Assembly (NCBI RefSeq): GCF_004116495.1
Contig: NZ_PDKC01000006.1
Location: 1-64,000, forward strand
Direction: 5' to 3'
Source: Arcobacter sp. CECT 8985
GTDB lineage: Bacteria; Campylobacterota; Campylobacteria; Campylobacterales; Arcobacteraceae
Length of the DNA stretch: 64,000 nt
Shown: one piece after another, positions 1-64,000 of the stretch
Layout of the letters: every line of letters begins with the position of its first letter
Numbering within the stretch: position 1 is the stretch's first letter
The notes under the pieces: model-generated
What the model was told of the DNA's origin: nothing
Seen by the model: only the letters and a program-made list of their open reading frames with translations
Database searches by the model: none
Position numbers and translations under genes: made by a program

Positions 1-1694
1 TCATTATTGCAAACTCAAATAAAAAAGCATTAAAACTATATAAAAAAATTAAATTTAATATTGTACTTATAAGCTCTTTTTCTTCATCTTCTAATTTTTT
101 TAAAATTGTAAAAAACATAAGAAAAATAGATAAACAACAAATTTTTATGTTATTTTGTGATCTTAAAAATAAAAAAGATTTAATTAAAGCAATAAAATTA
201 AGAATTAGATATTTTATTTGGCTACCATTAAAAAAAGAAGAAATTCTAAAAACTTTTGATTCATGTTTACAAAGAATAGAAAATAAAAATGAAATAAAAT
301 ATGTAAATTCAATTTTAGAGCAATATAAACTTGCAGTAGATAATTCAACAATACTTTCAAAAACAAATAAAAGTGGGATTATAACTTATGCAAATGAACA
401 GTTTTGTAAAATTTCAAAATATAATTTAAATGAACTTATTGGAAAACAACATAATATTTTAAGACATCCTGATATGCCTAAATCTTTATTTAAAAACATG
501 TGGCAAAGAATTAAAATTGAAAAGAAAATATGGAAAGGAATTATTAAAAATAGAGCTAAAGATGGTAGCTCATATGTAGTAAATGCTACTATTATTCCTA
601 TTTTAGATGAAGATAATCAAGTAGTTGAATACTTAGCTATAAGGCATGATATTACTGAGTTAGAAGAGTATAAAAAACTTTTAGAAGATGAATTAACTTC
701 TACTGCAAAAGGTTTAAAAGAAAAAGTTCATTTAATAAAAGAGTTTGAAAAAGCATTTGATATAAGTACTTCCTTTACTAGAACAGATACAAAAGGAATT
801 ATTACATATGTAAATGGTACTTTTTGTGATACTTCAGGTTTTACAAAAGAGGAACTTGTTGGTAATACATTTAAATGTGTAAGAAATGAAGAAGTTCCTT
901 CAATAATATATGAAAGAATGTGGAAAGACCTAAAAAATAAAAAAACATGGCGTGGTATCTTAAAAAATAAAACAAAAAATAATGAAAATTACTTTATGGA
1001 TACAACTATTATTCCTATTTTAAATACTAATAATGAAATTGTTGAGTATATTAGTATAAAACATAATATTTCTGAAGTTGTAAATTTGAATGAAGAGATA
1101 ATAAATACTCAAAAAGAGGTTATTTTTACCATGGGCTCTATTTGTGAAAGTCGCTCGAATGAGACAGGTAGTCATGTTCAAAGAGTTGCAAATTATTCAT
1201 ATCTTCTTGCAACATTATATGGATTACCTCAAAGAGATTGTGAATTATTAAAGTATGCTTCCCCTGTACATGATATAGGTAAAATAGCAATTGCAGATAA
1301 TATTTTGCAAAAGCCAGGAAAGTTGACAGCTGAAGAGTTTGAGAAAATGAAAGAACATGCATCCATAGGTTATAATATGTTGAAAAACTCTAACAGAGAT
1401 ATTCTAAAAGCAGCTGCAACAATTGCACATGAACATCATGAACGATGGGATGGAACTGGTTATCCAAATGGGTTAAAAAAACAAAATATTCATATATTTG
1501 GAAGAATTACTGCACTTTGTGATGTTTTTGATGCATTAGCAAGTAAAAGATGTTATAAAGAACCATGGCAATTAGATGAAATCTTAAAATTAATAAAAGA
1601 AGAGAAAGCAAAACAGTTTGATCCTGTCTTAGTCGACTTGTTTCTAAAGAATATTGATGATTTTTTAACAATAAAACAAAAACATGAAGATTAA
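1..1694 (+). CDS. Receiver-PAS-PAS-HD-GYP protein (5' end outside window)
   Basis: The frame is open from base 3, so the gene begins left of the window and the ATG at 147 is internal. About 563 residues are visible: a receiver-like domain (nt 1-290), two PAS domains (about nt 340-660 and 750-1080, each with a GIITY(A/V)N motif) and an HD-GYP domain (about nt 1120-1670). HD-GYP proteins hydrolyse cyclic di-GMP in the cytoplasm; the signature here is complete, with HDIGK near nt 1270 and HHERWDGTGYP near nt 1435. The receiver looks degenerate: where the phospho-accepting Asp is expected the protein reads IVLISSFSSSS, and the conserved Lys-Pro reads Leu-Pro. That suggests control by PAS ligands rather than phosphorylation (inference). 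It overlaps the convergent AraC-type gene by 4 bp. Confidence 0.9.
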   Translation, partial: IIANSNKKALKLYKKIKFNIVLISSFSSSSNFFKIVKNIRKIDKQQIFMLFCDLKNKKDLIKAIKLRIRYFIWLPLKKEEILKTFDSCLQRIENKNEIKYVNSILEQYKLAVDNSTILSKTNKSGIITYANEQFCKISKYNLNELIGKQHNILRHPDMPKSLFKNMWQRIKIEKKIWKGIIKNRAKDGSSYVVNATIIPILDEDNQVVEYLAIRHDITELEEYKKLLEDELTSTAKGLKEKVHLIKEFEKAFDISTSFTRTDTKGIITYVNGTFCDTSGFTKEELVGNTFKCVRNEEVPSIIYERMWKDLKNKKTWRGILKNKTKNNENYFMDTTIIPILNTNNEIVEYISIKHNISEVVNLNEEIINTQKEVIFTMGSICESRSNETGSHVQRVANYSYLLATLYGLPQRDCELLKYASPVHDIGKIAIADNILQKPGKLTAEEFEKMKEHASIGYNMLKNSNRDILKAAATIAHEHHERWDGTGYPNGLKKQNIHIFGRITALCDVFDALASKRCYKEPWQLDEILKLIKEEKAKQFDPVLVDLFLKNIDDFLTIKQKHED

Positions 1695-2542
1695 TAAATT
1701 ACATTTATTGGTAAATAAAAAGTAAGATCAAAGTCTTTTCTTTCATCTAAAAATAGATTTTTTTTATAAACAACAAATGAGGGAAGTGTTGTTGCTTCAT
1801 ATCCAGATTGCGGTAACCAAAAGTGATAAACATATCTTAAAAAAGCTAATACATCTCCATAATTTCCTTGTAAGTCAAAAACTGCACATAAAGTTTGAGG
1901 AATTTCTAAAGTAGAAATATCAAGTTTCAAATTTGTTGGTATTTCAATTGCTGCAACATAGTTACAGTTATCTAGTGGTGTGATAGTTGGGTTGTCATGA
2001 AGTAACGCAATTTGTTTAAAATCTTTTATTTCATATTTGTATGCTAATGCTTTTAGTTTTTGCCAACTATTTTTTATACTTTTATTATAACCTTTGTGCC
2101 TAATATATGCACACTTTCTTTTTGGAATAATCTCAATTTTAAAGTTTAAGTTTTTAAATTCTTTATCTTCATTTAATAAAAATTTTGAGTACTCTTTGTG
2201 TCCAAAATTTCTCCAATCTGTAGGAGTATGAGAAAATCTTGATTTAAAAGCTTTTATAAAAGAAGAGTGAGAAGAATATCCACATGTATTTGCAATCTCA
2301 CTAATTGTAGAATGGCTATTCGTAATAAGTAAATTTGCAGCTTTTTGTAATCTTGTTGATGTGATGAAATCAAATATATTTTGATTAGTTTCTTCTTTGA
2401 AGATTCTATGAAAATGGAATTTAGATACACTATTTAATTTTGCCAATTCATCTAATGTTATATTTGTATTTATATGTTTATATATATAAAACATACTTCT
2501 ATTTACTATATTACTTCTTTGTTGTTTAGTCTGCTTTTTCAT
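1691..2542 (-). CDS. AraC-family regulator with GyrI-like effector domain
   Basis: The 283-residue protein has two helix-turn-helix motifs of the AraC/XylS type in its first 110 residues (ITLDELAKLNSVSKFHFHRI, then ISEIANTCGYSSHSSFIKAF), followed by a GyrI/SbmC-like small-molecule domain from about residue 125 to the end. Proteins of this layout (Rob, BmrR-like) bind DNA near promoters and respond to drugs or metabolites; the ligand here cannot be told. It is divergent from the aminotransferase gene at 2651 with about 108 bp between them, so that gene is a reasonable target (inference from position only). Confidence 0.85.
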   Translation of the reverse strand: MKKQTKQQRSNIVNRSMFYIYKHINTNITLDELAKLNSVSKFHFHRIFKEETNQNIFDFITSTRLQKAANLLITNSHSTISEIANTCGYSSHSSFIKAFKSRFSHTPTDWRNFGHKEYSKFLLNEDKEFKNLNFKIEIIPKRKCAYIRHKGYNKSIKNSWQKLKALAYKYEIKDFKQIALLHDNPTITPLDNCNYVAAIEIPTNLKLDISTLEIPQTLCAVFDLQGNYGDVLAFLRYVYHFWLPQSGYEATTLPSFVVYKKNLFLDERKDFDLTFYLPINVIY

Positions 2543-2650
2543 AATCTATTGTATCAAAATAGCAATATAAGACAAATAAAATGAAATTTAAGATAAAGAT
2601 ATAAAAAAATTATTAATATATAATCTATGTAATAAAATTAGGGAGAAAAT

Positions 2651-3745
2651 ATGAAACGATCATATATAAGGGAGATACTTGATGCAATAGATGAAAATAC
2701 TATATCTTTTGCGGGTGGTTTGCCCAATGAAGATTTATTTCCATCTAAACAATTAAAAAAAGCATCAAAAAAAGTATTTAAAGATAAAAATTCATTGCAG
2801 TATAGTAAATCTCAAGGTATTGATTCTTTAAGGGAAAAAGTAGCAGCTTTTTATACTGAATATTATGGATTTAATACAACAAAAGATGAGATATTAATCA
2901 CAACAGGAAGTCAACAAGCATTTGATATTATTTTGAAAAGTTTAGATGCCAAAAATATAGTAGTAGAAAGTCCTTCTTATATTGGAGCATTATCAGCTTT
3001 TAAAATTTTAAAAACTAATATAAAGGATTTTAAAACATTTAATCAACTACAAAATATATTAAAAAAAGATGATGTAGTTTATAGTATTAGTGATTATCAA
3101 AATCCTTCAACAAATACATATACAAAAAAACAAAGAGTTGAATTTGCCCAGATTTTACACAATAAAGATGTTTACTTTATAGAAGATTCAGCATATAGTC
3201 AATTAAGCTTTAACAGTAAGATTAGAAAGCCAATTTCAAAACTTTACAAAGATAAATCTTATCATTTAGGAACATTTTCTAAAATTGTTGCTCCAGGTCT
3301 TAGAGTAGGTTGGATTAGGGCGAATAAACAGTTAATTGAAAAAATATTAGCTGTAAAGGAGTCTTTAGATTTACATACTTCAACTTTTAACCAAATGTTA
3401 ATTGATACATATTTAGAAGAAAATGATATTTTTAAACATATTAAAAAGAATGCAAAAAATTACAAGAAAAGAATGAATTTTATGGCAGATTGTATGGAAA
3501 AATATTTACCAGATTTTGAATTTAAAAGACCAAAAGGTGGAATGTTTATATATGGAAAATTTAATAATATAGATGACACTATGAAATTAGCAAGACAAGC
3601 ATTAAAAGAAAATGTAGCTTTTGTTCCTGCTGAGGTTTTTTATTTTGATGGACAAAAAAGTAATGAAGCAAGATTTAATTTTACAAATTGTGATTTTAAA
3701 AAGACAAAAAAAGGAATTAAGTTATTGTCAAAAATAACTAATTAA
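2651..3745 (+). CDS. PLP-dependent aminotransferase, class I/II (2-aminoadipate/MocR-like)
   Basis: The 364-residue fold-type I aminotransferase starts at an ATG preceded by an AGGGAG ribosome site. SFAGGLPNEDLFP near the N-terminus and YSKSQGIDSLREKVAAFY are characteristic of the branch that includes 2-aminoadipate/alpha-amino acid transaminases and the catalytic half of MocR regulators; the N-terminal GntR DNA-binding part is absent. The PLP Schiff-base lysine is expected in GTFSKIVAPGLRVGW. It would move an amino group between an amino acid and a 2-oxo acid in the cytoplasm; the substrate is not determined. The divergent AraC-type gene may regulate it. Confidence 0.85.
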   Translation: MKRSYIREILDAIDENTISFAGGLPNEDLFPSKQLKKASKKVFKDKNSLQYSKSQGIDSLREKVAAFYTEYYGFNTTKDEILITTGSQQAFDIILKSLDAKNIVVESPSYIGALSAFKILKTNIKDFKTFNQLQNILKKDDVVYSISDYQNPSTNTYTKKQRVEFAQILHNKDVYFIEDSAYSQLSFNSKIRKPISKLYKDKSYHLGTFSKIVAPGLRVGWIRANKQLIEKILAVKESLDLHTSTFNQMLIDTYLEENDIFKHIKKNAKNYKKRMNFMADCMEKYLPDFEFKRPKGGMFIYGKFNNIDDTMKLARQALKENVAFVPAEVFYFDGQKSNEARFNFTNCDFKKTKKGIKLLSKITN

Positions 3746-3787
3746 TAAGATATTTATAACAACATATTACATTTATATTAAATGCAT

Positions 3788-3829
3788 TTGAAGTTGTTTT
3801 TGTAAAAAATATTGCAAAAACAACTTCAA
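3788..3829. terminator. Bidirectional terminator hairpin
   Basis: A 15-bp perfect inverted repeat (TTGAAGTTGTTTTTG paired with CAAAAACAACTTCAA) with a 12-base loop lies between the convergent aminotransferase and DUF89 genes, with T-rich arms on both strands. Confidence 0.75.
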
Positions 3830-3845
3830 TTTAGGTGGTGTTACT

Positions 3846-4703
3846 TTATCCTCTTTTTAATATTATTTCTGAAACATTTCTAGATATTTTATTTGCTACA
3901 ACTTCACACTTTACTTTAAATAAGAAAAATATTCTATCATCTTTATAACTTTCTAAACATTCAAAATTACCCATTCCTTTAGATAAAATCAATGATGCAT
4001 CATCGAAAGTTTTAATAAACTGTTTTGAAGCTTGTGTTTTTTCCATCCCTGGTGTATCAACTCCAGTGCTTATTACTTTGCAATAATCTTGCATATTAAT
4101 TTGATAGGCTTCTTTTATTGTAATATCATTAATTATAGCTTTTCCCCTTGTTGCATAGGTAATTTGAATAGTTGGATATAAGCTTTTTATAGTTTTTATT
4201 AATTCTTTATCAAATACATTTTCTCCTGCATTGTCTGAAAGTATTAAAAGTTTATTTGTAGATTCTAGTTTTGATTTAAAAGTTTCATAATCATTTATTG
4301 AAAAATCAGTATGAAAGATTGTTTTTATTTCATCTTTTAAGCTAAATTCTCTTGAAACTGCAAAGTCAATTACATTTCCTGCAACTGCTGCTTTTATTGC
4401 AGTAAAAAGTTTATCTTTTGCATTTTTTATCTCTTCTTTTACTATAGGTAAGTATGAAATTGCATTTTTAATTGATTCTTGTTTTAATTTTTCTAAAGGA
4501 TCACTTAGCGATGTTTTTTTAGCTAATAACTCATAAACTTCTTTTGCAACAAAAGGAGGAGTTCTTGAAAAATCAAAATTTGAAGATTTTATATTTACTT
4601 CATTCATTATTTCATTAGATAATGTTTCATTTAGATTTAAAAGTTTTGTAGCCTTGTATATTTGAGCTTTTATACACTCAACACAAGTATTTGTTATATT
4701 CAT
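3846..4703 (-). CDS. DUF89/ARMT1-like family protein (putative damage-control phosphatase)
   Basis: The 285-residue protein begins with CVECIKAQIYKA, the cysteine pair of the bacterial/archaeal DUF89 subfamily, and contains SDNAGENVFDKELI, the Asp-Asn motif that binds the active-site metal in this family. Family members are metal-dependent phosphatases proposed to remove damaged or excess phospho-metabolites; the substrate of this subfamily is unsettled. The start is an ATG with a weak AGAG upstream. It is a single gene, convergent with the aminotransferase and divergent from the purine permease gene. Confidence 0.8.
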   Translation of the reverse strand: MNITNTCVECIKAQIYKATKLLNLNETLSNEIMNEVNIKSSNFDFSRTPPFVAKEVYELLAKKTSLSDPLEKLKQESIKNAISYLPIVKEEIKNAKDKLFTAIKAAVAGNVIDFAVSREFSLKDEIKTIFHTDFSINDYETFKSKLESTNKLLILSDNAGENVFDKELIKTIKSLYPTIQITYATRGKAIINDITIKEAYQINMQDYCKVISTGVDTPGMEKTQASKQFIKTFDDASLILSKGMGNFECLESYKDDRIFFLFKVKCEVVANKISRNVSEIILKRG

Positions 4704-4806
4704 TTTTTCTCTATTATTAGTTTTTTTTATATTAGTTTTTACTATTTTTTCTTTTATTTTTAGCTTAATTTAAAAATCGTTTATAAATTATTTACGTAAG
4801 TTATAG

Positions 4807-4812
4807 TATAAT
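4807..4812 (+). promoter_or_regulatory. Probable -10 box for the purine permease gene
   Basis: A perfect TATAAT lies 34 bp before the ATG at 4846. As is common in Campylobacterota, no good -35 box is visible. No purine riboswitch-like structure was recognised in the short leader. Confidence 0.45.
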
Positions 4813-4845
4813 TCCGCCTTTATTTAAAAATTTAAGGATATGGGT

Positions 4846-6144
4846 ATGAACCTCTTCAAACTAAAAGAGCATAACTCAGATGTAAAGACTGAGTTTACCG
4901 CTGGTTTTACTACTTTTTTAACAATGATGTACATTGTTCCTGTAAATGGCTTTATTTTAAGAGATGCAGGATTACCAATGGATGCCGTAATAACAGCGAC
5001 TGCTCTTATTACAATTTTAGCAACATTATTTTCTGGACTTTGGGCTAATACACCTATTGCAATGAGTGTTGGTATGGGGTTAAATGCTTATTTCTCATAT
5101 GGACTTGTTTTAGGTATGAAAATACCATGGCAAACAGCACTTGGAATTGTATTTTTATCTGGTCTTCTTTTTATATTATTATCATTTACAAATTTTAGAG
5201 TCTGGATTATAACTTCTATTCCCATGAATTTAAGAAGAGCAATTAGTGCAGGTATTGGTACTTTTATTGCATTTATTGGTCTTAAACAAATGGGAATGAT
5301 TTCACCTGATAAAGTTACATTTGTTAAGCTTGGTGATTTTTCAGAACCAAATGTATTATTAGGAGCACTTGGTTTAGTATTATGTTTCGTTTTTTATGCT
5401 TACAGGTTAAAAGGTGCTTTTGTTTTCGCAATTGTGATAACATCTATTGTCGCTTGGATTCTTGGTATTAGTCCTATTCCTCATGAATTTGTATCTGCTC
5501 CTTCTTCTATTTCTCCAATTTTCTTTAAGCTTGATATCATTAGTGCACTTTCTTTATCTTTACTTCCTGTTGTTATTACATTTTTAATCACAGATATGTT
5601 TGATACAGTTGGTACATTAACTGGAATTGGTGCAAGAGCAAATATGTTTCAAGATGGAAATAAAAATGATAAGTCATTACAAAAAACACTTGAAGCTGAT
5701 GCAATTGCTACAGCTGCAGGAAGTTTACTTGGAGTATCAACAACAACTGCATTTGTTGAAAGTGCAAGTGGTGTTGAAGAGGGTGGTAGAACAGGATTAA
5801 CTGCTGTATTTACAGCAATGTTTTTTGTTACAACATTATTTATGTTGCCAATATTTAAATCAATACCTTCAAATGCAATTTATCCTGTATTAGTTGTAGT
5901 TGGAGTTTTGATGTTTACAGAGCTTGGAAAAATCAATTTTGAACAAACAGATTTAGCTACAAGTGCTGCAGCATTTTTTATGGTAATTTTAATGCCTCTT
6001 ACATATTCTATTACAAATGGAATATCTGCAGGTTTTCTTATATATACACTTATAAAATTAACAAAAAGAGAATTTAGTGATTTAAATGTAGGAATAATTA
6101 CAATTACACTAATAAGTTTATTAGTATTTATTTTAAGAGGTTAA
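4846..6144 (+). CDS. azgA: NCS2-family purine (guanine/hypoxanthine, AzgA-like) permease
   Basis: The 432-residue inner-membrane protein is hydrophobic throughout, with about 12-14 membrane spans. Motifs FTAGFTTFLTMMYIVPVN, MGLNAYFSY and FITDMFDTVGTLTG are those of the AzgA/PbuG branch of the NCS2 transporters, which import guanine, hypoxanthine or adenine by proton symport. An ATG also exists at 4840, but the AAGGA site at 4834-4838 leaves 7 bases before 4846 and only one before 4840, so 4846 is preferred. The phosphoribosyltransferase gene follows after 4 bp, making an import-and-trap salvage operon. Confidence 0.9.
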   Translation: MNLFKLKEHNSDVKTEFTAGFTTFLTMMYIVPVNGFILRDAGLPMDAVITATALITILATLFSGLWANTPIAMSVGMGLNAYFSYGLVLGMKIPWQTALGIVFLSGLLFILLSFTNFRVWIITSIPMNLRRAISAGIGTFIAFIGLKQMGMISPDKVTFVKLGDFSEPNVLLGALGLVLCFVFYAYRLKGAFVFAIVITSIVAWILGISPIPHEFVSAPSSISPIFFKLDIISALSLSLLPVVITFLITDMFDTVGTLTGIGARANMFQDGNKNDKSLQKTLEADAIATAAGSLLGVSTTTAFVESASGVEEGGRTGLTAVFTAMFFVTTLFMLPIFKSIPSNAIYPVLVVVGVLMFTELGKINFEQTDLATSAAAFFMVILMPLTYSITNGISAGFLIYTLIKLTKREFSDLNVGIITITLISLLVFILRG

Positions 6145-6148
6145 AAAA

Positions 6149-6595
6149 GTGGAAAAATTTTATTATAGTTATGAAGAATTCAAAAATGATACTCAAAAGT
6201 TAGTTGATAGTTGTAGAGACTATAATCCTGATATTTTATTAGCAGTTGCAAGAGGTGGTTTAACATTGTCTCATCTTATGGCTCAAGCAATGGATATGAG
6301 AAATTTATACTCTTTAAATTCAATTCATTATGAAGGTGAATTGAAACTAGATACATTTAATATTTTTAATATTCCAGATGTATCTCATGCAAAAAGAGTT
6401 TTAGTTGTTGATGATATTGTTGATTCAGGTGAAACAATGAGAGAAATTTTAAAAGTATTAAGAGAAAAATTTCCAGAAGTTGAATTTAAACTTGCGACAA
6501 TTTTTTATAAAAAATCTGCTGTATTACAACCTGATTATACAGTTAGAGAAGCTACTGAGTGGATTGACTTCTTTTGGGAAGTTGATGTAAAATAG
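6149..6595 (+). CDS. gpt: Purine phosphoribosyltransferase (Gpt-like)
   Basis: The 148-residue protein has the PRPP-binding loop VLVVDDIVDSGETM near residue 90 and the AVARGGLTLSHLMA segment near residue 33, plus the short C-terminal WIDFFWEVD region resembling xanthine-guanine phosphoribosyltransferase. The family joins a purine base to PRPP to give the nucleoside monophosphate. It starts at GTG, four bases after the permease stop codon, so both are probably one transcript; the pairing supports a guanine/xanthine/hypoxanthine substrate, but the exact base cannot be told from sequence. Confidence 0.85.
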   Translation: MEKFYYSYEEFKNDTQKLVDSCRDYNPDILLAVARGGLTLSHLMAQAMDMRNLYSLNSIHYEGELKLDTFNIFNIPDVSHAKRVLVVDDIVDSGETMREILKVLREKFPEVEFKLATIFYKKSAVLQPDYTVREATEWIDFFWEVDVK

Positions 6596-6599
6596 ATAT

Positions 6600-6621
6600 T
6601 TTGGAGTAGTTTTACTCCAAA
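6600..6621 (+). terminator. Terminator after the purine salvage operon
   Basis: The inverted repeat TTTGGAGTA with TACTCCAAA and a 4-base loop sits just after the gpt stop codon; the downstream tract is AT-rich rather than a pure T run. Confidence 0.6.
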
Positions 6622-6721
6622 TATTTATAATAAAAATTACAAAAAACTGCTTATATCTATATTTTATAGATTTTATATATATTAAAACTATTTTTTTACT
6701 TTTATTTTAATATTTTCTTAG

Positions 6722-6727
6722 TATAAT
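6722..6727 (+). promoter_or_regulatory. Probable -10 box
   Basis: TATAAT lies 28 bp before the start of the small helix-turn-helix gene at 6755. No clear -35 box is visible. Confidence 0.4.
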
Positions 6728-6754
6728 ACTTTTAAATTAAAATAGGGAATGACA

Positions 6755-7021
6755 ATGACTTTTATTGAATTCAAAAAATTACTTCTTGATGCAGAATTAA
6801 CTATTCCAAAATTTACAGCACTTATAAAAGTAAGTGAAAAAAATATACAAGCATATAAAAAGAAAAAAGAAGTTCCAAACGCAATAGCTACTGTTGCAGC
6901 TTGTTTTGCTAAAATGAATCAAGAAGGTATGGATTATAAAACTTTAATAAATGATTTAGATTTAAAGAAAAAAGAGAAAAAAGGTGCTGGTTTTTCTAAA
7001 AAGAAAGAATCAAAAGAATAA
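6755..7021 (+). CDS. Small lysine-rich protein, helix-turn-helix-like
   Basis: The 88-residue product has FIEFKKLLLDAELTIPKFTA and VSEKNIQAYKKKKEVPNAIA, which read like the helices of a small Cro/XRE-type DNA-binding fold, and a very basic C-terminal tail. Function is unknown. The ATG at 6749 is only one base from the AGGG site, whereas 6755 has 7 bases of spacing, so 6755 is taken as the start. It stands alone between two AT-rich intergenic segments. Confidence 0.65.
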   Translation: MTFIEFKKLLLDAELTIPKFTALIKVSEKNIQAYKKKKEVPNAIATVAACFAKMNQEGMDYKTLINDLDLKKKEKKGAGFSKKKESKE

Positions 7022-7091
7022 CAGTAAAATAAATATTAAATATTTATTAATATAAATTAGATAAACTTCCAAAAAACATAGGAAGTTTAAT

Positions 7092-7478
7092 ATGATTGAA
7101 AATAAAAATGTAACAAAATTTTTGGCTATTGCTTCATTTATGATGGCACTTGCTATCGCACTTGGAGCTTTTGGTGCCCACGGGTTAAAATCAATAGTAG
7201 AACCATCAATGCTAAAAGTTTATCATACAGGTGTAGAATATCAATTTTACAATACCTTAGGACTTTTTGCAACTTCGTTTATAATGTATTTAAAACCAAA
7301 TTTAAAAAGATTAGTTGTAGCTTCTTGGCTTATATTAATTGGAATGATTATTTTTAGTTTTTCATTATATCTTTTAGTAATTTTAAACATGCCAATTTTA
7401 GGTGCAATTACTCCAATTGGAGGGACATTATTAATAATTGCATGGATTTTAGTAGCTTTATCAATTTATAAAAAATAA
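7092..7478 (+). CDS. DUF423 family membrane protein
   Basis: The 128-residue protein carries four hydrophobic segments and the motifs ALGAFGAHGLK and VYHTGVEYQFYNTLGL, which identify the DUF423 (YwdK/YgdD) family of small inner-membrane proteins. No activity is established for the family. An AGGAAG site precedes the ATG. The channel gene begins 11 bp after the stop codon, so the two may be cotranscribed. Confidence 0.85.
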   Translation: MIENKNVTKFLAIASFMMALAIALGAFGAHGLKSIVEPSMLKVYHTGVEYQFYNTLGLFATSFIMYLKPNLKRLVVASWLILIGMIIFSFSLYLLVILNMPILGAITPIGGTLLIIAWILVALSIYKK

Positions 7479-7489
7479 GGAGAAATTGA

Positions 7490-8287
7490 TTGATTGAGAA
7501 AATTGAATCAATAAGAGATGCTAGGTGGTTTTCAAATTTAACAACTCTTATTATTATTGCATATGCAAGTGTTTTAGGATTTAAAACATTAGGAGATGTA
7601 GAAACAAAATATTCACTATTATTGCAATTTGCTGATACTTTTGTAACTATATATTTTATCTTTGAAATTGCTATAAAAATGGCAGCAGAGAAAAAGTTTT
7701 TCAATTTTTTTAAAAATGGGTGGAATCTTTTTGATTTTACAATTGTTGTAATTACTTTACTTCCTTTAGAATCTACAGGATTTGCAGCAATTGCAAGACT
7801 TTTAAGAGTATTTAGAGTATTAAGGTTATTTACAGCAAGGCCTGAGTTAAAAGCTATAATTGATATGCTTATTAAAGCAATACCTTCAATAATTGATATT
7901 GTAATATTAATGTTTATAATATTTTATATTTATGCAATTATTGGAAGTTTCTTTTTTGTTGATTTACCATCTGGATTATGGAAAAACTTCTTAGTTTCAA
8001 TGCTTACGTTATTTAGAATTCTTACTTTTGAAGATTGGACAGATGTAATGTATGAAGCAATGGATGTTTATCCTTGGGCTTGGGTATATTTTGTATCATT
8101 TATAATAATTGCAGCATTTGTATTTTTTAATCTATTTGTTGCAGTTATTATTGGTGAAATGCAAAAACTTCAAGAGTCTGAAATGAAAGATGAAATACAT
8201 GAAGATAGTAAAAAATTAGATATTTTATTAAATGAAGTGAAAAGTCTAAGAGAAGAAATTAAACATATAAAGAATAATAAGGATTAA
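7490..8287 (+). CDS. Voltage-gated cation channel of the bacterial NaV/CaV-like family
   Basis: The 265-residue protein is a single six-helix channel domain: S1-S4 in residues 17-115 with S4 arginines at about 103, 106, 109 and 112, pore helices and filter near 165-186, S6 near 200-222, then a C-terminal coiled coil (about 225-262) of the kind that tetramerises bacterial sodium channels. The filter reads TFEDWTD (residues 179-185) instead of the usual TLESWSM-like sequence, giving three acidic side chains. It starts at TTG with AAGGAG 7 bases upstream; no in-frame ATG fits. It lies 11 bp after the DUF423 gene. Ion selectivity is inferred, not known. Confidence 0.9.
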   Translation: MIEKIESIRDARWFSNLTTLIIIAYASVLGFKTLGDVETKYSLLLQFADTFVTIYFIFEIAIKMAAEKKFFNFFKNGWNLFDFTIVVITLLPLESTGFAAIARLLRVFRVLRLFTARPELKAIIDMLIKAIPSIIDIVILMFIIFYIYAIIGSFFFVDLPSGLWKNFLVSMLTLFRILTFEDWTDVMYEAMDVYPWAWVYFVSFIIIAAFVFFNLFVAVIIGEMQKLQESEMKDEIHEDSKKLDILLNEVKSLREEIKHIKNNKD

Positions 8288-8298
8288 TCCTTATTATT
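8273..8298. terminator. Perfect palindrome between convergent genes
   Basis: A 26-base perfect palindrome centred on GATTAATC covers the stop codon of the channel gene and ends at the stop of upp. With AT-rich arms it probably ends transcription in both directions. Confidence 0.6.
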
Positions 8299-8921
8299 TA
8301 ACCATGAGTATTAAATGCTCTATCTCCTGCATCACCTAATCCAGGTCTAATATATTTATTATCATCTAATCTTTCATCAATCTGTGCAATATAGATATTT
8401 ACATCAGGGTGCGCTTCTTGAACAGCTTTTATACCTTCTGGAGCTCCTAAAATATTAAGTGATAATATATTTGTTGCACCTTTTTCTTTTAAGTGTGTTA
8501 TAGAATCTATTAGTGAACCTCCAGTTGCAACCATTGGATCTAATAATAAAATTGTTTTATCTTTTACTTCTGGAATATTTTCATAAAATAGTTTACTTTG
8601 TGCTGTTTGTTCATCTCTTTTCATAGCAATAAATCCACTTCTTGCATATGGTAAAGTTTTTAAAATTCCAGTAAGCATTGGTTCACCAGCTCTTAAAATA
8701 GGAACTAATACTATTTTTTGAACTTCAAGCATTTTAACGTCTAATGGACCTTGCCATGTATTTATATTTGTTGTAATTGTAGGGAAATCTGCAAGTGCTT
8801 CAGCTGCTATCATTCTTGATATCTCTTCAATTGTTAATCTGAATTCATTTGATGCAGTTCTTACATCTCTTAATCTATTTACTAAATGTTTTACAACTAC
8901 ATTAGTACTCTCTTTATACAT
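8298..8921 (-). CDS. upp: Uracil phosphoribosyltransferase
   Basis: The 207-residue protein matches the family length and has the PRPP loop LLLDPMVATGGSLIDSI and the uracil-binding C-terminus PGLGDAGDRAFNTHG. It converts uracil and PRPP to UMP in the cytoplasm. AGGATA precedes the ATG. It is divergent from the uracil permease gene at 9042, the usual functional pair. Confidence 0.95.
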   Translation of the reverse strand: MYKESTNVVVKHLVNRLRDVRTASNEFRLTIEEISRMIAAEALADFPTITTNINTWQGPLDVKMLEVQKIVLVPILRAGEPMLTGILKTLPYARSGFIAMKRDEQTAQSKLFYENIPEVKDKTILLLDPMVATGGSLIDSITHLKEKGATNILSLNILGAPEGIKAVQEAHPDVNIYIAQIDERLDDNKYIRPGLGDAGDRAFNTHG

Positions 8922-9041
8922 ATCATTATCCTAAAAATTTATTTAAACTTTTAATTGTATCAAAAAAGAGCTTATATAGTTTACTCGTTATTAATCGATT
9001 TTTAGCTATTATACTCAAATTTTATACACACAAGAGGACAT

Positions 9042-10280
9042 ATGAAAAAAGCCACAGATTATAATTTTAGAGTCAAAGATTCTGTTTTAGGTGTACAGTT
9101 TTTGTTTGTTGCATTTGGTGCATTAGTTTTAGTTCCTATTTTAACTGGACTTGATGCAAATGTAGCACTATTTACTGCTGGTATTGGTACTTTAATCTTT
9201 CAATTTATTACAAGAGAAAAAACTCCTCCTATTTTTCTTGCTTCCTCTTTTGCTTTTATAGCACCTATTTCAATTGGTGTTAAACAATGGGGAATTGCAG
9301 CTACAATGTCTGGTTTAATAGCAGCTGGTCTTTTATATGTAATAATTAGTTTTGTTATTAGAGCAAAAGGAGATCAATTTATACATAGATTTTTACCTCC
9401 TGTTGTAGTTGGTCCAGTTATCATGTCTATTGGTCTTAGTTTGTCTTCAGCTGCAGTTAATATGGCTATGGGTAAAACTGGTACAGGAGATGCTATTTTA
9501 GTTGACTATGACATAGCTATTGTTATTTCTTTAATCTCTTTGGCAGCTACAGTTTTAATATCATTACTTGGAAAAGGTGTATTTAAACTTATACCAATTT
9601 TAGGTGGAATTGTGATTGGTTATTTAGTATCATTGTATTATGGAATAATTGATTTCTCTTCAGTTTCAAATGCAAAATGGTTTTCTATACCAAATTTCAC
9701 TACTCCTGAGTTTAATTGGCAAGCAATTATTTTTATTTTACCAGTAGCAATAGCTCCTACAGTTGAACATATAGGTGATATGCTTGCTATTTCAAAAGTA
9801 ACAAAAGAAGATTATTTAAAAAAACCAGGTTTGAAAAATACACTTTTAGGTGATGGTTTAGCAACATCAGTTGCAGCACTATTTGGTGGACCACCAAATA
9901 CAACATATTCAGAAGTAACAGGTGCAGTTACAATTACAAAAGCATATAATCCTGCAATTATGACATGGACTGCAATAACTGCAATTATTTTAGCTTTTTG
10001 TGGGAAGTTAGGAGGAATATTAGCTACTATTCCAGTGCCAGTTATGGGTGGAATTATGTTGCTTTTATTTGGTATTATTGCATCAATTGGGATATCTACA
10101 TTAGTAAAAGCAAATGTTGATATGTCTTGTTCAAGAAATATGACAATTGTTGCTATGATTTTAGTTTTTTCAATTGGTGGAATGGTATTTAAATTTGGAG
10201 GATTTGAATTCTCTGGAATTGGATTAGGTGCAATTACAGGAATTATTTTAAACTATATTCTTCCTCAACCTAGACAATAA
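9042..10280 (+). CDS. uraA: Uracil permease (NCS2 family)
   Basis: The 412-residue inner-membrane protein belongs to the nucleobase:cation symporter-2 family, with about 14 spans. APTVEHIGDMLAIS holds the conserved acidic residue of the substrate site in helix 10 and GGPPNTTYSEVTGAV is the NCS2 signature. The neighbouring upp gene favours uracil as substrate. AAGAGGA precedes the ATG, and a probable TATTATACT promoter element lies near 9008. The yajQ gene begins 11 bp downstream. Confidence 0.93.
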   Translation: MKKATDYNFRVKDSVLGVQFLFVAFGALVLVPILTGLDANVALFTAGIGTLIFQFITREKTPPIFLASSFAFIAPISIGVKQWGIAATMSGLIAAGLLYVIISFVIRAKGDQFIHRFLPPVVVGPVIMSIGLSLSSAAVNMAMGKTGTGDAILVDYDIAIVISLISLAATVLISLLGKGVFKLIPILGGIVIGYLVSLYYGIIDFSSVSNAKWFSIPNFTTPEFNWQAIIFILPVAIAPTVEHIGDMLAISKVTKEDYLKKPGLKNTLLGDGLATSVAALFGGPPNTTYSEVTGAVTITKAYNPAIMTWTAITAIILAFCGKLGGILATIPVPVMGGIMLLLFGIIASIGISTLVKANVDMSCSRNMTIVAMILVFSIGGMVFKFGGFEFSGIGLGAITGIILNYILPQPRQ

Positions 10281-10291
10281 AAAGGATATTT

Positions 10292-10795
10292 ATGGCAAAA
10301 GCAAAAGAACATCATTTTGATATATCAGCTAAATTAGATTTGCAAGAGATGAAAAATGCAGTTATTCAAGCTCAAAAAGAAGTTGATAATAGATATGATT
10401 TTAAAGGAATAAAAAAAGAGATTGATTTTAATCCTACTGCAAAAACATTAACAGTTTTAACAGCCACTGATAATAAAATTGATGCAATGAAAGATATCTT
10501 ATTATCTAAAATGAATAAAAGAGGGATATCTTTAAATTCATTAGAAGAGTTAAAAGTAGAGGATGCAAGTGGAGGAAATAGAAAAGTTTCGTATAAAATA
10601 ATTGATACAATTGAAAAAGATGAAGCAAAAACTATTCAAGCTGAAATTAAAAAATTAAAGTTAAAAGTAACTGCTGTTAATCAAGGAGAAGAGATTAGAG
10701 TTACTGGAAAAAATATTGATGATTTACAAGTAGTGATGAGACATTTAAAATCTTTAGAACTTAAAGCTCCACTTGTTTTTGATAATTTTAGATAA
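10292..10795 (+). CDS. yajQ: YajQ-family nucleotide-binding protein
   Basis: The 167-residue protein has the family hallmarks FDISAKLDLQEMKNA, NRYDFKG and the C-terminal DDLQVVMRHLKSL with the expected length. YajQ proteins form two ferredoxin-like folds and bind nucleotides; in Xanthomonas and Pseudomonas the homologue is a cyclic di-GMP effector. AAAGGAT precedes the ATG. It follows uraA closely and may be transcribed with it. Confidence 0.92.
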   Translation: MAKAKEHHFDISAKLDLQEMKNAVIQAQKEVDNRYDFKGIKKEIDFNPTAKTLTVLTATDNKIDAMKDILLSKMNKRGISLNSLEELKVEDASGGNRKVSYKIIDTIEKDEAKTIQAEIKKLKLKVTAVNQGEEIRVTGKNIDDLQVVMRHLKSLELKAPLVFDNFR

Positions 10796-10809
10796 TAAAT
10801 TTAATTAAC

Positions 10810-10841
10810 CTAATTGATTAATAATAAAATTAATCAATTAG
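10810..10841 (+). terminator. Inverted repeat after yajQ
   Basis: A perfect 12-bp repeat (CTAATTGATTAA paired with TTAATCAATTAG) with an 8-base loop follows yajQ. It lacks a T run, so it could be a terminator or an operator for the downstream membrane-protein gene. Confidence 0.45.
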
Positions 10842-10878
10842 TGCTATGCTTCTTGCTTATTTTGTATAAGAAGAGTAT

Positions 10879-11691
10879 ATGGAACTTTTAATAATCAAAG
10901 CAGTAACAGCTGTATTTATTGTAATTACACTTTCAATTATTGCTGAAAGAGTTAGTGCAAAACTTTCTGGTATTTTATCTGGACTTCCTTTAGGTACTTT
11001 AGTTGTATTAATCTTTTTTTCTATTGAGCATGGAGTAGATTATGCTGTTAAGGCATCACTTTATAATATGCATGGATTATTGGCTTTATTATCTTTTATA
11101 ATAGGCTACTATATTAGTACTTTTTATAAAAAAAGATTTGAAATTTTTGTAAGTATTATTATATCTTTTGTTTTTTATTTAGTCGCTGCTTTTATTCTCT
11201 CAAAAGTACCAGTAAATATAATTTTTACACCAATTATTGTAATTTTTATAATTACTCTAGCAACTATATATTTTGCTAAAAAACCTGATAATGCAAAAGT
11301 TATAAATACAAAAATTACTTTTAAAGATATATTTTATAGAACAATTTTAACAGTAGTTATTTTTTTATTAATTACATCTATTCCTAAAATTGCACCTGTT
11401 AATATTGCAGGAATTTTTTCTGCATTTCCAAGTATGATGTTTCCTTTATTATTAATCGTTCATTTTAATCATAGTGGGAATCAAGCAAGAACTATATTAA
11501 AAAATACTCCTTCTGGACTTAGCAGTATTGTTATTTTTTGTGTTGGAGTGCATTTTACATATCCATTAATAGGCGTATTTTTAGGAACAATTGTATCTTT
11601 TATAACTTGTGTAATTTATATAATTATTCAATTGAAATTGTTAGATTATTTTGGAATAAATGTAAATGCAAAAGTAAAAAAAAAGAATTAA
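10879..11691 (+). CDS. Integral membrane protein of unknown function
   Basis: The 270-residue product is almost entirely hydrophobic with about eight to nine spans. The N-terminal half has KLSGILSGLPLGTLVV and the C-terminal half has VNIAGIFSAFPSMMFPLLL, which look like two copies of one motif and suggest an inverted or direct internal repeat as in small transporters. I do not recognise a characterised family. AAGAG lies 9 bases before the ATG. A strong terminator follows. Confidence 0.75.
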   Translation: MELLIIKAVTAVFIVITLSIIAERVSAKLSGILSGLPLGTLVVLIFFSIEHGVDYAVKASLYNMHGLLALLSFIIGYYISTFYKKRFEIFVSIIISFVFYLVAAFILSKVPVNIIFTPIIVIFIITLATIYFAKKPDNAKVINTKITFKDIFYRTILTVVIFLLITSIPKIAPVNIAGIFSAFPSMMFPLLLIVHFNHSGNQARTILKNTPSGLSSIVIFCVGVHFTYPLIGVFLGTIVSFITCVIYIIIQLKLLDYFGINVNAKVKKKN

Positions 11692-11700
11692 AGCATAATT

Positions 11701-11729
11701 TTATAAAAGTGGAAAATCCACTTTTATAA
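11701..11729. terminator. Strong bidirectional terminator
   Basis: TTATAAAAGTGGA is perfectly paired with TCCACTTTTATAA across a 3-base loop and followed by a T-rich run, between convergent genes. Confidence 0.85.
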
Positions 11730-11732
11730 TTT

Positions 11733-14267
11733 TTATATTTTTTCGATTTTACAAATTGTATCATTCCATGCTTGCATACCAGCAAGAGGTGCAGGATTTA
11801 CAGGAATTACATTATTTGGATTAAAGCCATTTCCTGAACCTCCTAATCTTTTATCCCACCAAATATGTCCATTTAAATCTAAATCTTTATAATCTGAATA
11901 TCCTTTAAGATTCTCTTTTTTCCCATTTCTTGCTTTGGGAACTCTTCCTGCGTAATTCATCCCTAAAGAATTACTGATTGCTAAAACTTCTGGGTGTATC
12001 CCTTCTGTAACAAAAGCTTTAACATCCATTGTTCCTACCACTGAATTTTTTTCTTTTGATTTATAACCTTCTTTAGGTCTATAAGTTGTTATTTTTACCA
12101 TATCCCCATTTTTAATATTATATTTTTTTGCAGTTTTTGTATTTATCCACATTGGATTATCATGAACAATTTCTGTTAAATACTTTTGTGGAGCTGTTCT
12201 TGCTTGTGTATGAACATTCCATTTAAAAGTAGTAAGAATAAGTTCATCATCTTTTTTCTCTTTTAGCGATTTTGGCATTTTAAAGTGAGGAAAACCTGTC
12301 TCATTTAGTCCTAATTTTTTAGAATATTTTATAATATCATTTGAAACTATTTCAAACTTTCTTGATGGTGTTTTAAATCCTTTAACTTTTAACCCATCTT
12401 TTACAATACCAATTGCTTTTTTCTTACCTTTTTTTGTTTTATAAATAATATTATCTTTTATATAGCTATTTTCAAGATCTTTTTTAGTTAATAGTTTATT
12501 AAAAGGTTCATAATTTTTTGGTTTATCTTCAACCCATGCTCCATATTTTTTCATATATTCAAATCCACTTAATCCTTCTTTTTTAGGTAAGTTTTTAAAT
12601 CTTAATTTAATAAACTCTTCATATGAATCAAAAGTGAAATATTTTGCAACTGGCTTTCCTAATCTTTTGGCAACTTTTATTAAAGTATCAGCAAAGTTTT
12701 CACAATCATAAGGCGGATTCACTGCTGGTTGTCTTAATACAAAATAAGGAATTAACTCATAAGCATTTCTTCCTTCAATTGTGTATCTTTCAAAATAAGT
12801 TGCATCTGGTAAAATTAAATCAGAATAGTGTGCCATTTCTGAATACACTACATCTGAACATACATGAAATGGAATAAGCTTTTCATCTTTTAAAACTTCA
12901 ACTGCAGTTTGAGGACCTTCTGGCCATGTTTGTGGTGAAGAAATAGTGTAAGACATGTATACTTGAATATTGTGCTTTTTGCTTTTAATCTTATCATAGC
13001 AAAGTTCACTTACTCTCATTTTTTGCCATTTATTTGCAAAAGGATAAAGTTTTGGATCTTCTAAATCTGTTGTAAAAGAGGGTTTTGGTGGAATTGGTTT
13101 TGGCATTGGAAAATCTTTTTTACTTTTCGATCCTCCATAAGCATATCCTCCTTTTTGTCCAATACTTCCAACAAGGGCATTTAAAATTACAACTGCTCTA
13201 TCATTGTGAAGTCCATTGTAGTGTGCTTGAGAACCTCTATTTGTAAAAGCAGAACAGTTTGGAGCAGCTTTAGCAAATTCAATTGCTATTCTTTTTATCT
13301 CTTTTGCATCTATTCCACTTTGTTCTTGTGCAAATTCAACAGTATATGGTTTTATAAAATCTTTAAATTCATCTACACTTACATTGCACCATTCATTTAT
13401 GAATTTTTCATTATAAAGTTTATTTTCCATAATTACATTTGCCATTGCAAGTGCAATTGCCCCTTCACTTGAAGGATAAGGAGCATACCATTCATCACTT
13501 TTTCCAGCAGTGTTTGATAATCTTGTATCAAATGTAATTAATTTAGCTCCATTTTGTTTTGCTTCAATAAATCTTTTCATTAAAGCAAAACCACCTTGGT
13601 GGTTTTCTAAAAAGTTTGAACCAAAATTTAAAAAATATTTACATTCTCTTGCATCAATTGTTTCCCAACTCGTATCACCAATAGTTGTATAATTTGCTGC
13701 TCTTTTATTTGATGAACATAAGGCTCTATGGTTTAATATTACTGGTGAACCAACTGCATCCATAAATCTTCCTGTAATATCGCCCATTTTATTTCTTCCA
13801 CCATGAAATACAATACCTTCAGGTTTTTTATCATCAATACATTTTTTTATTTTTGAACTCATTATTTCATAGGCTTCTTCCATAGTGATTCTTTTCCATA
13901 ATCCATCACCTCTTTTTCCTACTCTTTTTAAAGGATATACAATTCTTTCTGGATAATCAACAGCATTTACCCCACCATGAGCTTTTGCACAAAGTTTTCC
14001 TTCACTATTTGGATCTAAAGGATTTCCTTCTACACCTAGAATTTCACCATTTTTAACTAAAACAGTCATACCACAAATAGTAGAACAGTTTAAACAAACG
14101 CTAGGAACTCTTTGGATTCCTTTTATATTTTTTGCCAAAGTATTAAAATCTTGAAAAGTTTTAATCTCTTTTGCTTCTAGTTTGTTAGGAGATAGTGATA
14201 TTACCTCACCTAATTTTAACGCTGCAAGTGATAAAGCACCATTTTTTATAAAATCTCTTCTATTCAT
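11733..14267 (-). CDS. Tat-exported molybdopterin oxidoreductase, catalytic subunit
   Basis: The protein is 844 residues when started at the ATG at 14267, which puts a twin-arginine signal (NRRDFIKNGALSLAAL) at the extreme N-terminus; an upstream ATG at 14321 would bury it. CLNCSTICG plus a later Cys in GKLCAKAHGG form the Cx2Cx3C...C site for a [4Fe-4S] cluster, and the Mo-bis-MGD domains follow. HRALCSSNKRAA probably supplies a cysteine ligand to Mo. The family includes polysulfide, thiosulfate, tetrathionate and arsenate reductases; the substrate cannot be chosen from sequence. Its iron-sulfur partner is immediately upstream, 1 bp from its start. No membrane-anchor gene (NrfD/PsrC type) is next to it. 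Confidence 0.9.
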   Translation of the reverse strand: MNRRDFIKNGALSLAALKLGEVISLSPNKLEAKEIKTFQDFNTLAKNIKGIQRVPSVCLNCSTICGMTVLVKNGEILGVEGNPLDPNSEGKLCAKAHGGVNAVDYPERIVYPLKRVGKRGDGLWKRITMEEAYEIMSSKIKKCIDDKKPEGIVFHGGRNKMGDITGRFMDAVGSPVILNHRALCSSNKRAANYTTIGDTSWETIDARECKYFLNFGSNFLENHQGGFALMKRFIEAKQNGAKLITFDTRLSNTAGKSDEWYAPYPSSEGAIALAMANVIMENKLYNEKFINEWCNVSVDEFKDFIKPYTVEFAQEQSGIDAKEIKRIAIEFAKAAPNCSAFTNRGSQAHYNGLHNDRAVVILNALVGSIGQKGGYAYGGSKSKKDFPMPKPIPPKPSFTTDLEDPKLYPFANKWQKMRVSELCYDKIKSKKHNIQVYMSYTISSPQTWPEGPQTAVEVLKDEKLIPFHVCSDVVYSEMAHYSDLILPDATYFERYTIEGRNAYELIPYFVLRQPAVNPPYDCENFADTLIKVAKRLGKPVAKYFTFDSYEEFIKLRFKNLPKKEGLSGFEYMKKYGAWVEDKPKNYEPFNKLLTKKDLENSYIKDNIIYKTKKGKKKAIGIVKDGLKVKGFKTPSRKFEIVSNDIIKYSKKLGLNETGFPHFKMPKSLKEKKDDELILTTFKWNVHTQARTAPQKYLTEIVHDNPMWINTKTAKKYNIKNGDMVKITTYRPKEGYKSKEKNSVVGTMDVKAFVTEGIHPEVLAISNSLGMNYAGRVPKARNGKKENLKGYSDYKDLDLNGHIWWDKRLGGSGNGFNPNNVIPVNPAPLAGMQAWNDTICKIEKI

Positions 14268-14268
14268 A

Positions 14269-14865
14269 TTATTCCGCCCATGTGTAAATTTCGTAATTTG
14301 TTGCAGAAAAAATTCTTCCATGTTTTATTTTATTTTTCATTTTTTCATTTGCACCAATATGTAATGTTGAAGGTTTATCAAGTTTGTGATTTTTAAATCC
14401 AACAGCATTAGAAGGTATATCTTTTTCATCTGTAATTATAGTTATTGCATTTGCAACACATGTTGCTTCACAAGCAGCTTGTAAACCAATTTCTAATCTA
14501 TGTTCACATAGATTACATTTTTCTGCAATATTTGTATATGGATTTATATAAACAGCACCAATAGAACATGCAGATACACAATCTTGACAACCATCACATT
14601 TGCTAGAATCAATTTTTACTATTCCATTTTCTTTTGTTATTGCACCTTTTGTACAGGCTTTTTGACATAAGGCATCATCACACTGTCTGCACATTAATGG
14701 TAAAAAGTCTCTTTTAACCTTTGGATACGTTCCTTCATCCAAGTAAAGAGTCATAGTTCTAAAGAATCCAAGTGGTGATTTATACTCTTGTTTACATGCA
14801 ACTTCACATGCATGACAACCTACACATTTTTGTGCGTTAATTATCATTTTGTAATTTTTTTTCAT
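14269..14865 (-). CDS. Four-cluster ferredoxin subunit of the molybdoenzyme
   Basis: The 198-residue protein has four cysteine groups: CVGCHACEVACKQ, CRQCDDALCQKAC, CDGCQDCVSACSIG and CNLCEHRL...CEATC, the layout of the electron-transfer B subunits PhsB/TtrB/DmsB. It has no signal peptide, as expected for a subunit carried to the periplasm by its Tat-tagged partner. It is first in the operon and its stop is 1 bp before the catalytic gene start. The response regulator gene is divergent, 212 bp away. Confidence 0.92.
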   Translation of the reverse strand: MKKNYKMIINAQKCVGCHACEVACKQEYKSPLGFFRTMTLYLDEGTYPKVKRDFLPLMCRQCDDALCQKACTKGAITKENGIVKIDSSKCDGCQDCVSACSIGAVYINPYTNIAEKCNLCEHRLEIGLQAACEATCVANAITIITDEKDIPSNAVGFKNHKLDKPSTLHIGANEKMKNKIKHGRIFSATNYEIYTWAE

Positions 14866-15077
14866 TGATTGAGTTTCTCCATTTTGAAGAGAGTTAGGGA
14901 AGATGTGTAAAAGATAATAAAAAAATGCAATTCTTAAACACTACTTGCAACGCAAGTCTAATTTATAATTTTAATAAAAATAATATAAAAGTAGGATAAA
15001 AAAGTAAAATGAATTTTACCAAAACATATTACACATTTAATAAACAAATATAATATATAATATAAAAAAGGAGTATT

Positions 15078-15737
15078 ATGAAAGTTTTGTTACTTGAAGA
15101 TGATAGTGCGCTTTGTGATTTATTAAGTTTTCATTTAGAAGATAAAGGTTATGAGGTAGTTGCAAAAAATAATGGGCAAGCTGCATTAGAATACTTAATA
15201 GATAATAAAGTAGATTTTGCACTTTTAGATATAAATACTCCAATAATATCTGGATTAGATGTATTAAAATCATTAAGAGAAGTTTATAAAGATAATACTC
15301 CTGTCATAGTTTTAACAGCATATCAAGATACAAAACACTTAAAAGAGTCATTTGAAAGTGGTGTTGATGATTATATTAAAAAGCCTTTTGATTTAGAAGA
15401 GTTGGACCAAAGAATAATGAAACTATGCAAAATATTTTATATTGAGCAAAAAGATGAAATACTAATTAGTGAAAATATTATTTTTACTCCTTCATTGTGT
15501 GAATTAAAAATAGATAATGAAATTAAAAAATTAGCACTAAAAGAAAGAGATATTTTAAAATATTTTTATGCACATAAAAATAGAGTTATATCTAGTGAAG
15601 AGTTATTACAAAATGTTTGGACATATGAAGAAATGCCAACAGATGCAACAATAAGGGTATATATTAAAAACTTAAGAGAATTAATAGGTAAAGATAAAAT
15701 TACAACAATAAGAGCAGTAGGATATAAATTTGAATAA
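15078..15737 (+). CDS. OmpR-type response regulator
   Basis: The 219-residue protein has an intact receiver (acidic pair EDD near residue 7, phospho-acceptor Asp in FALLDINTP, Lys-Pro in YIKKPF) and a winged-helix output domain ending TTIRAVGYKFE. AAGGAG lies before the ATG. Its stop overlaps the histidine-kinase gene by 8 bp, so the two are translationally linked. It is divergent from the molybdoenzyme operon, which is its most likely target (inference from position). Confidence 0.93.
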   Translation: MKVLLLEDDSALCDLLSFHLEDKGYEVVAKNNGQAALEYLIDNKVDFALLDINTPIISGLDVLKSLREVYKDNTPVIVLTAYQDTKHLKESFESGVDDYIKKPFDLEELDQRIMKLCKIFYIEQKDEILISENIIFTPSLCELKIDNEIKKLALKERDILKYFYAHKNRVISSEELLQNVWTYEEMPTDATIRVYIKNLRELIGKDKITTIRAVGYKFE

Positions 15738-16917
15738 AAATGAAAAAAAAGCATTAATAAGTTTTCTTTCTATTTATGTAGGTTCAATTGTTTTACTTGT
15801 TGGGCTTCTTTTATCTTTATATTATAAAAATGAATTAAATTCTGTTTCACAACAGTGTACAATGCTTATGAAAAATGCTTCAAATGAAATTAAAGCACAT
15901 ATCTTAAATTCATATATGAAAAAAGAAAAATTAAAACCACTTGATTTTAAAAATAAAGATATAAAGTATGCACTATTTGATAAAAATAAAAAGTTAATTT
16001 TTTCAAATATGGGAAATAAAGATGAGGTTATTTTAAATCAAAAAAATTATGAAACTTCAGAATATACTTATTATGTAACTGAAATAGAAGATGATAATAT
16101 TTTAGTTAAATATATTGCAATACAAACTTGTAGTGGAGTTCAAAATAAAGATAAATTAAAAGTAATAATGATCACAATATTAATTTTAACATCTATTTTT
16201 GTAGCCATTATTGCATGTTTATTGGCAAAATTACTCTTAAAGCCTGTGCGTGAAAAAGTTGAATCAATGGACAATTTTATAAAAGATACTGCGCATGAGT
16301 TAAATACACCAATATCTGTGCTTATGACTTCTGTTTCTATGCTTAAAAAAGGTAAAAATCCAGAAAAAATGATGAAATATATTGTAAGTAGTTCAAAGCA
16401 AATTTCTCAACTTTATAATGATATACATTTTTCTACTTTTTCAAATTTAGATGAAAGTGTTGAAGAGAGTTTTTGTTTAAAACAATTAGTAAGTAATAGT
16501 GTAGAGTACTTTAATGATATCTCAATTACAAAAAATATATCTATAAAATCAGAACTTGAACCAACAAAAGTAAAAGCAGATAAAAATAAAATTCAAAAAA
16601 TAGTAAATAATCTTATTTCAAATGCAATTAAATATAGCCATAATGACTCAGAAATTATTGTACGTTTAAAAGATGCCGTATTTAGTGTTGAAGATTTTGG
16701 AATAGGTATTGATAAAAAGCAACAAGAAGATATTTTTAAAAGATATAAAAGAGGTGAAAATAGTGAAGGTGGCTTTGGAATAGGTCTTGATATCGTAAAA
16801 AGAGTAGCAAAAGATTATGATTTAAATATTGAGTTAAAATCAAAGATAAATCAAGGTTCGACTTTTTATATTTATTTACAAAATATTTTAGTAGATGTTG
16901 ATAAAAGGGAATTTTAG
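15730..16917 (+). CDS. Sensor histidine kinase with C-terminus altered by insertion
   Basis: The 395-residue kinase has a membrane span near residues 8-30, a sensor domain of about 105 residues outside the membrane, a second span near 140-162, a dimerisation domain with the phospho-accepting His in TAHELNTPISVL, and an ATPase domain with NLISNAIKYSH, DFGIGI and GFGIGLDIV. It starts at TTG inside the regulator gene, with AGGA 9 bases upstream. The last residues read DVDKREF, but a second copy of the gene end at 21008-21090 reads DVN then stop, so the insertion of the integron replaced the final residue by five new ones. Activity is probably kept because the ATPase domain is complete. Confidence 0.9.
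   Translation: MNKNEKKALISFLSIYVGSIVLLVGLLLSLYYKNELNSVSQQCTMLMKNASNEIKAHILNSYMKKEKLKPLDFKNKDIKYALFDKNKKLIFSNMGNKDEVILNQKNYETSEYTYYVTEIEDDNILVKYIAIQTCSGVQNKDKLKVIMITILILTSIFVAIIACLLAKLLLKPVREKVESMDNFIKDTAHELNTPISVLMTSVSMLKKGKNPEKMMKYIVSSSKQISQLYNDIHFSTFSNLDESVEESFCLKQLVSNSVEYFNDISITKNISIKSELEPTKVKADKNKIQKIVNNLISNAIKYSHNDSEIIVRLKDAVFSVEDFGIGIDKKQQEDIFKRYKRGENSEGGFGIGLDIVKRVAKDYDLNIELKSKINQGSTFYIYLQNILVDVDKREF
16823..16899 (+). repeat. Left copy of the 77-bp direct repeat flanking the integron
   Basis: It matches 21008-21084 at 76 of 77 positions (the difference is G at 16860 versus T at 21045). This copy is the 3' end of the histidine-kinase gene. Confidence 0.95.
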
Positions 16918-17149
16918 AAATTTTGTGTCTGTTTTGAGCTCACACTTTTGTATATTGGGATTCAAAATGCCTCTTTAAGCGTATAAGTTTAAAACAATTT
17001 TTGTTGTTCAAAAAGTCTTAGAGTTTGAAAAATCTATAAATTCTACCTCTTGAACACTTTTGGGAACAAAGTCTATCTCTAAATAGAGGTTAGAAAAACC
17101 AATAAACAAGATTTTCTAATTTTGTTCCAAAAATTAGGAGTATTTGAAT
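16918..17149. other. Non-coding distal end of the integron, highly structured
   Basis: No gene is seen between the kinase stop and the last attC. The segment holds nested inverted repeats: GGAACAAA near 17060 pairs with TTTGTTCC near 17121; inside it TTAGAAAA (about 17088) pairs with TTTTCTAA (about 17113) and a small hairpin CTCTAAATAGAG sits between (about 17076-17087). This could be a degenerate attC, a gene-less cassette, or a folded RNA; I cannot tell which. Confidence 0.5.
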
Positions 17150-17255
17150 TAACGCTGAGCTCAGTGGCGCACACACTGAACTAATAAAAAATTCATTACT
17201 TCATACCAAAAATGCCGGACATTAAATGCGTCCATTGCAGCGATTTGTTAGGTTT
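17147..17255 (-). other. attC site 5 (distal, long type)
   Basis: The site is about 105 bp, longer than the other four. On the minus strand it begins TAACAAATCGCTG after the 152-residue gene and ends with a CGTTAATT core. The two arms are imperfectly complementary (GCTG and TGG.CGC blocks match). It is less conserved than the others, as distal sites often are. Confidence 0.65.
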
Positions 17256-17263
17256 TTTCTACT

Positions 17264-17722
17264 TTATTCACTATAAATAATGCCTATTTCACCATTAAAG
17301 AATGGAACCTGTACTAATTGATCTTCACTCCAAGGTGTTAAATATCCGATTGATATTACATTGGTACCTAGTTCACTCTCACCAAAGCTGTATATATTAC
17401 TTTCGTGAACTTCTATTAGCTCCGGCTTCAATAGCGACCATATATTTGAACAATCTACTGTTGTGGCAGTTGGAACAATACCGCATGAATTAATAAATTC
17501 GGTCACCCTATTTGTAATGTTATTGTGCAAAATTTTATTGGGGATTAGTAGTTTAGAAAATGCTACTACTTGACTCATCTGAGGCCCATCGGCAGTTCCC
17601 CTAATCACAACATCAAAATCCCCACCCAAATAGGGTATAGTTACTGATGTTTGCCATACTTTAGACCGACCTTTAGCTTTTAACGTTCCAAAAGGAACTA
17701 ATTCAATTGTTTTATTAAACAT
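17264..17722 (-). CDS. Cassette 5 protein, unknown function
   Basis: The 152-residue product has no signal peptide or membrane span and is predicted by eye to be rich in beta strands (for example VWQTSVTIPYLGGDFDVVI, then a C-terminal VPFFNGEIGIIYSE). I do not recognise the family. The ATG has AAGG 6 bases upstream and begins about 17 bp after the core of attC 4, the compact layout typical of gene cassettes. The stop lies about 12 bp before attC 5. Composition is less AT-rich than the host, consistent with transfer. Confidence 0.75.
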   Translation of the reverse strand: MFNKTIELVPFGTLKAKGRSKVWQTSVTIPYLGGDFDVVIRGTADGPQMSQVVAFSKLLIPNKILHNNITNRVTEFINSCGIVPTATTVDCSNIWSLLKPELIEVHESNIYSFGESELGTNVISIGYLTPWSEDQLVQVPFFNGEIGIIYSE

Positions 17723-17735
17723 CTGTAACCTTAGA

Positions 17736-17806
17736 ACCTAACGGTTGAGTTGAGAAATATTTGAGCCGCAGGATCAAATATTTCTCTCCAATGTTTTGTT
17801 ATGTAT
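17736..17806 (-). other. attC site 4
   Basis: About 70 bp. The + strand begins TAACGGTTGAG and ends TGTTTTGTTATG. Arms GAGAAATATTTGA and TCAAATATTTCTC pair perfectly around a short loop. The TAA stop of the 128-residue gene lies inside the TAACAAA end. It is a sister of attC 3, with compensating stem changes. Confidence 0.88.
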
Positions 17807-18185
17807 TTGATTTATTATGTGTGACTTTATGAGTTGACTGGTTATTTTTTACTTCTTTTCTGACTTCACAATCAATAAGTTTTTGAGACTCATCCCTAGC
17901 TATCGGAATTTCACGATCATTTATAATGGCTTTTAAGTTGTTTTCTTTTGAGCGAACAGAAATATATTTATTTGCAATCCACGCTGCCGCCGTAACATAT
18001 GCAATTTTTGTTAAGTCTATTGTAATATTTATATCTATATTAAGAGCTGTTGTTATTTGATCTGGTGATGGCACTGAATCCTTAAAAGCCATACTTATTG
18101 GTTGCAACTCTATATTTACACCTTCTGGACTGTTGGTTTTTAACTCTTCATATAAAGTATATGATGATGATTTCATATTTATCAC
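17799..18185 (-). CDS. Cassette 4 protein, unknown function
   Basis: The 128-residue product has a beta-rich first half, one moderately hydrophobic helix (ITIDLTKIAYVTAAAWIANK, about residues 55-74) followed by a short strand pair and a polar, His/Asn/Lys-rich tail. I do not recognise it with confidence; the layout is loosely like small effector-associated modules of bacterial conflict systems, a weak impression only. It starts at GTG (18185), where GGAG lies 8 bases upstream; the in-frame ATG at 18176 would leave 17. Its stop codon is embedded in attC 4. Confidence 0.72.
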   Translation of the reverse strand: MINMKSSSYTLYEELKTNSPEGVNIELQPISMAFKDSVPSPDQITTALNIDINITIDLTKIAYVTAAAWIANKYISVRSKENNLKAIINDREIPIARDESQKLIDCEVRKEVKNNQSTHKVTHNKSNT

Positions 18186-18204
18186 TACTCTTACTCCTTT
18201 TCAC

Positions 18205-18275
18205 TCATAACGTTTGAGTTGAGAAATAAATTAGCCTCAGGGTAATTTATTTCTCTCCAATGTTTTGTTAGTCTT
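18205..18275 (-). other. attC site 3
   Basis: About 70 bp. The + strand begins TAACGTTTGAG and ends TGTTTTGTTAG. Arms GAGAAATAAATTA and TAATTTATTTCTC pair perfectly. It contains the TAA stop of the 133-residue gene. Confidence 0.88.
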
Positions 18276-18669
18276 GATTATCTACGATTTCTTCAAAATC
18301 TTCTGTATCTGATTTTCCTTTGAATCTATAAACTCTTTTTGAGACTTTTCTATTTTCAGTTGACATTCCAAGTCCTCCACTTTGAGTTGCAAGATCTACC
18401 TTAACTCCACCTTCTCCCTTACCGCTATTATCATAATATTCTTCTATTTCAACCTCTAATGCATTTTCAATGCGTTTTGCAATAGCAAGTTCTTGTGCAA
18501 CTCTTGCTTGATGTTTTGAAAATTCCATTTTTATTTCTTGTTTTAAAGATTCTTCTCTTAGTACATCTAAATTTTTAGCTTTTTCCATATCTTTTGAAGA
18601 TGCTTTAACACCATCTATAACAAGTCCAATAATTGAACCTCCAAGTATTCTTGCTGTTTGTTCTAACAT
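18268..18669 (-). CDS. Cassette 3 protein, unknown function, helical
   Basis: The 133-residue product opens with a short hydrophobic stretch (LGGSIIGLVIDGV), continues with a charged probable coiled coil (about residues 25-78, rich in Glu, Lys and Ala) and ends in a Gly-rich linker and a basic then acidic tail. No family is recognised. AAGGAAA precedes the ATG, and the stop codon lies inside attC 3. The helical, charged nature suggests a partner-binding protein rather than an enzyme (inference). Confidence 0.75.
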   Translation of the reverse strand: MLEQTARILGGSIIGLVIDGVKASSKDMEKAKNLDVLREESLKQEIKMEFSKHQARVAQELAIAKRIENALEVEIEEYYDNSGKGEGGVKVDLATQSGGLGMSTENRKVSKRVYRFKGKSDTEDFEEIVDNQD

Positions 18670-18696
18670 ATTATATTTTCCTTATTGTATTATCTA

Positions 18697-18767
18697 GACT
18701 AACGTTTAAAATGAGCCAATAAATTGCCCGTAGGGTAATTTATTGGCTCCTCTGACTTGTTATCTGC
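18697..18767 (-). other. attC site 2
   Basis: About 70 bp. Arms GAGCCAATAAATT and AATTTATTGGCTC are perfectly complementary, with an inner CCC/GGG pair capping the hairpin. The core on the minus strand reads CGTTAGTCT. It is a sister of attC 1. Confidence 0.9.
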
Positions 18768-18811
18768 TATCAAATGATTTTTTTGATGATAATTTCTAGG
18801 GATTCAAACAC

Positions 18812-19195
18812 TTATTTCTTCTTAGTATAAGAAAGGCATTTTTTTATGATTGTCTTTATATCTTCTTCATTTTCATAGAATACTTGTCCAACATCGTTTA
18901 CATAGGAATTTTGCTCTTGGATTTTTTTAAGATCATTCAAATAATCTTGAAATTTTTTTCTTTTCCACATGGGCAAGTAATGAATAAAATTATCCATTTC
19001 CATTCTAGAGGGTTCTGCTCTGTATGGAGAAGGATCTTCAAGTTCTAATAGTAACCATGAACGAATAGGCTGGACAAAATTATTATATTCTTTACGACGA
19101 TCACGATTTAGGGCAAGACGATTTCCTATAATTAATCCAAGAAAAAAAGTAAGCAAACTGACAACAGCAGCATTTTCTTTAAGTAGTTCATTCAC
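18812..19195 (-). CDS. Cassette 2 protein, membrane-anchored, unknown function
   Basis: The 127-residue product has one N-terminal membrane span (AAVVSLLTFFLGLIIGNRLAL, split by eye at residues 9-29) followed by a charged cytoplasm-type domain with a Trp/Pro-rich middle and a helical, lysine-rich end. No family is recognised. The start is GTG at 19195 with AAGGAAT upstream. The gene lies between attC 1 and attC 2, so it is a single-gene cassette. Confidence 0.75.
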   Translation of the reverse strand: MNELLKENAAVVSLLTFFLGLIIGNRLALNRDRRKEYNNFVQPIRSWLLLELEDPSPYRAEPSRMEMDNFIHYLPMWKRKKFQDYLNDLKKIQEQNSYVNDVGQVFYENEEDIKTIIKKCLSYTKKK

Positions 19196-19207
19196 AAAAA
19201 TTCCTTT

Positions 19208-19278
19208 AGATAACGTTTGAAATGAGCCGATGAATTGCCCGCAGGGTAATTTATTGGCTCCACTGATTTGTTATGTAT
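19208..19278 (-). other. attC site 1
   Basis: About 70 bp. On the minus strand it runs from ATAACAAAT to CGTTATCT, very like the ends of Vibrio-type repeats. Arms GAGCCGATGAATT and AATTTATTGGCTC pair with G-T wobbles where attC 2 has Watson-Crick pairs. Confidence 0.9.
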
Positions 19279-19280
19279 AT

Positions 19281-19463
19281 TTATTTTTTTGAGTGGTAAT
19301 CTTCTTCATCAGGAAGTTGTTCCATTGGAGGTTTAATATCCCGCTCTATATAAATATGTGGGTCTAATGGAATTGAATTTCCAGCAGTATCAACAACTTG
19401 AACACTATGAATTTTTCCATCACTTAAACGTTGAACGTATAAACCTGTATAGCTACTTGACAT
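19281..19463 (-). CDS. Cassette 1 second gene, 60-residue protein of unknown function
   Basis: The small acidic product begins MSSSYTGLYVQRLSDGKIHS and ends with a Pro- and Glu-rich tail. No family is recognised. It lies 19 bp after the 83-residue gene with its own AAGGA site and no attC between them, so both genes belong to one cassette. The pairing of two very small genes invites the idea of a toxin-antitoxin or effector-modulator pair, but nothing in the sequence proves it. Confidence 0.68.
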   Translation of the reverse strand: MSSSYTGLYVQRLSDGKIHSVQVVDTAGNSIPLDPHIYIERDIKPPMEQLPDEEDYHSKK

Positions 19464-19482
19464 TTTAATTCCTTGTTTTAAT

Positions 19483-19734
19483 TTAAAGCATACATTGTTG
19501 GCGTACTAAATTGGGACCACACACATTTTGTACATAAGCTTCAATCTCACATTGTTGAGTGATATTCTTAAATGTTTCACCACCCATACTATAGAAATCT
19601 GGATGGCTAATGACATCATCAATCTCTGGTTCATCTGTATCCAGTAGTTCAAAGATTACATATTCTCCTTGGCCTTCAATTTCGGCAGCATACATTCCTC
19701 TGTTACGATTTATGACTTGTATTATTGCTTTCAA
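19483..19734 (-). CDS. Cassette 1 first gene, 83-residue protein of unknown function
   Basis: The product begins MKAIIQVINRNRGMYAAEIE and continues with YVIFELLDTDEPEIDDVI, a strand-rich pattern that resembles a small barrel (OB-like) by eye. No family is assigned. It is the cassette gene nearest attI and so should be the best expressed from the integron promoter. The start is TTG at 19734, with AAGGAAT upstream. Three cysteines lie in the last 22 residues. Confidence 0.72.
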   Translation of the reverse strand: MKAIIQVINRNRGMYAAEIEGQGEYVIFELLDTDEPEIDDVISHPDFYSMGGETFKNITQQCEIEAYVQNVCGPNLVRQQCML

Positions 19735-19754
19735 ATTTATTCCTTATTGTTTTA

Positions 19755-19830
19755 TACATAACTATTTAATAACAATACATTATATATATTTATTACTTAA
19801 TTATCTCAATAACTAAACATTCATATAAAA
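19755..19830 (-). other. Probable attI insertion site region
   Basis: On the minus strand GTTATGT (19755-19761) matches the Vibrio-type core where a cassette joins attI, and it lies between the first cassette gene and intI as expected. The rest of the attI is AT-rich and its integrase-binding repeats are not obvious. Confidence 0.55.
19778..19809 (-). promoter_or_regulatory. Possible cassette promoter (Pc)
   Basis: On the minus strand a TTGAGA box (19804-19809) is followed by a TATA-rich stretch ending in TATAAT (19778-19783). The spacing to the perfect TATAAT is 20 bases, longer than ideal; a TATATA alternative gives about 17. Confidence 0.35.
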
Positions 19831-19976
19831 TATCCTTAAAATAGGTATTTAATGAAAAAATATTACAAAATGTAATATTTTGAATTGATTTTTTATTTTT
19901 AATTATAATTTAAATATATATTTTTTGTCTAGATGAAGGTAATAAAAATACATTATGTATGTTAATTAGAAAAAAA

Positions 19977-19982
19977 TATAAT
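19977..19982 (+). promoter_or_regulatory. Probable -10 box of intI
   Basis: TATAAT lies 24 bp before the intI ATG; the AGGAG ribosome site is at 19995-19999. Confidence 0.45.
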
Positions 19983-20006
19983 AATACTACATTTTAGGAG
20001 ACACAT

Positions 20007-20997
20007 ATGGCTAAAAAATTACTTGATATTATGAGAGATAAGATAAGGTTTAAACATTATAGTATGAGCACAGAAAGAGTCTATATCTATTGGGCTAAAA
20101 AATATATACTATACCATAACAAAAAGCATCCTAAATATATGGGTAAAGTTGAAATTGAACAATTCCTAACCCATCTTGCCACTGAGTTTAATGTCTCTCC
20201 TACAACTCAGAATCAAGCCTTTAATGCAATATTATTTTTATATGAACAAGTTTTGAATATATCATTAAAAGATGAGAATATTCAAGCTTTAAGAGCAAAA
20301 GAGAGAAAGCATATTCCTGTAGTTTTAACTATAAATGAAGTAAGAAGTATTATATTAAATATGACAGGTATTTATCAACTCATAGTTAAACTTATGTATG
20401 GGTGTGGATTAAGAATGAAAGAATCACAAAATATACGTATAAAAGATATTGATTTCGGATACGATAAAATCTATATTTGGGATAGTAAGTCACTTAAAGA
20501 TAGAACTTTACCACTTCCACTAAAAATAAAAGATGAACTTAAAATTCAAGTTGAGAAAGTAAAAGAAATACACCAAAAAGATTTAGAAAATGGATATGGA
20601 AGTGTATATATACCTTATGCACTTGAACGAAAATTTCCATGGAGTGGAACGGAATCCACACTTGCAAAAAGCAAAATTTGAAACCAAATGGCAATATATT
20701 TTTCCTATGAATAAAATCTCGAAAGACCCAAGAAGTGGTGAACAAAGACGACATCATATTTTAGATGTGACTTTAAGTAGAAATATAAAAAATGCAGTTG
20801 AAAAATCCAATATAGATAAAAGAGTAACCTCTCATATTTTTAGACACTCTTATGCCACTCATTTACTTCAAAATGGTACAGATATACGAAGTATTCAAGA
20901 ACTTTTAGGACATAAATCAATAGAAACAACAATGATATATACTCATGTGGTAAAAGAATTAAATAAAGGTGATATTAAATCACCATTGGATTTTTAA
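20007..20997 (+). pseudogene. intI: Integron integrase gene with a frameshift
   Basis: The first part (20007 to about 20680) encodes the N-terminal SAM-like domain, the catalytic Arg in YGCGLRMKES and the IntI-type segment ALERKFP. The second part (from about 20640 to 20997, shifted by +1) encodes [19 protein letters not shown], the HxxR motif in [17 protein letters not shown] and the nucleophile Tyr in TMIYTHV, ending SPLDF. ALERKFP...WQYIFP is the extra patch that separates integron integrases from XerC/D. The frames do not join in 20635-20690, and about 28 more bases lie between the motifs than in usual IntI proteins, so a small insertion inactivated it, unless the base count there is wrong. 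AGGAG precedes the ATG. Confidence 0.88.
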
Positions 20998-21007
20998 ATT
21001 TTATGAA

Positions 21008-21084
21008 TAAATATTGAGTTAAAATCAAAGATAAATCAAGGTTCTACTTTTTATATTTATTTACAAAATATTTTAGTAGATGTT
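21008..21084 (+). repeat. Right copy of the 77-bp direct repeat flanking the integron
   Basis: It begins 11 bp after the intI stop codon and matches 16823-16899 at 76 of 77 positions. Read on, it gives the original kinase end VDVN followed by TAA at 21088-21090. Confidence 0.95.
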
Positions 21085-21666
21085 AATTAAAAGCATTGCT
21101 TTTAATTGTTCATTGCTTCTATCTACTTTTAATGTACTGCTAATATTATGTTTAGATAAAAAACCTTCAATTGTTTGTAAAATATGCCAAAACCTTTCAT
21201 TAAAGGGAGTATCAATTTCTTTTATACTATTTTTTAAAATAAATTCTACAATTGTTTCTATACAATGAAAATAGAAGATTTTATTTTTTGCTCTTTGAAT
21301 CTTATAATCTCTCATAATTCTTAAGTTATTTATAAAAGTCTCTTTTTCCAAATCACTTAATGACACGAGTGTTTTAACGTGTTTTTCTTCTTCATCCAAA
21401 TGTGCCTTATAATTAACAATTTCTTCAGTCATAATTTTTTCTAATTTTGGATGGTATGATAATAAAACATTAACAATTTCTTCAGGTTTTAAATTGTCAT
21501 TTATTACACTATGAGAATATTTTGTATTTTTTTTATAGGGATGATCAATCGCTTTTAATATATCAATTGCATATATTAAATAAGAAAATTTGTCTTCTTT
21601 ACCATCTCTAAAATGAATTCCATGTTGATCAATAAATGGTTTAAAACCTGCATATTTTAATATCAC
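21073..21666 (-). CDS. Conserved-looking protein of unknown function
   Basis: The 197-residue soluble protein is started at GTG 21666, where AAGGA lies 5 bases upstream; an ORF extending to 21771 would add an implausible Phe-rich leader. It begins MILKYAGFKPFIDQHGIHFR and is mostly helical and charged; no family is recognised. Its stop codon lies inside the right copy of the flanking repeat, so before the integron arrived it overlapped the kinase gene end by 18 bp in a convergent arrangement. The NUDIX gene is divergent. Confidence 0.75.
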   Translation of the reverse strand: MILKYAGFKPFIDQHGIHFRDGKEDKFSYLIYAIDILKAIDHPYKKNTKYSHSVINDNLKPEEIVNVLLSYHPKLEKIMTEEIVNYKAHLDEEEKHVKTLVSLSDLEKETFINNLRIMRDYKIQRAKNKIFYFHCIETIVEFILKNSIKEIDTPFNERFWHILQTIEGFLSKHNISSTLKVDRSNEQLKAMLLINIY

Positions 21667-21763
21667 AATTATCCTTTTTTTGTATAATTTTATTGTAACA
21701 TAAGTAAAAAATTTTTTAAAGTTTTTTAGAAAAATATAATTAAAATAGAAAAAAAGAAGAAAA

Positions 21764-22336
21764 ATGAACACAAAAATTACTAATTTAAAAATTGAAAAAC
21801 TAGAAGATACAAAGTTTGTACATCCAGTAAAAATAACATTTGAACAAGATGGAGTAGCAAAATCATGGGAAGCTGTAAAAAGTTTTGATTCTGTTGCAAT
21901 TTTATTATATCATGAACAAAAAGATGCATTTTTATTAGTCAAACAATTTAGACCACCTGTTTACTTAAACGATAAAACAAAAGGGTTTACTTTTGAATTA
22001 TGTGCTGGAATTGTAGATAAAAATAAAAGTTTAATTGAAATTGCAAAAGAAGAGATTGACGAAGAGTGTGGTTATGATGTTCCTTTAGAAAAAATAGAAA
22101 AAATTACTTCTTTTTATACAAATGTAGGAGTAAGTGGTGGACAACAAAATCTATTTTTTGCAACTATAAATGAAACAATGAAAATACATAGTGGTGGAGG
22201 AATTAATGATGAGCAAATAGAGTTAATTTATATTCCATTTGATGATTTTAAAGATTTTATTTATGATGAATCTAAAGCAAAAACACCTGGGTTAATGTTT
22301 TCTTATTATTGGTTCTTAGAAAATAAAAGTAAATAG
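21764..22336 (+). CDS. NUDIX hydrolase (nucleotide-sugar pyrophosphatase-like)
   Basis: The 190-residue protein has a NUDIX box variant, GIVDKNKSLIEIAKEEIDEE followed by CGY, preceded by the FELCAGI segment of the ADP-/UDP-sugar pyrophosphatase branch (as in NUDT14). The usual REuxEE reads EEIDEE, so the Arg is replaced by Glu, a change tolerated in that branch for position 1 (Lys there). It would cleave a nucleoside diphosphate sugar in the cytoplasm; the substrate is not fixed. AAGAAGAAAA precedes the ATG. Confidence 0.85.
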   Translation: MNTKITNLKIEKLEDTKFVHPVKITFEQDGVAKSWEAVKSFDSVAILLYHEQKDAFLLVKQFRPPVYLNDKTKGFTFELCAGIVDKNKSLIEIAKEEIDEECGYDVPLEKIEKITSFYTNVGVSGGQQNLFFATINETMKIHSGGGINDEQIELIYIPFDDFKDFIYDESKAKTPGLMFSYYWFLENKSK

Positions 22337-22344
22337 CTTAGATA

Positions 22345-22370
22345 TTTTACCTCATTAAAATGAGGTAAAA
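22345..22370. terminator. Bidirectional terminator
   Basis: TTTTACCTCA pairs with TGAGGTAAAA across a 6-base loop, between the convergent NUDIX and alcohol dehydrogenase genes. Confidence 0.8.
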
Positions 22371-22374
22371 TTGT

Positions 22375-23523
22375 TTAAAGTGCTAGTTTCAATATTTCTA
22401 ATATTTTATCTTCAGTATATTTTTCATCTAATCCAAAAAAGTTAGAATTACTATGTGCATTTTTTGCAATTGCACTTAATGAAGATTCATCTATTGAAAA
22501 TTGAGAAAATTTAGTAGGAGAACCAATTTTATTGAACCATTTTTCTAATGCTTCAATTCCTTCAAGTGCTGAATTTAATCCAAAAATTTCCTTTGCAAAT
22601 CTTTCAAATTGTGTTTTATTATTTTTGTAGTACCATTTCATCCATGCAGGCATAACTACAGATAATCCTGCTCCATGTGGTACATTATAAAGTGCAGAGA
22701 CTGCATGTTCTATCATATGGTTTGGAAACTCAACACCTTCAGCACCTACTGTTGAAGTGCCATTTAAAGCTTGAGTAGCAGCCCAAGCAAACTCTGATCT
22801 TGCTTCATAATCTTCTTTATTTTTAAGTAATTTTTCTGTTGTACTTATTACAGTTTTGATATTTGTCTCTACATATGATGCTGTAATATTTGGATGATAA
22901 GTTGCAGTAAAATATCCTTCAATTGAATGTGCAATGATATCAACTGCAGAATATACTAAATATTCATTTGAAACACTTTTTTGTAAATCTGGATTTATAA
23001 CTGAAACTTTTGGATAAATAGCAGCTGCATTAATAAAATATTTTTGTTGAATTTCTTCATTTGTTATTACTGCACTTCCATTCATTTCACTACCTGTTGC
23101 AGCAAGAGTCATAATATCAAAAATAGGTAAAGCTTCTGTAATAGTTGCTTTAAAACTAAAAAAATCCCAAACGTCATCTTGATATAAACTACCAGCTGCA
23201 ATTGCTTTACTAGTATCTAAAACAGAACCGCCACCAATAGCTAGAATTCCTTCAACTTTTTCTTCTTTTGCTACTTTTATACCTTCATATACTTTTGATA
23301 ATAAAGGATTACTTTGAATTCCACTTAATTCAATATATTCAATATTTTGAGATTTTAAACTCTTAACAACTTTTTTAAAAAGACCATCTTTTTTTATTCT
23401 ATCACTTCCATAAGTTATTAAAATTTTTTTTACTTTAAATTCAGCTATATAATCACCAATTTTATTCTCTTTATCTTTACCAAACTCAATTTTTGTAGGA
23501 TTACAGTATGTAAAATTTTTCAT
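22375..23523 (-). CDS. Iron-containing alcohol dehydrogenase
   Basis: The 382-residue cytoplasmic enzyme starts at ATG 23523, where AAGGAAA lies just upstream; the frame remains open to 23637 but that part has no ribosome site and is low in complexity. GGGSVLDTSKAIAA binds NAD(P)H and the metal ligands lie in DIIAHSIEGYF and HMIEHAVSALYNVPHGAGL, as in the butanol dehydrogenase/YqhD branch. It interconverts aldehydes and alcohols; the natural substrate is unknown. Divergent from the flavin oxidoreductase gene. Confidence 0.9.
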   Translation of the reverse strand: MKNFTYCNPTKIEFGKDKENKIGDYIAEFKVKKILITYGSDRIKKDGLFKKVVKSLKSQNIEYIELSGIQSNPLLSKVYEGIKVAKEEKVEGILAIGGGSVLDTSKAIAAGSLYQDDVWDFFSFKATITEALPIFDIMTLAATGSEMNGSAVITNEEIQQKYFINAAAIYPKVSVINPDLQKSVSNEYLVYSAVDIIAHSIEGYFTATYHPNITASYVETNIKTVISTTEKLLKNKEDYEARSEFAWAATQALNGTSTVGAEGVEFPNHMIEHAVSALYNVPHGAGLSVVMPAWMKWYYKNNKTQFERFAKEIFGLNSALEGIEALEKWFNKIGSPTKFSQFSIDESSLSAIAKNAHSNSNFFGLDEKYTEDKILEILKLAL

Positions 23524-23697
23524 TAATTTTCCTTTTAAATTTTTAATAATATTTATAATTTGTATTATATCACATGGAATAATACTGCATATTAAGTATG
23601 TTATTTTATAAAATTTTATATTTATATTTTTAAACAAAGTTATTTTAATCTTCTTATATTATAGTATGAAAAAATTATATATTTTATGGAGGTATAT

Positions 23698-24696
23698 ATG
23701 AATAATAAAACAATACCTTTGTCTGTTTTAGATTTGGTTCCTATTAATGAAGGAAATAGTATTAGTCAAGCTATGAAAGATAGTACAAATTTAGCAAAAT
23801 CAGTTGAAGAGTTTGGATATAGTAGATATTGGATAGCAGAACACCATAATTTCAGTTCAATAGCAAGTGCTGCTACTTCTGTTTTATTAAGTCATATTGG
23901 AGCAAAGACAAGTAAAATAAGAATTGGTTCTGGTGGGATTATGTTACCAAATCATGCTCCCTTAGTAATTGCAGAACAGTTTGGTACATTGGAGTCTTTA
24001 TATCCAAATAGAATTGATTTAGGTTTAGGAAGAGCTCCTGGAACAGATAGACAAACTATGTTAGCATTAAGAAGAGATGCAAATAGTGGTTTTGATTTTC
24101 CTATGATGCTTGAAGATTTACAATTCTATTTATCGAATAAAGCAGGAAAACACACAATAAAAGCTATTCCTGGTTATGGTCTTAATATTCCTATATGGTT
24201 GTTAGGTTCAAGTACTTTTAGTGCAAAACTTGCGGGAGAAAAAGGATTGCCTTTTGCCTTTGCATCACATTTTGCACCAGATTCAATGTATGATGCAATA
24301 AATACATATAAAGCAAGTTTTAAACCATCTTCTCAATTGAATAAACCTTATATTATTATTTGTATAAATGCAGTTTGTGCAAATAGTGATGATGAAGCTA
24401 AATTTTTAGCAACAACTGAATATCAACAGTTTCTTTATTTACATAGAGGTGATGATAAACTTGTACAAAAACCAACTGAAAATATGAATAGTTTATGGGA
24501 AGATTGGGAAGAAAATAGTATTAAACATAAATTAAGAGAATCAATTTGGGGATCACCAAATACTGTAAAAAGAAGACTTGAAAGTCTTGTAGAAAAAACA
24601 GATGCCAATGAAATTATGATTAATAGTTGGATTTATGATAATAAAAAAAGAGTTAAATCTTATGAATTAATATCTAAAGCTTGGGGAATAGCATAA
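23698..24696 (+). CDS. Luciferase-like (LLM class) flavin-dependent oxidoreductase
   Basis: The 332-residue protein begins NNKTIPLSVLDLVPINEG and has YSRYWIAEHHNF and DLGLGRAPGTDRQT, the signatures of the YhbW/MsnO8-like group of bacterial luciferase-family monooxygenases that use FMNH2 and oxygen. TGGAGG at 23687-23692 points to the ATG at 23698, not to an ATG at 23686 that overlaps this site. Substrate unknown. The nearest neighbour is the divergent alcohol dehydrogenase; a shared role with aldehydes is possible but only positional. Confidence 0.88.
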   Translation: MNNKTIPLSVLDLVPINEGNSISQAMKDSTNLAKSVEEFGYSRYWIAEHHNFSSIASAATSVLLSHIGAKTSKIRIGSGGIMLPNHAPLVIAEQFGTLESLYPNRIDLGLGRAPGTDRQTMLALRRDANSGFDFPMMLEDLQFYLSNKAGKHTIKAIPGYGLNIPIWLLGSSTFSAKLAGEKGLPFAFASHFAPDSMYDAINTYKASFKPSSQLNKPYIIICINAVCANSDDEAKFLATTEYQQFLYLHRGDDKLVQKPTENMNSLWEDWEENSIKHKLRESIWGSPNTVKRRLESLVEKTDANEIMINSWIYDNKKRVKSYELISKAWGIA

Positions 24697-24859
24697 TTTT
24701 AATTTGCTGTTCTTTTTAGTTTAATTTTAAAATAAATGATTGGATTTTAATTTATTATTTTATTATAAATTAAATATTAAAATATTAATTATATTAGTTT
24801 TGTAATTAAAAAAAACCCTTTTTTTTGGTAATATATTACATCTGAATAAAAGGGTAACT

Positions 24860-25351
24860 TTGCCAAGAAAAAAGTTAAAAAAAATACTTCCAACTCATGA
24901 AAAAATAGAAAAACAGAAATTTTTAAAAATATTTGGAAAACTTTTACAAAAAAGAGAAATTTGGAGTCTTTCAAGAAGAAAAGTAGCATTAGGTGTATTT
25001 ATAGGTATTTTTGTTGCTTGTATACCAATGCCTTTTCAAATGGTTTTAGCTACGTTTTTGGCAATAGTGTTTAATGCAAATTTTCCTATTAGTTTTGCAC
25101 TTATATTCGTAAGTAACCCACTTACAATGCCTCCTCTTTTTTATTTTGAATATGAAATAGGAAACTTTATATTTCAAGTAAAAAATCCAATAACATTTGA
25201 TTTTAAATCTATGTATGATAACTTAGATCAAATTGCACTTAGCCTATATTCTGGGGCTTTAGTTTTAGGTATAATTGCTGCTTTTATTTGCTTTTATTTA
25301 ACTAATTTTTATTGGATTAAGACTGTAAGAAAAAATAGAAATCAAAGATAA
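24860..25351 (+). CDS. DUF2062 family membrane protein
   Basis: The 163-residue protein has a basic N-terminus and two to three membrane spans with SRRKVALGVFIGIFVACIPM, PFQMVLATFLAI and SNPLTMPPLFYFEYEIG, the pattern of the DUF2062 domain. The function is unknown. The start is TTG at 24860 with AAGGG upstream; no in-frame ATG is available early. It stands alone, followed 43 bp later by the ParB-like gene. Confidence 0.82.
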   Translation: MPRKKLKKILPTHEKIEKQKFLKIFGKLLQKREIWSLSRRKVALGVFIGIFVACIPMPFQMVLATFLAIVFNANFPISFALIFVSNPLTMPPLFYFEYEIGNFIFQVKNPITFDFKSMYDNLDQIALSLYSGALVLGIIAAFICFYLTNFYWIKTVRKNRNQR

Positions 25352-25394
25352 AATTCATTTTATTTATTGTATATATATAATAAAAAGAGTTTAT

Positions 25395-26336
25395 ATGAGT
25401 CTTTATTATGTAAAAAAAGAAATTGAAGGTCTTGAAATAGTTGTAAAAGATGCAAAAAGTGATTTTACATTTGAAACAGGGCATAATTTTAGAGTACGAT
25501 ATAAATATAAAGATGATGATATTTTATATGCAACAATATGTAAATTTTATGGTGGTATTTGGTATATAACGGCAAATCCACAAAACTTTTTTCCATATAT
25601 TAATAGCAATGAAATAGAAAAAAGAAGAAGTCTTGAAAATATACAAGGGCTTTATAGTTGGGGAAAATATTTTATTCACCAATTAGAAAAAATCAATTTT
25701 TTTTATTCAGGACTTTGGCATATGGATTTTTATCTTCCAAGCCAAAAAGAAAAAAAGTTCATATGTATTAGTTCCTCTTCTCCTATTTTTGATTTTGAAA
25801 AAACTTTTGATTTTAATGATTACCGATATTTGGATTGGTATGGTGAAGATAATGGAATGATTTTAAATATAAAAGAGCAGCAAGATGATAATTCATCTAG
25901 AGTGAAATTCTATAGAAAGAAAGTTCTTGATGGTTCTTTACCTCCTATCTTATTACAATTTATTCCTACATTAGATGCTTTTATTATATTAGATGGTCAT
26001 TGTAGATATAAAGCTTCTTTGCTAGAAGGGATTTTACCAAAATTAATTGTTGTAAATGGTGTAAAAAAAATTATTGTAAAAGAAGATGAACAAAGAAAGC
26101 AAAAAGTATTAGAAGGAATTGAAAAAAACAAAAATAAAATTAATGTTTCAAAAAGAATGGGAGTGAAAAAATTAAATGATTTATTAATTAATATTTATGG
26201 TGATAAAGAATTTTATACTTCTCATTTTAAAGGAAAAGCAGTTTTTAATTTTAATGAAAAATGGCAAAATATTATTGAAAATAGACTAGATGGATATGAA
26301 GATTTAGAAAATATTTTACAAAGAAAAGAGTATTAA
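25395..26336 (+). CDS. Unknown protein with a ParB/Srx-like motif
   Basis: The 313-residue soluble protein has a strand- and aromatic-rich first half of unknown type and, near residue 195-220, IILDGHCRYKASLLEGILP, which resembles the DGHHR(Y/L)xAxxxxG motif of the ParB N-terminal/sulfiredoxin fold. The C-terminal third is charged and helical. Whether it binds nucleotide or DNA is unknown. It may be a stand-alone ParB-fold protein (moderate to low confidence in the fold). It overlaps the convergent pncB gene by 4 bp. Confidence 0.75.
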   Translation: MSLYYVKKEIEGLEIVVKDAKSDFTFETGHNFRVRYKYKDDDILYATICKFYGGIWYITANPQNFFPYINSNEIEKRRSLENIQGLYSWGKYFIHQLEKINFFYSGLWHMDFYLPSQKEKKFICISSSSPIFDFEKTFDFNDYRYLDWYGEDNGMILNIKEQQDDNSSRVKFYRKKVLDGSLPPILLQFIPTLDAFIILDGHCRYKASLLEGILPKLIVVNGVKKIIVKEDEQRKQKVLEGIEKNKNKINVSKRMGVKKLNDLLINIYGDKEFYTSHFKGKAVFNFNEKWQNIIENRLDGYEDLENILQRKEY

Positions 26337-27787
26337 ATACTCTTTTTACTTTTTTTAATTAAATCAAGTTTTATTTGCCAAAGTTTTTCAGATAAATCTA
26401 CATAATATTTATGAGGATTATCAAACCTTAAAACTTCATCCCATAGTGACTCTTGTTCTTGTTTTGCATGTTCTCTTATTTGCTTAAGAGTTGGTACTTT
26501 ATATACTAATTTACCATTTTTATATATTGTCTCTTTGATATCTTTAATTGTAAATTCTTCAAAAGTTTTTGTTTTCCATGTATGTTCTGGATCAAATATA
26601 GTTAATGGTTTATTTTCATCTATTTTTTCGTCATATACAGTTATTAAATCAGCTTTTGCTTTTTTTGTATCTTTGTCATATATTCTATATAATTTTTTAA
26701 AGTGAGGTGTTGTTATTTTTACTGGATTATCACTTATTTTTATCTTTGGAGTAATTACATTCTCTTCTGATTCTATTGCACATAATTTATAAATCCCCCC
26801 AAATACAGGATTACTTTTTGCAGTGACAAGTCTTTCTCCTACTCCAAAAATATCAATTGGAGCCCCTTGGTTTAATAAAGCTTCAATCAAGTATTCATCT
26901 AATGCATTACTAACTACAATTTTACACATAGATAAACCTGCATCATCAAGCATTTTTCTAGATTGTTTTGATAAATATGTTAAGTCTCCAGAATCGATTC
27001 TAATGGCAAAATTATTTATGTTTTTGGGTAATAACTCCTCTTTTATAACTTTTATTGCATTTGGAATCCCTGATTTTAATGTATTATATGTATCAACAAG
27101 TAAAGTAGCATTATTAGGATATGTTTTAACATATTCTCTAAAAGCTTCTTCTTCTGTATCAAACATTTGAACCCAAGAATGAGCCATAGTTCCACTACAA
27201 GGAATTCCATATAAACAATCTGCTAAAGTATTGCTTGTTGCATCAATTCCTGCAATATATGCAGCCCTTGAACCATTGTTTGCACTACTAACTCCATGAG
27301 CTCTTCTTGCACCCATTTCTAATACAGTTCTACCTTTTGCTGCTCTTTTAATTCTACTTGATTTTGTAGCAATTAATGATTGATGATTGAAGCATAATAA
27401 GAGATAAGTTTCTAAAAGCTGAGCTTCTACTAAATTTGCTTTTATTGTGAGAACCGGTTCATTTGGGAATATTACAGTACCTTCTTTTACACAATAAATA
27501 TCTCCTGAAAACTTAAAATTTTTTAGATATTCAATAAAATCATCACTAAATAAATTTTGATTTTTTAAGTATTGTAAATCTTCTTGTGTAAATTCAAAAT
27601 TTTCAATATATTTAATTATACTACCTAGTCCAGCAAAAATTGCATAGCCACCTTCATCAGGAATCTTTCTAAAAGACATGTCAAAATAGACTGTCTTATC
27701 TTTTAATTTTGAATTAAAATAGCCATTTGCCATTGTAAATTCATAAAAGTCAATTAGCATAGTTCTGTTTCTTTTTGTATTATTCAT
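26333..27787 (-). CDS. pncB: Nicotinate phosphoribosyltransferase
   Basis: The 484-residue protein has the type II PRTase features YEFTMANGYFNSKLKDKTVY, MGARRAHGVSSANNGSRAAY (with the reactive-His region) and FAIRIDSGDLTYLSKQSRKM. It joins nicotinate and PRPP, with ATP hydrolysis, for NAD recycling in the cytoplasm. The ATG has a weak GAG upstream. It is a single gene; downstream lies the operator region of the transporter operon, transcribed away from it. Confidence 0.93.
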   Translation of the reverse strand: MNNTKRNRTMLIDFYEFTMANGYFNSKLKDKTVYFDMSFRKIPDEGGYAIFAGLGSIIKYIENFEFTQEDLQYLKNQNLFSDDFIEYLKNFKFSGDIYCVKEGTVIFPNEPVLTIKANLVEAQLLETYLLLCFNHQSLIATKSSRIKRAAKGRTVLEMGARRAHGVSSANNGSRAAYIAGIDATSNTLADCLYGIPCSGTMAHSWVQMFDTEEEAFREYVKTYPNNATLLVDTYNTLKSGIPNAIKVIKEELLPKNINNFAIRIDSGDLTYLSKQSRKMLDDAGLSMCKIVVSNALDEYLIEALLNQGAPIDIFGVGERLVTAKSNPVFGGIYKLCAIESEENVITPKIKISDNPVKITTPHFKKLYRIYDKDTKKAKADLITVYDEKIDENKPLTIFDPEHTWKTKTFEEFTIKDIKETIYKNGKLVYKVPTLKQIREHAKQEQESLWDEVLRFDNPHKYYVDLSEKLWQIKLDLIKKSKKSI

Positions 27788-27910
27788 TTTTCTCTTTCAA
27801 AATTTTTGTTAAAAATTATTATATCTATAAAATTTCTTTGAATGCCTATTATAACACAATTAAAAAGAATAAAATTTAAATTTAGTAACTTTAAAAATAT
27901 TTTTGTATAA

Positions 27911-27935
27911 ATTGTAGACAATTATTGTAGACAAT
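27911..27935 (+). promoter_or_regulatory. Twin operator upstream of the transporter operon
   Basis: Two copies of the near-palindrome ATTGTAGACAAT lie at 27911-27922 and 27924-27935, 13 bp apart start to start, 58 bp before the binding-protein gene. The same pair with the same spacing occurs at 34146-34170. The form (ATTGT-AG-ACAAT) fits a GntR/FCD-type repressor such as the one at 33410. Confidence 0.85.
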
Positions 27936-27992
27936 AAATAAATACAAAATGATACTATATTTTTAACAATTTAAATATATGAAGGAGATAAT

Positions 27993-29162
27993 ATGAAAAA
28001 GTTTGTAAGGTTAGGATTTTTAGTTAGTTTGATTTGTGGAAGTTTGCTAGCTCAAGATACAATTAAAATCGGCTTTGTAGGTACGCTTTCTGGAGCAAAT
28101 GCTGCATGGGGTACTTCAAATGTAAGATCAATGGAAACATCAGCAGACATATATAATAAAAATGGTGGTGTAGAAATTGGTGGCAAAAAATACAAAGTAG
28201 AGATTGTACCTTTTGATGATGCTTTCGATCCAAAGATTGCAGTTGCTGGTATGGAAAAAATGGCACAAGAAGGTATTAAATATGTTGTTGGTCCAAATGA
28301 TGATGCCCAAGCAATTGCAGTAAAACCAATAGCAGAGAGAAATAAAATTGTATATTTTCCATATGCCTTTGATAAAAGTTTATATGTAAAACCAGCAAAC
28401 TATGCTGTATTTGGAATGATTGCTTCATATCAATGGGAACCATCAGTTTATAAATGGTTAAAAGATAATAAAGATGTTAAATCTGTAGCATTTATTGCAG
28501 CAAATGCAGCTGATCCATTAAACCAAAGAGATAATGGTATTAAAATTGCCCAAGACTTAGGTTTAAAAGTTGTTGAAGCAAAAGCTACATATAAAGCTGA
28601 CACTAGAGATTTCTTTTCAGTAATTACTCCAATTATTAAGAAAAAACCTGACCTTTTAGTTCTATCAGGAGTATCTCCTGCTACTGCGCCACTTATTATT
28701 AAAACAGCCAGACAATTAGGTTTTAAAGGTTATATGGCAGCAGGAACTGCTCTTGATGCAAGTATTTTAAAAGAGGGTGCTGGAGATGCAGCAAATGGAT
28801 TTATTTGTCAAGGTGGAGCAGATGCTTCAATTCAATCAGAGAAAATGGAAAAATGGGTTGAGCACTATACTAATAAATATGGTGAATACAACGATGAGTC
28901 AAATACAAAAGTATTTGCTTTAGAATATATTTTAGCTGTGATGAAATCAAATCCAAAAGCTATCAATGATGCCGATGAGTTTTTAAAGACTGTAGATTCA
29001 GGTTGGTCAGCACCAAACCTTTTCTTTAAAGACAAAGATGCAAAACTTAAATTTGTAGGAAAAACTACATTTGGTCAAAATAGACAGTTAGGGGTTCCTT
29101 TAACTCCAAAAATTTACAAAAATGGAAAGTTTGAAACACTATTCGTAGGTCAAGCAGATTAA
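27993..29162 (+). CDS. ABC transporter periplasmic binding protein, branched-chain/amide type
   Basis: The 389-residue protein has a signal peptide (MKKFVRLGFLVSLICGSLLA, cut before QDTIKIGF) and the LivK/UrtA-like fold with IGFVGTLSGANAAWG and GPNDDAQAIAVKPIAER. It captures a substrate in the periplasm for the two permeases and two ATPases that follow. The substrate is inferred to be allantoin or a related purine breakdown product because the operon also holds a hydantoin-type racemase and shares an operator with the allantoin genes. AAGGAGA precedes the ATG. Confidence 0.9.
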   Translation: MKKFVRLGFLVSLICGSLLAQDTIKIGFVGTLSGANAAWGTSNVRSMETSADIYNKNGGVEIGGKKYKVEIVPFDDAFDPKIAVAGMEKMAQEGIKYVVGPNDDAQAIAVKPIAERNKIVYFPYAFDKSLYVKPANYAVFGMIASYQWEPSVYKWLKDNKDVKSVAFIAANAADPLNQRDNGIKIAQDLGLKVVEAKATYKADTRDFFSVITPIIKKKPDLLVLSGVSPATAPLIIKTARQLGFKGYMAAGTALDASILKEGAGDAANGFICQGGADASIQSEKMEKWVEHYTNKYGEYNDESNTKVFALEYILAVMKSNPKAINDADEFLKTVDSGWSAPNLFFKDKDAKLKFVGKTTFGQNRQLGVPLTPKIYKNGKFETLFVGQAD

Positions 29163-29168
29163 TTTAGA

Positions 29169-29190
29169 AGAGGTATCTTTTGATACCTCT
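29169..29190 (+). terminator. Attenuator-like hairpin between binding protein and permease genes
   Basis: AGAGGTATC pairs with GATACCTCT over a 4-base TTTT loop. Such a hairpin often lowers downstream expression or protects the upstream message, giving more binding protein than permease. Confidence 0.65.
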
Positions 29191-29216
29191 ATTATGAAAA
29201 ATAGGGAATTAATTTT

Positions 29217-30089
29217 ATGGAACAAATACTACTCAATGGTTTAATTACAGGTGCTCAATATGCCCTTATTGCATTAGGTTTAACACTAATATTCTCACTT
29301 ATGAGTATATTAAACTTTGCACATGGACAAATGTATGTTTTAGGTGCATTTGTAACTTACTATGTTTATGGGAAACTAGGATTTCCTTTTATTGTAGCTA
29401 TTATTGCTTCGGGTTTAACATTAGCACTAATAGGTGCCATATTTGAAAAATATCTTTTCAATACCGTCTTAAAAAGATCTGTTAGAGAAGAGAGTTCAAT
29501 GCTTCTTGCTGCTGGTACTGCTTTTTTCTTAGATTCATTAATACTAATTGTATTTGGAGAGAAACAAAGAAGTGTTCCAGCACTTGTTGATGGAGTATTT
29601 TTTGGTGAAGATTATGGAATAGATTTAATCATCCCTTATAACAGAGTTGTAATTGGTTTGATTGCAATAGTTTTAATTGTTTCATTTATTCTATTTATGC
29701 AATATTCAAAACCAGGTCGAGCTATGAGAGCTTTAGCACAAGATAAAACAGCTGCTCAGCTAATGGGAGTTGATTTAGATAAATATAGTCTTATTGGTTT
29801 TGCCCTTGGAGCAATGCTTGCTGGTGTTGCAGGAAGTTTACTTGTAACTATTACTGGCGTAAATTCTGGTATTGGTGGAGGTATCTCTATACAAGCCTTT
29901 ACAATGATTATGATTGGTGGTGCTGGAGTTATTTCAGGTGCTATTTTAGGTGGATTTATTTTAGGTTTAGTTGAGGCTTTTGGTCTATATTATCTTCCGG
30001 GAGATGTAACTTACCTTACTATATTTGTATGTTTAATGATATTCCTTACTCTTCGTCCACAAGGACTTATGGGTAAACCTTGGGGGTGA
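29217..30089 (+). CDS. ABC transporter permease, LivH type
   Basis: The 290-residue inner-membrane protein has about eight spans, starts EQILLNGLITGAQYALIALG and contains SILNFAHGQMYVLGAF and TAAQLMGVDLDKYS, all typical of LivH/UrtB permeases. It forms the channel with the next gene product. AGGGAA precedes the ATG; the next gene begins 3 bp after the stop. Confidence 0.92.
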   Translation: MEQILLNGLITGAQYALIALGLTLIFSLMSILNFAHGQMYVLGAFVTYYVYGKLGFPFIVAIIASGLTLALIGAIFEKYLFNTVLKRSVREESSMLLAAGTAFFLDSLILIVFGEKQRSVPALVDGVFFGEDYGIDLIIPYNRVVIGLIAIVLIVSFILFMQYSKPGRAMRALAQDKTAAQLMGVDLDKYSLIGFALGAMLAGVAGSLLVTITGVNSGIGGGISIQAFTMIMIGGAGVISGAILGGFILGLVEAFGLYYLPGDVTYLTIFVCLMIFLTLRPQGLMGKPWG

Positions 30090-30092
30090 TTT

Positions 30093-31058
30093 ATGGAAAA
30101 TAAAAGTTTTATATTAAAAGTAATAATTGCATTAATAGTTTTATTAATTGTTATACCTAGTGTTTTAGTTTTAACACAAAGAAATGATTACATTTATGGT
30201 ATCACCTCTGTTGCTATACTTTCTATGATTAGTGCAGGGGTTTGGTTAACTTTCTATATGGGAAGAATCAATATTGGACAAGGAGCTTATGCTTTAATTG
30301 GAGCGTATACTACAGCTGTTTTAGTTACACAATTAGAGTTATCATTTTGGATATCTATTTTTTTAGCTGGATTTGTGGCTGCTTTTTTTAGTATCTTAAT
30401 TGGTTTACCAATTTTAAGATTAAAAGGTGTGTATTTTTCAATGATTACACTAACTTTAACTGAAGTTGTAAAACTATTAGCTATTGCATTGGTTCCAATT
30501 ACAAATGGTCCAAGAGGTATTACAAATATTCCACTTCCAGGAGAATTAAGTATTTTTGGACTAACACTTATTCCAGATTTTGCCACTATGGAAAACAGTA
30601 AAATTGGATTTTATTATCTTGCAGTTGTTTCTATGATTATCACTTTTGCAATAATGTATAGACTTACAAAATCAAGAATGGGAATTTTACTTAGGTCTTT
30701 ACAACAAAATGAAGAGTTAGCTTCATCTTTTGGGGTAAATATTGCTTACTTAAGAGTTATATCTTATGCTATTGCTTCATTTTTTGGTGGAGTTGGAGGA
30801 GCAATTTTTATTAACTTAACTCAATCTGTTTATCCAACTACTTTCCAAGTAGCAGATTCTATTAATTATATGCTTTATACATTTCTTGGTGGTTTAGCAT
30901 ATGTATTTGGACCAATATTAGGTTCTTTTGTATTGTATTTCTCTTGGGATTTATTATTTATCTTCAAAGAGTATCAATTATTAATTTACTCAGGAATTAT
31001 GATTATCATAATGGTATTTTTACCAAATGGAATTTTGAGTTTAAGGTTTAAAAAATGA
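30093..31058 (+). CDS. ABC transporter permease, LivM type
   Basis: The 321-residue inner-membrane protein has about nine spans with GRINIGQGAYALIGAYTTAV, GVYFSMITLTLTEV and the cytoplasmic loop QNEELASSFGVNIAYLRVIS, typical of LivM/UrtC. It overlaps the first ATPase gene by 4 bp, so the two are translationally coupled. Confidence 0.92.
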   Translation: MENKSFILKVIIALIVLLIVIPSVLVLTQRNDYIYGITSVAILSMISAGVWLTFYMGRINIGQGAYALIGAYTTAVLVTQLELSFWISIFLAGFVAAFFSILIGLPILRLKGVYFSMITLTLTEVVKLLAIALVPITNGPRGITNIPLPGELSIFGLTLIPDFATMENSKIGFYYLAVVSMIITFAIMYRLTKSRMGILLRSLQQNEELASSFGVNIAYLRVISYAIASFFGGVGGAIFINLTQSVYPTTFQVADSINYMLYTFLGGLAYVFGPILGSFVLYFSWDLLFIFKEYQLLIYSGIMIIIMVFLPNGILSLRFKK

Positions 31059-31837
31059 GAAAAAGAATTTTAGAAATAAATAACCTATCTAAAAAATTTG
31101 GTTCTTTATATGCAGTAAATGATGTAACATTTGAGGTATATGAAGGGGAGATTTTATCTGTAATTGGTCCAAATGGAGCAGGAAAATCTACAACATTTAA
31201 ACTAATCTCTTCTTTTTTAAAACCAAGTTCTGGGGAAGTGATTTTTAATAGAGAAAAGATATCTGGTTTAAAACCACATATTGTAGCAAGAAAAGGTGTA
31301 GTTAGAACCTTTCAAGAAACAACAGTTTTTAAAAGTATGAGTGTTAGAGATAATATTATTATAGCCCACCAATTACAAGCAAAATCAAATCTTTTGGGTT
31401 TTTTCTTTAATACAAGATTAGCAAAATCTGATAATGAAAGATTTGGTAAATCTGCCGATGAGATTATTGATTTCCTTGGATTAACTGATGTAAAAGATGA
31501 ACTTGCATCAAACCTTCCACATGGTCTTTTAAGAGGTTTAGGTATCGCAAATGCACTTGCTTGTAAACCAAAAGTCTTGCTTCTAGATGAGCCATTTGCT
31601 GGAATGAATCACGATGAAACAAGAAGATGTATGGATATGGTTAAGCAGATTAAAAACTCAGGGGTTACTGTACTTTTAGTTGAACACGATATGCCAGCAG
31701 TTATGGAAATATCAGACAGAATAGTGGTAATTAGTTTTGGTGAAAAAATAGCAGAAGGGAAACCTGCTGAGATTCAAAAAAACCCTAAAGTAATAGAAGC
31801 TTACTTAGGTGTAGAAGATGAAGAGTTAGGAATTTAA
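31055..31837 (+). CDS. ABC transporter ATPase, LivG type, with unusual signature
   Basis: The 260-residue ATPase has Walker A (GPNGAGKST), Walker B (VLLLDEPFAGM) and the H-loop (LLVEHDM). The signature that usually reads YGQQRRLEIARALA in LivG proteins here reads HGLLRGLGIANALA, losing the Gln pair and two Arg. The partner LivF-type subunit has a normal signature, so the pair may hydrolyse ATP asymmetrically (inference). It would power import through the LivH/LivM channel. Confidence 0.92.
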   Translation: MRKRILEINNLSKKFGSLYAVNDVTFEVYEGEILSVIGPNGAGKSTTFKLISSFLKPSSGEVIFNREKISGLKPHIVARKGVVRTFQETTVFKSMSVRDNIIIAHQLQAKSNLLGFFFNTRLAKSDNERFGKSADEIIDFLGLTDVKDELASNLPHGLLRGLGIANALACKPKVLLLDEPFAGMNHDETRRCMDMVKQIKNSGVTVLLVEHDMPAVMEISDRIVVISFGEKIAEGKPAEIQKNPKVIEAYLGVEDEELGI

Positions 31838-31838
31838 C

Positions 31839-32558
31839 ATGGCATTATTAGAGTGTAAAGATTTAGAGATAAACTACGACCAAGTAAGAGCAGTAAAAAA
31901 AGTAAATTTAAGTCTTGAAGAGGGTGAAACTATCACTTTAATTGGAGCAAATGGAGCTGGAAAATCTTCAATTCTAAAAGCAATAACAGGTCTTAAAAAA
32001 CCAAGTTCAGGTGAAGTGATTTTCAATGGTGAAAGTCTAAATGGAGTAAGTCCTTCAACAATAGTTGAAAAGGGAATTGCAATGACTCCTGAGGGAAGAA
32101 GAGTTTTCCCATATATGAGTGTAAAAGACAACCTTCTAATGGGAGCATTTACAAGAAAAGATAAAGATGGAATCAAAGAGGATTTAGAAAAAGTTTTAGA
32201 AAAGTTTCCAAGACTTAAAGAAAGATTCAAACAACAGGCAAGCACTATGAGTGGTGGAGAACAACAAATGATGGTTATTGGGCGTGCTCTTATGTCTAGA
32301 CCCAAAGTTTTACTTATGGATGAACCCAGTCTTGGTATTGCCCCAAAACTAGTTCAAGATATTGCAAGATCGATTGTACAAATCAATAAAGAGGATAAAG
32401 TCTCTGTTATCCTAGTTGAACAAAACTCAAGAATGGCACTTAAAGTTTCAAATAGAGCTTATGCTATGCAACTTGGAGAAGTATTATTAAGTGGAAACTC
32501 AAAAGATTTAATGCACGATGAACGAATAATTGAACTATACTTAGGAGGAACTCACTAA
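31839..32558 (+). CDS. ABC transporter ATPase, LivF type
   Basis: The 239-residue ATPase has Walker A (GANGAGKSS), a standard signature MSGGEQQMMVIGRAL and Walker B (KVLLMDEPSLG). It completes the transporter. Its TAA stop overlaps the ATG of the racemase gene by one base, binding the enzyme gene tightly to the transporter operon. Confidence 0.93.
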   Translation: MALLECKDLEINYDQVRAVKKVNLSLEEGETITLIGANGAGKSSILKAITGLKKPSSGEVIFNGESLNGVSPSTIVEKGIAMTPEGRRVFPYMSVKDNLLMGAFTRKDKDGIKEDLEKVLEKFPRLKERFKQQASTMSGGEQQMMVIGRALMSRPKVLLMDEPSLGIAPKLVQDIARSIVQINKEDKVSVILVEQNSRMALKVSNRAYAMQLGEVLLSGNSKDLMHDERIIELYLGGTH

Positions 32559-33256
32559 TGAAATTAGCAATTATAAACCCAAACTCTACAGAATCTATGA
32601 CAAAAAAGTGTGAAGAAGTTGCCTTGAAATTTAAAAATCCTAATACCCAAGTTTGGGCTTCAAATCCTACAAATACTCCAAAAAGTATTGAAGGACATTT
32701 TGATGAAGTAAAAAGTTTAATGGGACTAATGAATGAAATCAAAAAAGCGAAAGAGTGGGGAGCAGATGCTTATGTGATTGCTTGCTTTGATGACCCAGGA
32801 TTGGAAGGTGCAAGGGAGCTTGTAGATGGTCCTGTTATAGGTATTTGTGAAGCAGCTATGCATATGACTTCAATTGTTTCTTCTAGTTTTTCGGTGGTAA
32901 CAACTTTAAATAGAGCTATTCCAATTATTGAAGAGTTATCCTACAAATATGGTATGGATAAATTTTGTAGAAAAGTAAGAGCAGCTGATATTCCAGTTCT
33001 TTCTTTAGAAGATGGCACTTGTAATGCAATGGAAAAAATAGAGAGTGAAATTTTAAAAGCAGTCAAAGAAGATAATTGTGAAGCAATTATTTTAGGATGC
33101 GCTGGAATGGCTGATTTAACGATTGAATTATCAAAAAGGTGTAATATTCCAGTTATTGATGGTGTTTTATGTGCAATTAAGATGGCTGAATCAATGGTTG
33201 GAGCAAAACTAATGACAAGCAAAATAAATGCATATGCCTATCCTATTGAAAAGTGA
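32558..33256 (+). CDS. hpxA: Hydantoin/allantoin racemase (Asp/Glu racemase family)
   Basis: The 232-residue protein begins KLAIINPNSTESMTKKCE and has the two catalytic cysteines in VIACFDDPGLEGARE and IILGCAGMADL, as in hydantoin and allantoin racemases. It would interconvert R- and S-allantoin so that both enantiomers reach the stereospecific allantoinase; the allantoin assignment rests on the nearby allantoin operon and the shared operator. It is the last gene of the transporter operon. Confidence 0.85.
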   Translation: MKLAIINPNSTESMTKKCEEVALKFKNPNTQVWASNPTNTPKSIEGHFDEVKSLMGLMNEIKKAKEWGADAYVIACFDDPGLEGARELVDGPVIGICEAAMHMTSIVSSSFSVVTTLNRAIPIIEELSYKYGMDKFCRKVRAADIPVLSLEDGTCNAMEKIESEILKAVKEDNCEAIILGCAGMADLTIELSKRCNIPVIDGVLCAIKMAESMVGAKLMTSKINAYAYPIEK

Positions 33257-33322
33257 GAAAACATTAGCTTTATATGAGATAACTTTAACGTAAAATTTTG
33301 GTGTGCCGTTTATATTAATTGC

Positions 33323-33344
33323 ATTGTGGTTATTGTTTACAGAA
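33323..33344 (+). promoter_or_regulatory. Degenerate operator-like sequence before the regulator gene
   Basis: ATTGTTTACAGAA and an overlapping ATTGTGGTTATT resemble half of the ATTGTAGACAAT operator. They could allow autoregulation, but the match is weak. Confidence 0.3.
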
Positions 33345-33409
33345 ACTAGAATGTAAATTATAATATAATAAACTAATATAAAATGGAAAAAAAGTAGGAG
33401 AAACTTTTA

Positions 33410-34096
33410 ATGAATAAAAAAGATTTATTTACTTTAGAAGATAATATTGTAAATTTTATATTTGATGCGATTTTTACAAAAAATCTTCAACCAGGTACTA
33501 AATTATCAGAAAGTGTTTTAGCAAAAGAATTAAACACAAGTAGAGATGTTGTAAGGAAAGCATTCAGCAAACTACAAACTATGGGCATTTTAAGTTATAA
33601 AAAAAATCAAGGTTTTAATGTCGTTTGGATTAGTGAAGAGAATGCAAAAGATATTTTTGCAACAAGAAAAATAATTGAAGCAGGTATTGTTGAAATTGTT
33701 ACAAAAAGACATTCAAAGGAAAATTTAGACTTATCTGCACTTTTAGAAAATATTGATACAGAAGAATACTTAAAATTATCTTATAGAAATGGGGAATATG
33801 TTAAATCATCTTGTGATTTTCATTTAAATTTAGCTGCATTAAGTGAAAATGAGTTTTTAATTAATGCACTTAAACCTTTAATCCCTTTAAGTATCCTTGC
33901 TGCTTTAATTTATGAAGATGAAAATACAGATTTCTCTTCATATGATGAACATAGAGTTTTAATTGAGACAATTAAAAGCAATAATGTTAGTAATGCAAAA
34001 AATGTTATGCTAGAACATTTAGACCATTGCCTTGATATTTTAGATTTTAATTTAGATACAATTAATAAAAAGAATAAATTTCTTTTTGCTAACTAA
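33410..34096 (+). CDS. GntR-family regulator, FCD subfamily
   Basis: The 228-residue protein has an N-terminal winged helix (PGTKLSESVLAKELNTSRDV, then VRKAFSKLQTMGIL) and an all-helical FCD ligand domain from about residue 85. It sits between the transporter operon and the allantoin operon, whose promoters carry matching twin operators; it is the obvious candidate to bind them, as a repressor released by a pathway intermediate (inference). AGGAGAAA precedes the ATG. Confidence 0.9.
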   Translation: MNKKDLFTLEDNIVNFIFDAIFTKNLQPGTKLSESVLAKELNTSRDVVRKAFSKLQTMGILSYKKNQGFNVVWISEENAKDIFATRKIIEAGIVEIVTKRHSKENLDLSALLENIDTEEYLKLSYRNGEYVKSSCDFHLNLAALSENEFLINALKPLIPLSILAALIYEDENTDFSSYDEHRVLIETIKSNNVSNAKNVMLEHLDHCLDILDFNLDTINKKNKFLFAN

Positions 34097-34145
34097 TTAT
34101 TTTTATTACCTATCTTTAAAACAAATGTATAAAAAATAAACAAAG

Positions 34146-34170
34146 ATTGTAGACAATCATTGTAGACAAT
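34146..34170 (+). promoter_or_regulatory. Twin operator upstream of the allantoin operon
   Basis: ATTGTAGACAAT occurs at 34146-34157 and 34159-34170, spaced exactly as the pair at 27911-27935. It lies about 62 bp before the allantoinase start and just ahead of a TAAAAT -10-like box at 34174. Confidence 0.87.
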
Positions 34171-34232
34171 CTGATAAAATAATCTCATAAATAAATTTAA
34201 AAAGTGATTTTTACTTTTTTATGAGAGATAAA

Positions 34233-35150
34233 ATGAATAATAACAACTACCCTAGAGATTTAATCGGTTACTCAAATGAACCAATAAATCCAAAATGGCC
34301 AAACAATGCAAAAGTTGCACTTCAATTTGTATTAAATTATGAAGAAGGTGCAGAAAACTGCATTCTACATGGAGATGAAGCTTCAGAAGTATTTCTTTCA
34401 GAAATGAACAACCCACAAGCTTTTATAGGACAAAGACACAAATCAATGGAGTCATTATATGAATATGGCTCAAGAGTTGGGGTGTGGAGAATCTTAGAAC
34501 TTTTCAAAGATTTTGATATCCCTGTTACAATCTTCGCTGTAGCAATGGCAGTTGCTAGAAATCCTAAACTTGCTGAATACCTTGCCCTTAACAACTATGA
34601 TATATGTTCACACGGTTATAGATGGATAAACTATCAAACAATTGAAGAGTCTATTGAAAGAGATCACCTTTATAAAAGTATTGAAATATTAGAAAAAATG
34701 TTTGGTACTAGACCACTTGGTTGGTACACAGGACGTGATAGTGAAAATACCAGAAAGATAGTTGTTGAAGAGGGTGGCTTTTTATATGACAGTGATGCAT
34801 ATAATGATGATTTACCATATTTTGCACCAGAAATTACTACAACAGAACACTTAGTAATTCCATATACAATGGATAACAATGACATGAGATTTATTTTTGG
34901 AGGATTTACTCATAGTAACCAGTTTTATAATTACCTAAAAGATAGTTTTGATGCTTTATACCTAGAAGGAAATAAGTCTCCTAAAATGATGAATATTGGA
35001 ATGCACTGTAGAATATTAGGGAAACCTGGGCGAATCATGGCTATGAGAAGATTCTTAGAATATGTAAAAGGATTTGATGATGTTTGGTTTGCAACAAGAG
35101 GTGAAATTGCAAATCATTGGATTAATAATTTTGGAAATAAAGGAAAATAA
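34233..35150 (+). CDS. puuE: Allantoinase, polysaccharide-deacetylase type
   Basis: The 305-residue protein begins NNNNYPRDLIGYSNEPINPK and holds NYEEGAENCILHGD, YGSRVGVWRILELF and CSHGYRWINY, the hallmarks of PuuE, a metal-independent allantoinase of the NodB fold that opens S-allantoin to allantoate. An ATG at 34221 exists, but GAGAG at 34223-34227 fits the ATG at 34233. The stop overlaps the allantoicase ATG by one base. Confidence 0.9.
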   Translation: MNNNNYPRDLIGYSNEPINPKWPNNAKVALQFVLNYEEGAENCILHGDEASEVFLSEMNNPQAFIGQRHKSMESLYEYGSRVGVWRILELFKDFDIPVTIFAVAMAVARNPKLAEYLALNNYDICSHGYRWINYQTIEESIERDHLYKSIEILEKMFGTRPLGWYTGRDSENTRKIVVEEGGFLYDSDAYNDDLPYFAPEITTTEHLVIPYTMDNNDMRFIFGGFTHSNQFYNYLKDSFDALYLEGNKSPKMMNIGMHCRILGKPGRIMAMRRFLEYVKGFDDVWFATRGEIANHWINNFGNKGK

Positions 35151-36148
35151 TGACAAATGTAGCAAGTTGTGAATTAGGTGCAGAAGTAATTTATACAACA
35201 GATGAATTTTTTGCAAGTGCAAATAGAATGTTAGTGGAAACTGAAGCTGTATTTAAAGATGAGTTTGATGATAATGGTCACTGGATGGATGGTTGGGAGA
35301 CTAGAAGAAGAAGAGATGGTGGAAATGATTATTGTATTATCAAACTAGGAAACCTTTCAAAAATCAACTCATTTTTAGTTGATACTTCACACTTTAGAGG
35401 AAACTACCCTTTAGCTGTTTCAATAAAAGGTTATTGTGGAAAAAATAAAGATGATAAAACATTTTTAAAAGAGATTGATAGTGTTGAATGGGTTGAGTTA
35501 TTAACTCAAAGTGATTTACAAGGAAATACTAAACATGACTTTGATTCACTTTCTCAAACTGAATTAACTCATCTAAGAGTTGATATTTACCCAGATGGTG
35601 GAATTGCAAGATTTAAAGCATTTGGTGAAATCTGTTTTGATGAAAAACTTTATGAGCAAGAAAATATCAATGTAGCTTCTATGAGAAATGGAGCAAGAGC
35701 GGTTTATACAAACAACGAATTCTTTGGTCCTTTAAGAAATATCTTAAAAGATAATGAAGCTATTAATATGGGTGATGGTTGGGAGACTAGAAGAAGAAGA
35801 GAACCAGGATTTGACTGGGGAATTATCGAATTAGCTAAGCCTGCAATTATTGATAATGTAATGATTGATACAAACTTTTTCAAAGGAAATTTTGCAGATA
35901 AATTTTCAATGAGTGCTGCATATTTAGAAGATACAACAGATAGTTCAGTTGTAACACAAAGTATGTTTTGGGAAGAGTTAGTAGAACCTCAAAAATTATC
36001 TATGCATAGTAAACATTATTATGATAAAAGCTTTTTGAAACATCAAAAACCAGTAACTCATATTAGAGTAAATATTTTTCCAGATGGTGGAATTTCAAGA
36101 CTTAAATTATTTGGAAAATTTGTAAAAAAAGAAGATATTAAGGCTTAA
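35150..36148 (+). CDS. alc: Allantoicase
   Basis: The 332-residue protein is built from two allantoicase repeats, each with a GWETRRRR motif (near residues 47 and 211) and a downstream HLRVDIYPDGG/HIRVNIFPDGG motif. It hydrolyses allantoate to ureidoglycolate and urea. Its start overlaps the stop of puuE and allA begins 1 bp after its stop, so it is in the middle of one operon. Confidence 0.95.
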   Translation: MTNVASCELGAEVIYTTDEFFASANRMLVETEAVFKDEFDDNGHWMDGWETRRRRDGGNDYCIIKLGNLSKINSFLVDTSHFRGNYPLAVSIKGYCGKNKDDKTFLKEIDSVEWVELLTQSDLQGNTKHDFDSLSQTELTHLRVDIYPDGGIARFKAFGEICFDEKLYEQENINVASMRNGARAVYTNNEFFGPLRNILKDNEAINMGDGWETRRRREPGFDWGIIELAKPAIIDNVMIDTNFFKGNFADKFSMSAAYLEDTTDSSVVTQSMFWEELVEPQKLSMHSKHYYDKSFLKHQKPVTHIRVNIFPDGGISRLKLFGKFVKKEDIKA

Positions 36149-36149
36149 A

Positions 36150-36668
36150 ATGAGAGTTGAACTAAAACCAAAACTATTAACTGATGAATCTTTTAAAAAA
36201 TTCGGAGAAGTTATTTGTACTGAAAATAGAGATTCAAAGATTATAAATGACGGGTATGCACAGAAGTTTTATGAACTTTGTGTAATGGATGCAAATGAAA
36301 AAGGTGGAAGTTCAACTTTACATATTTATGTAGCGAAAAATAGGGAGTTTCCACTACATATAAATATGCTAGAAAAACATCCAAGTTTTTCTCAAACTTT
36401 TATGCCAAGAAGTAAAGAGCCTTTTTTAGTTGTAGTTGCATTGGGTGATGATAAACCTGATTTATCAACAATTGAAGCTTTTTATACAAATGGAAACCAA
36501 GGAGTTTTTTATAATAGAGGTGTGTGGCATTTTCCATTAATTAGTCTAAAAAATAATGAACAATTTATCGTTATTGATAGAGCGGATAATAAAACAGAAG
36601 AACAAAAGATTGTTGAATGTATTGAATATAATATAGAAGAAGAATCTATATATTTATTGGAGGAATAA
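36150..36668 (+). CDS. allA: Ureidoglycolate lyase
   Basis: The 172-residue cupin-fold protein has FKKFGEVI, LHINMLEKHPSFSQTFMPR and YNRGVWHFPL, which match the AllA family. It splits ureidoglycolate to glyoxylate and urea. Length is close to the E. coli enzyme (160). It follows alc after 1 bp. The permease gene is more than 200 bp downstream, separated by two mini-frames and a hairpin. Confidence 0.92.
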   Translation: MRVELKPKLLTDESFKKFGEVICTENRDSKIINDGYAQKFYELCVMDANEKGGSSTLHIYVAKNREFPLHINMLEKHPSFSQTFMPRSKEPFLVVVALGDDKPDLSTIEAFYTNGNQGVFYNRGVWHFPLISLKNNEQFIVIDRADNKTEEQKIVECIEYNIEEESIYLLEE

Positions 36669-36669
36669 T

Positions 36670-36699
36670 ATGTTAGAACTTAAGAGTAAGCCACCATAA
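36670..36699 (+). other. Nine-codon mini-frame MLELKSKPP with strong ribosome site
   Basis: GGAGGA stands 6 bases before an ATG that opens MLELKSKPP and a TAA stop, just 1 bp after allA. It could be a leader peptide that couples translation to the hairpin at 36701-36742, or a chance frame. Confidence 0.4.
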
Positions 36700-36700
36700 A

Positions 36701-36742
36701 GACTTTTTTATTTCAATATTTTAATATTTCCATAAAAAAGTC
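36701..36742 (+). terminator. Hairpin between allA and the permease gene
   Basis: GACTTTTTTAT pairs perfectly with ATAAAAAAGTC (11 bp) around a 20-base loop that contains its own small AT palindrome. There is no T run after it, so it may be an attenuator or a message-processing site rather than a full terminator. Confidence 0.5.
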
Positions 36743-36792
36743 ATAAACGCCAACGTGATTATATAAAAAGAAATATTAAAAAGAGGAATTTT

Positions 36793-36810
36793 ATGAATAT
36801 TAAAGCTTAG
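36793..36810 (+). other. Five-codon mini-frame MNIKA
   Basis: AGAGGA stands 5 bases before an ATG for MNIKA and a TAG stop, 77 bp before the permease start. It is the second such mini-frame in the leader. Role unknown. Confidence 0.3.
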
Positions 36811-36886
36811 TTTTCACTATAAAATAGTTATTTCCAATAATTTTTTGTAGTGGATTTACTGTACGTAACATTAGGGAAGAAAAATA

Positions 36887-38311
36887 ATGATTAATGATGT
36901 AAATAAGGACTCTTTATCTCCTACAAAAAAGAGTGATAAAAATTGGAATTGGTTTGAGGTGTCTAATATTTGGGCAAATGATATACAAAGTCTATTTGGG
37001 TATACATTAGTTGCCTCACTTTTTATTAGTTATGGTGTGTCTGGGTGGACAGCATTTATTGCATTGATTTTTGCTGGATTATTAGTTACTTTTTTTGTAA
37101 ATATATCTGGAAAAGCTGGAGTTGATTATGGAATACCATATCCTGTTTTAGCACGTTCAAGTATGGGAATTAATGGAGCAAAATTATCTGCGATAATAAG
37201 AGCAGTTGTGGCAGTATTTTGGTTTGGTGTTCAAACATATTTTGCTTCAACTGCCCTTCATCTTTTAATAACAGCTTCTACAGGCATAGAGTTAAAAGCA
37301 ACATTTTTAGGAATTGATGCAATAGGTTGGTTATCATTTTTTGTAGTATGGATACTTCAAATGGTAATCTTCTCAAAAGGAATGGATTGGGTATCGAAGT
37401 TTTTAAATTTTGCTGCTCCATTTGTTTATATTGTAATGATAGGCCTTTTAATTGTACTATGGAATGAATCAGATGGACAACTATTTAGTGAAGCAAATAA
37501 TATTTTTTCAAGTAGCAAATCAACATTAAGTACTGAAATACATGGTTTTTTTGCAATTGTAGGAACTATGATTGCTTATTTTGCTGCTGTTATGATTAAT
37601 TTTAGTGATTTTTCTAGGTATTCAAAAGATAATAAGTCAATGATAGTTGGAAATCTTGTGGGACTTCCTTTTAATATGGTTTTCTTTTCAGCTTTAGCAC
37701 TTTTAATTACAGCAGGTTCAGTTGTAGTATTTGGTGAAAAATTAACAAATCCTATGGATATCGTTGAAAAAGCAGATAGTACAGTTTTAAGTTTAATTGC
37801 TGCAATTACATTTTTTATGGCAACTGTTGGAATTAATTTAGTTGCTAATTTTATTCCAGCTGTTAATGGTATATCAAATCTTGCACCTAAAAAACTCTCA
37901 TTTAAAAAATCAGGATTTATCACTTCTTTATTTGCACTTATTATTGGTGGTTTTTGGGTAAGTTTTATTTCAAAAGTAGGAATTAGTCCAATAGTTAATA
38001 CATTAGGTGCAACATTAGCTCCATTATATGGAATCTTGGTAGTTGATTATTATATTATAAAAAAACAAAAATTAGATATAGATTCTTTATATGATGAATC
38101 ATATGAAAGTTTATATTATTATGAAAATGGTTGGAATAAAAATACAATGATTGCATTTGTTATAGGTGCAGTTTTTTCAATTTGTACAGTTTGGGTAGAT
38201 GCATTAAGTAGTTTAAATGGTTATGGATGGATTATTGGTGCAATCTTGGGAGGCTTTATTTACTACTCAACAAAATTATTTTCAATAAATAGACAGTTAG
38301 TATATAATTAA
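36887..38311 (+). CDS. pucI: NCS1-family permease, probably allantoin
   Basis: The 474-residue inner-membrane protein has about twelve spans and NCS1 features: [36 protein letters not shown] and [13 protein letters not shown]. Members import allantoin, hydantoins, uracil or cytosine with a cation. Its place between allA and glcB makes allantoin the likely substrate. A GGGAAG site precedes the ATG. glcB begins 14 bp downstream. Confidence 0.87.
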
Positions 38312-38325
38312 AAAGGAGAATAGGG

Positions 38326-40482
38326 ATGTATAAACAAATTAACAATTTAAATGTGGATGATAAACTTTTTTCTTTAATAAATGAAGAAATTCTTCCTCAA
38401 ACAACTTTAAATAAAGATGAATTTTGGAAAACTTTTGAGAATATTATTGAGGAGTTAACTCCTCAAAATAGAGCACTTTTATCAAAAAGAGATGAAATTC
38501 AAGAGCAAATTGATTCTTGGCATAAAACAAATAAATATGAACAAAATAATCTTGAAGAGTATAAAAACTTTTTAAAACAGATTGGTTATTTAATTGAAGA
38601 AAAAGAGAACTTCAAAGTAGAAACACAAAATGTAGATGAAGAGATAAAACTTCAAGCTGGACCACAATTAGTAGTTCCTGTTAAAAATGCTAGATTTGCT
38701 TTAAATGCAGCAAATGCTAGATGGGGAAGTTTATATAATGCTTTATATGGAACTGATGTAATTCCAACAGATGGTGAACTACTTATTACAAAAGAGTACA
38801 ATGAAAAAAGAGGAAAAGCAGTTGTAACTTATGCAAAAGAGCATTTAGATACAGTTGCACCACTTAAAGAGGGAAGCCATAAAGATGCTATCTCTTACAA
38901 AATTGTAGATGGAAAATTAGAAGTGACACTTCAAAACACTACTACAACTTTAGAAAATACATCAAAACTAATTGCATACGAAGGTGAAAAAGAAAACCCA
39001 AGAGCATTAGTATTTAAAAACAACAATCTTCATGTAATAGTTGAGTTTGACAAAGAAAGCTTTATTGGAAAACTTGATCTTGCTGGTATCAAAGATGTAG
39101 TTGTAGAAGCAGCAGTTTCAACAATTATGGATTGTGAAGACTCAATTGCAGCAGTAGATGCCCAAGATAAAGTTGAAGTTTATAGAAACTGGTTTGGTCT
39201 TATGAAAGGTGATTTAGAAGATAGTTTTGAAAAGGGTGGAAAAACAGTTACTAGAAAATTAAACTCTGATAGAAAATATAAAACTTTAGATGACAAAGAA
39301 TTAATTTTACATGGAAGAAGTCTACTTTTCATTAGAAATGTTGGTCATCTTATGACAAATCCAGCTATTTTGGATAAAGATGGAAATGAAGTATTTGAAG
39401 GGATTATGGATTGTATGCTTACAACTTTAGCTGCAATTCCAGATTTAACTAATAAAAATGAGAAGAGAAATAGTAGAACAAAATCTATGTATATAGTAAA
39501 ACCAAAAATGCACGGACCAGAGGAGGTTGCCTTTGCCGTTAAACTATTTGGGAAAGTTGAAAAAGCTTTAAACCTTCCTGAAAATACTATCAAGATTGGT
39601 ATTATGGATGAAGAAAGAAGAACAACCATAAACCTAAAAGAGTGTATTAGACAAGCTACTAAAAGAGTTGTATTCATCAACACAGGATTCTTAGATAGAA
39701 CAGGTGATGAGATTCATACCTCTATGTTAGCTGGTGCCATGACACCAAAAACAAAAATGAAAAGTGAAACTTGGATAAAAGCTTATGAAACTTGGAATGT
39801 TGATATTGGTTTGGAGTGTGGACTTCAAGGTTTCTCTCAAATTGGAAAAGGGATGTGGGCTATGCCAGATGAGATGGCTAAAATGATGGATGAAAAAATA
39901 TCTCACCCAAAATCAGGAGCAAATACTGCTTGGGTACCATCTCCTACCGCTGCAACTTTACATTCTATGCACTATCATAAAATAGATGTATTTAGTATTC
40001 AAAATGAGCTGAAAGGAAAAAGAAGAGCAACTTTAGATGAGCTTTTAACTATTCCTTTGTTAAATGAGTCTTTATCAAAAGAGACTATCAAAAATGAGAT
40101 AGATAATAACTGCCAAAGTATCTTAGGATATGTTGTTAGATGGATTGATGAAGGTATTGGTTGCTCAAAAGTTCCAGATATAAACAATGTAGCACTTATG
40201 GAAGATAGAGCAACACTTAGAATTTCTTCTCAACATTTAGCAAACTGGATAGAACATGGAATTTGTACAGAAGATGAAGTATTAGAGTCTTTAAAACAGA
40301 TGGCAAAAGTAGTTGATAAACAAAATGAAAAAGATGCAAGTTATGAAAACATGGCACCAAATTATGATGGATATGCATTTAAAGCTGCAAGTGATTTGAT
40401 TTTTAAAGGAAAAGCTCAACCTTCAGGTTATACAGAGCCTCTTTTACATAAATATAGAAGAGAATATAAAGAAAATAAATAA
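38326..40482 (+). CDS. glcB: Malate synthase G
   Basis: The 718-residue protein has the type-G length and motifs [41 protein letters not shown] and [16 protein letters not shown]. It condenses glyoxylate with acetyl-CoA to give malate, so it finishes the route from allantoin into central metabolism. AAAAGGAG lies before the ATG. It is the last gene of the operon and ends at a convergent terminator. Confidence 0.96.
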
Positions 40483-40484
40483 CT

Positions 40485-40513
40485 AATATGACCTACTTGA
40501 AGTAGGTTATATT
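40485..40513. terminator. Bidirectional terminator after glcB
   Basis: AATATGACCTACT pairs with AGTAGGTTATATT (one G-T wobble) around a TGA loop, between glcB and the convergent TPR gene. Confidence 0.75.
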
Positions 40514-41826
40514 TAATTTTCTTTTTTGAATATTTTTAAAGCGTCTAAAATAATTTGTTTTAATTTTGGGTCTAAGTTAGTTGCCCAGTTTTGAAGTGCA
40601 ATTATACTATATCCTTGTCGTAGTGTTGAATACTTTTCTTCCCATTGTTTTAACTCTGTAGAAATATCTTTATTTTCAACTGCAAGTTTTAATATTCTTA
40701 ACATATTATATTCAGCCATAACAGATTTTACATTTGAGTATGTTTCAAAAATAGTATCTACACATTTCTTATCAAACTCTTTTTTTGAAATTAGATTTAC
40801 TTCTAACATAGCAAGTAAACTTGCATCATATTTGGGATCAATTTTTAAAGCTTTTTTTAAATTCTCTTCAACTTTTTCATACATTCCTAAATCGCTATAA
40901 ATATATACTAAGTTATTATACACTTCTACGCTTTTAGGATTTAAATCTTTTGCAATTAAAAAATTTTTTAAAGCTAAACTATGTTCTTTTTTATAATTAT
41001 GCGTGCAAGCAAGCCAAGTATATGATGGTTCATAGTTTTCATCATACTGTAATGATTTATGATAGTATTTTATTGCAGTATCATAATCTTTTATATCTCT
41101 TCTGTAGATTTCAGCAATTTTAAAATATGTAACAGCATACTCACCTTCATCAACAAGTTCTATGATTTTTAAATATGTATCAATTGATTTTTTATAATCT
41201 TTTAAATCAAAATAGTAAACAGTAACCAAAACTTTATATAAATGAATTTTTTTACTTTTTTCTTCAGAATATTTAATTGTTTTTTTTAAAGTTTCAACTG
41301 CTTTATTAAAGTTTTCTCTTTGATATATGTATGAGTATGAAAGAAATTCTAATACCTCTTCGTCAAGTTGATATTTTAAAAATCTTTCATAATAATTGAT
41401 TGCTTTTTTAAAATTTTCTAATTTGAAAAAAGCATCGGCAATATATTTTATATAGATGTGATTTGATGGATCTTTTTCAAAAGAAGTTAATGCGCATTTG
41501 ATACTTTTTTCATAATATGCATCAATTTCATCATAGTTTTCAAAATTAAGTTCCTCTAAACAAATAGCTAAGTTGTAATAAGTTGTTGAATCTTCTTGTG
41601 AAAAAGATATTGCTTTTTTAAAAAATATAACTGCATCTTCATAGTCTTCTAATTGCATATAGGAATATCCAATTTTGCTATATAATAAATAGTTTGTAGG
41701 ATGAGATATTAGAGCAATTTCTAAATATTTGATAGCTTCTTCATAGTTTTTTTCAAATGAGATTAGTTCGTCAGCTTTTAAAATAGCTTCTTCTACTTGT
41801 ATTTCTTCGTCATTATTTAAAATCAT
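40513..41826 (-). CDS. Tetratricopeptide-repeat protein
   Basis: The 437-residue protein is a run of about ten 34-residue TPR units, for example LLYSKIGYSYMQLEDYEDAV and YYHKSLQYDENYEPSYTWLA. There is no signal peptide or membrane span, so it is probably cytoplasmic. TPR proteins hold partners together; the partner is not known. It is a lone gene between glcB and an AT-rich 240-bp gap that holds only promoter-like sequence. Confidence 0.85.
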   Translation of the reverse strand: MILNNDEEIQVEEAILKADELISFEKNYEEAIKYLEIALISHPTNYLLYSKIGYSYMQLEDYEDAVIFFKKAISFSQEDSTTYYNLAICLEELNFENYDEIDAYYEKSIKCALTSFEKDPSNHIYIKYIADAFFKLENFKKAINYYERFLKYQLDEEVLEFLSYSYIYQRENFNKAVETLKKTIKYSEEKSKKIHLYKVLVTVYYFDLKDYKKSIDTYLKIIELVDEGEYAVTYFKIAEIYRRDIKDYDTAIKYYHKSLQYDENYEPSYTWLACTHNYKKEHSLALKNFLIAKDLNPKSVEVYNNLVYIYSDLGMYEKVEENLKKALKIDPKYDASLLAMLEVNLISKKEFDKKCVDTIFETYSNVKSVMAEYNMLRILKLAVENKDISTELKQWEEKYSTLRQGYSIIALQNWATNLDPKLKQIILDALKIFKKEN

Positions 41827-42028
41827 AATGTACCTTTTAGTTAATGGTTTATATTATTTAAATCTTTTATAATACCAAAATATTATATAAAAAATAGAAT
41901 TTATTTTTTTAATATTATTGATGATAAAAAAATTATTATAATTTTAAAATTAATAAAAACTTATGATAAACAAATTTTAAAAATTATAAGCTTTTAATAA
42001 GATATTAATAAAATATAATAATATTATC

Positions 42029-42037
42029 TGTTATAAT
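42029..42037 (+). promoter_or_regulatory. Extended -10 promoter of the PhnD-like/kinase operon
   Basis: TGTTATAAT, a TG-extended -10 box, lies 29 bp before the ATG at 42067. Confidence 0.5.
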
Positions 42038-42066
42038 ATTGTCACAATTTTATAAAAAGAGTTATT

Positions 42067-42891
42067 ATGGTACTAAAAATAGTGATTTTATCGGTTGTTT
42101 TCTTATCAAGTTTTTGTTTTGCTCAAAAAATTCCAATTAAAATAGGTATTGCTCCACACTCTTCAACAAGAGTTATCTTAAAATCACATCAAGATTTGAG
42201 AGTTTTTTTACAAAACTATTTTAAAAGACCTGTTCAAATATTAACTGCAAAGAATTTTACAGAGTTTACTAAGCGTTCTAATAAAGGAACATTTTATAAT
42301 TTGATATTAACTTCACCTAATCTTGCAGTTATAGCTAAAAATATAGCTGGATATACTCCTTTGATGACTTATACAAAAGGATTGTCTACTATTATATTAT
42401 CAACAAATAAAAATATATTAAAATCAAATCATTTTCCCTTACGAGTAGTGGGGTTAGACCCTGTATCTTTTCCTACATTAGATGCTCAAGATTGGTTAGC
42501 AAAAAAAGGATTTAAGCAAGGAGAAAAAATAGAATATACCTATACAAGTGCAACAGACAGCTCTATATCTATACTTTTAAATCACAATGCTGATATGATA
42601 ATTATGTCTTTGCCAAATTACATAAAATTAATGACAAAAAAAACTAAAAAGCTAGTACATGTACTTTATCAAAGTAAACCAAAACCAAGTAGAATTTATC
42701 TTGCAAAAGATGCAAATGGAATTAGTGTAAAAGATTGGAAAATAGCACTAAAAGCTTTTAGTAAATCAAAAGAGGGGAAAAGACACTTAAAAATTACTAA
42801 ACTTAAAGGATTTAAAGAAGTTGACTCTGAAACTTTAAATAATTTAGATTCTATTGTAGATGAAACAATGAGAAGGTTATATAAAAAATGA
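42067..42891 (+). CDS. PhnD-like periplasmic binding protein
   Basis: The 274-residue protein has a signal peptide (LKIVILSVVFLSSFCFAQ) and resembles the phosphate/phosphite/phosphonate-binding PhnD family: IKIGIAPHSSTRVILKSHQD, then a C-terminal lobe. There are no ABC permease or ATPase genes beside it. Instead its stop overlaps a histidine-kinase gene by 4 bp, so it is better read as the periplasmic sensor that feeds that kinase. The ligand is unknown. Confidence 0.82.
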   Translation: MVLKIVILSVVFLSSFCFAQKIPIKIGIAPHSSTRVILKSHQDLRVFLQNYFKRPVQILTAKNFTEFTKRSNKGTFYNLILTSPNLAVIAKNIAGYTPLMTYTKGLSTIILSTNKNILKSNHFPLRVVGLDPVSFPTLDAQDWLAKKGFKQGEKIEYTYTSATDSSISILLNHNADMIIMSLPNYIKLMTKKTKKLVHVLYQSKPKPSRIYLAKDANGISVKDWKIALKAFSKSKEGKRHLKITKLKGFKEVDSETLNNLDSIVDETMRRLYKK

Positions 42892-44384
42892 GAGTATCTT
42901 TATCGTGGAAATGGGTTATTGCAAGTTTATTAATTGAGAGTTTAATGCTTACTTTGATGGTTATTAAAAATTTAGAGCAACTAAAAACAAACTTATCAAC
43001 TCAGACAATTGTAAGATTACATGAGCAAAAAATACTTTTAAAAAGTGCATTAGTTGCACCACTTGTTCAAATGGATTATGCAACAATTGATGCAATTTTA
43101 AAAGAGACTAAAAAAATAGCAACTGTTGATTATTTAGCAGTTGTTGATAATCAAAATAATTGTATTTCAAGTATTGGTTTGAGTGATTGTAGTAAACTTC
43201 CTAAAAAAGAGTTTAATCCTTTTAGTCAAGAATCTTTAAAAGATCAAAGATTTGATACTAACATACCAATAACACTATATTCTGAATATTTAGGTAAAGT
43301 CTATTTAGGATTATCAACAAAATTTTATACTAAAGCAAAAGAACAGATGCTTTCAAGAAGTATTTTTATTGCACTTATGGAATTACTATTATCTGCAATA
43401 TTTTTAATAACAATTAGTAAATGGATAATAAAAAATCTAGTAAATTTAACACATAGTGCAGATGCAATAGCAAATGGAGATTATTCTAAAAGAATCAATT
43501 TAAGTGATAGTAAAGAGACATATGAATTAGAAAAAACTTTTAATCTTATGGCTACAAATATTGAAAAAAATGTTAGTGATTTAAAATCATTAAATAATAA
43601 ACAGCAAAAATTAGTTAAACAGTTGAAACAACAAATAGATGAGAATCATGAAAAAGATATTTTGATTAAACAACAATCAAGAATGGCAATTATTGGTGAA
43701 ATGCTTAATAATATTGCTCATCAATGGAGACAGCCATTAAATGCGATTACTGTACAAATGAGTAGTCTTAAATTAAAAAAAGAGATGAATATTATAGGAG
43801 ACAATGAGATTGAAGAGATTTCTGATAGTGTAGTAAAATATGCAAATTATTTAAGTAATACTATTGATGATTTTAGAGATTATATAAAAGATGATAATGG
43901 TAAAAAAGAAGATTTTATAATAAGAGATTCATTAAATAAAGCAATTGATATTGTCTCTGCTTCTTTAAATAATCATTATATAACACATAGTATTATTGAT
44001 TCAAATGAAAAATTAGAAATTTTTGGTGTATCAAATGAGTTAACACAAGTTTTTATAAATATATTAAATAATTCAAAAGATATATTAGTTGAAAATAAAA
44101 TAGAAGAAAGATTTATTGAAATAAAAATTTTCAAAGAGAATAACAATATAGTTATATCTATTCAAGATAATGCAGGTGGCGTTGATGAAAAAATTATTGA
44201 TAAAATATTTGATCCATATTTTACTACAAAACATAAAAGTCAAGGAACAGGTATTGGTTTATATATGAGTTCAAAGATTGTTTATGAACATTTTGCAGGA
44301 GAAATTGTTGTTAAAAATGAGGAAATAGAGTTTAAAAATAAAGTTTATAAAGGAGCAAAATTTTCTATAATTCTTCCTTGTTAA
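42888..44384 (+). CDS. Sensor histidine kinase with HAMP domain
   Basis: The 498-residue kinase has a span near residues 9-25, a periplasmic domain, a second span near 160-180, a HAMP domain (ANGDYSKRINLSDSKETYEL), a coiled coil, the phospho-accepting His in NIAHQWRQPLNAI and an ATPase domain with NILNNSKDIL and GTGIGLYMS. The HQWRQPLN form is common in Campylobacterota kinases. It overlaps the PhnD-like gene by 4 bp. No response regulator gene lies next to it, so its partner must be elsewhere. Confidence 0.92.
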   Translation: MRVSLSWKWVIASLLIESLMLTLMVIKNLEQLKTNLSTQTIVRLHEQKILLKSALVAPLVQMDYATIDAILKETKKIATVDYLAVVDNQNNCISSIGLSDCSKLPKKEFNPFSQESLKDQRFDTNIPITLYSEYLGKVYLGLSTKFYTKAKEQMLSRSIFIALMELLLSAIFLITISKWIIKNLVNLTHSADAIANGDYSKRINLSDSKETYELEKTFNLMATNIEKNVSDLKSLNNKQQKLVKQLKQQIDENHEKDILIKQQSRMAIIGEMLNNIAHQWRQPLNAITVQMSSLKLKKEMNIIGDNEIEEISDSVVKYANYLSNTIDDFRDYIKDDNGKKEDFIIRDSLNKAIDIVSASLNNHYITHSIIDSNEKLEIFGVSNELTQVFINILNNSKDILVENKIEERFIEIKIFKENNNIVISIQDNAGGVDEKIIDKIFDPYFTTKHKSQGTGIGLYMSSKIVYEHFAGEIVVKNEEIEFKNKVYKGAKFSIILPC

Positions 44385-44472
44385 TGTTGATATTAAATAG
44401 TATAAATTTATATGTAAAACAAAATTTATTAATAAAAAGTTCTTAATTTAATATATCTGTCTAATACTAAAA

Positions 44473-44526
44473 AGCAAGAAAATTGTAAATAAAAGTTTTA
44501 TATTTTATTGTGACAATTATCTTGCT
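44473..44526 (+). terminator. Hairpin after the kinase gene
   Basis: AGCAAGA and AATTGT at 44473-44486 pair with ACAATT and TCTTGCT at 44513-44526, with one unpaired base each side and a 26-base AT-rich loop. It is probably the end of the kinase or pldA transcript. Confidence 0.45.
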
Positions 44527-44567
44527 ATTTTAAGAATTATTTTTTAGTTGTATATGATATTTAGATT

Positions 44568-45584
44568 TTATCTAGAAAAAGCAATTCCAAATCCAATTTT
44601 ATTTATCTGTCTATCATAATCAATTAGGCTATCACCATAGCCTGTAAATACTTGAAAATATCCAAAACTATTAGCAAAATCAAGAAAACTTGGAAGAGGA
44701 AATGTCCAATTAAATTCAGCTGAACCTTTATTATTAGAAGTTCTTAAATTATTTCTTAATTTTAATTCAAAAGTATGGTTTTTATATGGATATATTAACG
44801 TAATATCACCATAACCTAAATATTTTTCTATATCTTTATTATCATCACTATTTTCATCTTCTGGAATTCTATACCAAATTCTTGGAACAAAAACTAAATT
44901 TGTTAATTGAAAATAACTCTCTAGGTATACTCTGTTCCAAGATCTTGATTTTTCATCTCCTTGTCCATTGGATTCGTGTAAGAGTGAAATCTTGTATGCT
45001 TTTAATGCTGAGTCTTTATTTCCATACGGAAAAGTAACAAAAACTTCTGGTTGGTAATTTGATTCTCTAAATGGAGATGAGTCTTCTGTTGTTTGCCAGT
45101 ATGATTTTTGAGTATAACCAAATGAAATGGTTTCATTTAAACCAAAAGAGTTATAAAATAGAGGTTTTTCGAAACTAAACTGAAACTTTGTTTCATACTG
45201 TTTTCTATCATTTTTTGCTTTTGTATCAAAAGTTATAGGAAGAAGATAGTTAGTTTTGTATGGATAAAGACCAAAATCTCTTATTATCATCTGCTCTAAA
45301 GTATTTGAAGTTTGTTTGTCTTGTATCTTTATATGTTTTTTAAAGAATTTTTTTCTAATTTTTTCAAATTTATCAGCTTCTTTGAGCACTTTTGTTGTTT
45401 TTTGTGATTTAGATATTTCTGTTTTTTCATATTGTTTTAATGCAATTTGTTTATATATTTGCATCGCTTCTTTATAGTTTCTATTTTTTTCAAAAGCTTT
45501 TGCTTTTTTTAAAAGTTGATTATCTATAGTTTCAGCATATAAAAAGCCACTATAAATAAAAGCAATTAGAAGTAAAAGTTTCAT
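44568..45584 (-). CDS. pldA: Outer-membrane phospholipase A1 (OMPLA)
   Basis: The 338-residue protein has a signal peptide (KLLLLIAFIYSGFLYA), a TPR-like N-terminal extension (residues 22-65) not present in the E. coli enzyme, and a beta-barrel domain with the active-site motif LLHESNGQGDEKSRSWNR holding the catalytic His and Ser and a nearby Asn. It ends with aromatic-rich strand KIGFGIAFSR, as required for barrel insertion. It cleaves phospholipids that leak into the outer leaflet. GGAAAA precedes the ATG. Confidence 0.88.
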   Translation of the reverse strand: MKLLLLIAFIYSGFLYAETIDNQLLKKAKAFEKNRNYKEAMQIYKQIALKQYEKTEISKSQKTTKVLKEADKFEKIRKKFFKKHIKIQDKQTSNTLEQMIIRDFGLYPYKTNYLLPITFDTKAKNDRKQYETKFQFSFEKPLFYNSFGLNETISFGYTQKSYWQTTEDSSPFRESNYQPEVFVTFPYGNKDSALKAYKISLLHESNGQGDEKSRSWNRVYLESYFQLTNLVFVPRIWYRIPEDENSDDNKDIEKYLGYGDITLIYPYKNHTFELKLRNNLRTSNNKGSAEFNWTFPLPSFLDFANSFGYFQVFTGYGDSLIDYDRQINKIGFGIAFSR

Positions 45585-45677
45585 AAAGTTTTCCTATATT
45601 TTTAGTGCAATATTTATAACACAAAATATCTTTAATTATCTTATTTTTTATTTTTAAAATAGCTTTTCAAGAAAAAA

Positions 45678-45686
45678 TGCTATAAT
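45678..45686 (+). promoter_or_regulatory. Extended -10 promoter of the rpe operon
   Basis: TGCTATAAT lies about 33 bp before the rpe start, a TG-extended -10 box. Confidence 0.55.
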
Positions 45687-45718
45687 CCCCAAAAATTAAA
45701 TATTAAAGGTTATACTTT

Positions 45719-46360
45719 ATGCTTGTAGCACCCTCAATACTTTCAGCAGATTTTGGCAAATTAAACGAAGAGATAAAAGCAATTTGTGATGGTGGATGTG
45801 ATTTAGTTCATGTTGACGTTATGGATGGACATTTTGTTCCAAATATGACAATTGGTCCAGTTGTAGTAAATCCAGTTGCAAAAGTTGCAACAAAACCACT
45901 TGATGTACATCTTATGGTTGAAAATAATACTTTTTTTGTTGATTTATTTGCACCTTTAAAACCAGAATATATATCATTTCATATAGAGAGTGAAAAACAT
46001 CCCCATAGACTTATTCAAAAAATTAAATCTTATGGTATAAAACCAGCAATTGTATTAAATCCCCATTCAACTCCTGAAAGTATTGAATATCTACTTGAAG
46101 ATTTAGATATGGTATTACTAATGTCTGTAAATCCTGGTTTTGGTGGACAAAAGTTTATTTCAAGTGTAATTGAAAAATCATCAAAATTAAAAGAACTTAT
46201 CAAAAAAAGAAATCCAAACTGTCTAATTGAAGTAGATGGTGGAGTAAATGATAAAAATGTACAACAATTAAAAGATGCAGGTGTTGATGTTGTTGTTGCT
46301 GGAAGTTATGTATTTAAAAATGAGGATTATTCAAAAGCAATAAAAAGTTTACAGGTATAA
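45719..46360 (+). CDS. rpe: Ribulose-phosphate 3-epimerase
   Basis: The 213-residue TIM barrel begins VAPSILSADFGKLNEEI and has HVDVMDGHFVPNMT, DVHLMVENN, MSVNPGFGGQKF and EVDGGVNDKN with the metal-binding His and Asp residues. It interconverts ribulose-5-phosphate and xylulose-5-phosphate. AAAGG precedes the ATG. It heads a four-gene run with trpF, an exonuclease gene and an HD-hydrolase gene. Confidence 0.96.
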   Translation: MLVAPSILSADFGKLNEEIKAICDGGCDLVHVDVMDGHFVPNMTIGPVVVNPVAKVATKPLDVHLMVENNTFFVDLFAPLKPEYISFHIESEKHPHRLIQKIKSYGIKPAIVLNPHSTPESIEYLLEDLDMVLLMSVNPGFGGQKFISSVIEKSSKLKELIKKRNPNCLIEVDGGVNDKNVQQLKDAGVDVVVAGSYVFKNEDYSKAIKSLQV

Positions 46361-46370
46361 AGATAATATA

Positions 46371-46964
46371 ATGCGTGTAAAAATATGTGGAATAACAAAC
46401 TTAAAAGATGCACTTGATGCAGTAGAAGCAGGTGCAAATGCATTGGGCTTTGTATTTTATGAAAAGAGTCCAAGATATATAGATCCTTTAGAAGCTAGAA
46501 AAATAGTTGATCTTTTACCTCCATTTATTCAAGCAGTTGGATTGTTTGTTAATGAATCTTCTAAGCATATTAATGATATATGTAAAGTATCAAATATGCA
46601 ATTAGCACAAATTATTGATGATAAAGATAATACAGATTTTGATAATTTAAATATAAAATATATTGAAGTAGTAAGAGCAAAATCAAAAGAAGATATTCAA
46701 AATCTAGATAAAAATAGTTACTATTTAGTTGATGCATTTGTTCAAGAGTTTGGCGGTGCTGGAAAAAGAGTAGCTTTAGAATGGTTTGATTCAATTGATT
46801 GTTCTAAGATTATCTTAGCAGGAGGATTAACATCTTCTAATTTAAAAGAGCTAAAAAATTATAACTTTTTTGCTGTTGATGTAAGTAGTGGGGTAGAATC
46901 ATCAAAAGGAAAAAAAGACACAGAAAAAATGAAAGAGTTTATGAAATCAGCAAATGAGAAGTAA
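46371..46964 (+). CDS. trpF: Phosphoribosylanthranilate isomerase
   Basis: The 197-residue TIM barrel has RVKICGITNLKDALDAV with the catalytic Cys, LGFVFYEKSPRYI, VGLFVN and the catalytic Asp in LVDAFVQEFGGAGK. It performs the Amadori rearrangement in tryptophan synthesis. trpC lies separately at 58313, so the trp genes are dispersed here. Its end overlaps the exonuclease gene by 11 bp. Confidence 0.95.
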   Translation: MRVKICGITNLKDALDAVEAGANALGFVFYEKSPRYIDPLEARKIVDLLPPFIQAVGLFVNESSKHINDICKVSNMQLAQIIDDKDNTDFDNLNIKYIEVVRAKSKEDIQNLDKNSYYLVDAFVQEFGGAGKRVALEWFDSIDCSKIILAGGLTSSNLKELKNYNFFAVDVSSGVESSKGKKDTEKMKEFMKSANEK

Positions 46965-47754
46965 AAGAAAAAATAAAACCGTCTTATCAAACATTGATAA
47001 ATTAGTTGCAAAACTAAAAACAAAGCAAATGCCATTGGAAGAGTTTCTAATGCAGTTAGATAATTTTAAAGATACATTTTATGATAATCCAGAATTAGAG
47101 TTTGAATTATTACTTTCAAATGGTCTGCCTATTGAATTAGATGGAGATAATATCTATTTAAAGACTGCAAGAACACTGATTAGTGAACAAACTTTTTGTA
47201 TTGTAGATATTGAGACAAATGGTTCAGATGTACAAAAAGGTCAAATAATTGAATTGGGTGCAGTAAAATATAAAAATGGTAAAGTTATTGATAAATTTGA
47301 CTCACTAGTTTATGCCAAGCAAGTTCCAAGATATATCCAAGAAGTTACGCATATAACTCCTAAAATGTTAGAAGATGCGCCTGTAATAGAAAAAGTTTTA
47401 AGAGATTTTAAAATCTTTTTAGAAGATGATGTTTTCGTAGCTCACGATATTAAATTTGATTATAACTTTATATCTAACTCTTTTAAAAAATATCACTTAG
47501 GAAAATTAGAAAATAGAAAATTATGTACTATTGCACTTGCAAAAAGAACAATTCCTGCACAAAGATATGGATTGGATTTTTTAAAAGAGTTATTAAAAAT
47601 TAATATAGATAATTTACATAGAGCATATAGTGATGCTATTAGTACGACTTATCTTTTACAAAAAAGTTTAGATAAATTGCCAGAAGAGATTAAAACAACT
47701 GAAGATTTGATTAGTTTTACAAAGTCAAATAATATTATAAATCAGGGGAGATAA
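46954..47754 (+). CDS. DnaQ-like 3'-5' exonuclease (DNA polymerase III epsilon type)
   Basis: The 266-residue protein has an N-terminal helical extension (residues 1-75) and then the DEDDh exonuclease core: FCIVDIETNGS, VAHDIKFDYNF and HRAYSDAISTTYLL. It trims 3' ends of DNA or acts as proofreading subunit. The start ATG lies inside trpF, with no clear ribosome site, which suggests coupling. The HD gene starts 1 bp after its stop. Confidence 0.88.
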   Translation: MRSKRKNKTVLSNIDKLVAKLKTKQMPLEEFLMQLDNFKDTFYDNPELEFELLLSNGLPIELDGDNIYLKTARTLISEQTFCIVDIETNGSDVQKGQIIELGAVKYKNGKVIDKFDSLVYAKQVPRYIQEVTHITPKMLEDAPVIEKVLRDFKIFLEDDVFVAHDIKFDYNFISNSFKKYHLGKLENRKLCTIALAKRTIPAQRYGLDFLKELLKINIDNLHRAYSDAISTTYLLQKSLDKLPEEIKTTEDLISFTKSNNIINQGR

Positions 47755-47755
47755 T

Positions 47756-48295
47756 ATGTTTTCACAAGAGAATTATTTAAAAGCATTAAATTTTGCAGCA
47801 GTAGCACATGGTGAACAAAAAACACCAAAAGATTTACCTTATTTAACACATCTTTGTAGTGTTGCAATGGAAGTTATTCATGCGACAGTAGAATCAAATA
47901 TGTCAGATGAAAAAGCAGATTTAGCAATTACTTGTGCATTATTACATGATGTTATAGAAGATACATCTTTTACATTTGATGATATTTTTGATAATTTTGG
48001 ACTTGAGGTAGCTGAAGGAGTTGATGCACTTAGTAAAGATAAAAAACTTCCTAAAAAACAACAAATGCAAGATAGTCTAAATAGAATTTTAGAACAACCA
48101 TATGAAATTCAGTTAGTAAAATTAGCTGATAGAATTACAAATTTACAAGAGCCACCAAAACATTGGGATAATGAAAAGAAAAATGATTATTTAAAAGAAG
48201 CAAAAATTATCTTATCATGTTTAAAAAATTCGAATCTTTATTTATCTGCAAGATTAGAAAAAAAGATTGAAGAGTATAATCAATATCTTGATTAA
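47756..48295 (+). CDS. HD-domain phosphohydrolase, SpoT/MESH1-like
   Basis: The 179-residue protein has LNFAAVAHGEQ, PYLTHLCSVA, LLHDVIEDT and LVKLADRITNL, the four motifs of the (p)ppGpp hydrolase domain of RelA/SpoT. No synthetase, TGS or ACT domain follows, so it looks like a small stand-alone alarmone hydrolase; other pyrophosphorylated nucleotides are possible substrates. AGGGGAG precedes the ATG. Last gene of the rpe operon. Confidence 0.87.
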   Translation: MFSQENYLKALNFAAVAHGEQKTPKDLPYLTHLCSVAMEVIHATVESNMSDEKADLAITCALLHDVIEDTSFTFDDIFDNFGLEVAEGVDALSKDKKLPKKQQMQDSLNRILEQPYEIQLVKLADRITNLQEPPKHWDNEKKNDYLKEAKIILSCLKNSNLYLSARLEKKIEEYNQYLD

Positions 48296-48308
48296 CTCTT
48301 CTTTATTA

Positions 48309-50573
48309 TTATTTTAATTTTTGTGCTACAAGCTCATTTACTACTTTAGGGTTTGCTTTTCCATTTGTAGCTTTTAAAACTTGACCTATAAAAAATCCAA
48401 ATAATTTTTGGTTTCCAGCTTTAAATTTCTCTACATTTTCTGGATTCTTTTCAATTATTTCATCGATAATTGGTAAAATAGTATTAGGATCACTAATTTG
48501 AACTAATCCTTTATCTTCAACAATTTTAGAAGGTTCATCTCCAGATTTTACCATCTGTTCAAATACTTGTTTTGCTATTTTGCTAGAAATAGTCTCATCA
48601 TCTATCATTTTTGCAAGTTGAGCAATATGTGAGGCATTGAATTTTAATTCATTTATTTCTTTTTCTTTTAACTCTTTAGCTACATCATTTGCCACTATAT
48701 TTGCCAAAGAAATAGGGCTATTTAACTCTTTTAATGCTTGCTCATAAAAAGATGAAAGTTGTTCATCTCTTGTTAAAATATTTGAAACTTCATTATTAAG
48801 TTTTAATTCATTTGTATATCTATCAAAAAGTTTTTGTTGAGTAGCTGTTAAAGGTTCTGCTTCACCATGAATAACCTCTTTTTTCTCTGCTTTTTGAGTT
48901 GTTTGAGTTTTTACTTTACTTTCATCTTTTTTACTTTTTTTAGCCCAAGAGTCTTTAAGTCCAACAATTTTGTTAAATACTGGTTTATCATCACTATAAT
49001 CAACTGGATCTGCATAAAAATAACCTTCTCTTTCAAACTGAAATCTTACATCAGCTTTTTCATTTATTACAGCTGGTTCTATTAATGCATCTTTTATAAT
49101 AGTAAGTGAATTTGGATTTAAATCTTCAAGACCTTCAGGAGCTTCATTTTTATATAGTCTATCATAAAGTCTTACTTCGACTTTTTTTGCTTGTTTAGCT
49201 TCAACCCAATGAATTGCACTTTTTACTTTTATTCCACTTGTATCATGACCACTTTTTGAATTTGGTGCATATTCTGCTTTTATTTCAGTTATATTTCCAT
49301 TTTCATCTTTTATTACTTCTTTACAAGTAATAATATAAGCATATCTAAGTCTTACTGGTTGTTCTGGTGTTAAACGGTTATATCCTTTTATAGGATTTTC
49401 CATAAAGTCATCTCTTTGAATATAAATTTCACTTGAGAAAGGTAATTTTCTAGAACCTTCTTTAGGAACATCATGGGGATAGTATGAAGCTTCAATTTCT
49501 TCACTTCCTTCATAATTTTCAATAGTAACTTTAATAGGATCAAGTACACACATAACTCTTGGAACTTTTTTATTTAAATCATCTCTAATACAAAATTCAA
49601 GTTGAGAGACATCAACCATAGAGTTTGCTTTTGCAATACCTATTTGATCACAAAAATTTAATATAGATTCAGGAGTATATCCTCTTCTTTTATATCCTGC
49701 AATTGTTGGTAGTCTTGGATCATCCCAACCATTTACATAGTTCTCATTTACAAGCTCTAAAAGTTTTCTTTTACTCATAACTGTATAGTTTACACCAAGT
49801 CTAGCAAATTCATGTTGGTATGGTCTTGGAGGTTGAAGTTCTAAAGCATCCAATACCCAATCATAGATATCTCTATTATTTTCAAATTCAAGTGTACATA
49901 TTGAGTGTGTCACACCTTCTATATAATCAGATAAACAGTGAGCAAAATCGTACATAGGATATATACACCATTGATCTTTTGTTCTAAAATGAGTTGCATG
50001 TCTAATTCTATATAATAAAGGATCTCTTAGTTTCATATTTGCAGCACTCATATCAATTTTTGCTCTTAAAACATGTTCTGCATCTTTAAACTCACCATTT
50101 TTCATTTTTTCAAAAAGTTCAAGATTCTCTTCAATTGTTCTATTTGCATATTTACTTCTTTTTCCAGGCTCTGTTACTGTTCCTCTGTACTCTTTCATCT
50201 GTTCTTCAGAAATACTATCTACATATGCTTTTCCCATTTTAATTAGTTTTACAGCATATTCATATATTTTAGGAAAATAATCAGAAGTATGTTTTACTTC
50301 TCCTTTCCATTTGAAACCTAGCCATTGTACAGCATCTTTTAATGCTTCCACATATTTTGTATCTTCTGTAGTTGGATTTGTATCATCCATTCTAAGATTA
50401 CAAAAACCATCATAATCTCTAGCAATTCCAAAATTTATACAAATTGATTTTGCATGTCCAATATGTGGAAATCCATTAGGTTCAGGAGGAAATCTAGTAA
50501 TAATTTGTTTATATTTGTTTGATTCTAAGTCCTTTTCAACTATTGTTCGTAAAAAATCTTTGTTTTCACTCAT
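48309..50573 (-). CDS. glnS: Glutaminyl-tRNA synthetase with C-terminal YqeY/GatB-like tail
   Basis: The 754-residue protein has the class I core: PPEPNGFPHIGHAKSI (HIGH) near residue 27 and VMSKRKL (KMSKS) near 265, then the GlnRS anticodon-binding barrels to about residue 540. A Lys-rich linker leads to about 185 residues (NSPISLANIVANDVAKEL to the end) that resemble the tRNA-binding tail of GatB and YqeY, as known for Deinococcus GlnRS. It charges tRNA-Gln directly. Helicobacter and Campylobacter instead use the GatCAB route, so this gene is notable for the phylum. AAAGG stands before the ATG. Confidence 0.94.
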   Translation of the reverse strand: MSENKDFLRTIVEKDLESNKYKQIITRFPPEPNGFPHIGHAKSICINFGIARDYDGFCNLRMDDTNPTTEDTKYVEALKDAVQWLGFKWKGEVKHTSDYFPKIYEYAVKLIKMGKAYVDSISEEQMKEYRGTVTEPGKRSKYANRTIEENLELFEKMKNGEFKDAEHVLRAKIDMSAANMKLRDPLLYRIRHATHFRTKDQWCIYPMYDFAHCLSDYIEGVTHSICTLEFENNRDIYDWVLDALELQPPRPYQHEFARLGVNYTVMSKRKLLELVNENYVNGWDDPRLPTIAGYKRRGYTPESILNFCDQIGIAKANSMVDVSQLEFCIRDDLNKKVPRVMCVLDPIKVTIENYEGSEEIEASYYPHDVPKEGSRKLPFSSEIYIQRDDFMENPIKGYNRLTPEQPVRLRYAYIITCKEVIKDENGNITEIKAEYAPNSKSGHDTSGIKVKSAIHWVEAKQAKKVEVRLYDRLYKNEAPEGLEDLNPNSLTIIKDALIEPAVINEKADVRFQFEREGYFYADPVDYSDDKPVFNKIVGLKDSWAKKSKKDESKVKTQTTQKAEKKEVIHGEAEPLTATQQKLFDRYTNELKLNNEVSNILTRDEQLSSFYEQALKELNSPISLANIVANDVAKELKEKEINELKFNASHIAQLAKMIDDETISSKIAKQVFEQMVKSGDEPSKIVEDKGLVQISDPNTILPIIDEIIEKNPENVEKFKAGNQKLFGFFIGQVLKATNGKANPKVVNELVAQKLK

Positions 50574-50647
50574 CTATTAAACCTTTTGATATATCTTATT
50601 ATAAGGAAGATATTTTATCTAATTAGAGCTTATATTGAGGCAACTTT

Positions 50648-50678
50648 AGTGCTTTATTGATGATTTTAATAAAGCACT
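50648..50678 (+). terminator. Orphan terminator-like hairpin
   Basis: AGTGCTTTATT pairs perfectly with AATAAAGCACT (9-base loop), followed by TTTT. No plus-strand gene now ends here, so it may be left over from a lost gene or act on the glnS side. Confidence 0.55.
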
Positions 50679-50702
50679 TTTAATAATAATTTACTTAAAA
50701 GC

Positions 50703-50954
50703 TCTTGTTCTTGTTTATCTAATTTTGAAAAAGATGCATCTTTTGTAATGAATGCAAATATTAGTATAGCATTAAACTCAAATGTATTAAGTGAGTCTTA
50801 TTTAAATATCGAAAAAATTATTTCAATTGCATAAGAGTATAAAGTTGATGCAATACATCCTGGATATGGATTTTTATGTGAAAATGACTTTATAAAAAAT
50901 AGTAAAGAGATAACTTCTTTTAAAAGTTGGAGAAACTTTATAGAGCAAAATTAG
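50703..50954 (+). pseudogene. Biotin carboxylase N-terminal fragment (gene relic)
   Basis: In one frame the sequence reads KDASFVMNANISIALNS, then SESYLNIEKIISIA, a TAA stop, and YKVDAIHPGYGFLCENDFI. SESYLNIEKII and DAIHPGYGFL(S)EN are invariant parts of the biotin carboxylase N-terminal domain of acetyl-, propionyl-, methylcrotonyl- or urea carboxylases. The normal start, the ATP-grasp domain and everything after are missing, and a stop interrupts it at about 50831. The rest of the 383-bp gap between glnS and the GlxA-type gene holds only the hairpin at 50648. Confidence 0.85.
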
Positions 50955-50956
50955 CT

Positions 50957-51892
50957 TTATAAAGTCTGTTTAAATTTTTTTCTATACTCTTTTGGATTTA
51001 ATGAAGTCTGTTTTTTGAAAAGCTTTCTAAAACTATTTTCGTCAAAATATCCTATTTCAAGAGTTATTTCTGAAAGTTTTTTTTCAGTAGAGATTAAAAG
51101 TTCTTTTGCTTTTTCGACTCTTAGATTTTTAAGATATTGTATGGGTGAACTATTTATGGCTTTTTTAAATCTTCTAGTAAATGTTTTATCTGTTAAATTT
51201 ACTTTTTGTGCAAGTAAAGAAACAGAAATTTGTTCATTAAGATTATTTTTCATCCATTCAATAATATTTTTTATTTCTTTATCATCATATAAAAAGATAG
51301 TAGAAAAGGATTTATATGATTTTTGAGATACTCTTCCTCTATCAATTATCATCAAGTTTGCTAATTGTGTAGCTGTTCTATTACTATGAAATTTTTCAAC
51401 TATATAAAGACATAAATCTATATAAGCATTAATGCCACCTGCTGTTATTATATTTTTCTGTTCAATAAGAATTTTATCAACATCTAATTTTATATTTGGA
51501 AATTCTTTTTTAAACTTATCTTCATATGCCCAATGGGTTGTGGCTTTTTTATTATCTAGAAGTTTTGTCTGAGCTAATATAAAGCTACCAATACAAGCTG
51601 AAGCTAAGATTGCATTTTTTGAGTGCTGAAAAACTAACCATTTTATTATCTTTTTATCAACAATATAACAGTTATCTCTTAATTTTGGAGGTATTATAAC
51701 TACATCATAAACATCTTCAAAGTTTAGTATTTTAGTATCAAAAATATTTGATTTTTCTAAACTGACAAATGTAGTTTTTATCTCTTGTTCATCTTTTGCT
51801 TTGCAATAATTATTATTTATCATAAAAATATCTTCTATTCCAAATGCAGCAGATTTTAATACATTTTTTAAAATTAATATTGCAATTTTCAT
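50957..51892 (-). CDS. GlxA-type AraC regulator with DJ-1/PfpI-like domain
   Basis: The 311-residue protein has an N-terminal class I glutamine amidotransferase-like (DJ-1/PfpI) domain, with SACIGSFILAQTKLLDNKKA at the nucleophile-elbow position and HWAYEDKF after it, and two C-terminal AraC helix-turn-helix motifs (VSLLAQKVNLTDKTFTRRFK and LSEITLEIGYFDENSFRKLF). The start is ATG 51892, with AGGA 5 bases upstream; the frame is open to 51922. It is divergent from the metallo-beta-lactamase-fold gene, a possible target. Confidence 0.88.
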   Translation of the reverse strand: MKIAILILKNVLKSAAFGIEDIFMINNNYCKAKDEQEIKTTFVSLEKSNIFDTKILNFEDVYDVVIIPPKLRDNCYIVDKKIIKWLVFQHSKNAILASACIGSFILAQTKLLDNKKATTHWAYEDKFKKEFPNIKLDVDKILIEQKNIITAGGINAYIDLCLYIVEKFHSNRTATQLANLMIIDRGRVSQKSYKSFSTIFLYDDKEIKNIIEWMKNNLNEQISVSLLAQKVNLTDKTFTRRFKKAINSSPIQYLKNLRVEKAKELLISTEKKLSEITLEIGYFDENSFRKLFKKQTSLNPKEYRKKFKQTL

Positions 51893-51988
51893 TTTTGTCC
51901 TGAATAACTTGTTTTGTGTCAAAAATACCTATTTGAGATTGTATCATATTATATGATAATTACAATATAAAAAATTAAAGGATAAAAG

Positions 51989-52759
51989 ATGAAATTTACA
52001 CAAATAAGAAATGCAACAGTAAAACTACAATATGCAAAAAAAAGTTTTTTAATAGATCCTGTATTAGCACATAAAAATGCATATGCTGGTTTTAAAGGAA
52101 CATTAAATGAACATATAAATTGGCCAACAGTAGATTTACCATGTGATATAGATTCAATTTTAGATGTGGATGCAATTATTATAACGCATACACATCCTGA
52201 TCATATAGATGATGCTGCTTTTAAATTGATTCCCAAAAATATGCTTTTATTTGTGCAAAATGAACAAGATAAGGTGTTTATAAAAGAAAAAGGCTTTACA
52301 AACATAAGAATTTTAGATGGAAATACAATTTTTGAAGGAATTAATATTTCAATTACAAAAGGTCAACATGGTTCTGATGAAATAATGGAAGTTTTATCTC
52401 AAAGATTAGGAGTTGTTTCAGGATTTGTTTTACAACATAAAGATGAAAAGACATTATATTTAGCAGGTGATACAGTTTGGAATAGTGATGTTGAAGATGC
52501 AATTAATACATATAAACCAGAAATTATTATTTTAAATGCAGGGGATGCTCAAATTCCAAAATTAGGTTCAATTATTATGGGTAAAAAGGATACTTTAAAA
52601 GCACATAAATTAGCACCTAATGCAACTATTATTGCAACACATTTAGAAGCTGTTAATCATGCAGCTTTATCAAGAATAGAGTTAAGAAAATATATAAAAC
52701 AAAATAATATAGAAAAATATGTTTTAGTTCCAGAAGATGGTGAAAGTTTCAAAATCTAA
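51989..52759 (+). CDS. Metallo-beta-lactamase-fold hydrolase (UlaG-like)
   Basis: The 256-residue protein has the HxHxDH motif in IIITHTHPDHID, a later metal-binding Asp in YLAGDTVWNSDVE and a C-terminal His in IATHLEAVNHA. It belongs to the UlaG/L-ascorbate-6-phosphate lactonase-like branch of the fold; substrate unknown. AAAGGATA precedes the ATG. The GlxA-type regulator is divergent, 96 bp away. Confidence 0.87.
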   Translation: MKFTQIRNATVKLQYAKKSFLIDPVLAHKNAYAGFKGTLNEHINWPTVDLPCDIDSILDVDAIIITHTHPDHIDDAAFKLIPKNMLLFVQNEQDKVFIKEKGFTNIRILDGNTIFEGINISITKGQHGSDEIMEVLSQRLGVVSGFVLQHKDEKTLYLAGDTVWNSDVEDAINTYKPEIIILNAGDAQIPKLGSIIMGKKDTLKAHKLAPNATIIATHLEAVNHAALSRIELRKYIKQNNIEKYVLVPEDGESFKI

Positions 52760-52824
52760 TAAATAGATTTTGAAATAATTATATTAACTACAACATCTTT
52801 TTTATTTACTAAAAAGATGTTGTA
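52747..52824. terminator. Tandem terminator hairpins
   Basis: Two hairpins stand in a row between convergent transcripts: TTTCAAAATCTA paired with TAGATTTTGAAA (52747-52775, covering the stop codon) and TACAACATCTTTTT paired with AAAAAGATGTTGTA (52789-52824). Confidence 0.75.
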
Positions 52825-52829
52825 ATACT

Positions 52830-53396
52830 TTATTTAGATTCATTTAATACTTCTTTTGCGTATTTAATTCCTAAATCAAATGCTTTGTTATTTATATCAT
52901 GTACTTTTTCGGGTACTTTTGAAAGCATTGTTTCTCTTAAAATTTCATTATCAACAATATCACCTGTCATATGATTTGCAATTGATAAAGCAAGTACTGA
53001 TTGTGTAATTACATTTCCTACTTCTTCTTTTGCAATTGTAATAATAGGAATTTCATATATTTTAAATTTTTCTCTATCTTCTTTAGTTGGTTTTACTAAA
53101 TTTGGTTCAATTACAATAATTCCACCGTCTTTTACACCTTGTTTAAATTGGTCATATGAAATTTGTGCAACTGAAAGCATAAAGTCAATTTCACCATCAT
53201 TTGCATAAGGAAATAAAATAGGTTCATCTTCAAGTGTAATATCCACAACTGTAGGTCCACCTCTTACTTGAGAAGTATAAGTTGCTGTTTTTAGTCCATA
53301 ACCACCTGCTTTTATTTTTGCTGCTGCAAAAATTGAACCTGCAAGTAAAACACCTTGTCCACCTACACCTGTAAATCTCATTAATGTTTTAGCCAT
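52830..53396 (-). CDS. oorC: 2-oxoglutarate:acceptor oxidoreductase, gamma subunit
   Basis: The 188-residue protein has RFTGVGGQGVLLAGSIFAAA and TYTSQVRGGPTVVDITL, typical of the gamma domain of 2-oxoacid:acceptor oxidoreductases. It is the last gene of oorDABC. The complex oxidatively decarboxylates 2-oxoglutarate to succinyl-CoA, passing electrons to a low-potential acceptor, and replaces 2-oxoglutarate dehydrogenase in Campylobacterota. Confidence 0.94.
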   Translation of the reverse strand: MAKTLMRFTGVGGQGVLLAGSIFAAAKIKAGGYGLKTATYTSQVRGGPTVVDITLEDEPILFPYANDGEIDFMLSVAQISYDQFKQGVKDGGIIVIEPNLVKPTKEDREKFKIYEIPIITIAKEEVGNVITQSVLALSIANHMTGDIVDNEILRETMLSKVPEKVHDINNKAFDLGIKYAKEVLNESK

Positions 53397-53404
53397 TTTA
53401 TCTC

Positions 53405-54238
53405 CTAAAGCTCAACTTTACTATTGTTTTTATGAGCTTGTTTTACTTTTTCATACGACTCACAATACTCTATTGCATTTTCATCTTGTTTTAATATTCC
53501 TGTAGGAAATTTTCCTATTTTATCTTCATCTTCTAATTTCTCAAATTTAGTTTTTGCTAAAGTAATAGAGTCTATCCACTCAAGATTTTGCATTGCAGTA
53601 CCCATTTTATTTTTTCTACCTAGATTTATATGGCAGTTTGAAAATACATCAAAAAATGAGTAACCTTTATGCTGTAAACCTTTTACAAAAAGTCTTTCTA
53701 ATTTTTTTGGTTCTAGCATACTTTCTCTTGCTACAAAACTTGCACCTGCACCTATTGCTAAATTACAAGCATCAAAAGTAGGATCAATATTTCCTCTTTT
53801 TGCCGTAACTGTCCACATTCCTTGAGGTGTTGTTGGACTTGTTTGTGAGTTTGTAAGACCATAGATGAAGTTATTAACAACAATGTGATTTATGTCTATA
53901 TTTCTTCTACATCCATGAATTGTATGATTTCCACCAATTGCAAGACCATCACCATCTCCTGTTACACAAATTACATGTTTATCTGGATTTGCCATTTTTA
54001 TACCTGTTGCATAGGCGATTGTTCTTCCATGAGTTGTATGAACTGTATTGCAATCTATATAAGAAGAAAATCTTCCTGAGCAACCAATCCCTGATACTAC
54101 ACATACATCATCCATATTCCAACCAAGTTTATCAATTGCTCTAATTAGTGCTTTTAATATAACACCATCTCCACAACCCCAACACCAAAGTGTTGGCATT
54201 TTATCTACTCTTAGGTATTGATCATAATTAAAAGCCAT
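53405..54238 (-). CDS. oorB: 2-oxoglutarate:acceptor oxidoreductase, beta subunit
   Basis: The 277-residue protein has the thiamine-diphosphate motif VTGDGDGLAIGGNH followed by NFIYGLTNSQTSPTTPQG, and WCWGCGDGVI with the cysteines for the iron-sulfur cluster. It binds TPP and forms the active site with the alpha subunit. Its gene starts 1 bp after the oorA stop. Confidence 0.96.
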   Translation of the reverse strand: MAFNYDQYLRVDKMPTLWCWGCGDGVILKALIRAIDKLGWNMDDVCVVSGIGCSGRFSSYIDCNTVHTTHGRTIAYATGIKMANPDKHVICVTGDGDGLAIGGNHTIHGCRRNIDINHIVVNNFIYGLTNSQTSPTTPQGMWTVTAKRGNIDPTFDACNLAIGAGASFVARESMLEPKKLERLFVKGLQHKGYSFFDVFSNCHINLGRKNKMGTAMQNLEWIDSITLAKTKFEKLEDEDKIGKFPTGILKQDENAIEYCESYEKVKQAHKNNSKVEL

Positions 54239-54239
54239 A

Positions 54240-55370
54240 TTACATTCCTTTTATTTTTTCAATAATTTCTAACGGAGTAATAGGTCTTCCATTTGCTTTA
54301 AATAGTGTAGTGAAATCATCTCTTAAACTCACTCTTTGAATCTCTTGAATATATTGACCTTTATTTAACTCTGTTACTAAAATTTTATCTATTTTTTGGC
54401 AATACTCTTTAATTTTTGTTGAAGGACTAGGCCAAAGTGTAATTGGTCTAAATAATCCAACTTTAATTCCTTCTTTTCTTAACCTTTTAATAGATTCTTT
54501 TGCCGAAAGTGCAACTGAACCATATGCAATAATCATATATTCGGCATCCTCAAGCATGTACTCCTCATATTGTTCAACTTCATCTAAATGAGCGTTTACT
54601 TTATTAAAAAGTCTATCTATTAAGTCTTGACTTAATTTTGCATCTTCTGTTGGATGTCCAGTTGGTCCATGATGAAGTCCTGTAAAGTGGAATCTATAGC
54701 CTTTAAACATTGGATTTAATATTGCAGGTTCATCTTGAGGTACACCATAAGGTTTGTACTCTTTTGGATCACCTTGGTAAACTCTTCTTGGAACTATTGA
54801 TTTTTTTACTTCTTCTGCATCTGGAATCGTTGCTTTTCCACTCATATGTCCAACAGTTTCATCTAAAAGTAAAAATACAGGTTGCATAAATCTATCTGCT
54901 AGATTAAATGCTCTAATTGTTTGTGTATAACACTCCTCTAATGTAGAAGCTGTTAATGTAATTGAATTAAAATCACCATGAGTTGGTGATTTTGCTTGTA
55001 ATACATCACCTTGCTGAACTCTTGTTGGAAGTCCAGTTGATGGTCCACCTCTCATTACATTTATTATTACAATTGGAACCTCTGCAATATATCCAAGTCC
55101 AATATTTTCTGCTTTTAAAGAAATTCCTGGTCCACTTGTTGCTGTTAATGCTCTTTTTCCACTCATTGCTGCACCAAGTGCTGCACAAACTCCTGATATT
55201 TCATCTTCCATTTGCATTGAAACACCACCATTTGTTGGTAATAAATCAGAAAGAGTGTGCATAATTTCACTAGATGGAGTAATAGGGTATCCTGCAAAAA
55301 ATTCACAATTTGCATCAATTGCAGCTAGTGCTGCTAATTCATTTCCTGTTGATATTATTTCTCTTGTCAT
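54240..55370 (-). CDS. oorA: 2-oxoglutarate:acceptor oxidoreductase, alpha subunit
   Basis: The 376-residue protein has EFFAGYPITPSSEIMHTLSD, ATSGPGISLKAENIGLGYIA and RGGPSTGLPTRVQQGD, the pyrimidine-binding and substrate motifs of the alpha subunit. It overlaps nothing but is packed 1 bp from oorB and 9 bp from oorD. Confidence 0.96.
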   Translation of the reverse strand: MTREIISTGNELAALAAIDANCEFFAGYPITPSSEIMHTLSDLLPTNGGVSMQMEDEISGVCAALGAAMSGKRALTATSGPGISLKAENIGLGYIAEVPIVIINVMRGGPSTGLPTRVQQGDVLQAKSPTHGDFNSITLTASTLEECYTQTIRAFNLADRFMQPVFLLLDETVGHMSGKATIPDAEEVKKSIVPRRVYQGDPKEYKPYGVPQDEPAILNPMFKGYRFHFTGLHHGPTGHPTEDAKLSQDLIDRLFNKVNAHLDEVEQYEEYMLEDAEYMIIAYGSVALSAKESIKRLRKEGIKVGLFRPITLWPSPSTKIKEYCQKIDKILVTELNKGQYIQEIQRVSLRDDFTTLFKANGRPITPLEIIEKIKGM

Positions 55371-55379
55371 CTATTTCCC

Positions 55380-55697
55380 TTAAGCTTTTGGTAATCTATA
55401 ATTGTTATTTATAATGGCGATACTTCGCTCTTTTGCTTCAGTTGTTAATTTTGCAAATTTAAACTCTTTTTTGTCAGCTACAAAAATTGCAAAATCAGGG
55501 CAAGATAGCTCACAGTCATTACATCCAATGCATGAATCTTCATATACAACACTTGCCATTGCACCAAGTGTTGAAGAAGAATCATACTTCATTGATAATA
55601 CACCAGCAGGACAAACAGAAACACACATATCACATGCTTTACATCTATTTTCATCTACCCAAACGGGAGTATTTTCGGGTGCTTGTATAATTCCCAT
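55380..55697 (-). CDS. oorD: 2-oxoglutarate:acceptor oxidoreductase, ferredoxin-like delta subunit
   Basis: The 105-residue protein holds two [4Fe-4S] motifs, CKACDMCVSVCPAG and CIGCNDCELSCPDF. It is first in the operon and carries electrons from the TPP site to ferredoxin or quinone. AGAGGAAA precedes the ATG. The order oorDABC matches that described in Campylobacter and Helicobacter. Confidence 0.95.
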   Translation of the reverse strand: MGIIQAPENTPVWVDENRCKACDMCVSVCPAGVLSMKYDSSSTLGAMASVVYEDSCIGCNDCELSCPDFAIFVADKKEFKFAKLTTEAKERSIAIINNNYRLPKA

Positions 55698-55894
55698 AAT
55701 ATTTCCTCTTTTCTTAGTAATAATTGTTTATAATTTATTGAAATAACACAAAAAAATTATGTCACTTTATTATTAAATCTCTAATAATTAATATTAATTA
55801 TAAAAAATAATTAAACTTTATGCTATACAGACTTAAAATATACTTTAAAAGCCATTTTTAAACTCCATAAATACGAATATTATAAGGAATTTAA

Positions 55895-55966
55895 ATGCTT
55901 TTTTTGGGTTTAAGTTTTTGTTTAAATCAAATATTTGTTTTATTAGATATAATAATAAAAATTTAA
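55895..55966 (+). other. 23-codon hydrophobic leader frame with T7 tract
   Basis: AAGGAAT precedes an ATG that opens MLFLGLSFCLNQIFVLLDII and stops at 55964-55966, just before the ribosome site of the methyltransferase gene. A run of seven T follows the second codon base; with eight T the ATG would join the methyltransferase frame. Confidence 0.35.
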
Positions 55967-55977
55967 AAGGTAATAAA

Positions 55978-56688
55978 TTGGTTTTATATCAGCCAAAAGA
56001 TGGATATTGTTACAACAGCGATACACATTTTTTATATGATTTTATATTAAAAAATTTAGCTATTTTTAAAAATGTAAAAGGTGAACTTTTAGATATTGGA
56101 AGTGGAAGTGGAATTTTAGGATTATTGGTTTGTAGAGATTTATCTTCTATTAATTTAAATCAATCTGAAATACAAGAGAAGTTTCAATTATTAAGTGAAA
56201 TAAATAGTAAATGTAATAAAATTAAAAGCACTATGTATAAAGGTTCATTTTTAAAAATGCAGTTTGATAAAACATTTGATATTTGTATATCAAATCCACC
56301 TTTTTATCACTCTAGTGTAATAAAAAGTGAAAATGAAAATTTGAAAATTGCAAGATATAATGATTCTATGCCTTTAGAAGAGTTTATTTGTAAAGCAAAT
56401 AAAATTTTAAAACCAAAAGGTAAATTTTTTTTCTGCTATGATGTAAAGCAGATTAATGAGATTATACTTTTATTAAATAAATATAAATTTAATATTGAAA
56501 GTTTACAATTTGTACATCCAAGTAGTTCAAAAGAAGCAACATTAATACTTGTATATGCAAGAAAAAGTTCAAAATCTTTAACAAAAATATTACCTGCTTT
56601 AGCTGTTTTTAATGGCAAAGAGTTTACAAATGAAGTAAAAGAAATTTATGAAAAATCTTCAACACATAGTATAAAAGTAGAAATATGA
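55978..56688 (+). CDS. trmN6: tRNA1(Val) adenine-N6 methyltransferase-like protein
   Basis: The 236-residue protein has LYQPKDGYCYNSDTHFL, the TrmN6-type entry, then LLDIGSGSGILGLLVC for S-adenosylmethionine and ISNPPFYHSS, the NPPF/Y motif of N6-adenine methyltransferases. The start is taken as TTG 55978, with AAAGG 8 bases before it; another TTG at 55918 in the same frame lacks a ribosome site. The end overlaps the YkgJ-type gene by 4 bp. Exact tRNA target inferred from family only. Confidence 0.82.
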   Translation: MVLYQPKDGYCYNSDTHFLYDFILKNLAIFKNVKGELLDIGSGSGILGLLVCRDLSSINLNQSEIQEKFQLLSEINSKCNKIKSTMYKGSFLKMQFDKTFDICISNPPFYHSSVIKSENENLKIARYNDSMPLEEFICKANKILKPKGKFFFCYDVKQINEIILLLNKYKFNIESLQFVHPSSSKEATLILVYARKSSKSLTKILPALAVFNGKEFTNEVKEIYEKSSTHSIKVEI

Positions 56689-57062
56689 TATTAAAAGAAA
56701 AAGGATATAACTACTGTTTTGATGCAAATGCCTGTGCATCTTGTAAAGGTAATTGTTGTATTGGTGAGAGTGGTTATATTTGGATAAATAAAGAAGAGAT
56801 AAATAAACTTGCACAACATTTAGATATCTCTTTAGATGAATTAAGAGTAAAGTACCTAAAAAAAGTAGGATATAAATACAGTTTGAAAGAGGTACAATTA
56901 GAGCCTAATAATTATGCATGTACTTTTTTTGATATTGAAAAAAGACAATGTAGCATATATGAAGCTAGACCTACACAATGTAGAACTTTCCCTTTTTGGG
57001 AATATTTTAAAAATAATGAAAAAGAGGTATATGAAGAGTGCCCAGCTATAAAACACTTATAA
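56685..57062 (+). CDS. YkgJ-family cysteine cluster protein
   Basis: The 125-residue protein has CASCKGNCCIGESGYIWI and CSIYEARPTQCRTFPFW, the eight-cysteine pattern of the YkgJ (zinc- or iron-chelating) family. The role is unknown. It overlaps both the methyltransferase gene (4 bp) and the TPR lipoprotein gene (25 bp), so the three are surely one transcript. Confidence 0.9.
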   Translation: MILKEKGYNYCFDANACASCKGNCCIGESGYIWINKEEINKLAQHLDISLDELRVKYLKKVGYKYSLKEVQLEPNNYACTFFDIEKRQCSIYEARPTQCRTFPFWEYFKNNEKEVYEECPAIKHL

Positions 57063-58312
57063 TATTAATTTTACCACTGTTATTCGCTTCTTGTGTTGGA
57101 ACTTCAAATATTCCAATTAACAAAAAAGCTTTTGAACAAGAAGATTCTTATATTTTATATGCATTAGAGTATGAACAAAATAGGGATTTAAATAATGCAA
57201 GAAAAATGTATTTGAAACTTTTCGAAAATAGTGGCAGATATAGTTATCTAAAAAGATTTTTAGCTATGAGTATGCAGTTAAAAAAATATGAAGATGTAAG
57301 AATATATAGTAAAAAATATTTAGATGAAGATAGTAAATCATATCAAGATATTCTAAGATTTTATACTATTTCTTTATTGAAATTAGATAAATTAGATGAT
57401 GCTTTAGAACAAGGACAAATATTATTAAAAAGATTTAATAATTCTGAAAACTATGAGTTATTAGCAAATATATATTTTGAAAGAGAAGAGTATTCAAAAT
57501 CTGAAAAATATTTTGAAAGTGCATATGTTTCAAATATAAGTGGACAAACACTTACAAATTTAGTAGATGTTCTTTATTCATATTTGAATAAAAAAGAAAA
57601 AGCAATCTCTTATTTAGAAACTCATATTAGACTTTACGGTTGTGAAGGTGGTGTTTGTTCTAAATTATTCTCTTTTTATAGAGAACAAAGAAATATTGAT
57701 GGAATAATATCTGTACTTAAAAAAGCATTTTATGAATATAAAAAAGATGGCAATATTCATGCAATGAATAGAACATACAAGTTTTTAATCGCATATTTAG
57801 AACAAAAAAATCTAGATGAAGCAATCGCTTTTTTAGAAAAAAATGATATAGATGAATATAAACTTTTATCTTTATATCAAAAGAAAGATTATAAGAAAAA
57901 ATCTTTAAAATTATTATATAAAATCTATAAAAAAACTGGAAATATTGATTTATTAGCACAAATAGCAATACTTGAATTTGAAATAGCAAAAGATAAAAGA
58001 AAAGTTTTAAAAGAAGTTATTACTAAATTTGAAAGTGCATTGATGGTATTAGATAATCATATTTATCAAAACTTTTTAGGATATTTGCTTATTGATTATA
58101 ATGTTGATGTGGATAAAGGACTAGCTTTAGTTAAAAAAGCATTAGAAAAAGCACCAAACAATGTGGCATATATTGATTCTTTGGCATGGGGATTATATAA
58201 GAAAAAAGAGTGTAAAAAAGCTTATACACAGATGAAAAAAGTAATTGATGCAATTGGTTTAGATGAAAAAGAAATAAGATTTCATTGGAATAAAATTAAG
58301 GAGTGTAAGTAA
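57038..58312 (+). CDS. TPR-repeat lipoprotein
   Basis: The 424-residue protein has a lipoprotein signal ending LLFASC (lipid-modified Cys at residue 19) and then TPR-like helical repeats, for example LEQGQILLKRFNNSENYELL and KALEKAPNNVAYIDSLAWGL. It is probably anchored to the periplasmic face of a membrane and acts as a scaffold. The start is an ATG 25 bp inside the YkgJ-type gene. trpC starts immediately after its stop. Confidence 0.85.
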   Translation: MPSYKTLIILILPLLFASCVGTSNIPINKKAFEQEDSYILYALEYEQNRDLNNARKMYLKLFENSGRYSYLKRFLAMSMQLKKYEDVRIYSKKYLDEDSKSYQDILRFYTISLLKLDKLDDALEQGQILLKRFNNSENYELLANIYFEREEYSKSEKYFESAYVSNISGQTLTNLVDVLYSYLNKKEKAISYLETHIRLYGCEGGVCSKLFSFYREQRNIDGIISVLKKAFYEYKKDGNIHAMNRTYKFLIAYLEQKNLDEAIAFLEKNDIDEYKLLSLYQKKDYKKKSLKLLYKIYKKTGNIDLLAQIAILEFEIAKDKRKVLKEVITKFESALMVLDNHIYQNFLGYLLIDYNVDVDKGLALVKKALEKAPNNVAYIDSLAWGLYKKKECKKAYTQMKKVIDAIGLDEKEIRFHWNKIKECK

Positions 58313-59104
58313 GTGATTTTAGATGAGATTATAGAAAAAACAAAACAGGATTTAGAAAGAAGAAAAATTGAATTTCCTTTAGATTTATTAGGAAGAAGTC
58401 TATCTTCAAATCCTTATGCACCAAGAGATGTAAAGAAGTTCTTGACTTCTACAAAAGAAGAGCCAATTAGAATAATTGCAGAAGTAAAAAAAGCAAGTCC
58501 TAGTAAAGGAATAATAAAAGAGGATTTTGATCCACTTGCAATTGCACAAGAGTATAGTAATAATGGTGCAAATGCAATTTCAGTATTAACTGAACCTCAT
58601 TATTTTAAAGGGAATTTAGAGTATCTAACTCAAATAAGAAGATATGTACCAACACCACTTCTTAGAAAAGATTTTATTGTAGATAAATATCAAATAGTTG
58701 AAGCTTTAGTTTATGGAGCTGATTTTATACTACTAATTGCAAAAGCATTAAGTACAAAAGAGTTAAAAGAGTTATATGAATATGCTTTACATCTAGGACT
58801 TGAAGTATTAGTTGAAATTCATGATAAAGAAGACTTAACTAAAGCTATGAAATGTGGTGCAAATATAGTAGGAATAAACCATAGAAACCTAGATACATTT
58901 GAGATGAATATGAATCTTTGTGATGAATTAATCCCAATGATTCCAAATGGAAAAATTATAGTTGCTGAAAGTGGAGTAAGTAACACAGAAACTATCAAAA
59001 GACTAAGCTCAATAGGAGCAGATGCTTTCTTAATAGGTGAACACTTTATGAGAGTTCCATCTATTAAAGAAGAGCTACAATCATTTAAAAACGCTACTAA
59101 ATAA
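58313..59104 (+). CDS. trpC: Indole-3-glycerol-phosphate synthase
   Basis: The 263-residue TIM barrel has [46 protein letters not shown] and VAESGVSN, the catalytic Lys and Glu motifs of TrpC. It closes the indole ring in tryptophan synthesis. It starts at GTG directly after the lipoprotein stop, with AAGGAG 9 bases upstream. It is a separate protein from TrpF, unlike the fused enzyme of enterobacteria. Confidence 0.96.
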
Positions 59105-59129
59105 AGAAGAGAGTTATTCTTTCTTCTTT
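59103..59129 (+). terminator. Terminator after trpC
   Basis: AAAGAAG pairs with CTTCTTT around a 13-base loop and is followed by TTTATT. Confidence 0.5.
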
Positions 59130-59209
59130 TTATTAAATAATCTACAAATATATACTACAAATACCTTTTTTTACATTATAATTATAAAAAAGATTTAATA
59201 TAAGGATAA

Positions 59210-60136
59210 ATGATGAGATTATATATCTTATCAAGAAACGAAAAACTTTATTCAACTAATAGATTAGTTGAGTCTGCACAACAAAGAGGTTGGGAAGTTC
59301 GAGTTATTGATTATTTAAAATGTAGTATTGAGATTATGAAGGGTGAGTTAAAAATCAATTATTTAGGTGAAGAATTACCAAAACCTGATGCTATTATTCC
59401 TAGAATTGGTGCTAGTAGAACATTTTATGGTACAGCAATGGTTAGACATTTTGAAATGATGGATGTCTTTACAGTTACTGGTAGTTTAGCAATTCAAAGA
59501 AGTAGAGATAAGTTAAGAAGTTTACAAATACTTTCAAAAAAATCAATAGATATGCCAAAGACAATTTTTGCATCAAATGAATCAAATGCTAAAGATGTAA
59601 TTGCTTTAAGTGGTGGAGCTCCTTTAGTTTTAAAAATACTTGAAGGTACACAAGGTGTAGGTGTTGTATTAGTAGAGAGTGAAAAAGCTGCAAAATCAGT
59701 ACTTGATGCTTTTTATGGAATGGATGTAAATTTATTAGTTCAAGAGTTTATTGAAGAAGCAAATGGAGCTGATATTAGAGCATTAGTAGTTGATGGAGAA
59801 GTTGTAGGAGCAATGAAAAGACAAGGTGCAGAGGGTGATTTTAGATCAAATTTACATCAAGGTGGAAGTGCAACAGCACATAAATTAACTAGAAAAGAAA
59901 AAGCAACTGCAATAGCAGCTGCAAAAGCAATGGGGCTTGGAGTATGTGGAGTTGATATGATTCCTTCAAAAAGAGGACCATTGGTTATGGAAGTAAATTC
60001 TTCACCTGGGTTAGAAGGAATTGAAACTTCTACAAAACTTGATATTGCTTCTAAAATAATGGATTATATACAAAGAAATGTAGACGTATCACAGACAAAA
60101 AAAAGAAAAATTAAAAAAGATAATATTGGAGCATAA
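59210..60136 (+). CDS. rimK: RimK-type ATP-grasp ligase (glutamate ligase)
   Basis: The 308-residue protein has the ATP-grasp core [38 protein letters not shown] and [14 protein letters not shown], and the N-terminal [11 protein letters not shown] segment of RimK. Family members add glutamate residues to the C-terminus of ribosomal protein S6 or make poly-glutamate. AAGGATAA precedes the ATG. The next gene, an aspartoacylase-family protein, begins 1 bp after its stop, a recurrent pairing. Confidence 0.92.
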
Positions 60137-60137
60137 G

Positions 60138-61184
60138 ATGGGTTCTGATTTTATAACTTTGGGAAATGAAAATATTCCCAAGGGAGTAAATATGACAATT
60201 AACATAGAGTTACCAAAGTTATATAATACTCCAACAAATTTACCTGTTCATGTAATTAGAGGAAAGAAATCTGGACCTTGTGTTTTTGTAAGTGCAGCAG
60301 TACATGGTGATGAATTAAATGGTATTGAGATTATTAGAAGATTACGCAAATTGACAATCTTAAAAAAACTAAAAGGAACTCTTATATTAGTTCCAATTGT
60401 AAATGTATATGGAACTATGACATTATCTAGATATATGCCAGATAGAAGAGATTTAAATCGTAGTTTTCCTGGTTCAAATAGAGGTTCACTTGCAAGTAGG
60501 GTAGCTAATATTTTTTTTAATGAGGTTGTTAGTATTTGTGATTATGGAATCGATTTGCATACTGCTTCTATTCATAAATCAAATTTACCACAAATTAGAA
60601 CAAATATAAAAGATGAATTTACTTATAAATTAGCAAAATCATTTGAAGCTCCTGTTGTTTTACATTCTGAGTTAAGAGATGGTTCTTTAAGACAAACTGC
60701 CCAAGAACAAGGAATACCAATTTTACTTTATGAAGCAGGTGAAGCACTTAGATTTGATGAAACTTGTATAAGAATAGGGGTTAAAGGCATTATTAATGTA
60801 TTAAGAGAGCTTGATATGCTCCCTATTATAAAAAGAAAAGCCAAAAAACTGCCAATTGTTACAAGAAGTAGTCAATGGATAAGAGCAGGTGAGAGTGGAG
60901 TTTTAAGAACTATAAAAGCTTTAGGTGATATTGTAAAAAAAGATGAGCTTATTGCTTTTGTTGATGAACCTTTTGGTTATGAATCATTTGAAATAAAATC
61001 AATCTTTGATGGTATTATTATAGGTAAATCTGAAATTCCACTTGTCCAAGAAGGCGATGCGATTTTTCATATTGCGAAGTTTAAAAACCTTGAAATAGCA
61101 GAAACAAAAATAGAATATTTTAATGAAGAAATCATTGAACATAGCGAGTTCAATGAATTGAATGATGAAGAGATTATAGAATAA
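60138..61184 (+). CDS. Succinylglutamate desuccinylase/aspartoacylase family protein
   Basis: The 348-residue protein is a zinc carboxypeptidase-fold enzyme with VHGDELNGIEIIRRL (HxxE), RDLNRSFPGS, DLHTASIHKSNLPQIR and LYEAGEALR. A C-terminal biotinyl-like lobe follows. GGAG lies 6 bases before the ATG at 60138; the frame opens earlier at a TTG inside rimK. Substrate unknown; the rimK neighbour suggests an amide or gamma-glutamyl product of that ligase (inference). Confidence 0.87.
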   Translation: MGSDFITLGNENIPKGVNMTINIELPKLYNTPTNLPVHVIRGKKSGPCVFVSAAVHGDELNGIEIIRRLRKLTILKKLKGTLILVPIVNVYGTMTLSRYMPDRRDLNRSFPGSNRGSLASRVANIFFNEVVSICDYGIDLHTASIHKSNLPQIRTNIKDEFTYKLAKSFEAPVVLHSELRDGSLRQTAQEQGIPILLYEAGEALRFDETCIRIGVKGIINVLRELDMLPIIKRKAKKLPIVTRSSQWIRAGESGVLRTIKALGDIVKKDELIAFVDEPFGYESFEIKSIFDGIIIGKSEIPLVQEGDAIFHIAKFKNLEIAETKIEYFNEEIIEHSEFNELNDEEIIE

Positions 61185-61209
61185 AATAAGAGAAAAAATT
61201 CTCTTATTT
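61184..61209. terminator. Bidirectional terminator
   Basis: AAATAAGAGAA pairs perfectly with TTCTCTTATTT around an AAAA loop, between convergent genes. Confidence 0.8.
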
Positions 61210-61881
61210 AAATAGCGTTGAACCTACTCTAATCATATTTGAGCCACATTTAATTGCAAGTTTAAAATCGCTACTCATTCCCATAGAACAATATTTTGCT
61301 CCAAGTGGTTTTAATTCATCAAAGATTACTTTTGTAGTTTTAAAACTAGATTCAATAATATCTTCATCTTCTACATGTGCTCCGATGCTCATTACACCTT
61401 TTAATTTTATATTTGGGCAAGTTTCTTGTATTTGTTTGTATATAACAATCGCATCTTCTGGCATTACTCCAGCTTTACTATCTTCTTTTGCAGAGTTTAT
61501 TTGAAGAAGACAATTCATTGTTTTTTCTTTTGCTTCAAGTTTTTTGTTTAATTCTTCTGCTAATTCTAATGAATCCAAACTTTGCATTAAAGTTGGTTTT
61601 AAATCTATTAAATTATTTATTTTATTTTTTTGAAGTCTTCCTACAAAGTGCCATTCAATTGGTAAATCTTCCAAATCAGACATTTTTTGTTTTAGGTCTT
61701 GAACTTTGTTTTCGCCATATGCTCTTTGACCAGCTTCATAAAGTGCTTGAACATCTTCACTTGTATTATATTTACTAATACCAATGATTTTTACAATATG
61801 ATGCCCTGAAACTTGAAGTCTTGCATCTTCAACATCTGCAATAATTCTATCTAAATTATCAATTGCTTTTTGCATTTGCAT
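61204..61881 (-). CDS. yggS: PLP homeostasis protein (YggS/PLPBP family)
   Basis: The 225-residue TIM-barrel protein has IGISKYNT with the PLP lysine, AYGENKVQDLKQKM, WHFVGRLQKNK and CSMGMSSDFKLAIKCGSNMI. The family binds pyridoxal phosphate without a known reaction and keeps its level balanced. rseP ends 4 bp upstream, so it is last in the rseP operon. Confidence 0.92.
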   Translation of the reverse strand: MQMQKAIDNLDRIIADVEDARLQVSGHHIVKIIGISKYNTSEDVQALYEAGQRAYGENKVQDLKQKMSDLEDLPIEWHFVGRLQKNKINNLIDLKPTLMQSLDSLELAEELNKKLEAKEKTMNCLLQINSAKEDSKAGVMPEDAIVIYKQIQETCPNIKLKGVMSIGAHVEDEDIIESSFKTTKVIFDELKPLGAKYCSMGMSSDFKLAIKCGSNMIRVGSTLFK

Positions 61882-61885
61882 TGTT

Positions 61886-62956
61886 TTAACCTTTTAAAAT
61901 TATTCTATTAATATCGTTATAAATTCCAAGTAACATAAGTGAAGCTAAAATTACCCAACCTACAATTGTCAAATACATAAATACTTTGTCACTTGGTTTT
62001 CTTTTTGTAATTATTTCATAGATATTGAACATAATATGTCCTCCATCTAATGCTGGAATTGGAAGTAAATTTAATACTCCTAAATTCACTGAAACAAGTG
62101 CACTAATCGCAAGTAGGGCAATAAAACTAGATTGACTTGCATCTGAAATTACTTTTCCAATAGTAATTACTCCACCAATTTCACTACTTGGAATAATACC
62201 TTGAATTAATTTTTGAACACCTAAAAATATCATTTTTGAAGATTCTACTGTTTTATCATAAGCGTATGATATTGCTTCTAATGGTGAGTATTTTATTGTG
62301 ATTGCTTTTGGTGCAGGTGCAATTCCAATCATTCTTTTTTTGATTTTTTCTCTAAATAAATTCTCAGAATCACTAATTTCTGGTTTTATGACAAATGTTT
62401 GGATTTTATTATCTCTTTGTACAAAAAACTTCAATGCACCTTTTGTTTGAGTTATTGTATTTCCAATATCTTTCCAAGTTCTAATTTTTACATCATTGAT
62501 TCTTATAATTTTATCATTTGCTTTTAATCCAGCTTCTTGTGCTGGAGAATCTTTTATAATTTGTCCAATTGTTGGAGATAATGAAGTTGCCCCAAGAATA
62601 GCAATTGCAAAATATAAAATTGCTGCTAAGACAAAGTTTGCAAAGGGTCCTGCAAATAAAATTATAATTCTTTGCCAAGGCTTTTTATTATTGTAAGAAT
62701 CATTCCCTTCTTCTTGAAGGCCAGGTTTTGTATCATCTTGACCTTTCATCTTCACATATCCTCCAAGAGGAATAAGTGCAAATTGCCATTCAGTACCTCT
62801 ATAATATTTTGAAAAAAGTTTTTTCCCAAATCCTATAGAAAACACATGAACTTTAACACCAAAAAAACGTGCTGCCAAGAAATGTCCCAATTCATGTATA
62901 AATACTAAAATTGATAAAACAATTAAAAAAGAAATAGTACCCAATATAAACTCCAA
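61886..62956 (-). CDS. rseP: Site-2 membrane metalloprotease (RseP/M50B)
   Basis: The 356-residue inner-membrane protein has the zinc motif VFIHELGHFLAARFFG near residue 20, one PDZ domain near residues 125-200, and NLLPIPALDGGH in the third span with the third metal ligand. It cleaves membrane-spanning substrates after a first cut. It has one PDZ domain where the E. coli enzyme has two. It follows pgsA with no gap. Confidence 0.94.
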   Translation of the reverse strand: MEFILGTISFLIVLSILVFIHELGHFLAARFFGVKVHVFSIGFGKKLFSKYYRGTEWQFALIPLGGYVKMKGQDDTKPGLQEEGNDSYNNKKPWQRIIILFAGPFANFVLAAILYFAIAILGATSLSPTIGQIIKDSPAQEAGLKANDKIIRINDVKIRTWKDIGNTITQTKGALKFFVQRDNKIQTFVIKPEISDSENLFREKIKKRMIGIAPAPKAITIKYSPLEAISYAYDKTVESSKMIFLGVQKLIQGIIPSSEIGGVITIGKVISDASQSSFIALLAISALVSVNLGVLNLLPIPALDGGHIMFNIYEIITKRKPSDKVFMYLTIVGWVILASLMLLGIYNDINRIILKG

Positions 62957-63490
62957 TTAATCTTTATAATAATCTCTTAAATACTCATAACCAGAGTAAA
63001 GTGTAAGTAACACTGCAAGCCATAAAAGTTGTGTAGCATATGGCCAATTCATAATTAAAAAACCAATTGCAAGCATTTGAACAACTGTTTTTATTTTACC
63101 TGCCATTGTAGAGGCTACATTTCTTCCTTCATCTGCTGCTACAACTCTAAGTCCAGTGATAAAAAATTCCCTTGAAAGTATTAAAAATACAGCCCAAGCT
63201 GAAGCTCTATCTATCATCATAAGACCTAAAAATCCTGCAAGCATAAGCATTTTATCTGCTAATGGATCAAGTATTGCTCCTAGTTTTGTCATCTGATTCC
63301 AACTTCTTGCAATATAACCATCGAAAAAGTCAGTAACTGATGCAATTACAAAAATAAGTCCTGCAAAATAATCAAGCCAAGATGTATGTATAGAAGCAAA
63401 AAGTGCATTATCTCTATCTACTAAAAACCATAGCATTAGTGGAGCTAATGCTATTCTAAAAAGTGCTAATATATTTGGTAAATTTAACAT
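62957..63490 (-). CDS. pgsA: CDP-diacylglycerol-glycerol-3-phosphate 3-phosphatidyltransferase
   Basis: The 177-residue inner-membrane protein has the CDP-alcohol phosphotransferase motif DFFDGYIARSWNQMTKLGAI followed by LDPLADK, i.e. DGxxAR(x8)Gx3Dx3D. It makes phosphatidylglycerophosphate for phosphatidylglycerol and cardiolipin. It lies 3 bp after the enoyl reductase gene and directly before rseP. Confidence 0.94.
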   Translation of the reverse strand: MLNLPNILALFRIALAPLMLWFLVDRDNALFASIHTSWLDYFAGLIFVIASVTDFFDGYIARSWNQMTKLGAILDPLADKMLMLAGFLGLMMIDRASAWAVFLILSREFFITGLRVVAADEGRNVASTMAGKIKTVVQMLAIGFLIMNWPYATQLLWLAVLLTLYSGYEYLRDYYKD

Positions 63491-63493
63491 ATA

Positions 63494-64000
63494 TTATTTA
63501 AACGTAGTCCCACCGTCTACGATAAGAGTATGACCTGTTACCCAAGATGATTCTTGAGTACATAGGAAATAACAAGCACTTGCTAAATCTGTTGGTTGTC
63601 CCATTCTATTTAAAGGAGATAATTCTGCAGTTTTATCTCTAACTTCTTCATAATTTGTAAATGCTTTTAAAGCATCTGTATCAATTGGTCCTCCACTTAC
63701 TGCATTTACTCTAATTCCCATATCTCCAAGTTCAGTAGCAGCATATCTAACCATTGCTTCAACAGCAGCTTTGTTTGTACCATGACCAGAATAGTTTTCA
63801 ATATATACTCTGTTTCCTGTACTACTTAAACTAATAATTGCTCCACCACCATTTTTTTGCATTCTTTTTGCAGCTTGCTGTGATCCACAAACAAATGCAT
63901 TTACTGTTGCAGTATAGATATTATTTAATCCTCTTGGTTTAAGTTTCATAAATTTACCATATCCACCAACAACTGCTCTACCATAAATCATTGCATTTGA
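63494..64000 (-). CDS. fabL: Enoyl-ACP reductase, FabL/SDR type (5' end outside window)
   Basis: The frame is open to base 64000, so the gene starts right of the window and only about 168 C-terminal residues are seen; the ATG at 63991 is internal (SNAMIYGRAV). YSGHGTNK gives the Y-x6-K active-site spacing of enoyl reductases rather than the Y-x3-K of ordinary short-chain dehydrogenases, and GGGAIISLSS and IRVNAVSGGPIDTDAL are as in Bacillus FabL. It would reduce the enoyl-ACP of fatty acid synthesis. It leads into pgsA and rseP, a lipid-linked group. Confidence 0.8.
   Translation of the reverse strand, partial: SNAMIYGRAVVGGYGKFMKLKPRGLNNIYTATVNAFVCGSQQAAKRMQKNGGGAIISLSSTGNRVYIENYSGHGTNKAAVEAMVRYAATELGDMGIRVNAVSGGPIDTDALKAFTNYEEVRDKTAELSPLNRMGQPTDLASACYFLCTQESSWVTGHTLIVDGGTTFK

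What the first reader, a model, noticed from the sequence alone, without database searches (positions are those of the whole stretch)
34233..40482. Complete allantoin-to-malate operon without a urea-using step
puuE, alc, allA, an NCS1 permease and glcB are in order in one run and give glyoxylate plus two urea, then malate. Xanthine dehydrogenase, uricase and urease genes are absent from the window, so allantoin must come from outside or from genes elsewhere, and the fate of urea is open. Few Campylobacterota are known to use purine rings as nitrogen source.
Basis: partly seen in the sequence, partly recalled or inferred. Interest (0 to 1): 0.5.

Follow-up and report, generated by a model that had tools for sequence, protein, structure and literature searches.

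The report
Allantoin scavenging gene cluster, urease elsewhere
A relative of Arcobacter carries a jointly switched set of genes that should import allantoin, a nitrogen waste product, and turn it into cell carbon and urea, and a urease set elsewhere in its genome can finish the job; the pathway is known, but it is rare in this group of bacteria and the gene mix is unusual.

Summary
The genes are real: allantoinase PuuE, allantoicase, ureidoglycolate lyase, an NCS1 permease and malate synthase G run in order at 34221-40482. Two parts of the reading change. First, the unit is larger. A Liv-type ABC importer and an allantoin-racemase homologue (27993-33256) and a GntR/FCD regulator (33410-34096) belong to it: the same perfect 25-bp tandem operator lies upstream of both operons, at 27911 and 34146, the only exact copies in the 2.79-Mb assembly. 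Second, urea has an obvious fate: a urtABCDE-ureDABCEFG cluster lies on another contig, and all nine distinct puuE-bearing Campylobacterota genomes examined have urease, seven of them on the same contig within about 16 kb of puuE. No HIU hydrolase, no urate oxidase of three types and no assignable xanthine dehydrogenase was found, so allantoin is most likely imported. The route is known but rare in this phylum (5 of 397 sampled genomes). In gene content it is a bacterial counterpart of the yeast DAL cluster, with partly non-homologous parts. Unproven: substrates of both transporters, inducer, growth on allantoin. Part of the cluster appears recently exchanged between lineages, judged against one core gene.

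The parts
27911..27935 (+). tandem palindromic operator upstream of the importer/racemase operon (two 12-bp ATTGTnnACAAT units, 13 bp apart)
   Evidence: exact match, one of 2 in the window, 0.07 expected; one of 2 exact matches in the whole genome; present at the same place in L002 (1 mismatch), L003 and L004
27993..29162 (+). periplasmic substrate-binding protein of a Liv/HAAT-type ABC importer; ligand unknown, allantoin or another ureide inferred
   Evidence: PF13458 156.2 bits; only distant PDB relatives, LivJ/HAAT type, best E about 1e-13; no NCBIfam match at 1e-20
29217..30089 (+). ABC permease, LivH-type
   Evidence: PF02653 131.6 bits; UrtB and LivH models below cut-off
30093..31058 (+). 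ABC permease, LivM-type
   Evidence: PF02653 125.6 bits
31055..31837 (+). ABC ATPase, LivG-type
   Evidence: NF008449 LivG 252.5 bits, below its cut-off 362
31839..32558 (+). ABC ATPase, LivF-type
   Evidence: NF008626 LivF 226 bits, below its cut-off 441
32558..33256 (+). allantoin racemase homologue (Asp/Glu/hydantoin racemase family)
   Evidence: PF01177 189.5 bits; no NCBIfam match; best PDB hits 3qvj/3qvk 'Putative hydantoin racemase' (1.6e-63, 1e-60) and 5lfd 'Allantoin racemase' (1.4e-42); both positions that are Ser in chain 3qvk are Cys here, C76 and C181
33410..34096 (+). GntR/FCD transcription regulator, probable owner of the tandem operators
   Evidence: PF07729 and PF00392 over cut-off; next to puuE in 6 of 6 Campylobacterota loci and in G315 and G379
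34146..34170 (+). second tandem palindromic operator, upstream of puuE
   Evidence: exact match
34221..35150 (+). puuE, allantoinase (polysaccharide-deacetylase-like)
   Evidence: TIGR03212 461.9 bits over cut-off; PDB 1z7a and 3cl6 'Puue allantoinase', E 5.9e-125 and 3.9e-123
35150..36148 (+). alc, allantoicase
   Evidence: TIGR02961 391.8 bits over cut-off; PDB 1sg3 and 1o59 'Allantoicase'
36150..36668 (+). allA, ureidoglycolate lyase
   Evidence: PF04115 158.1 bits; PDB 1xsr, 1xsq, 1yqc, 2bdr
36701..36742 (+). hairpin in the allA-NCS1 gap, alike in L002 and L003, shorter in L004; role unknown
   Evidence: inverted repeat; fold z -4.37 here, -4.85, -2.41 and -1.09 in L002, L003, L004; the four-sequence consensus fold differs; no Rfam match
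36887..38311 (+). NCS1-family permease, allantoin uptake inferred
   Evidence: PF02133 257.4 bits; best NCBIfam models include allantoin permeases, all below cut-off; PDB Mhp1 hydantoin transporter, E about 9e-14
38326..40482 (+). glcB, malate synthase G
   Evidence: TIGR01345 1095.1 bits over cut-off
40485..40513 (+). terminator-like stem-loop after glcB
   Evidence: 13-pair stem; consensus match only

Best explanation
An imported-allantoin utilisation regulon of two adjacent operons. Operon 1 (27993-33256) makes an ABC importer and an allantoin racemase; operon 2 (34221-40482, possibly with an internal start before the NCS1 gene) makes PuuE, allantoicase, ureidoglycolate lyase, an NCS1 permease and malate synthase G. 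A GntR/FCD protein encoded between them binds a tandem operator in front of each operon and is released by a pathway ureide. Allantoin enters, the racemase converts it to the form PuuE accepts, PuuE gives allantoate, allantoicase gives ureidoglycolate and urea, AllA gives glyoxylate and a second urea, malate synthase joins glyoxylate to acetyl-CoA, and the urease encoded on contig C15 turns both ureas into ammonia. Shown by sequence: gene families, synteny, shared operator, presence of urease, absence of upstream purine genes. Inferred: substrates, regulator binding, inducer, flux. The stated confidence is for the enzyme route fed by import with urease downstream; that the ABC importer carries allantoin is less sure (see the section on the most novel reading).
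For: Enzyme families over curated cut-offs for PuuE, allantoicase, AllA (Pfam) and malate synthase G. Racemase aligns with 3qvj and 5lfd over residues 1/2-230/231 of 232, both cysteines kept. Full twelve-gene order in 3 of 6 Campylobacterota loci (L002, L003, L004); gntR-puuE-alc-allA in 6 of 6 and in G315 and G379 (OHCU decarboxylase intervenes in L007 and G315). Operator pairs: 2 exact copies in the genome, both here, plus one site with 3 mismatches on C9; backwards control 0; 0.07 expected in the window. Racemase at E up to 1e-20 in 2 of 397 sampled phylum genomes, both with puuE. Urease in 10 of 10 puuE handles, nine distinct genomes, G297 and G002 showing identical coordinates, against 94 of 397 in the phylum sample. 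Own genome without PF00576, PF06181, PF01014 or an HpxO match.
Against: No substrate is proven. The binding protein has only distant solved relatives. NCS1 and AllA are below the finer NCBIfam cut-offs. No operator unit lies near the urt-ure operon on C15, so urease is not visibly co-regulated. GntR binding is inferred from position; no operator within 3 mismatches was found in G379 or in L007's genome although both carry gntR-puuE, and the backwards control pattern gives 1 to 3 hits in 7 of 9 genomes at 3 mismatches. OHCU decarboxylase was not searched in the own genome, and absences rest on a draft of 82 contigs (99.96% complete).
Confidence: 0.85

Rival explanations
1. The Liv-type ABC importer and racemase serve another ureide, hydantoin or amino acid derivative, and only operon 2 is for allantoin; the shared operator reflects one regulator with two substrates.
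For: The binding protein's nearest solved relatives are leucine- and amino-acid-binding proteins; the nearest solved racemases are named hydantoin racemase; the loci of L005, L006, L007, G315 and G379 show no such ABC or racemase in the stretches read, so neither seems essential for the pathway.
Against: 5lfd is named allantoin racemase; that 3qvj/3qvk are the Klebsiella allantoin racemase HpxA is recalled. Same exact operator and adjacency; racemase only in puuE genomes, 2 of 397.
Confidence: 0.25
2. A remnant of a complete xanthine-to-malate pathway: the upstream half (XDH, PuuD, UraH, OHCU decarboxylase) was lost and the remaining genes mainly dispose of allantoin made by chemical oxidation of urate.
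For: L007 and G315 carry PuuD, UraH and OHCU decarboxylase inside the same cluster.
Against: The own cluster has importers and a racemase and all frames are open; 7 of 9 distinct puuE genomes show no PuuD (several are metagenome assemblies), so the short form is the commoner one. The cluster tree does not resolve which state is older (supports 0.000 and 0.322 at deep nodes).
Confidence: 0.15
3. The pathway is for carbon, with urea released, as proposed for allantoin-using SAR11 (PMC11698098, passages seen).
For: Malate synthase sits in the operon; no operator unit is near the urease operon, which is unlinked here and in the genome of L004.
Against: A urease and urea-importer set is present; nine of nine distinct carriers have urease, seven of them on the same contig within about 16 kb of puuE. 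The SAR11 allantoin users in that paper are said to lack urease.
Confidence: 0.15

Closest known systems
Yeast DAL cluster (DAL1, DAL2, DAL3, DAL4, DCG1, DAL7)
   Same: Same six functions side by side: allantoinase, allantoicase, ureidoglycolate lyase, allantoin permease, racemase, malate synthase (gene list from PMC3646786, passages seen); likewise without the urate half (PMC3646786 and PMC3419248, passages seen).
   Different: Allantoinase is PuuE (deacetylase-like) and malate synthase is type G; that Dal1 is amidohydrolase-like and Dal7 is type A is recalled. Adds an ABC importer and a GntR regulator; urea can go to urease, while yeast uses urea amidolyase (recalled).
SAR11 allantoin users (PMC11698098, passages seen)
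   Same: An allantoin NCS1 permease and allantoin-catabolism genes (the figure legend lists PuuE, allantoicase and ureidoglycolate lyase) without the full upstream purine operon.
   Different: Those genomes are said to lack urease; this one has urease, a urea importer, a racemase homologue, an ABC importer and operon-borne malate synthase.
Uric acid modules of Acinetobacter plasmids (puuE, uao, hiuH, uacT, allA, alc, hpxO; PMC10117892, passages seen)
   Same: puuE, alc and allA of the same names and functions, on mobile DNA.
   Different: They start from urate with HpxO and UacT; the passages seen list no racemase, Liv-type ABC or malate synthase.
Purine clusters of Arcobacteraceae AH-541-O20 (L007) and genome G315
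   Same: gntR-puuE-alc-allA order with urt and ure genes at the same locus; glcB in L007 as well.
   Different: They add OHCU decarboxylase, PuuD and UraH, and L007 a high-scoring MoCoBD protein on the same contig; in the stretches read they show no NCS1, Liv-type ABC or racemase.

Membership tests
Allantoin utilisation by the allantoicase branch | allantoinase present | tested here: met
   TIGR03212 over cut-off
Allantoin utilisation by the allantoicase branch | allantoicase present | tested here: met
   TIGR02961 over cut-off
Allantoin utilisation by the allantoicase branch | ureidoglycolate lyase present | tested here: met
   PF04115 158.1 vs 23; finer NCBIfam models below cut-off, best 153.2 vs 230
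Allantoin utilisation by the allantoicase branch | growth on, or enzyme activity with, allantoin | not testable with these tools
   needs culture or purified enzymes
Allantoin racemase (HpxA / Pseudomonas type) | two catalytic cysteines in the racemase fold | tested here: met
   C76 and C181 aligned with the two positions that are Ser in chain 3qvk; their catalytic role is recalled
Allantoin racemase (HpxA / Pseudomonas type) | racemises allantoin | not testable with these tools
   needs purified protein
Complete purine (urate) degradation | urate oxidase (PuuD, cofactor-free uricase or HpxO) in the genome | tested here: not met
   none in G000
Complete purine (urate) degradation | HIU hydrolase in the genome | tested here: not met
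   no PF00576 match in G000
Complete purine (urate) degradation | OHCU decarboxylase in the genome | not tested
   not searched in G000
Complete purine (urate) degradation | xanthine dehydrogenase in the genome | tested here: inconclusive
   one MoCoBD_1 protein on C18 with 2Fe-2S, XdhC-like and MocA-like neighbours and no FAD subunit in that four-gene run; XDH models far below cut-off, best 177.5 vs 780
Urea ABC transporter UrtABCDE (for 27993-32558) | subunits above the Urt model cut-offs | tested here: not met
   UrtB 147.9 vs 250.3, UrtD 205.3 vs 304.1, UrtE 209.4 vs 285.8; the genome's UrtA over cut-off is on C15, 573.1 vs 492.75
Allantoin permease (NCS1) | above the allantoin permease model cut-off | tested here: not met
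   NF008476 272.4 vs 620; NF047713 229.9 vs 800; NCS1 superfamily membership met
Yeast DAL-type cluster | same six functions, adjacent (judged by family) | tested here: met
   against the gene list in PMC3646786
Yeast DAL-type cluster | homologous allantoinase (Dal1; amidohydrolase, recalled) | tested here: not met
   the allantoinase is PuuE, PF01522 and TIGR03212, so the likeness is convergent at least in this step

The most novel reading that the evidence does not exclude
The Liv/HAAT-type ABC importer with its racemase is a dedicated scavenger of racemic allantoin, a transporter kind not assigned to this substrate as far as I recall, and it travels horizontally as a module among Campylobacterota, building a bacterial DAL-like cluster that feeds urease, so that these bacteria harvest nitrogen from purine waste of other organisms without the urate oxidation half.
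Probability: 0.45. Interest if true: 0.55.

Novelty: new variant of a known kind. Interest (0 to 1): 0.42.

Why it matters
It predicts a nitrogen niche for a group better known (recalled) for sulfur and hydrogen metabolism and for pathogens, points to two named strains that carry the core genes with urease (S. arcachonense DSM 9755 and P. lekithochrous A1R12, which show no NCS1, Liv-type ABC or racemase at the locus), offers a candidate ABC-type allantoin importer with a matching racemase, and gives a bacterial case of the gene content of the yeast DAL cluster for asking why importing allantoin instead of urate is favoured. Caution on the last point: the urate oxidase of the longer clusters here is PuuD, which is recalled to pass electrons to cytochrome c, so oxygen saving is not a necessary reason.

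Tried and rejected
Rejected: 'no urea-using step' at genome level. Rejected: the Liv-type ABC as the urea transporter. Rejected: the C18 molybdoprotein as a clear xanthine dehydrogenase, though purine oxidation by it is not excluded. Riboswitch idea for the allA-NCS1 gap: no Rfam match at gathering score in the window or at E up to 5 in 36600-36950; the four-sequence consensus fold disagreed with the single-sequence hairpin; left open. Operator control of urease: one single-unit match with 1 mismatch in 19 kb of C15, not near the urt-ure operon. Origin of the cluster outside the phylum: not settled; the only outgroups I had were six Burkholderiales loci, and in the PuuE tree they joined the L004 branch by a very long stem, so no root is claimed. 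The iqtree2 run gave no tree file; FastTree was used instead. Print: 'allantoin + Arcobacter' 3 papers (listing only, titles off the subject), 'allantoin + Sulfurospirillum' 0, 'allantoin + Campylobacterota' 12 papers, 10 listed (passages of one, PMC12542696, seen: allantoin and Campylobacterota appear there unconnected), 'allantoin + Epsilonproteobacteria' 9 (listing only), and wider searches of which only the top of the list was seen. PMC11265409 on ocean Arcobacteraceae (passages seen) names urea utilisation once and has no 'purine', 'uric' or 'urease' in its main text. Subscription journals are mostly not held, so absence from print is not shown.
Full report
What is there. Four of the five are confirmed as to family by models over their cut-offs: PuuE and allantoicase, ureidoglycolate lyase (Pfam) and malate synthase G; the NCS1 permease is confirmed as to superfamily while the allantoin-specific models stay below cut-off.

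The unit is larger. Immediately upstream lie a Liv/HAAT-type ABC importer (binding protein, two permeases, two ATPases), a racemase and a GntR/FCD regulator, 27993-34096. The racemase matches solved chains 3qvj and 3qvk ('Putative hydantoin racemase', recalled to be the Klebsiella allantoin racemase HpxA) and 5lfd ('Allantoin racemase') over nearly its whole length, and has cysteine at both positions that chain 3qvk shows as serine; they are C76 and C181 here and in L002, L003 and L004.

One regulon. Reading the gaps showed a 25-bp tandem of two 12-bp palindromes in front of the ABC operon and again in front of puuE. In the window it occurs twice at up to 3 mismatches, both exact; 0.07 are expected, and 1 of 100 shuffles gave as many as 2. 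In the whole genome there are two exact sites, these two, plus one site with 3 mismatches on C9; the same pattern read backwards gives none. In the relatives, every site with at most 2 mismatches (L002, L003, L004, L005, L006 and G315 genomes) lies at the allantoin locus; four 3-mismatch sites lie elsewhere; G379 and the L007 genome have no site within 3 mismatches. The backwards control gives 1 to 3 hits per strand in 7 of the 9 genomes (G379 3, G001 2, G002 2, G003 1, G004 1, G005 1, G006 1; none in G000 and G315), so weak sites carry little weight. That the GntR protein binds here is inference from position and from the general shape of FCD-family operators (recalled). The single unit at up to 1 mismatch is not enriched in the window (11 found, 9.76 expected).

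Urea. The own genome has one urease alpha gene, on contig C15. The stretch around it holds urtA, urtB, urtC, urtD, urtE, ureD, ureAB, ureC, ureE, ureF and ureG in one direction. urtA, ureAB, ureC and ureG are over NCBIfam cut-offs and ureD over Pfam's; ureE matches below cut-off; urtB to urtE and ureF are assigned by place and by matches to the relatives, of which urtB and urtD of L005 are over cut-off. All 10 handles tested have urease; they are nine distinct genomes, because G297 and G002 show identical coordinates and contig length. In seven of the nine the urease gene lies on the same contig within about 16 kb of puuE: the genomes of L002, L003, L005, L006 and L007, and G315 and G379 (L007 is the farthest). 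It is on another contig in the own genome and in the genome of L004. In the phylum sample 94 of 397 genomes have urease, and all 5 of 397 with PuuE are among them; by my own arithmetic that is about 7 in 10,000 by chance, ignoring kinship.

Source of allantoin. The own genome has no HIU hydrolase, no PuuD, no cofactor-free uricase and no HpxO match (that model rings weakly in 12 of 14 control genomes, never over its cut-off). One MoCoBD_1 protein on C18 scores far below every xanthine dehydrogenase model and its four-gene run holds no FAD subunit. OHCU decarboxylase was not searched there. Import is therefore the likeliest source. Two of nine distinct carriers (L007's genome and G315) have PuuD; UraH was searched in seven genomes and found in one, L007's, and a homologue is also seen in G315.

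Distribution and movement. PuuE over cut-off occurs in 5 of 397 sampled phylum genomes; of the four listed members of the own genus, the own genome included, one has it. The racemase occurs in 2 of 397 at E up to 1e-20, both with PuuE. Of the 12 loci fetched with PuuE, six are Campylobacterota and six Burkholderiales; the full twelve-gene order is in L002, L003 and L004, and gntR-puuE-alc-allA in all six, with an OHCU decarboxylase between puuE and alc in L007. Between the window and L002, binding protein to puuE are 95-99% identical in protein with 68-92% identity at fourfold sites, alc is 89% with 66%, and allA, NCS1 and glcB are 78-85% with 56-58%; one core gene, oorA, is 79% with 56%. Against L003 the pattern differs: racemase and gntR are closest (97% and 95%, fourfold 79% and 81%), the binding protein is near the oorA level (88%, 57%; oorA 78%, 55%) and glcB is 86% with 71%. 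So parts of the cluster look recently exchanged between these lineages, in a mosaic. In the cluster tree S. arcachonense and P. lekithochrous are sisters (support 1.000), whereas oorA puts P. lekithochrous with G315, L004 and G379 (support 1.000). All this rests on a single core gene and small trees.

How it compares. The six functions are those of the yeast DAL cluster as listed in PMC3646786, including the racemase DCG1 and malate synthase DAL7 (passages seen), and PMC3419248 states that importing allantoin instead of urate removes the oxygen-requiring urate oxidase step (passages seen). The likeness is convergent at least for the allantoinase, which is of another family. SAR11 allantoin users (PMC11698098, passages seen) have a similar short pathway and are said to lack urease. 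AllA of E. coli releases urea and depends on nickel (PMC3793230, passages seen), which fits a urease-bearing host.

What stays open. Transport substrates, inducer, flux and growth are untested. The hairpin between allA and the NCS1 gene has no Rfam match and no known role. Absence from print is stated only for the searches named in Tried and rejected.

Noticed in passing
window 36669-36886; L002, L003, L004 same gap: Inverted repeat and flanking conserved blocks between allA and the NCS1 permease gene; fold z -4.37 in the window and -4.85 in L002, weaker in L003 and L004; no Rfam match. Could be an RNA leader or a processing or terminator element.
   Followed up: partly
L002 690-3509, L003 585-3422, L005 6197-9039, L006 6196-9030, L046 5771-8607: A polar-amino-acid-type ABC importer lies divergent from gntR in five allantoin clusters and is not beside the window cluster; in L005 and L006, which show no NCS1 at the locus, it may be the ureide importer.
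   Followed up: partly
L007 and L044/L045: Longer purine-to-urea clusters in the family with OHCU decarboxylase, PuuD, UraH, urt and ure genes at one locus.
   Followed up: partly
L040 5286-9340 (own contig C18): Molybdenum hydroxylase run (2Fe-2S, MoCoBD, XdhC-like, MocA-like) without an FAD subunit; substrate unknown.
   Followed up: partly
window 4840-6595: NCS2-family permease (PF00860) followed at once by a phosphoribosyltransferase-like gene (judged from its translation; no NCBIfam match at 1e-20), suggesting nucleobase salvage next door.
   Followed up: no
window 20007-20997: Two overlapping frames that read like two parts of one tyrosine recombinase (judged from the translation, not scanned), perhaps a broken integrase.
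   Followed up: no
window 11733-14865: Molybdopterin oxidoreductase, best model thiosulfate reductase PhsA but below cut-off, with a ferredoxin-like subunit upstream (judged from the translation, not scanned).
   Followed up: no
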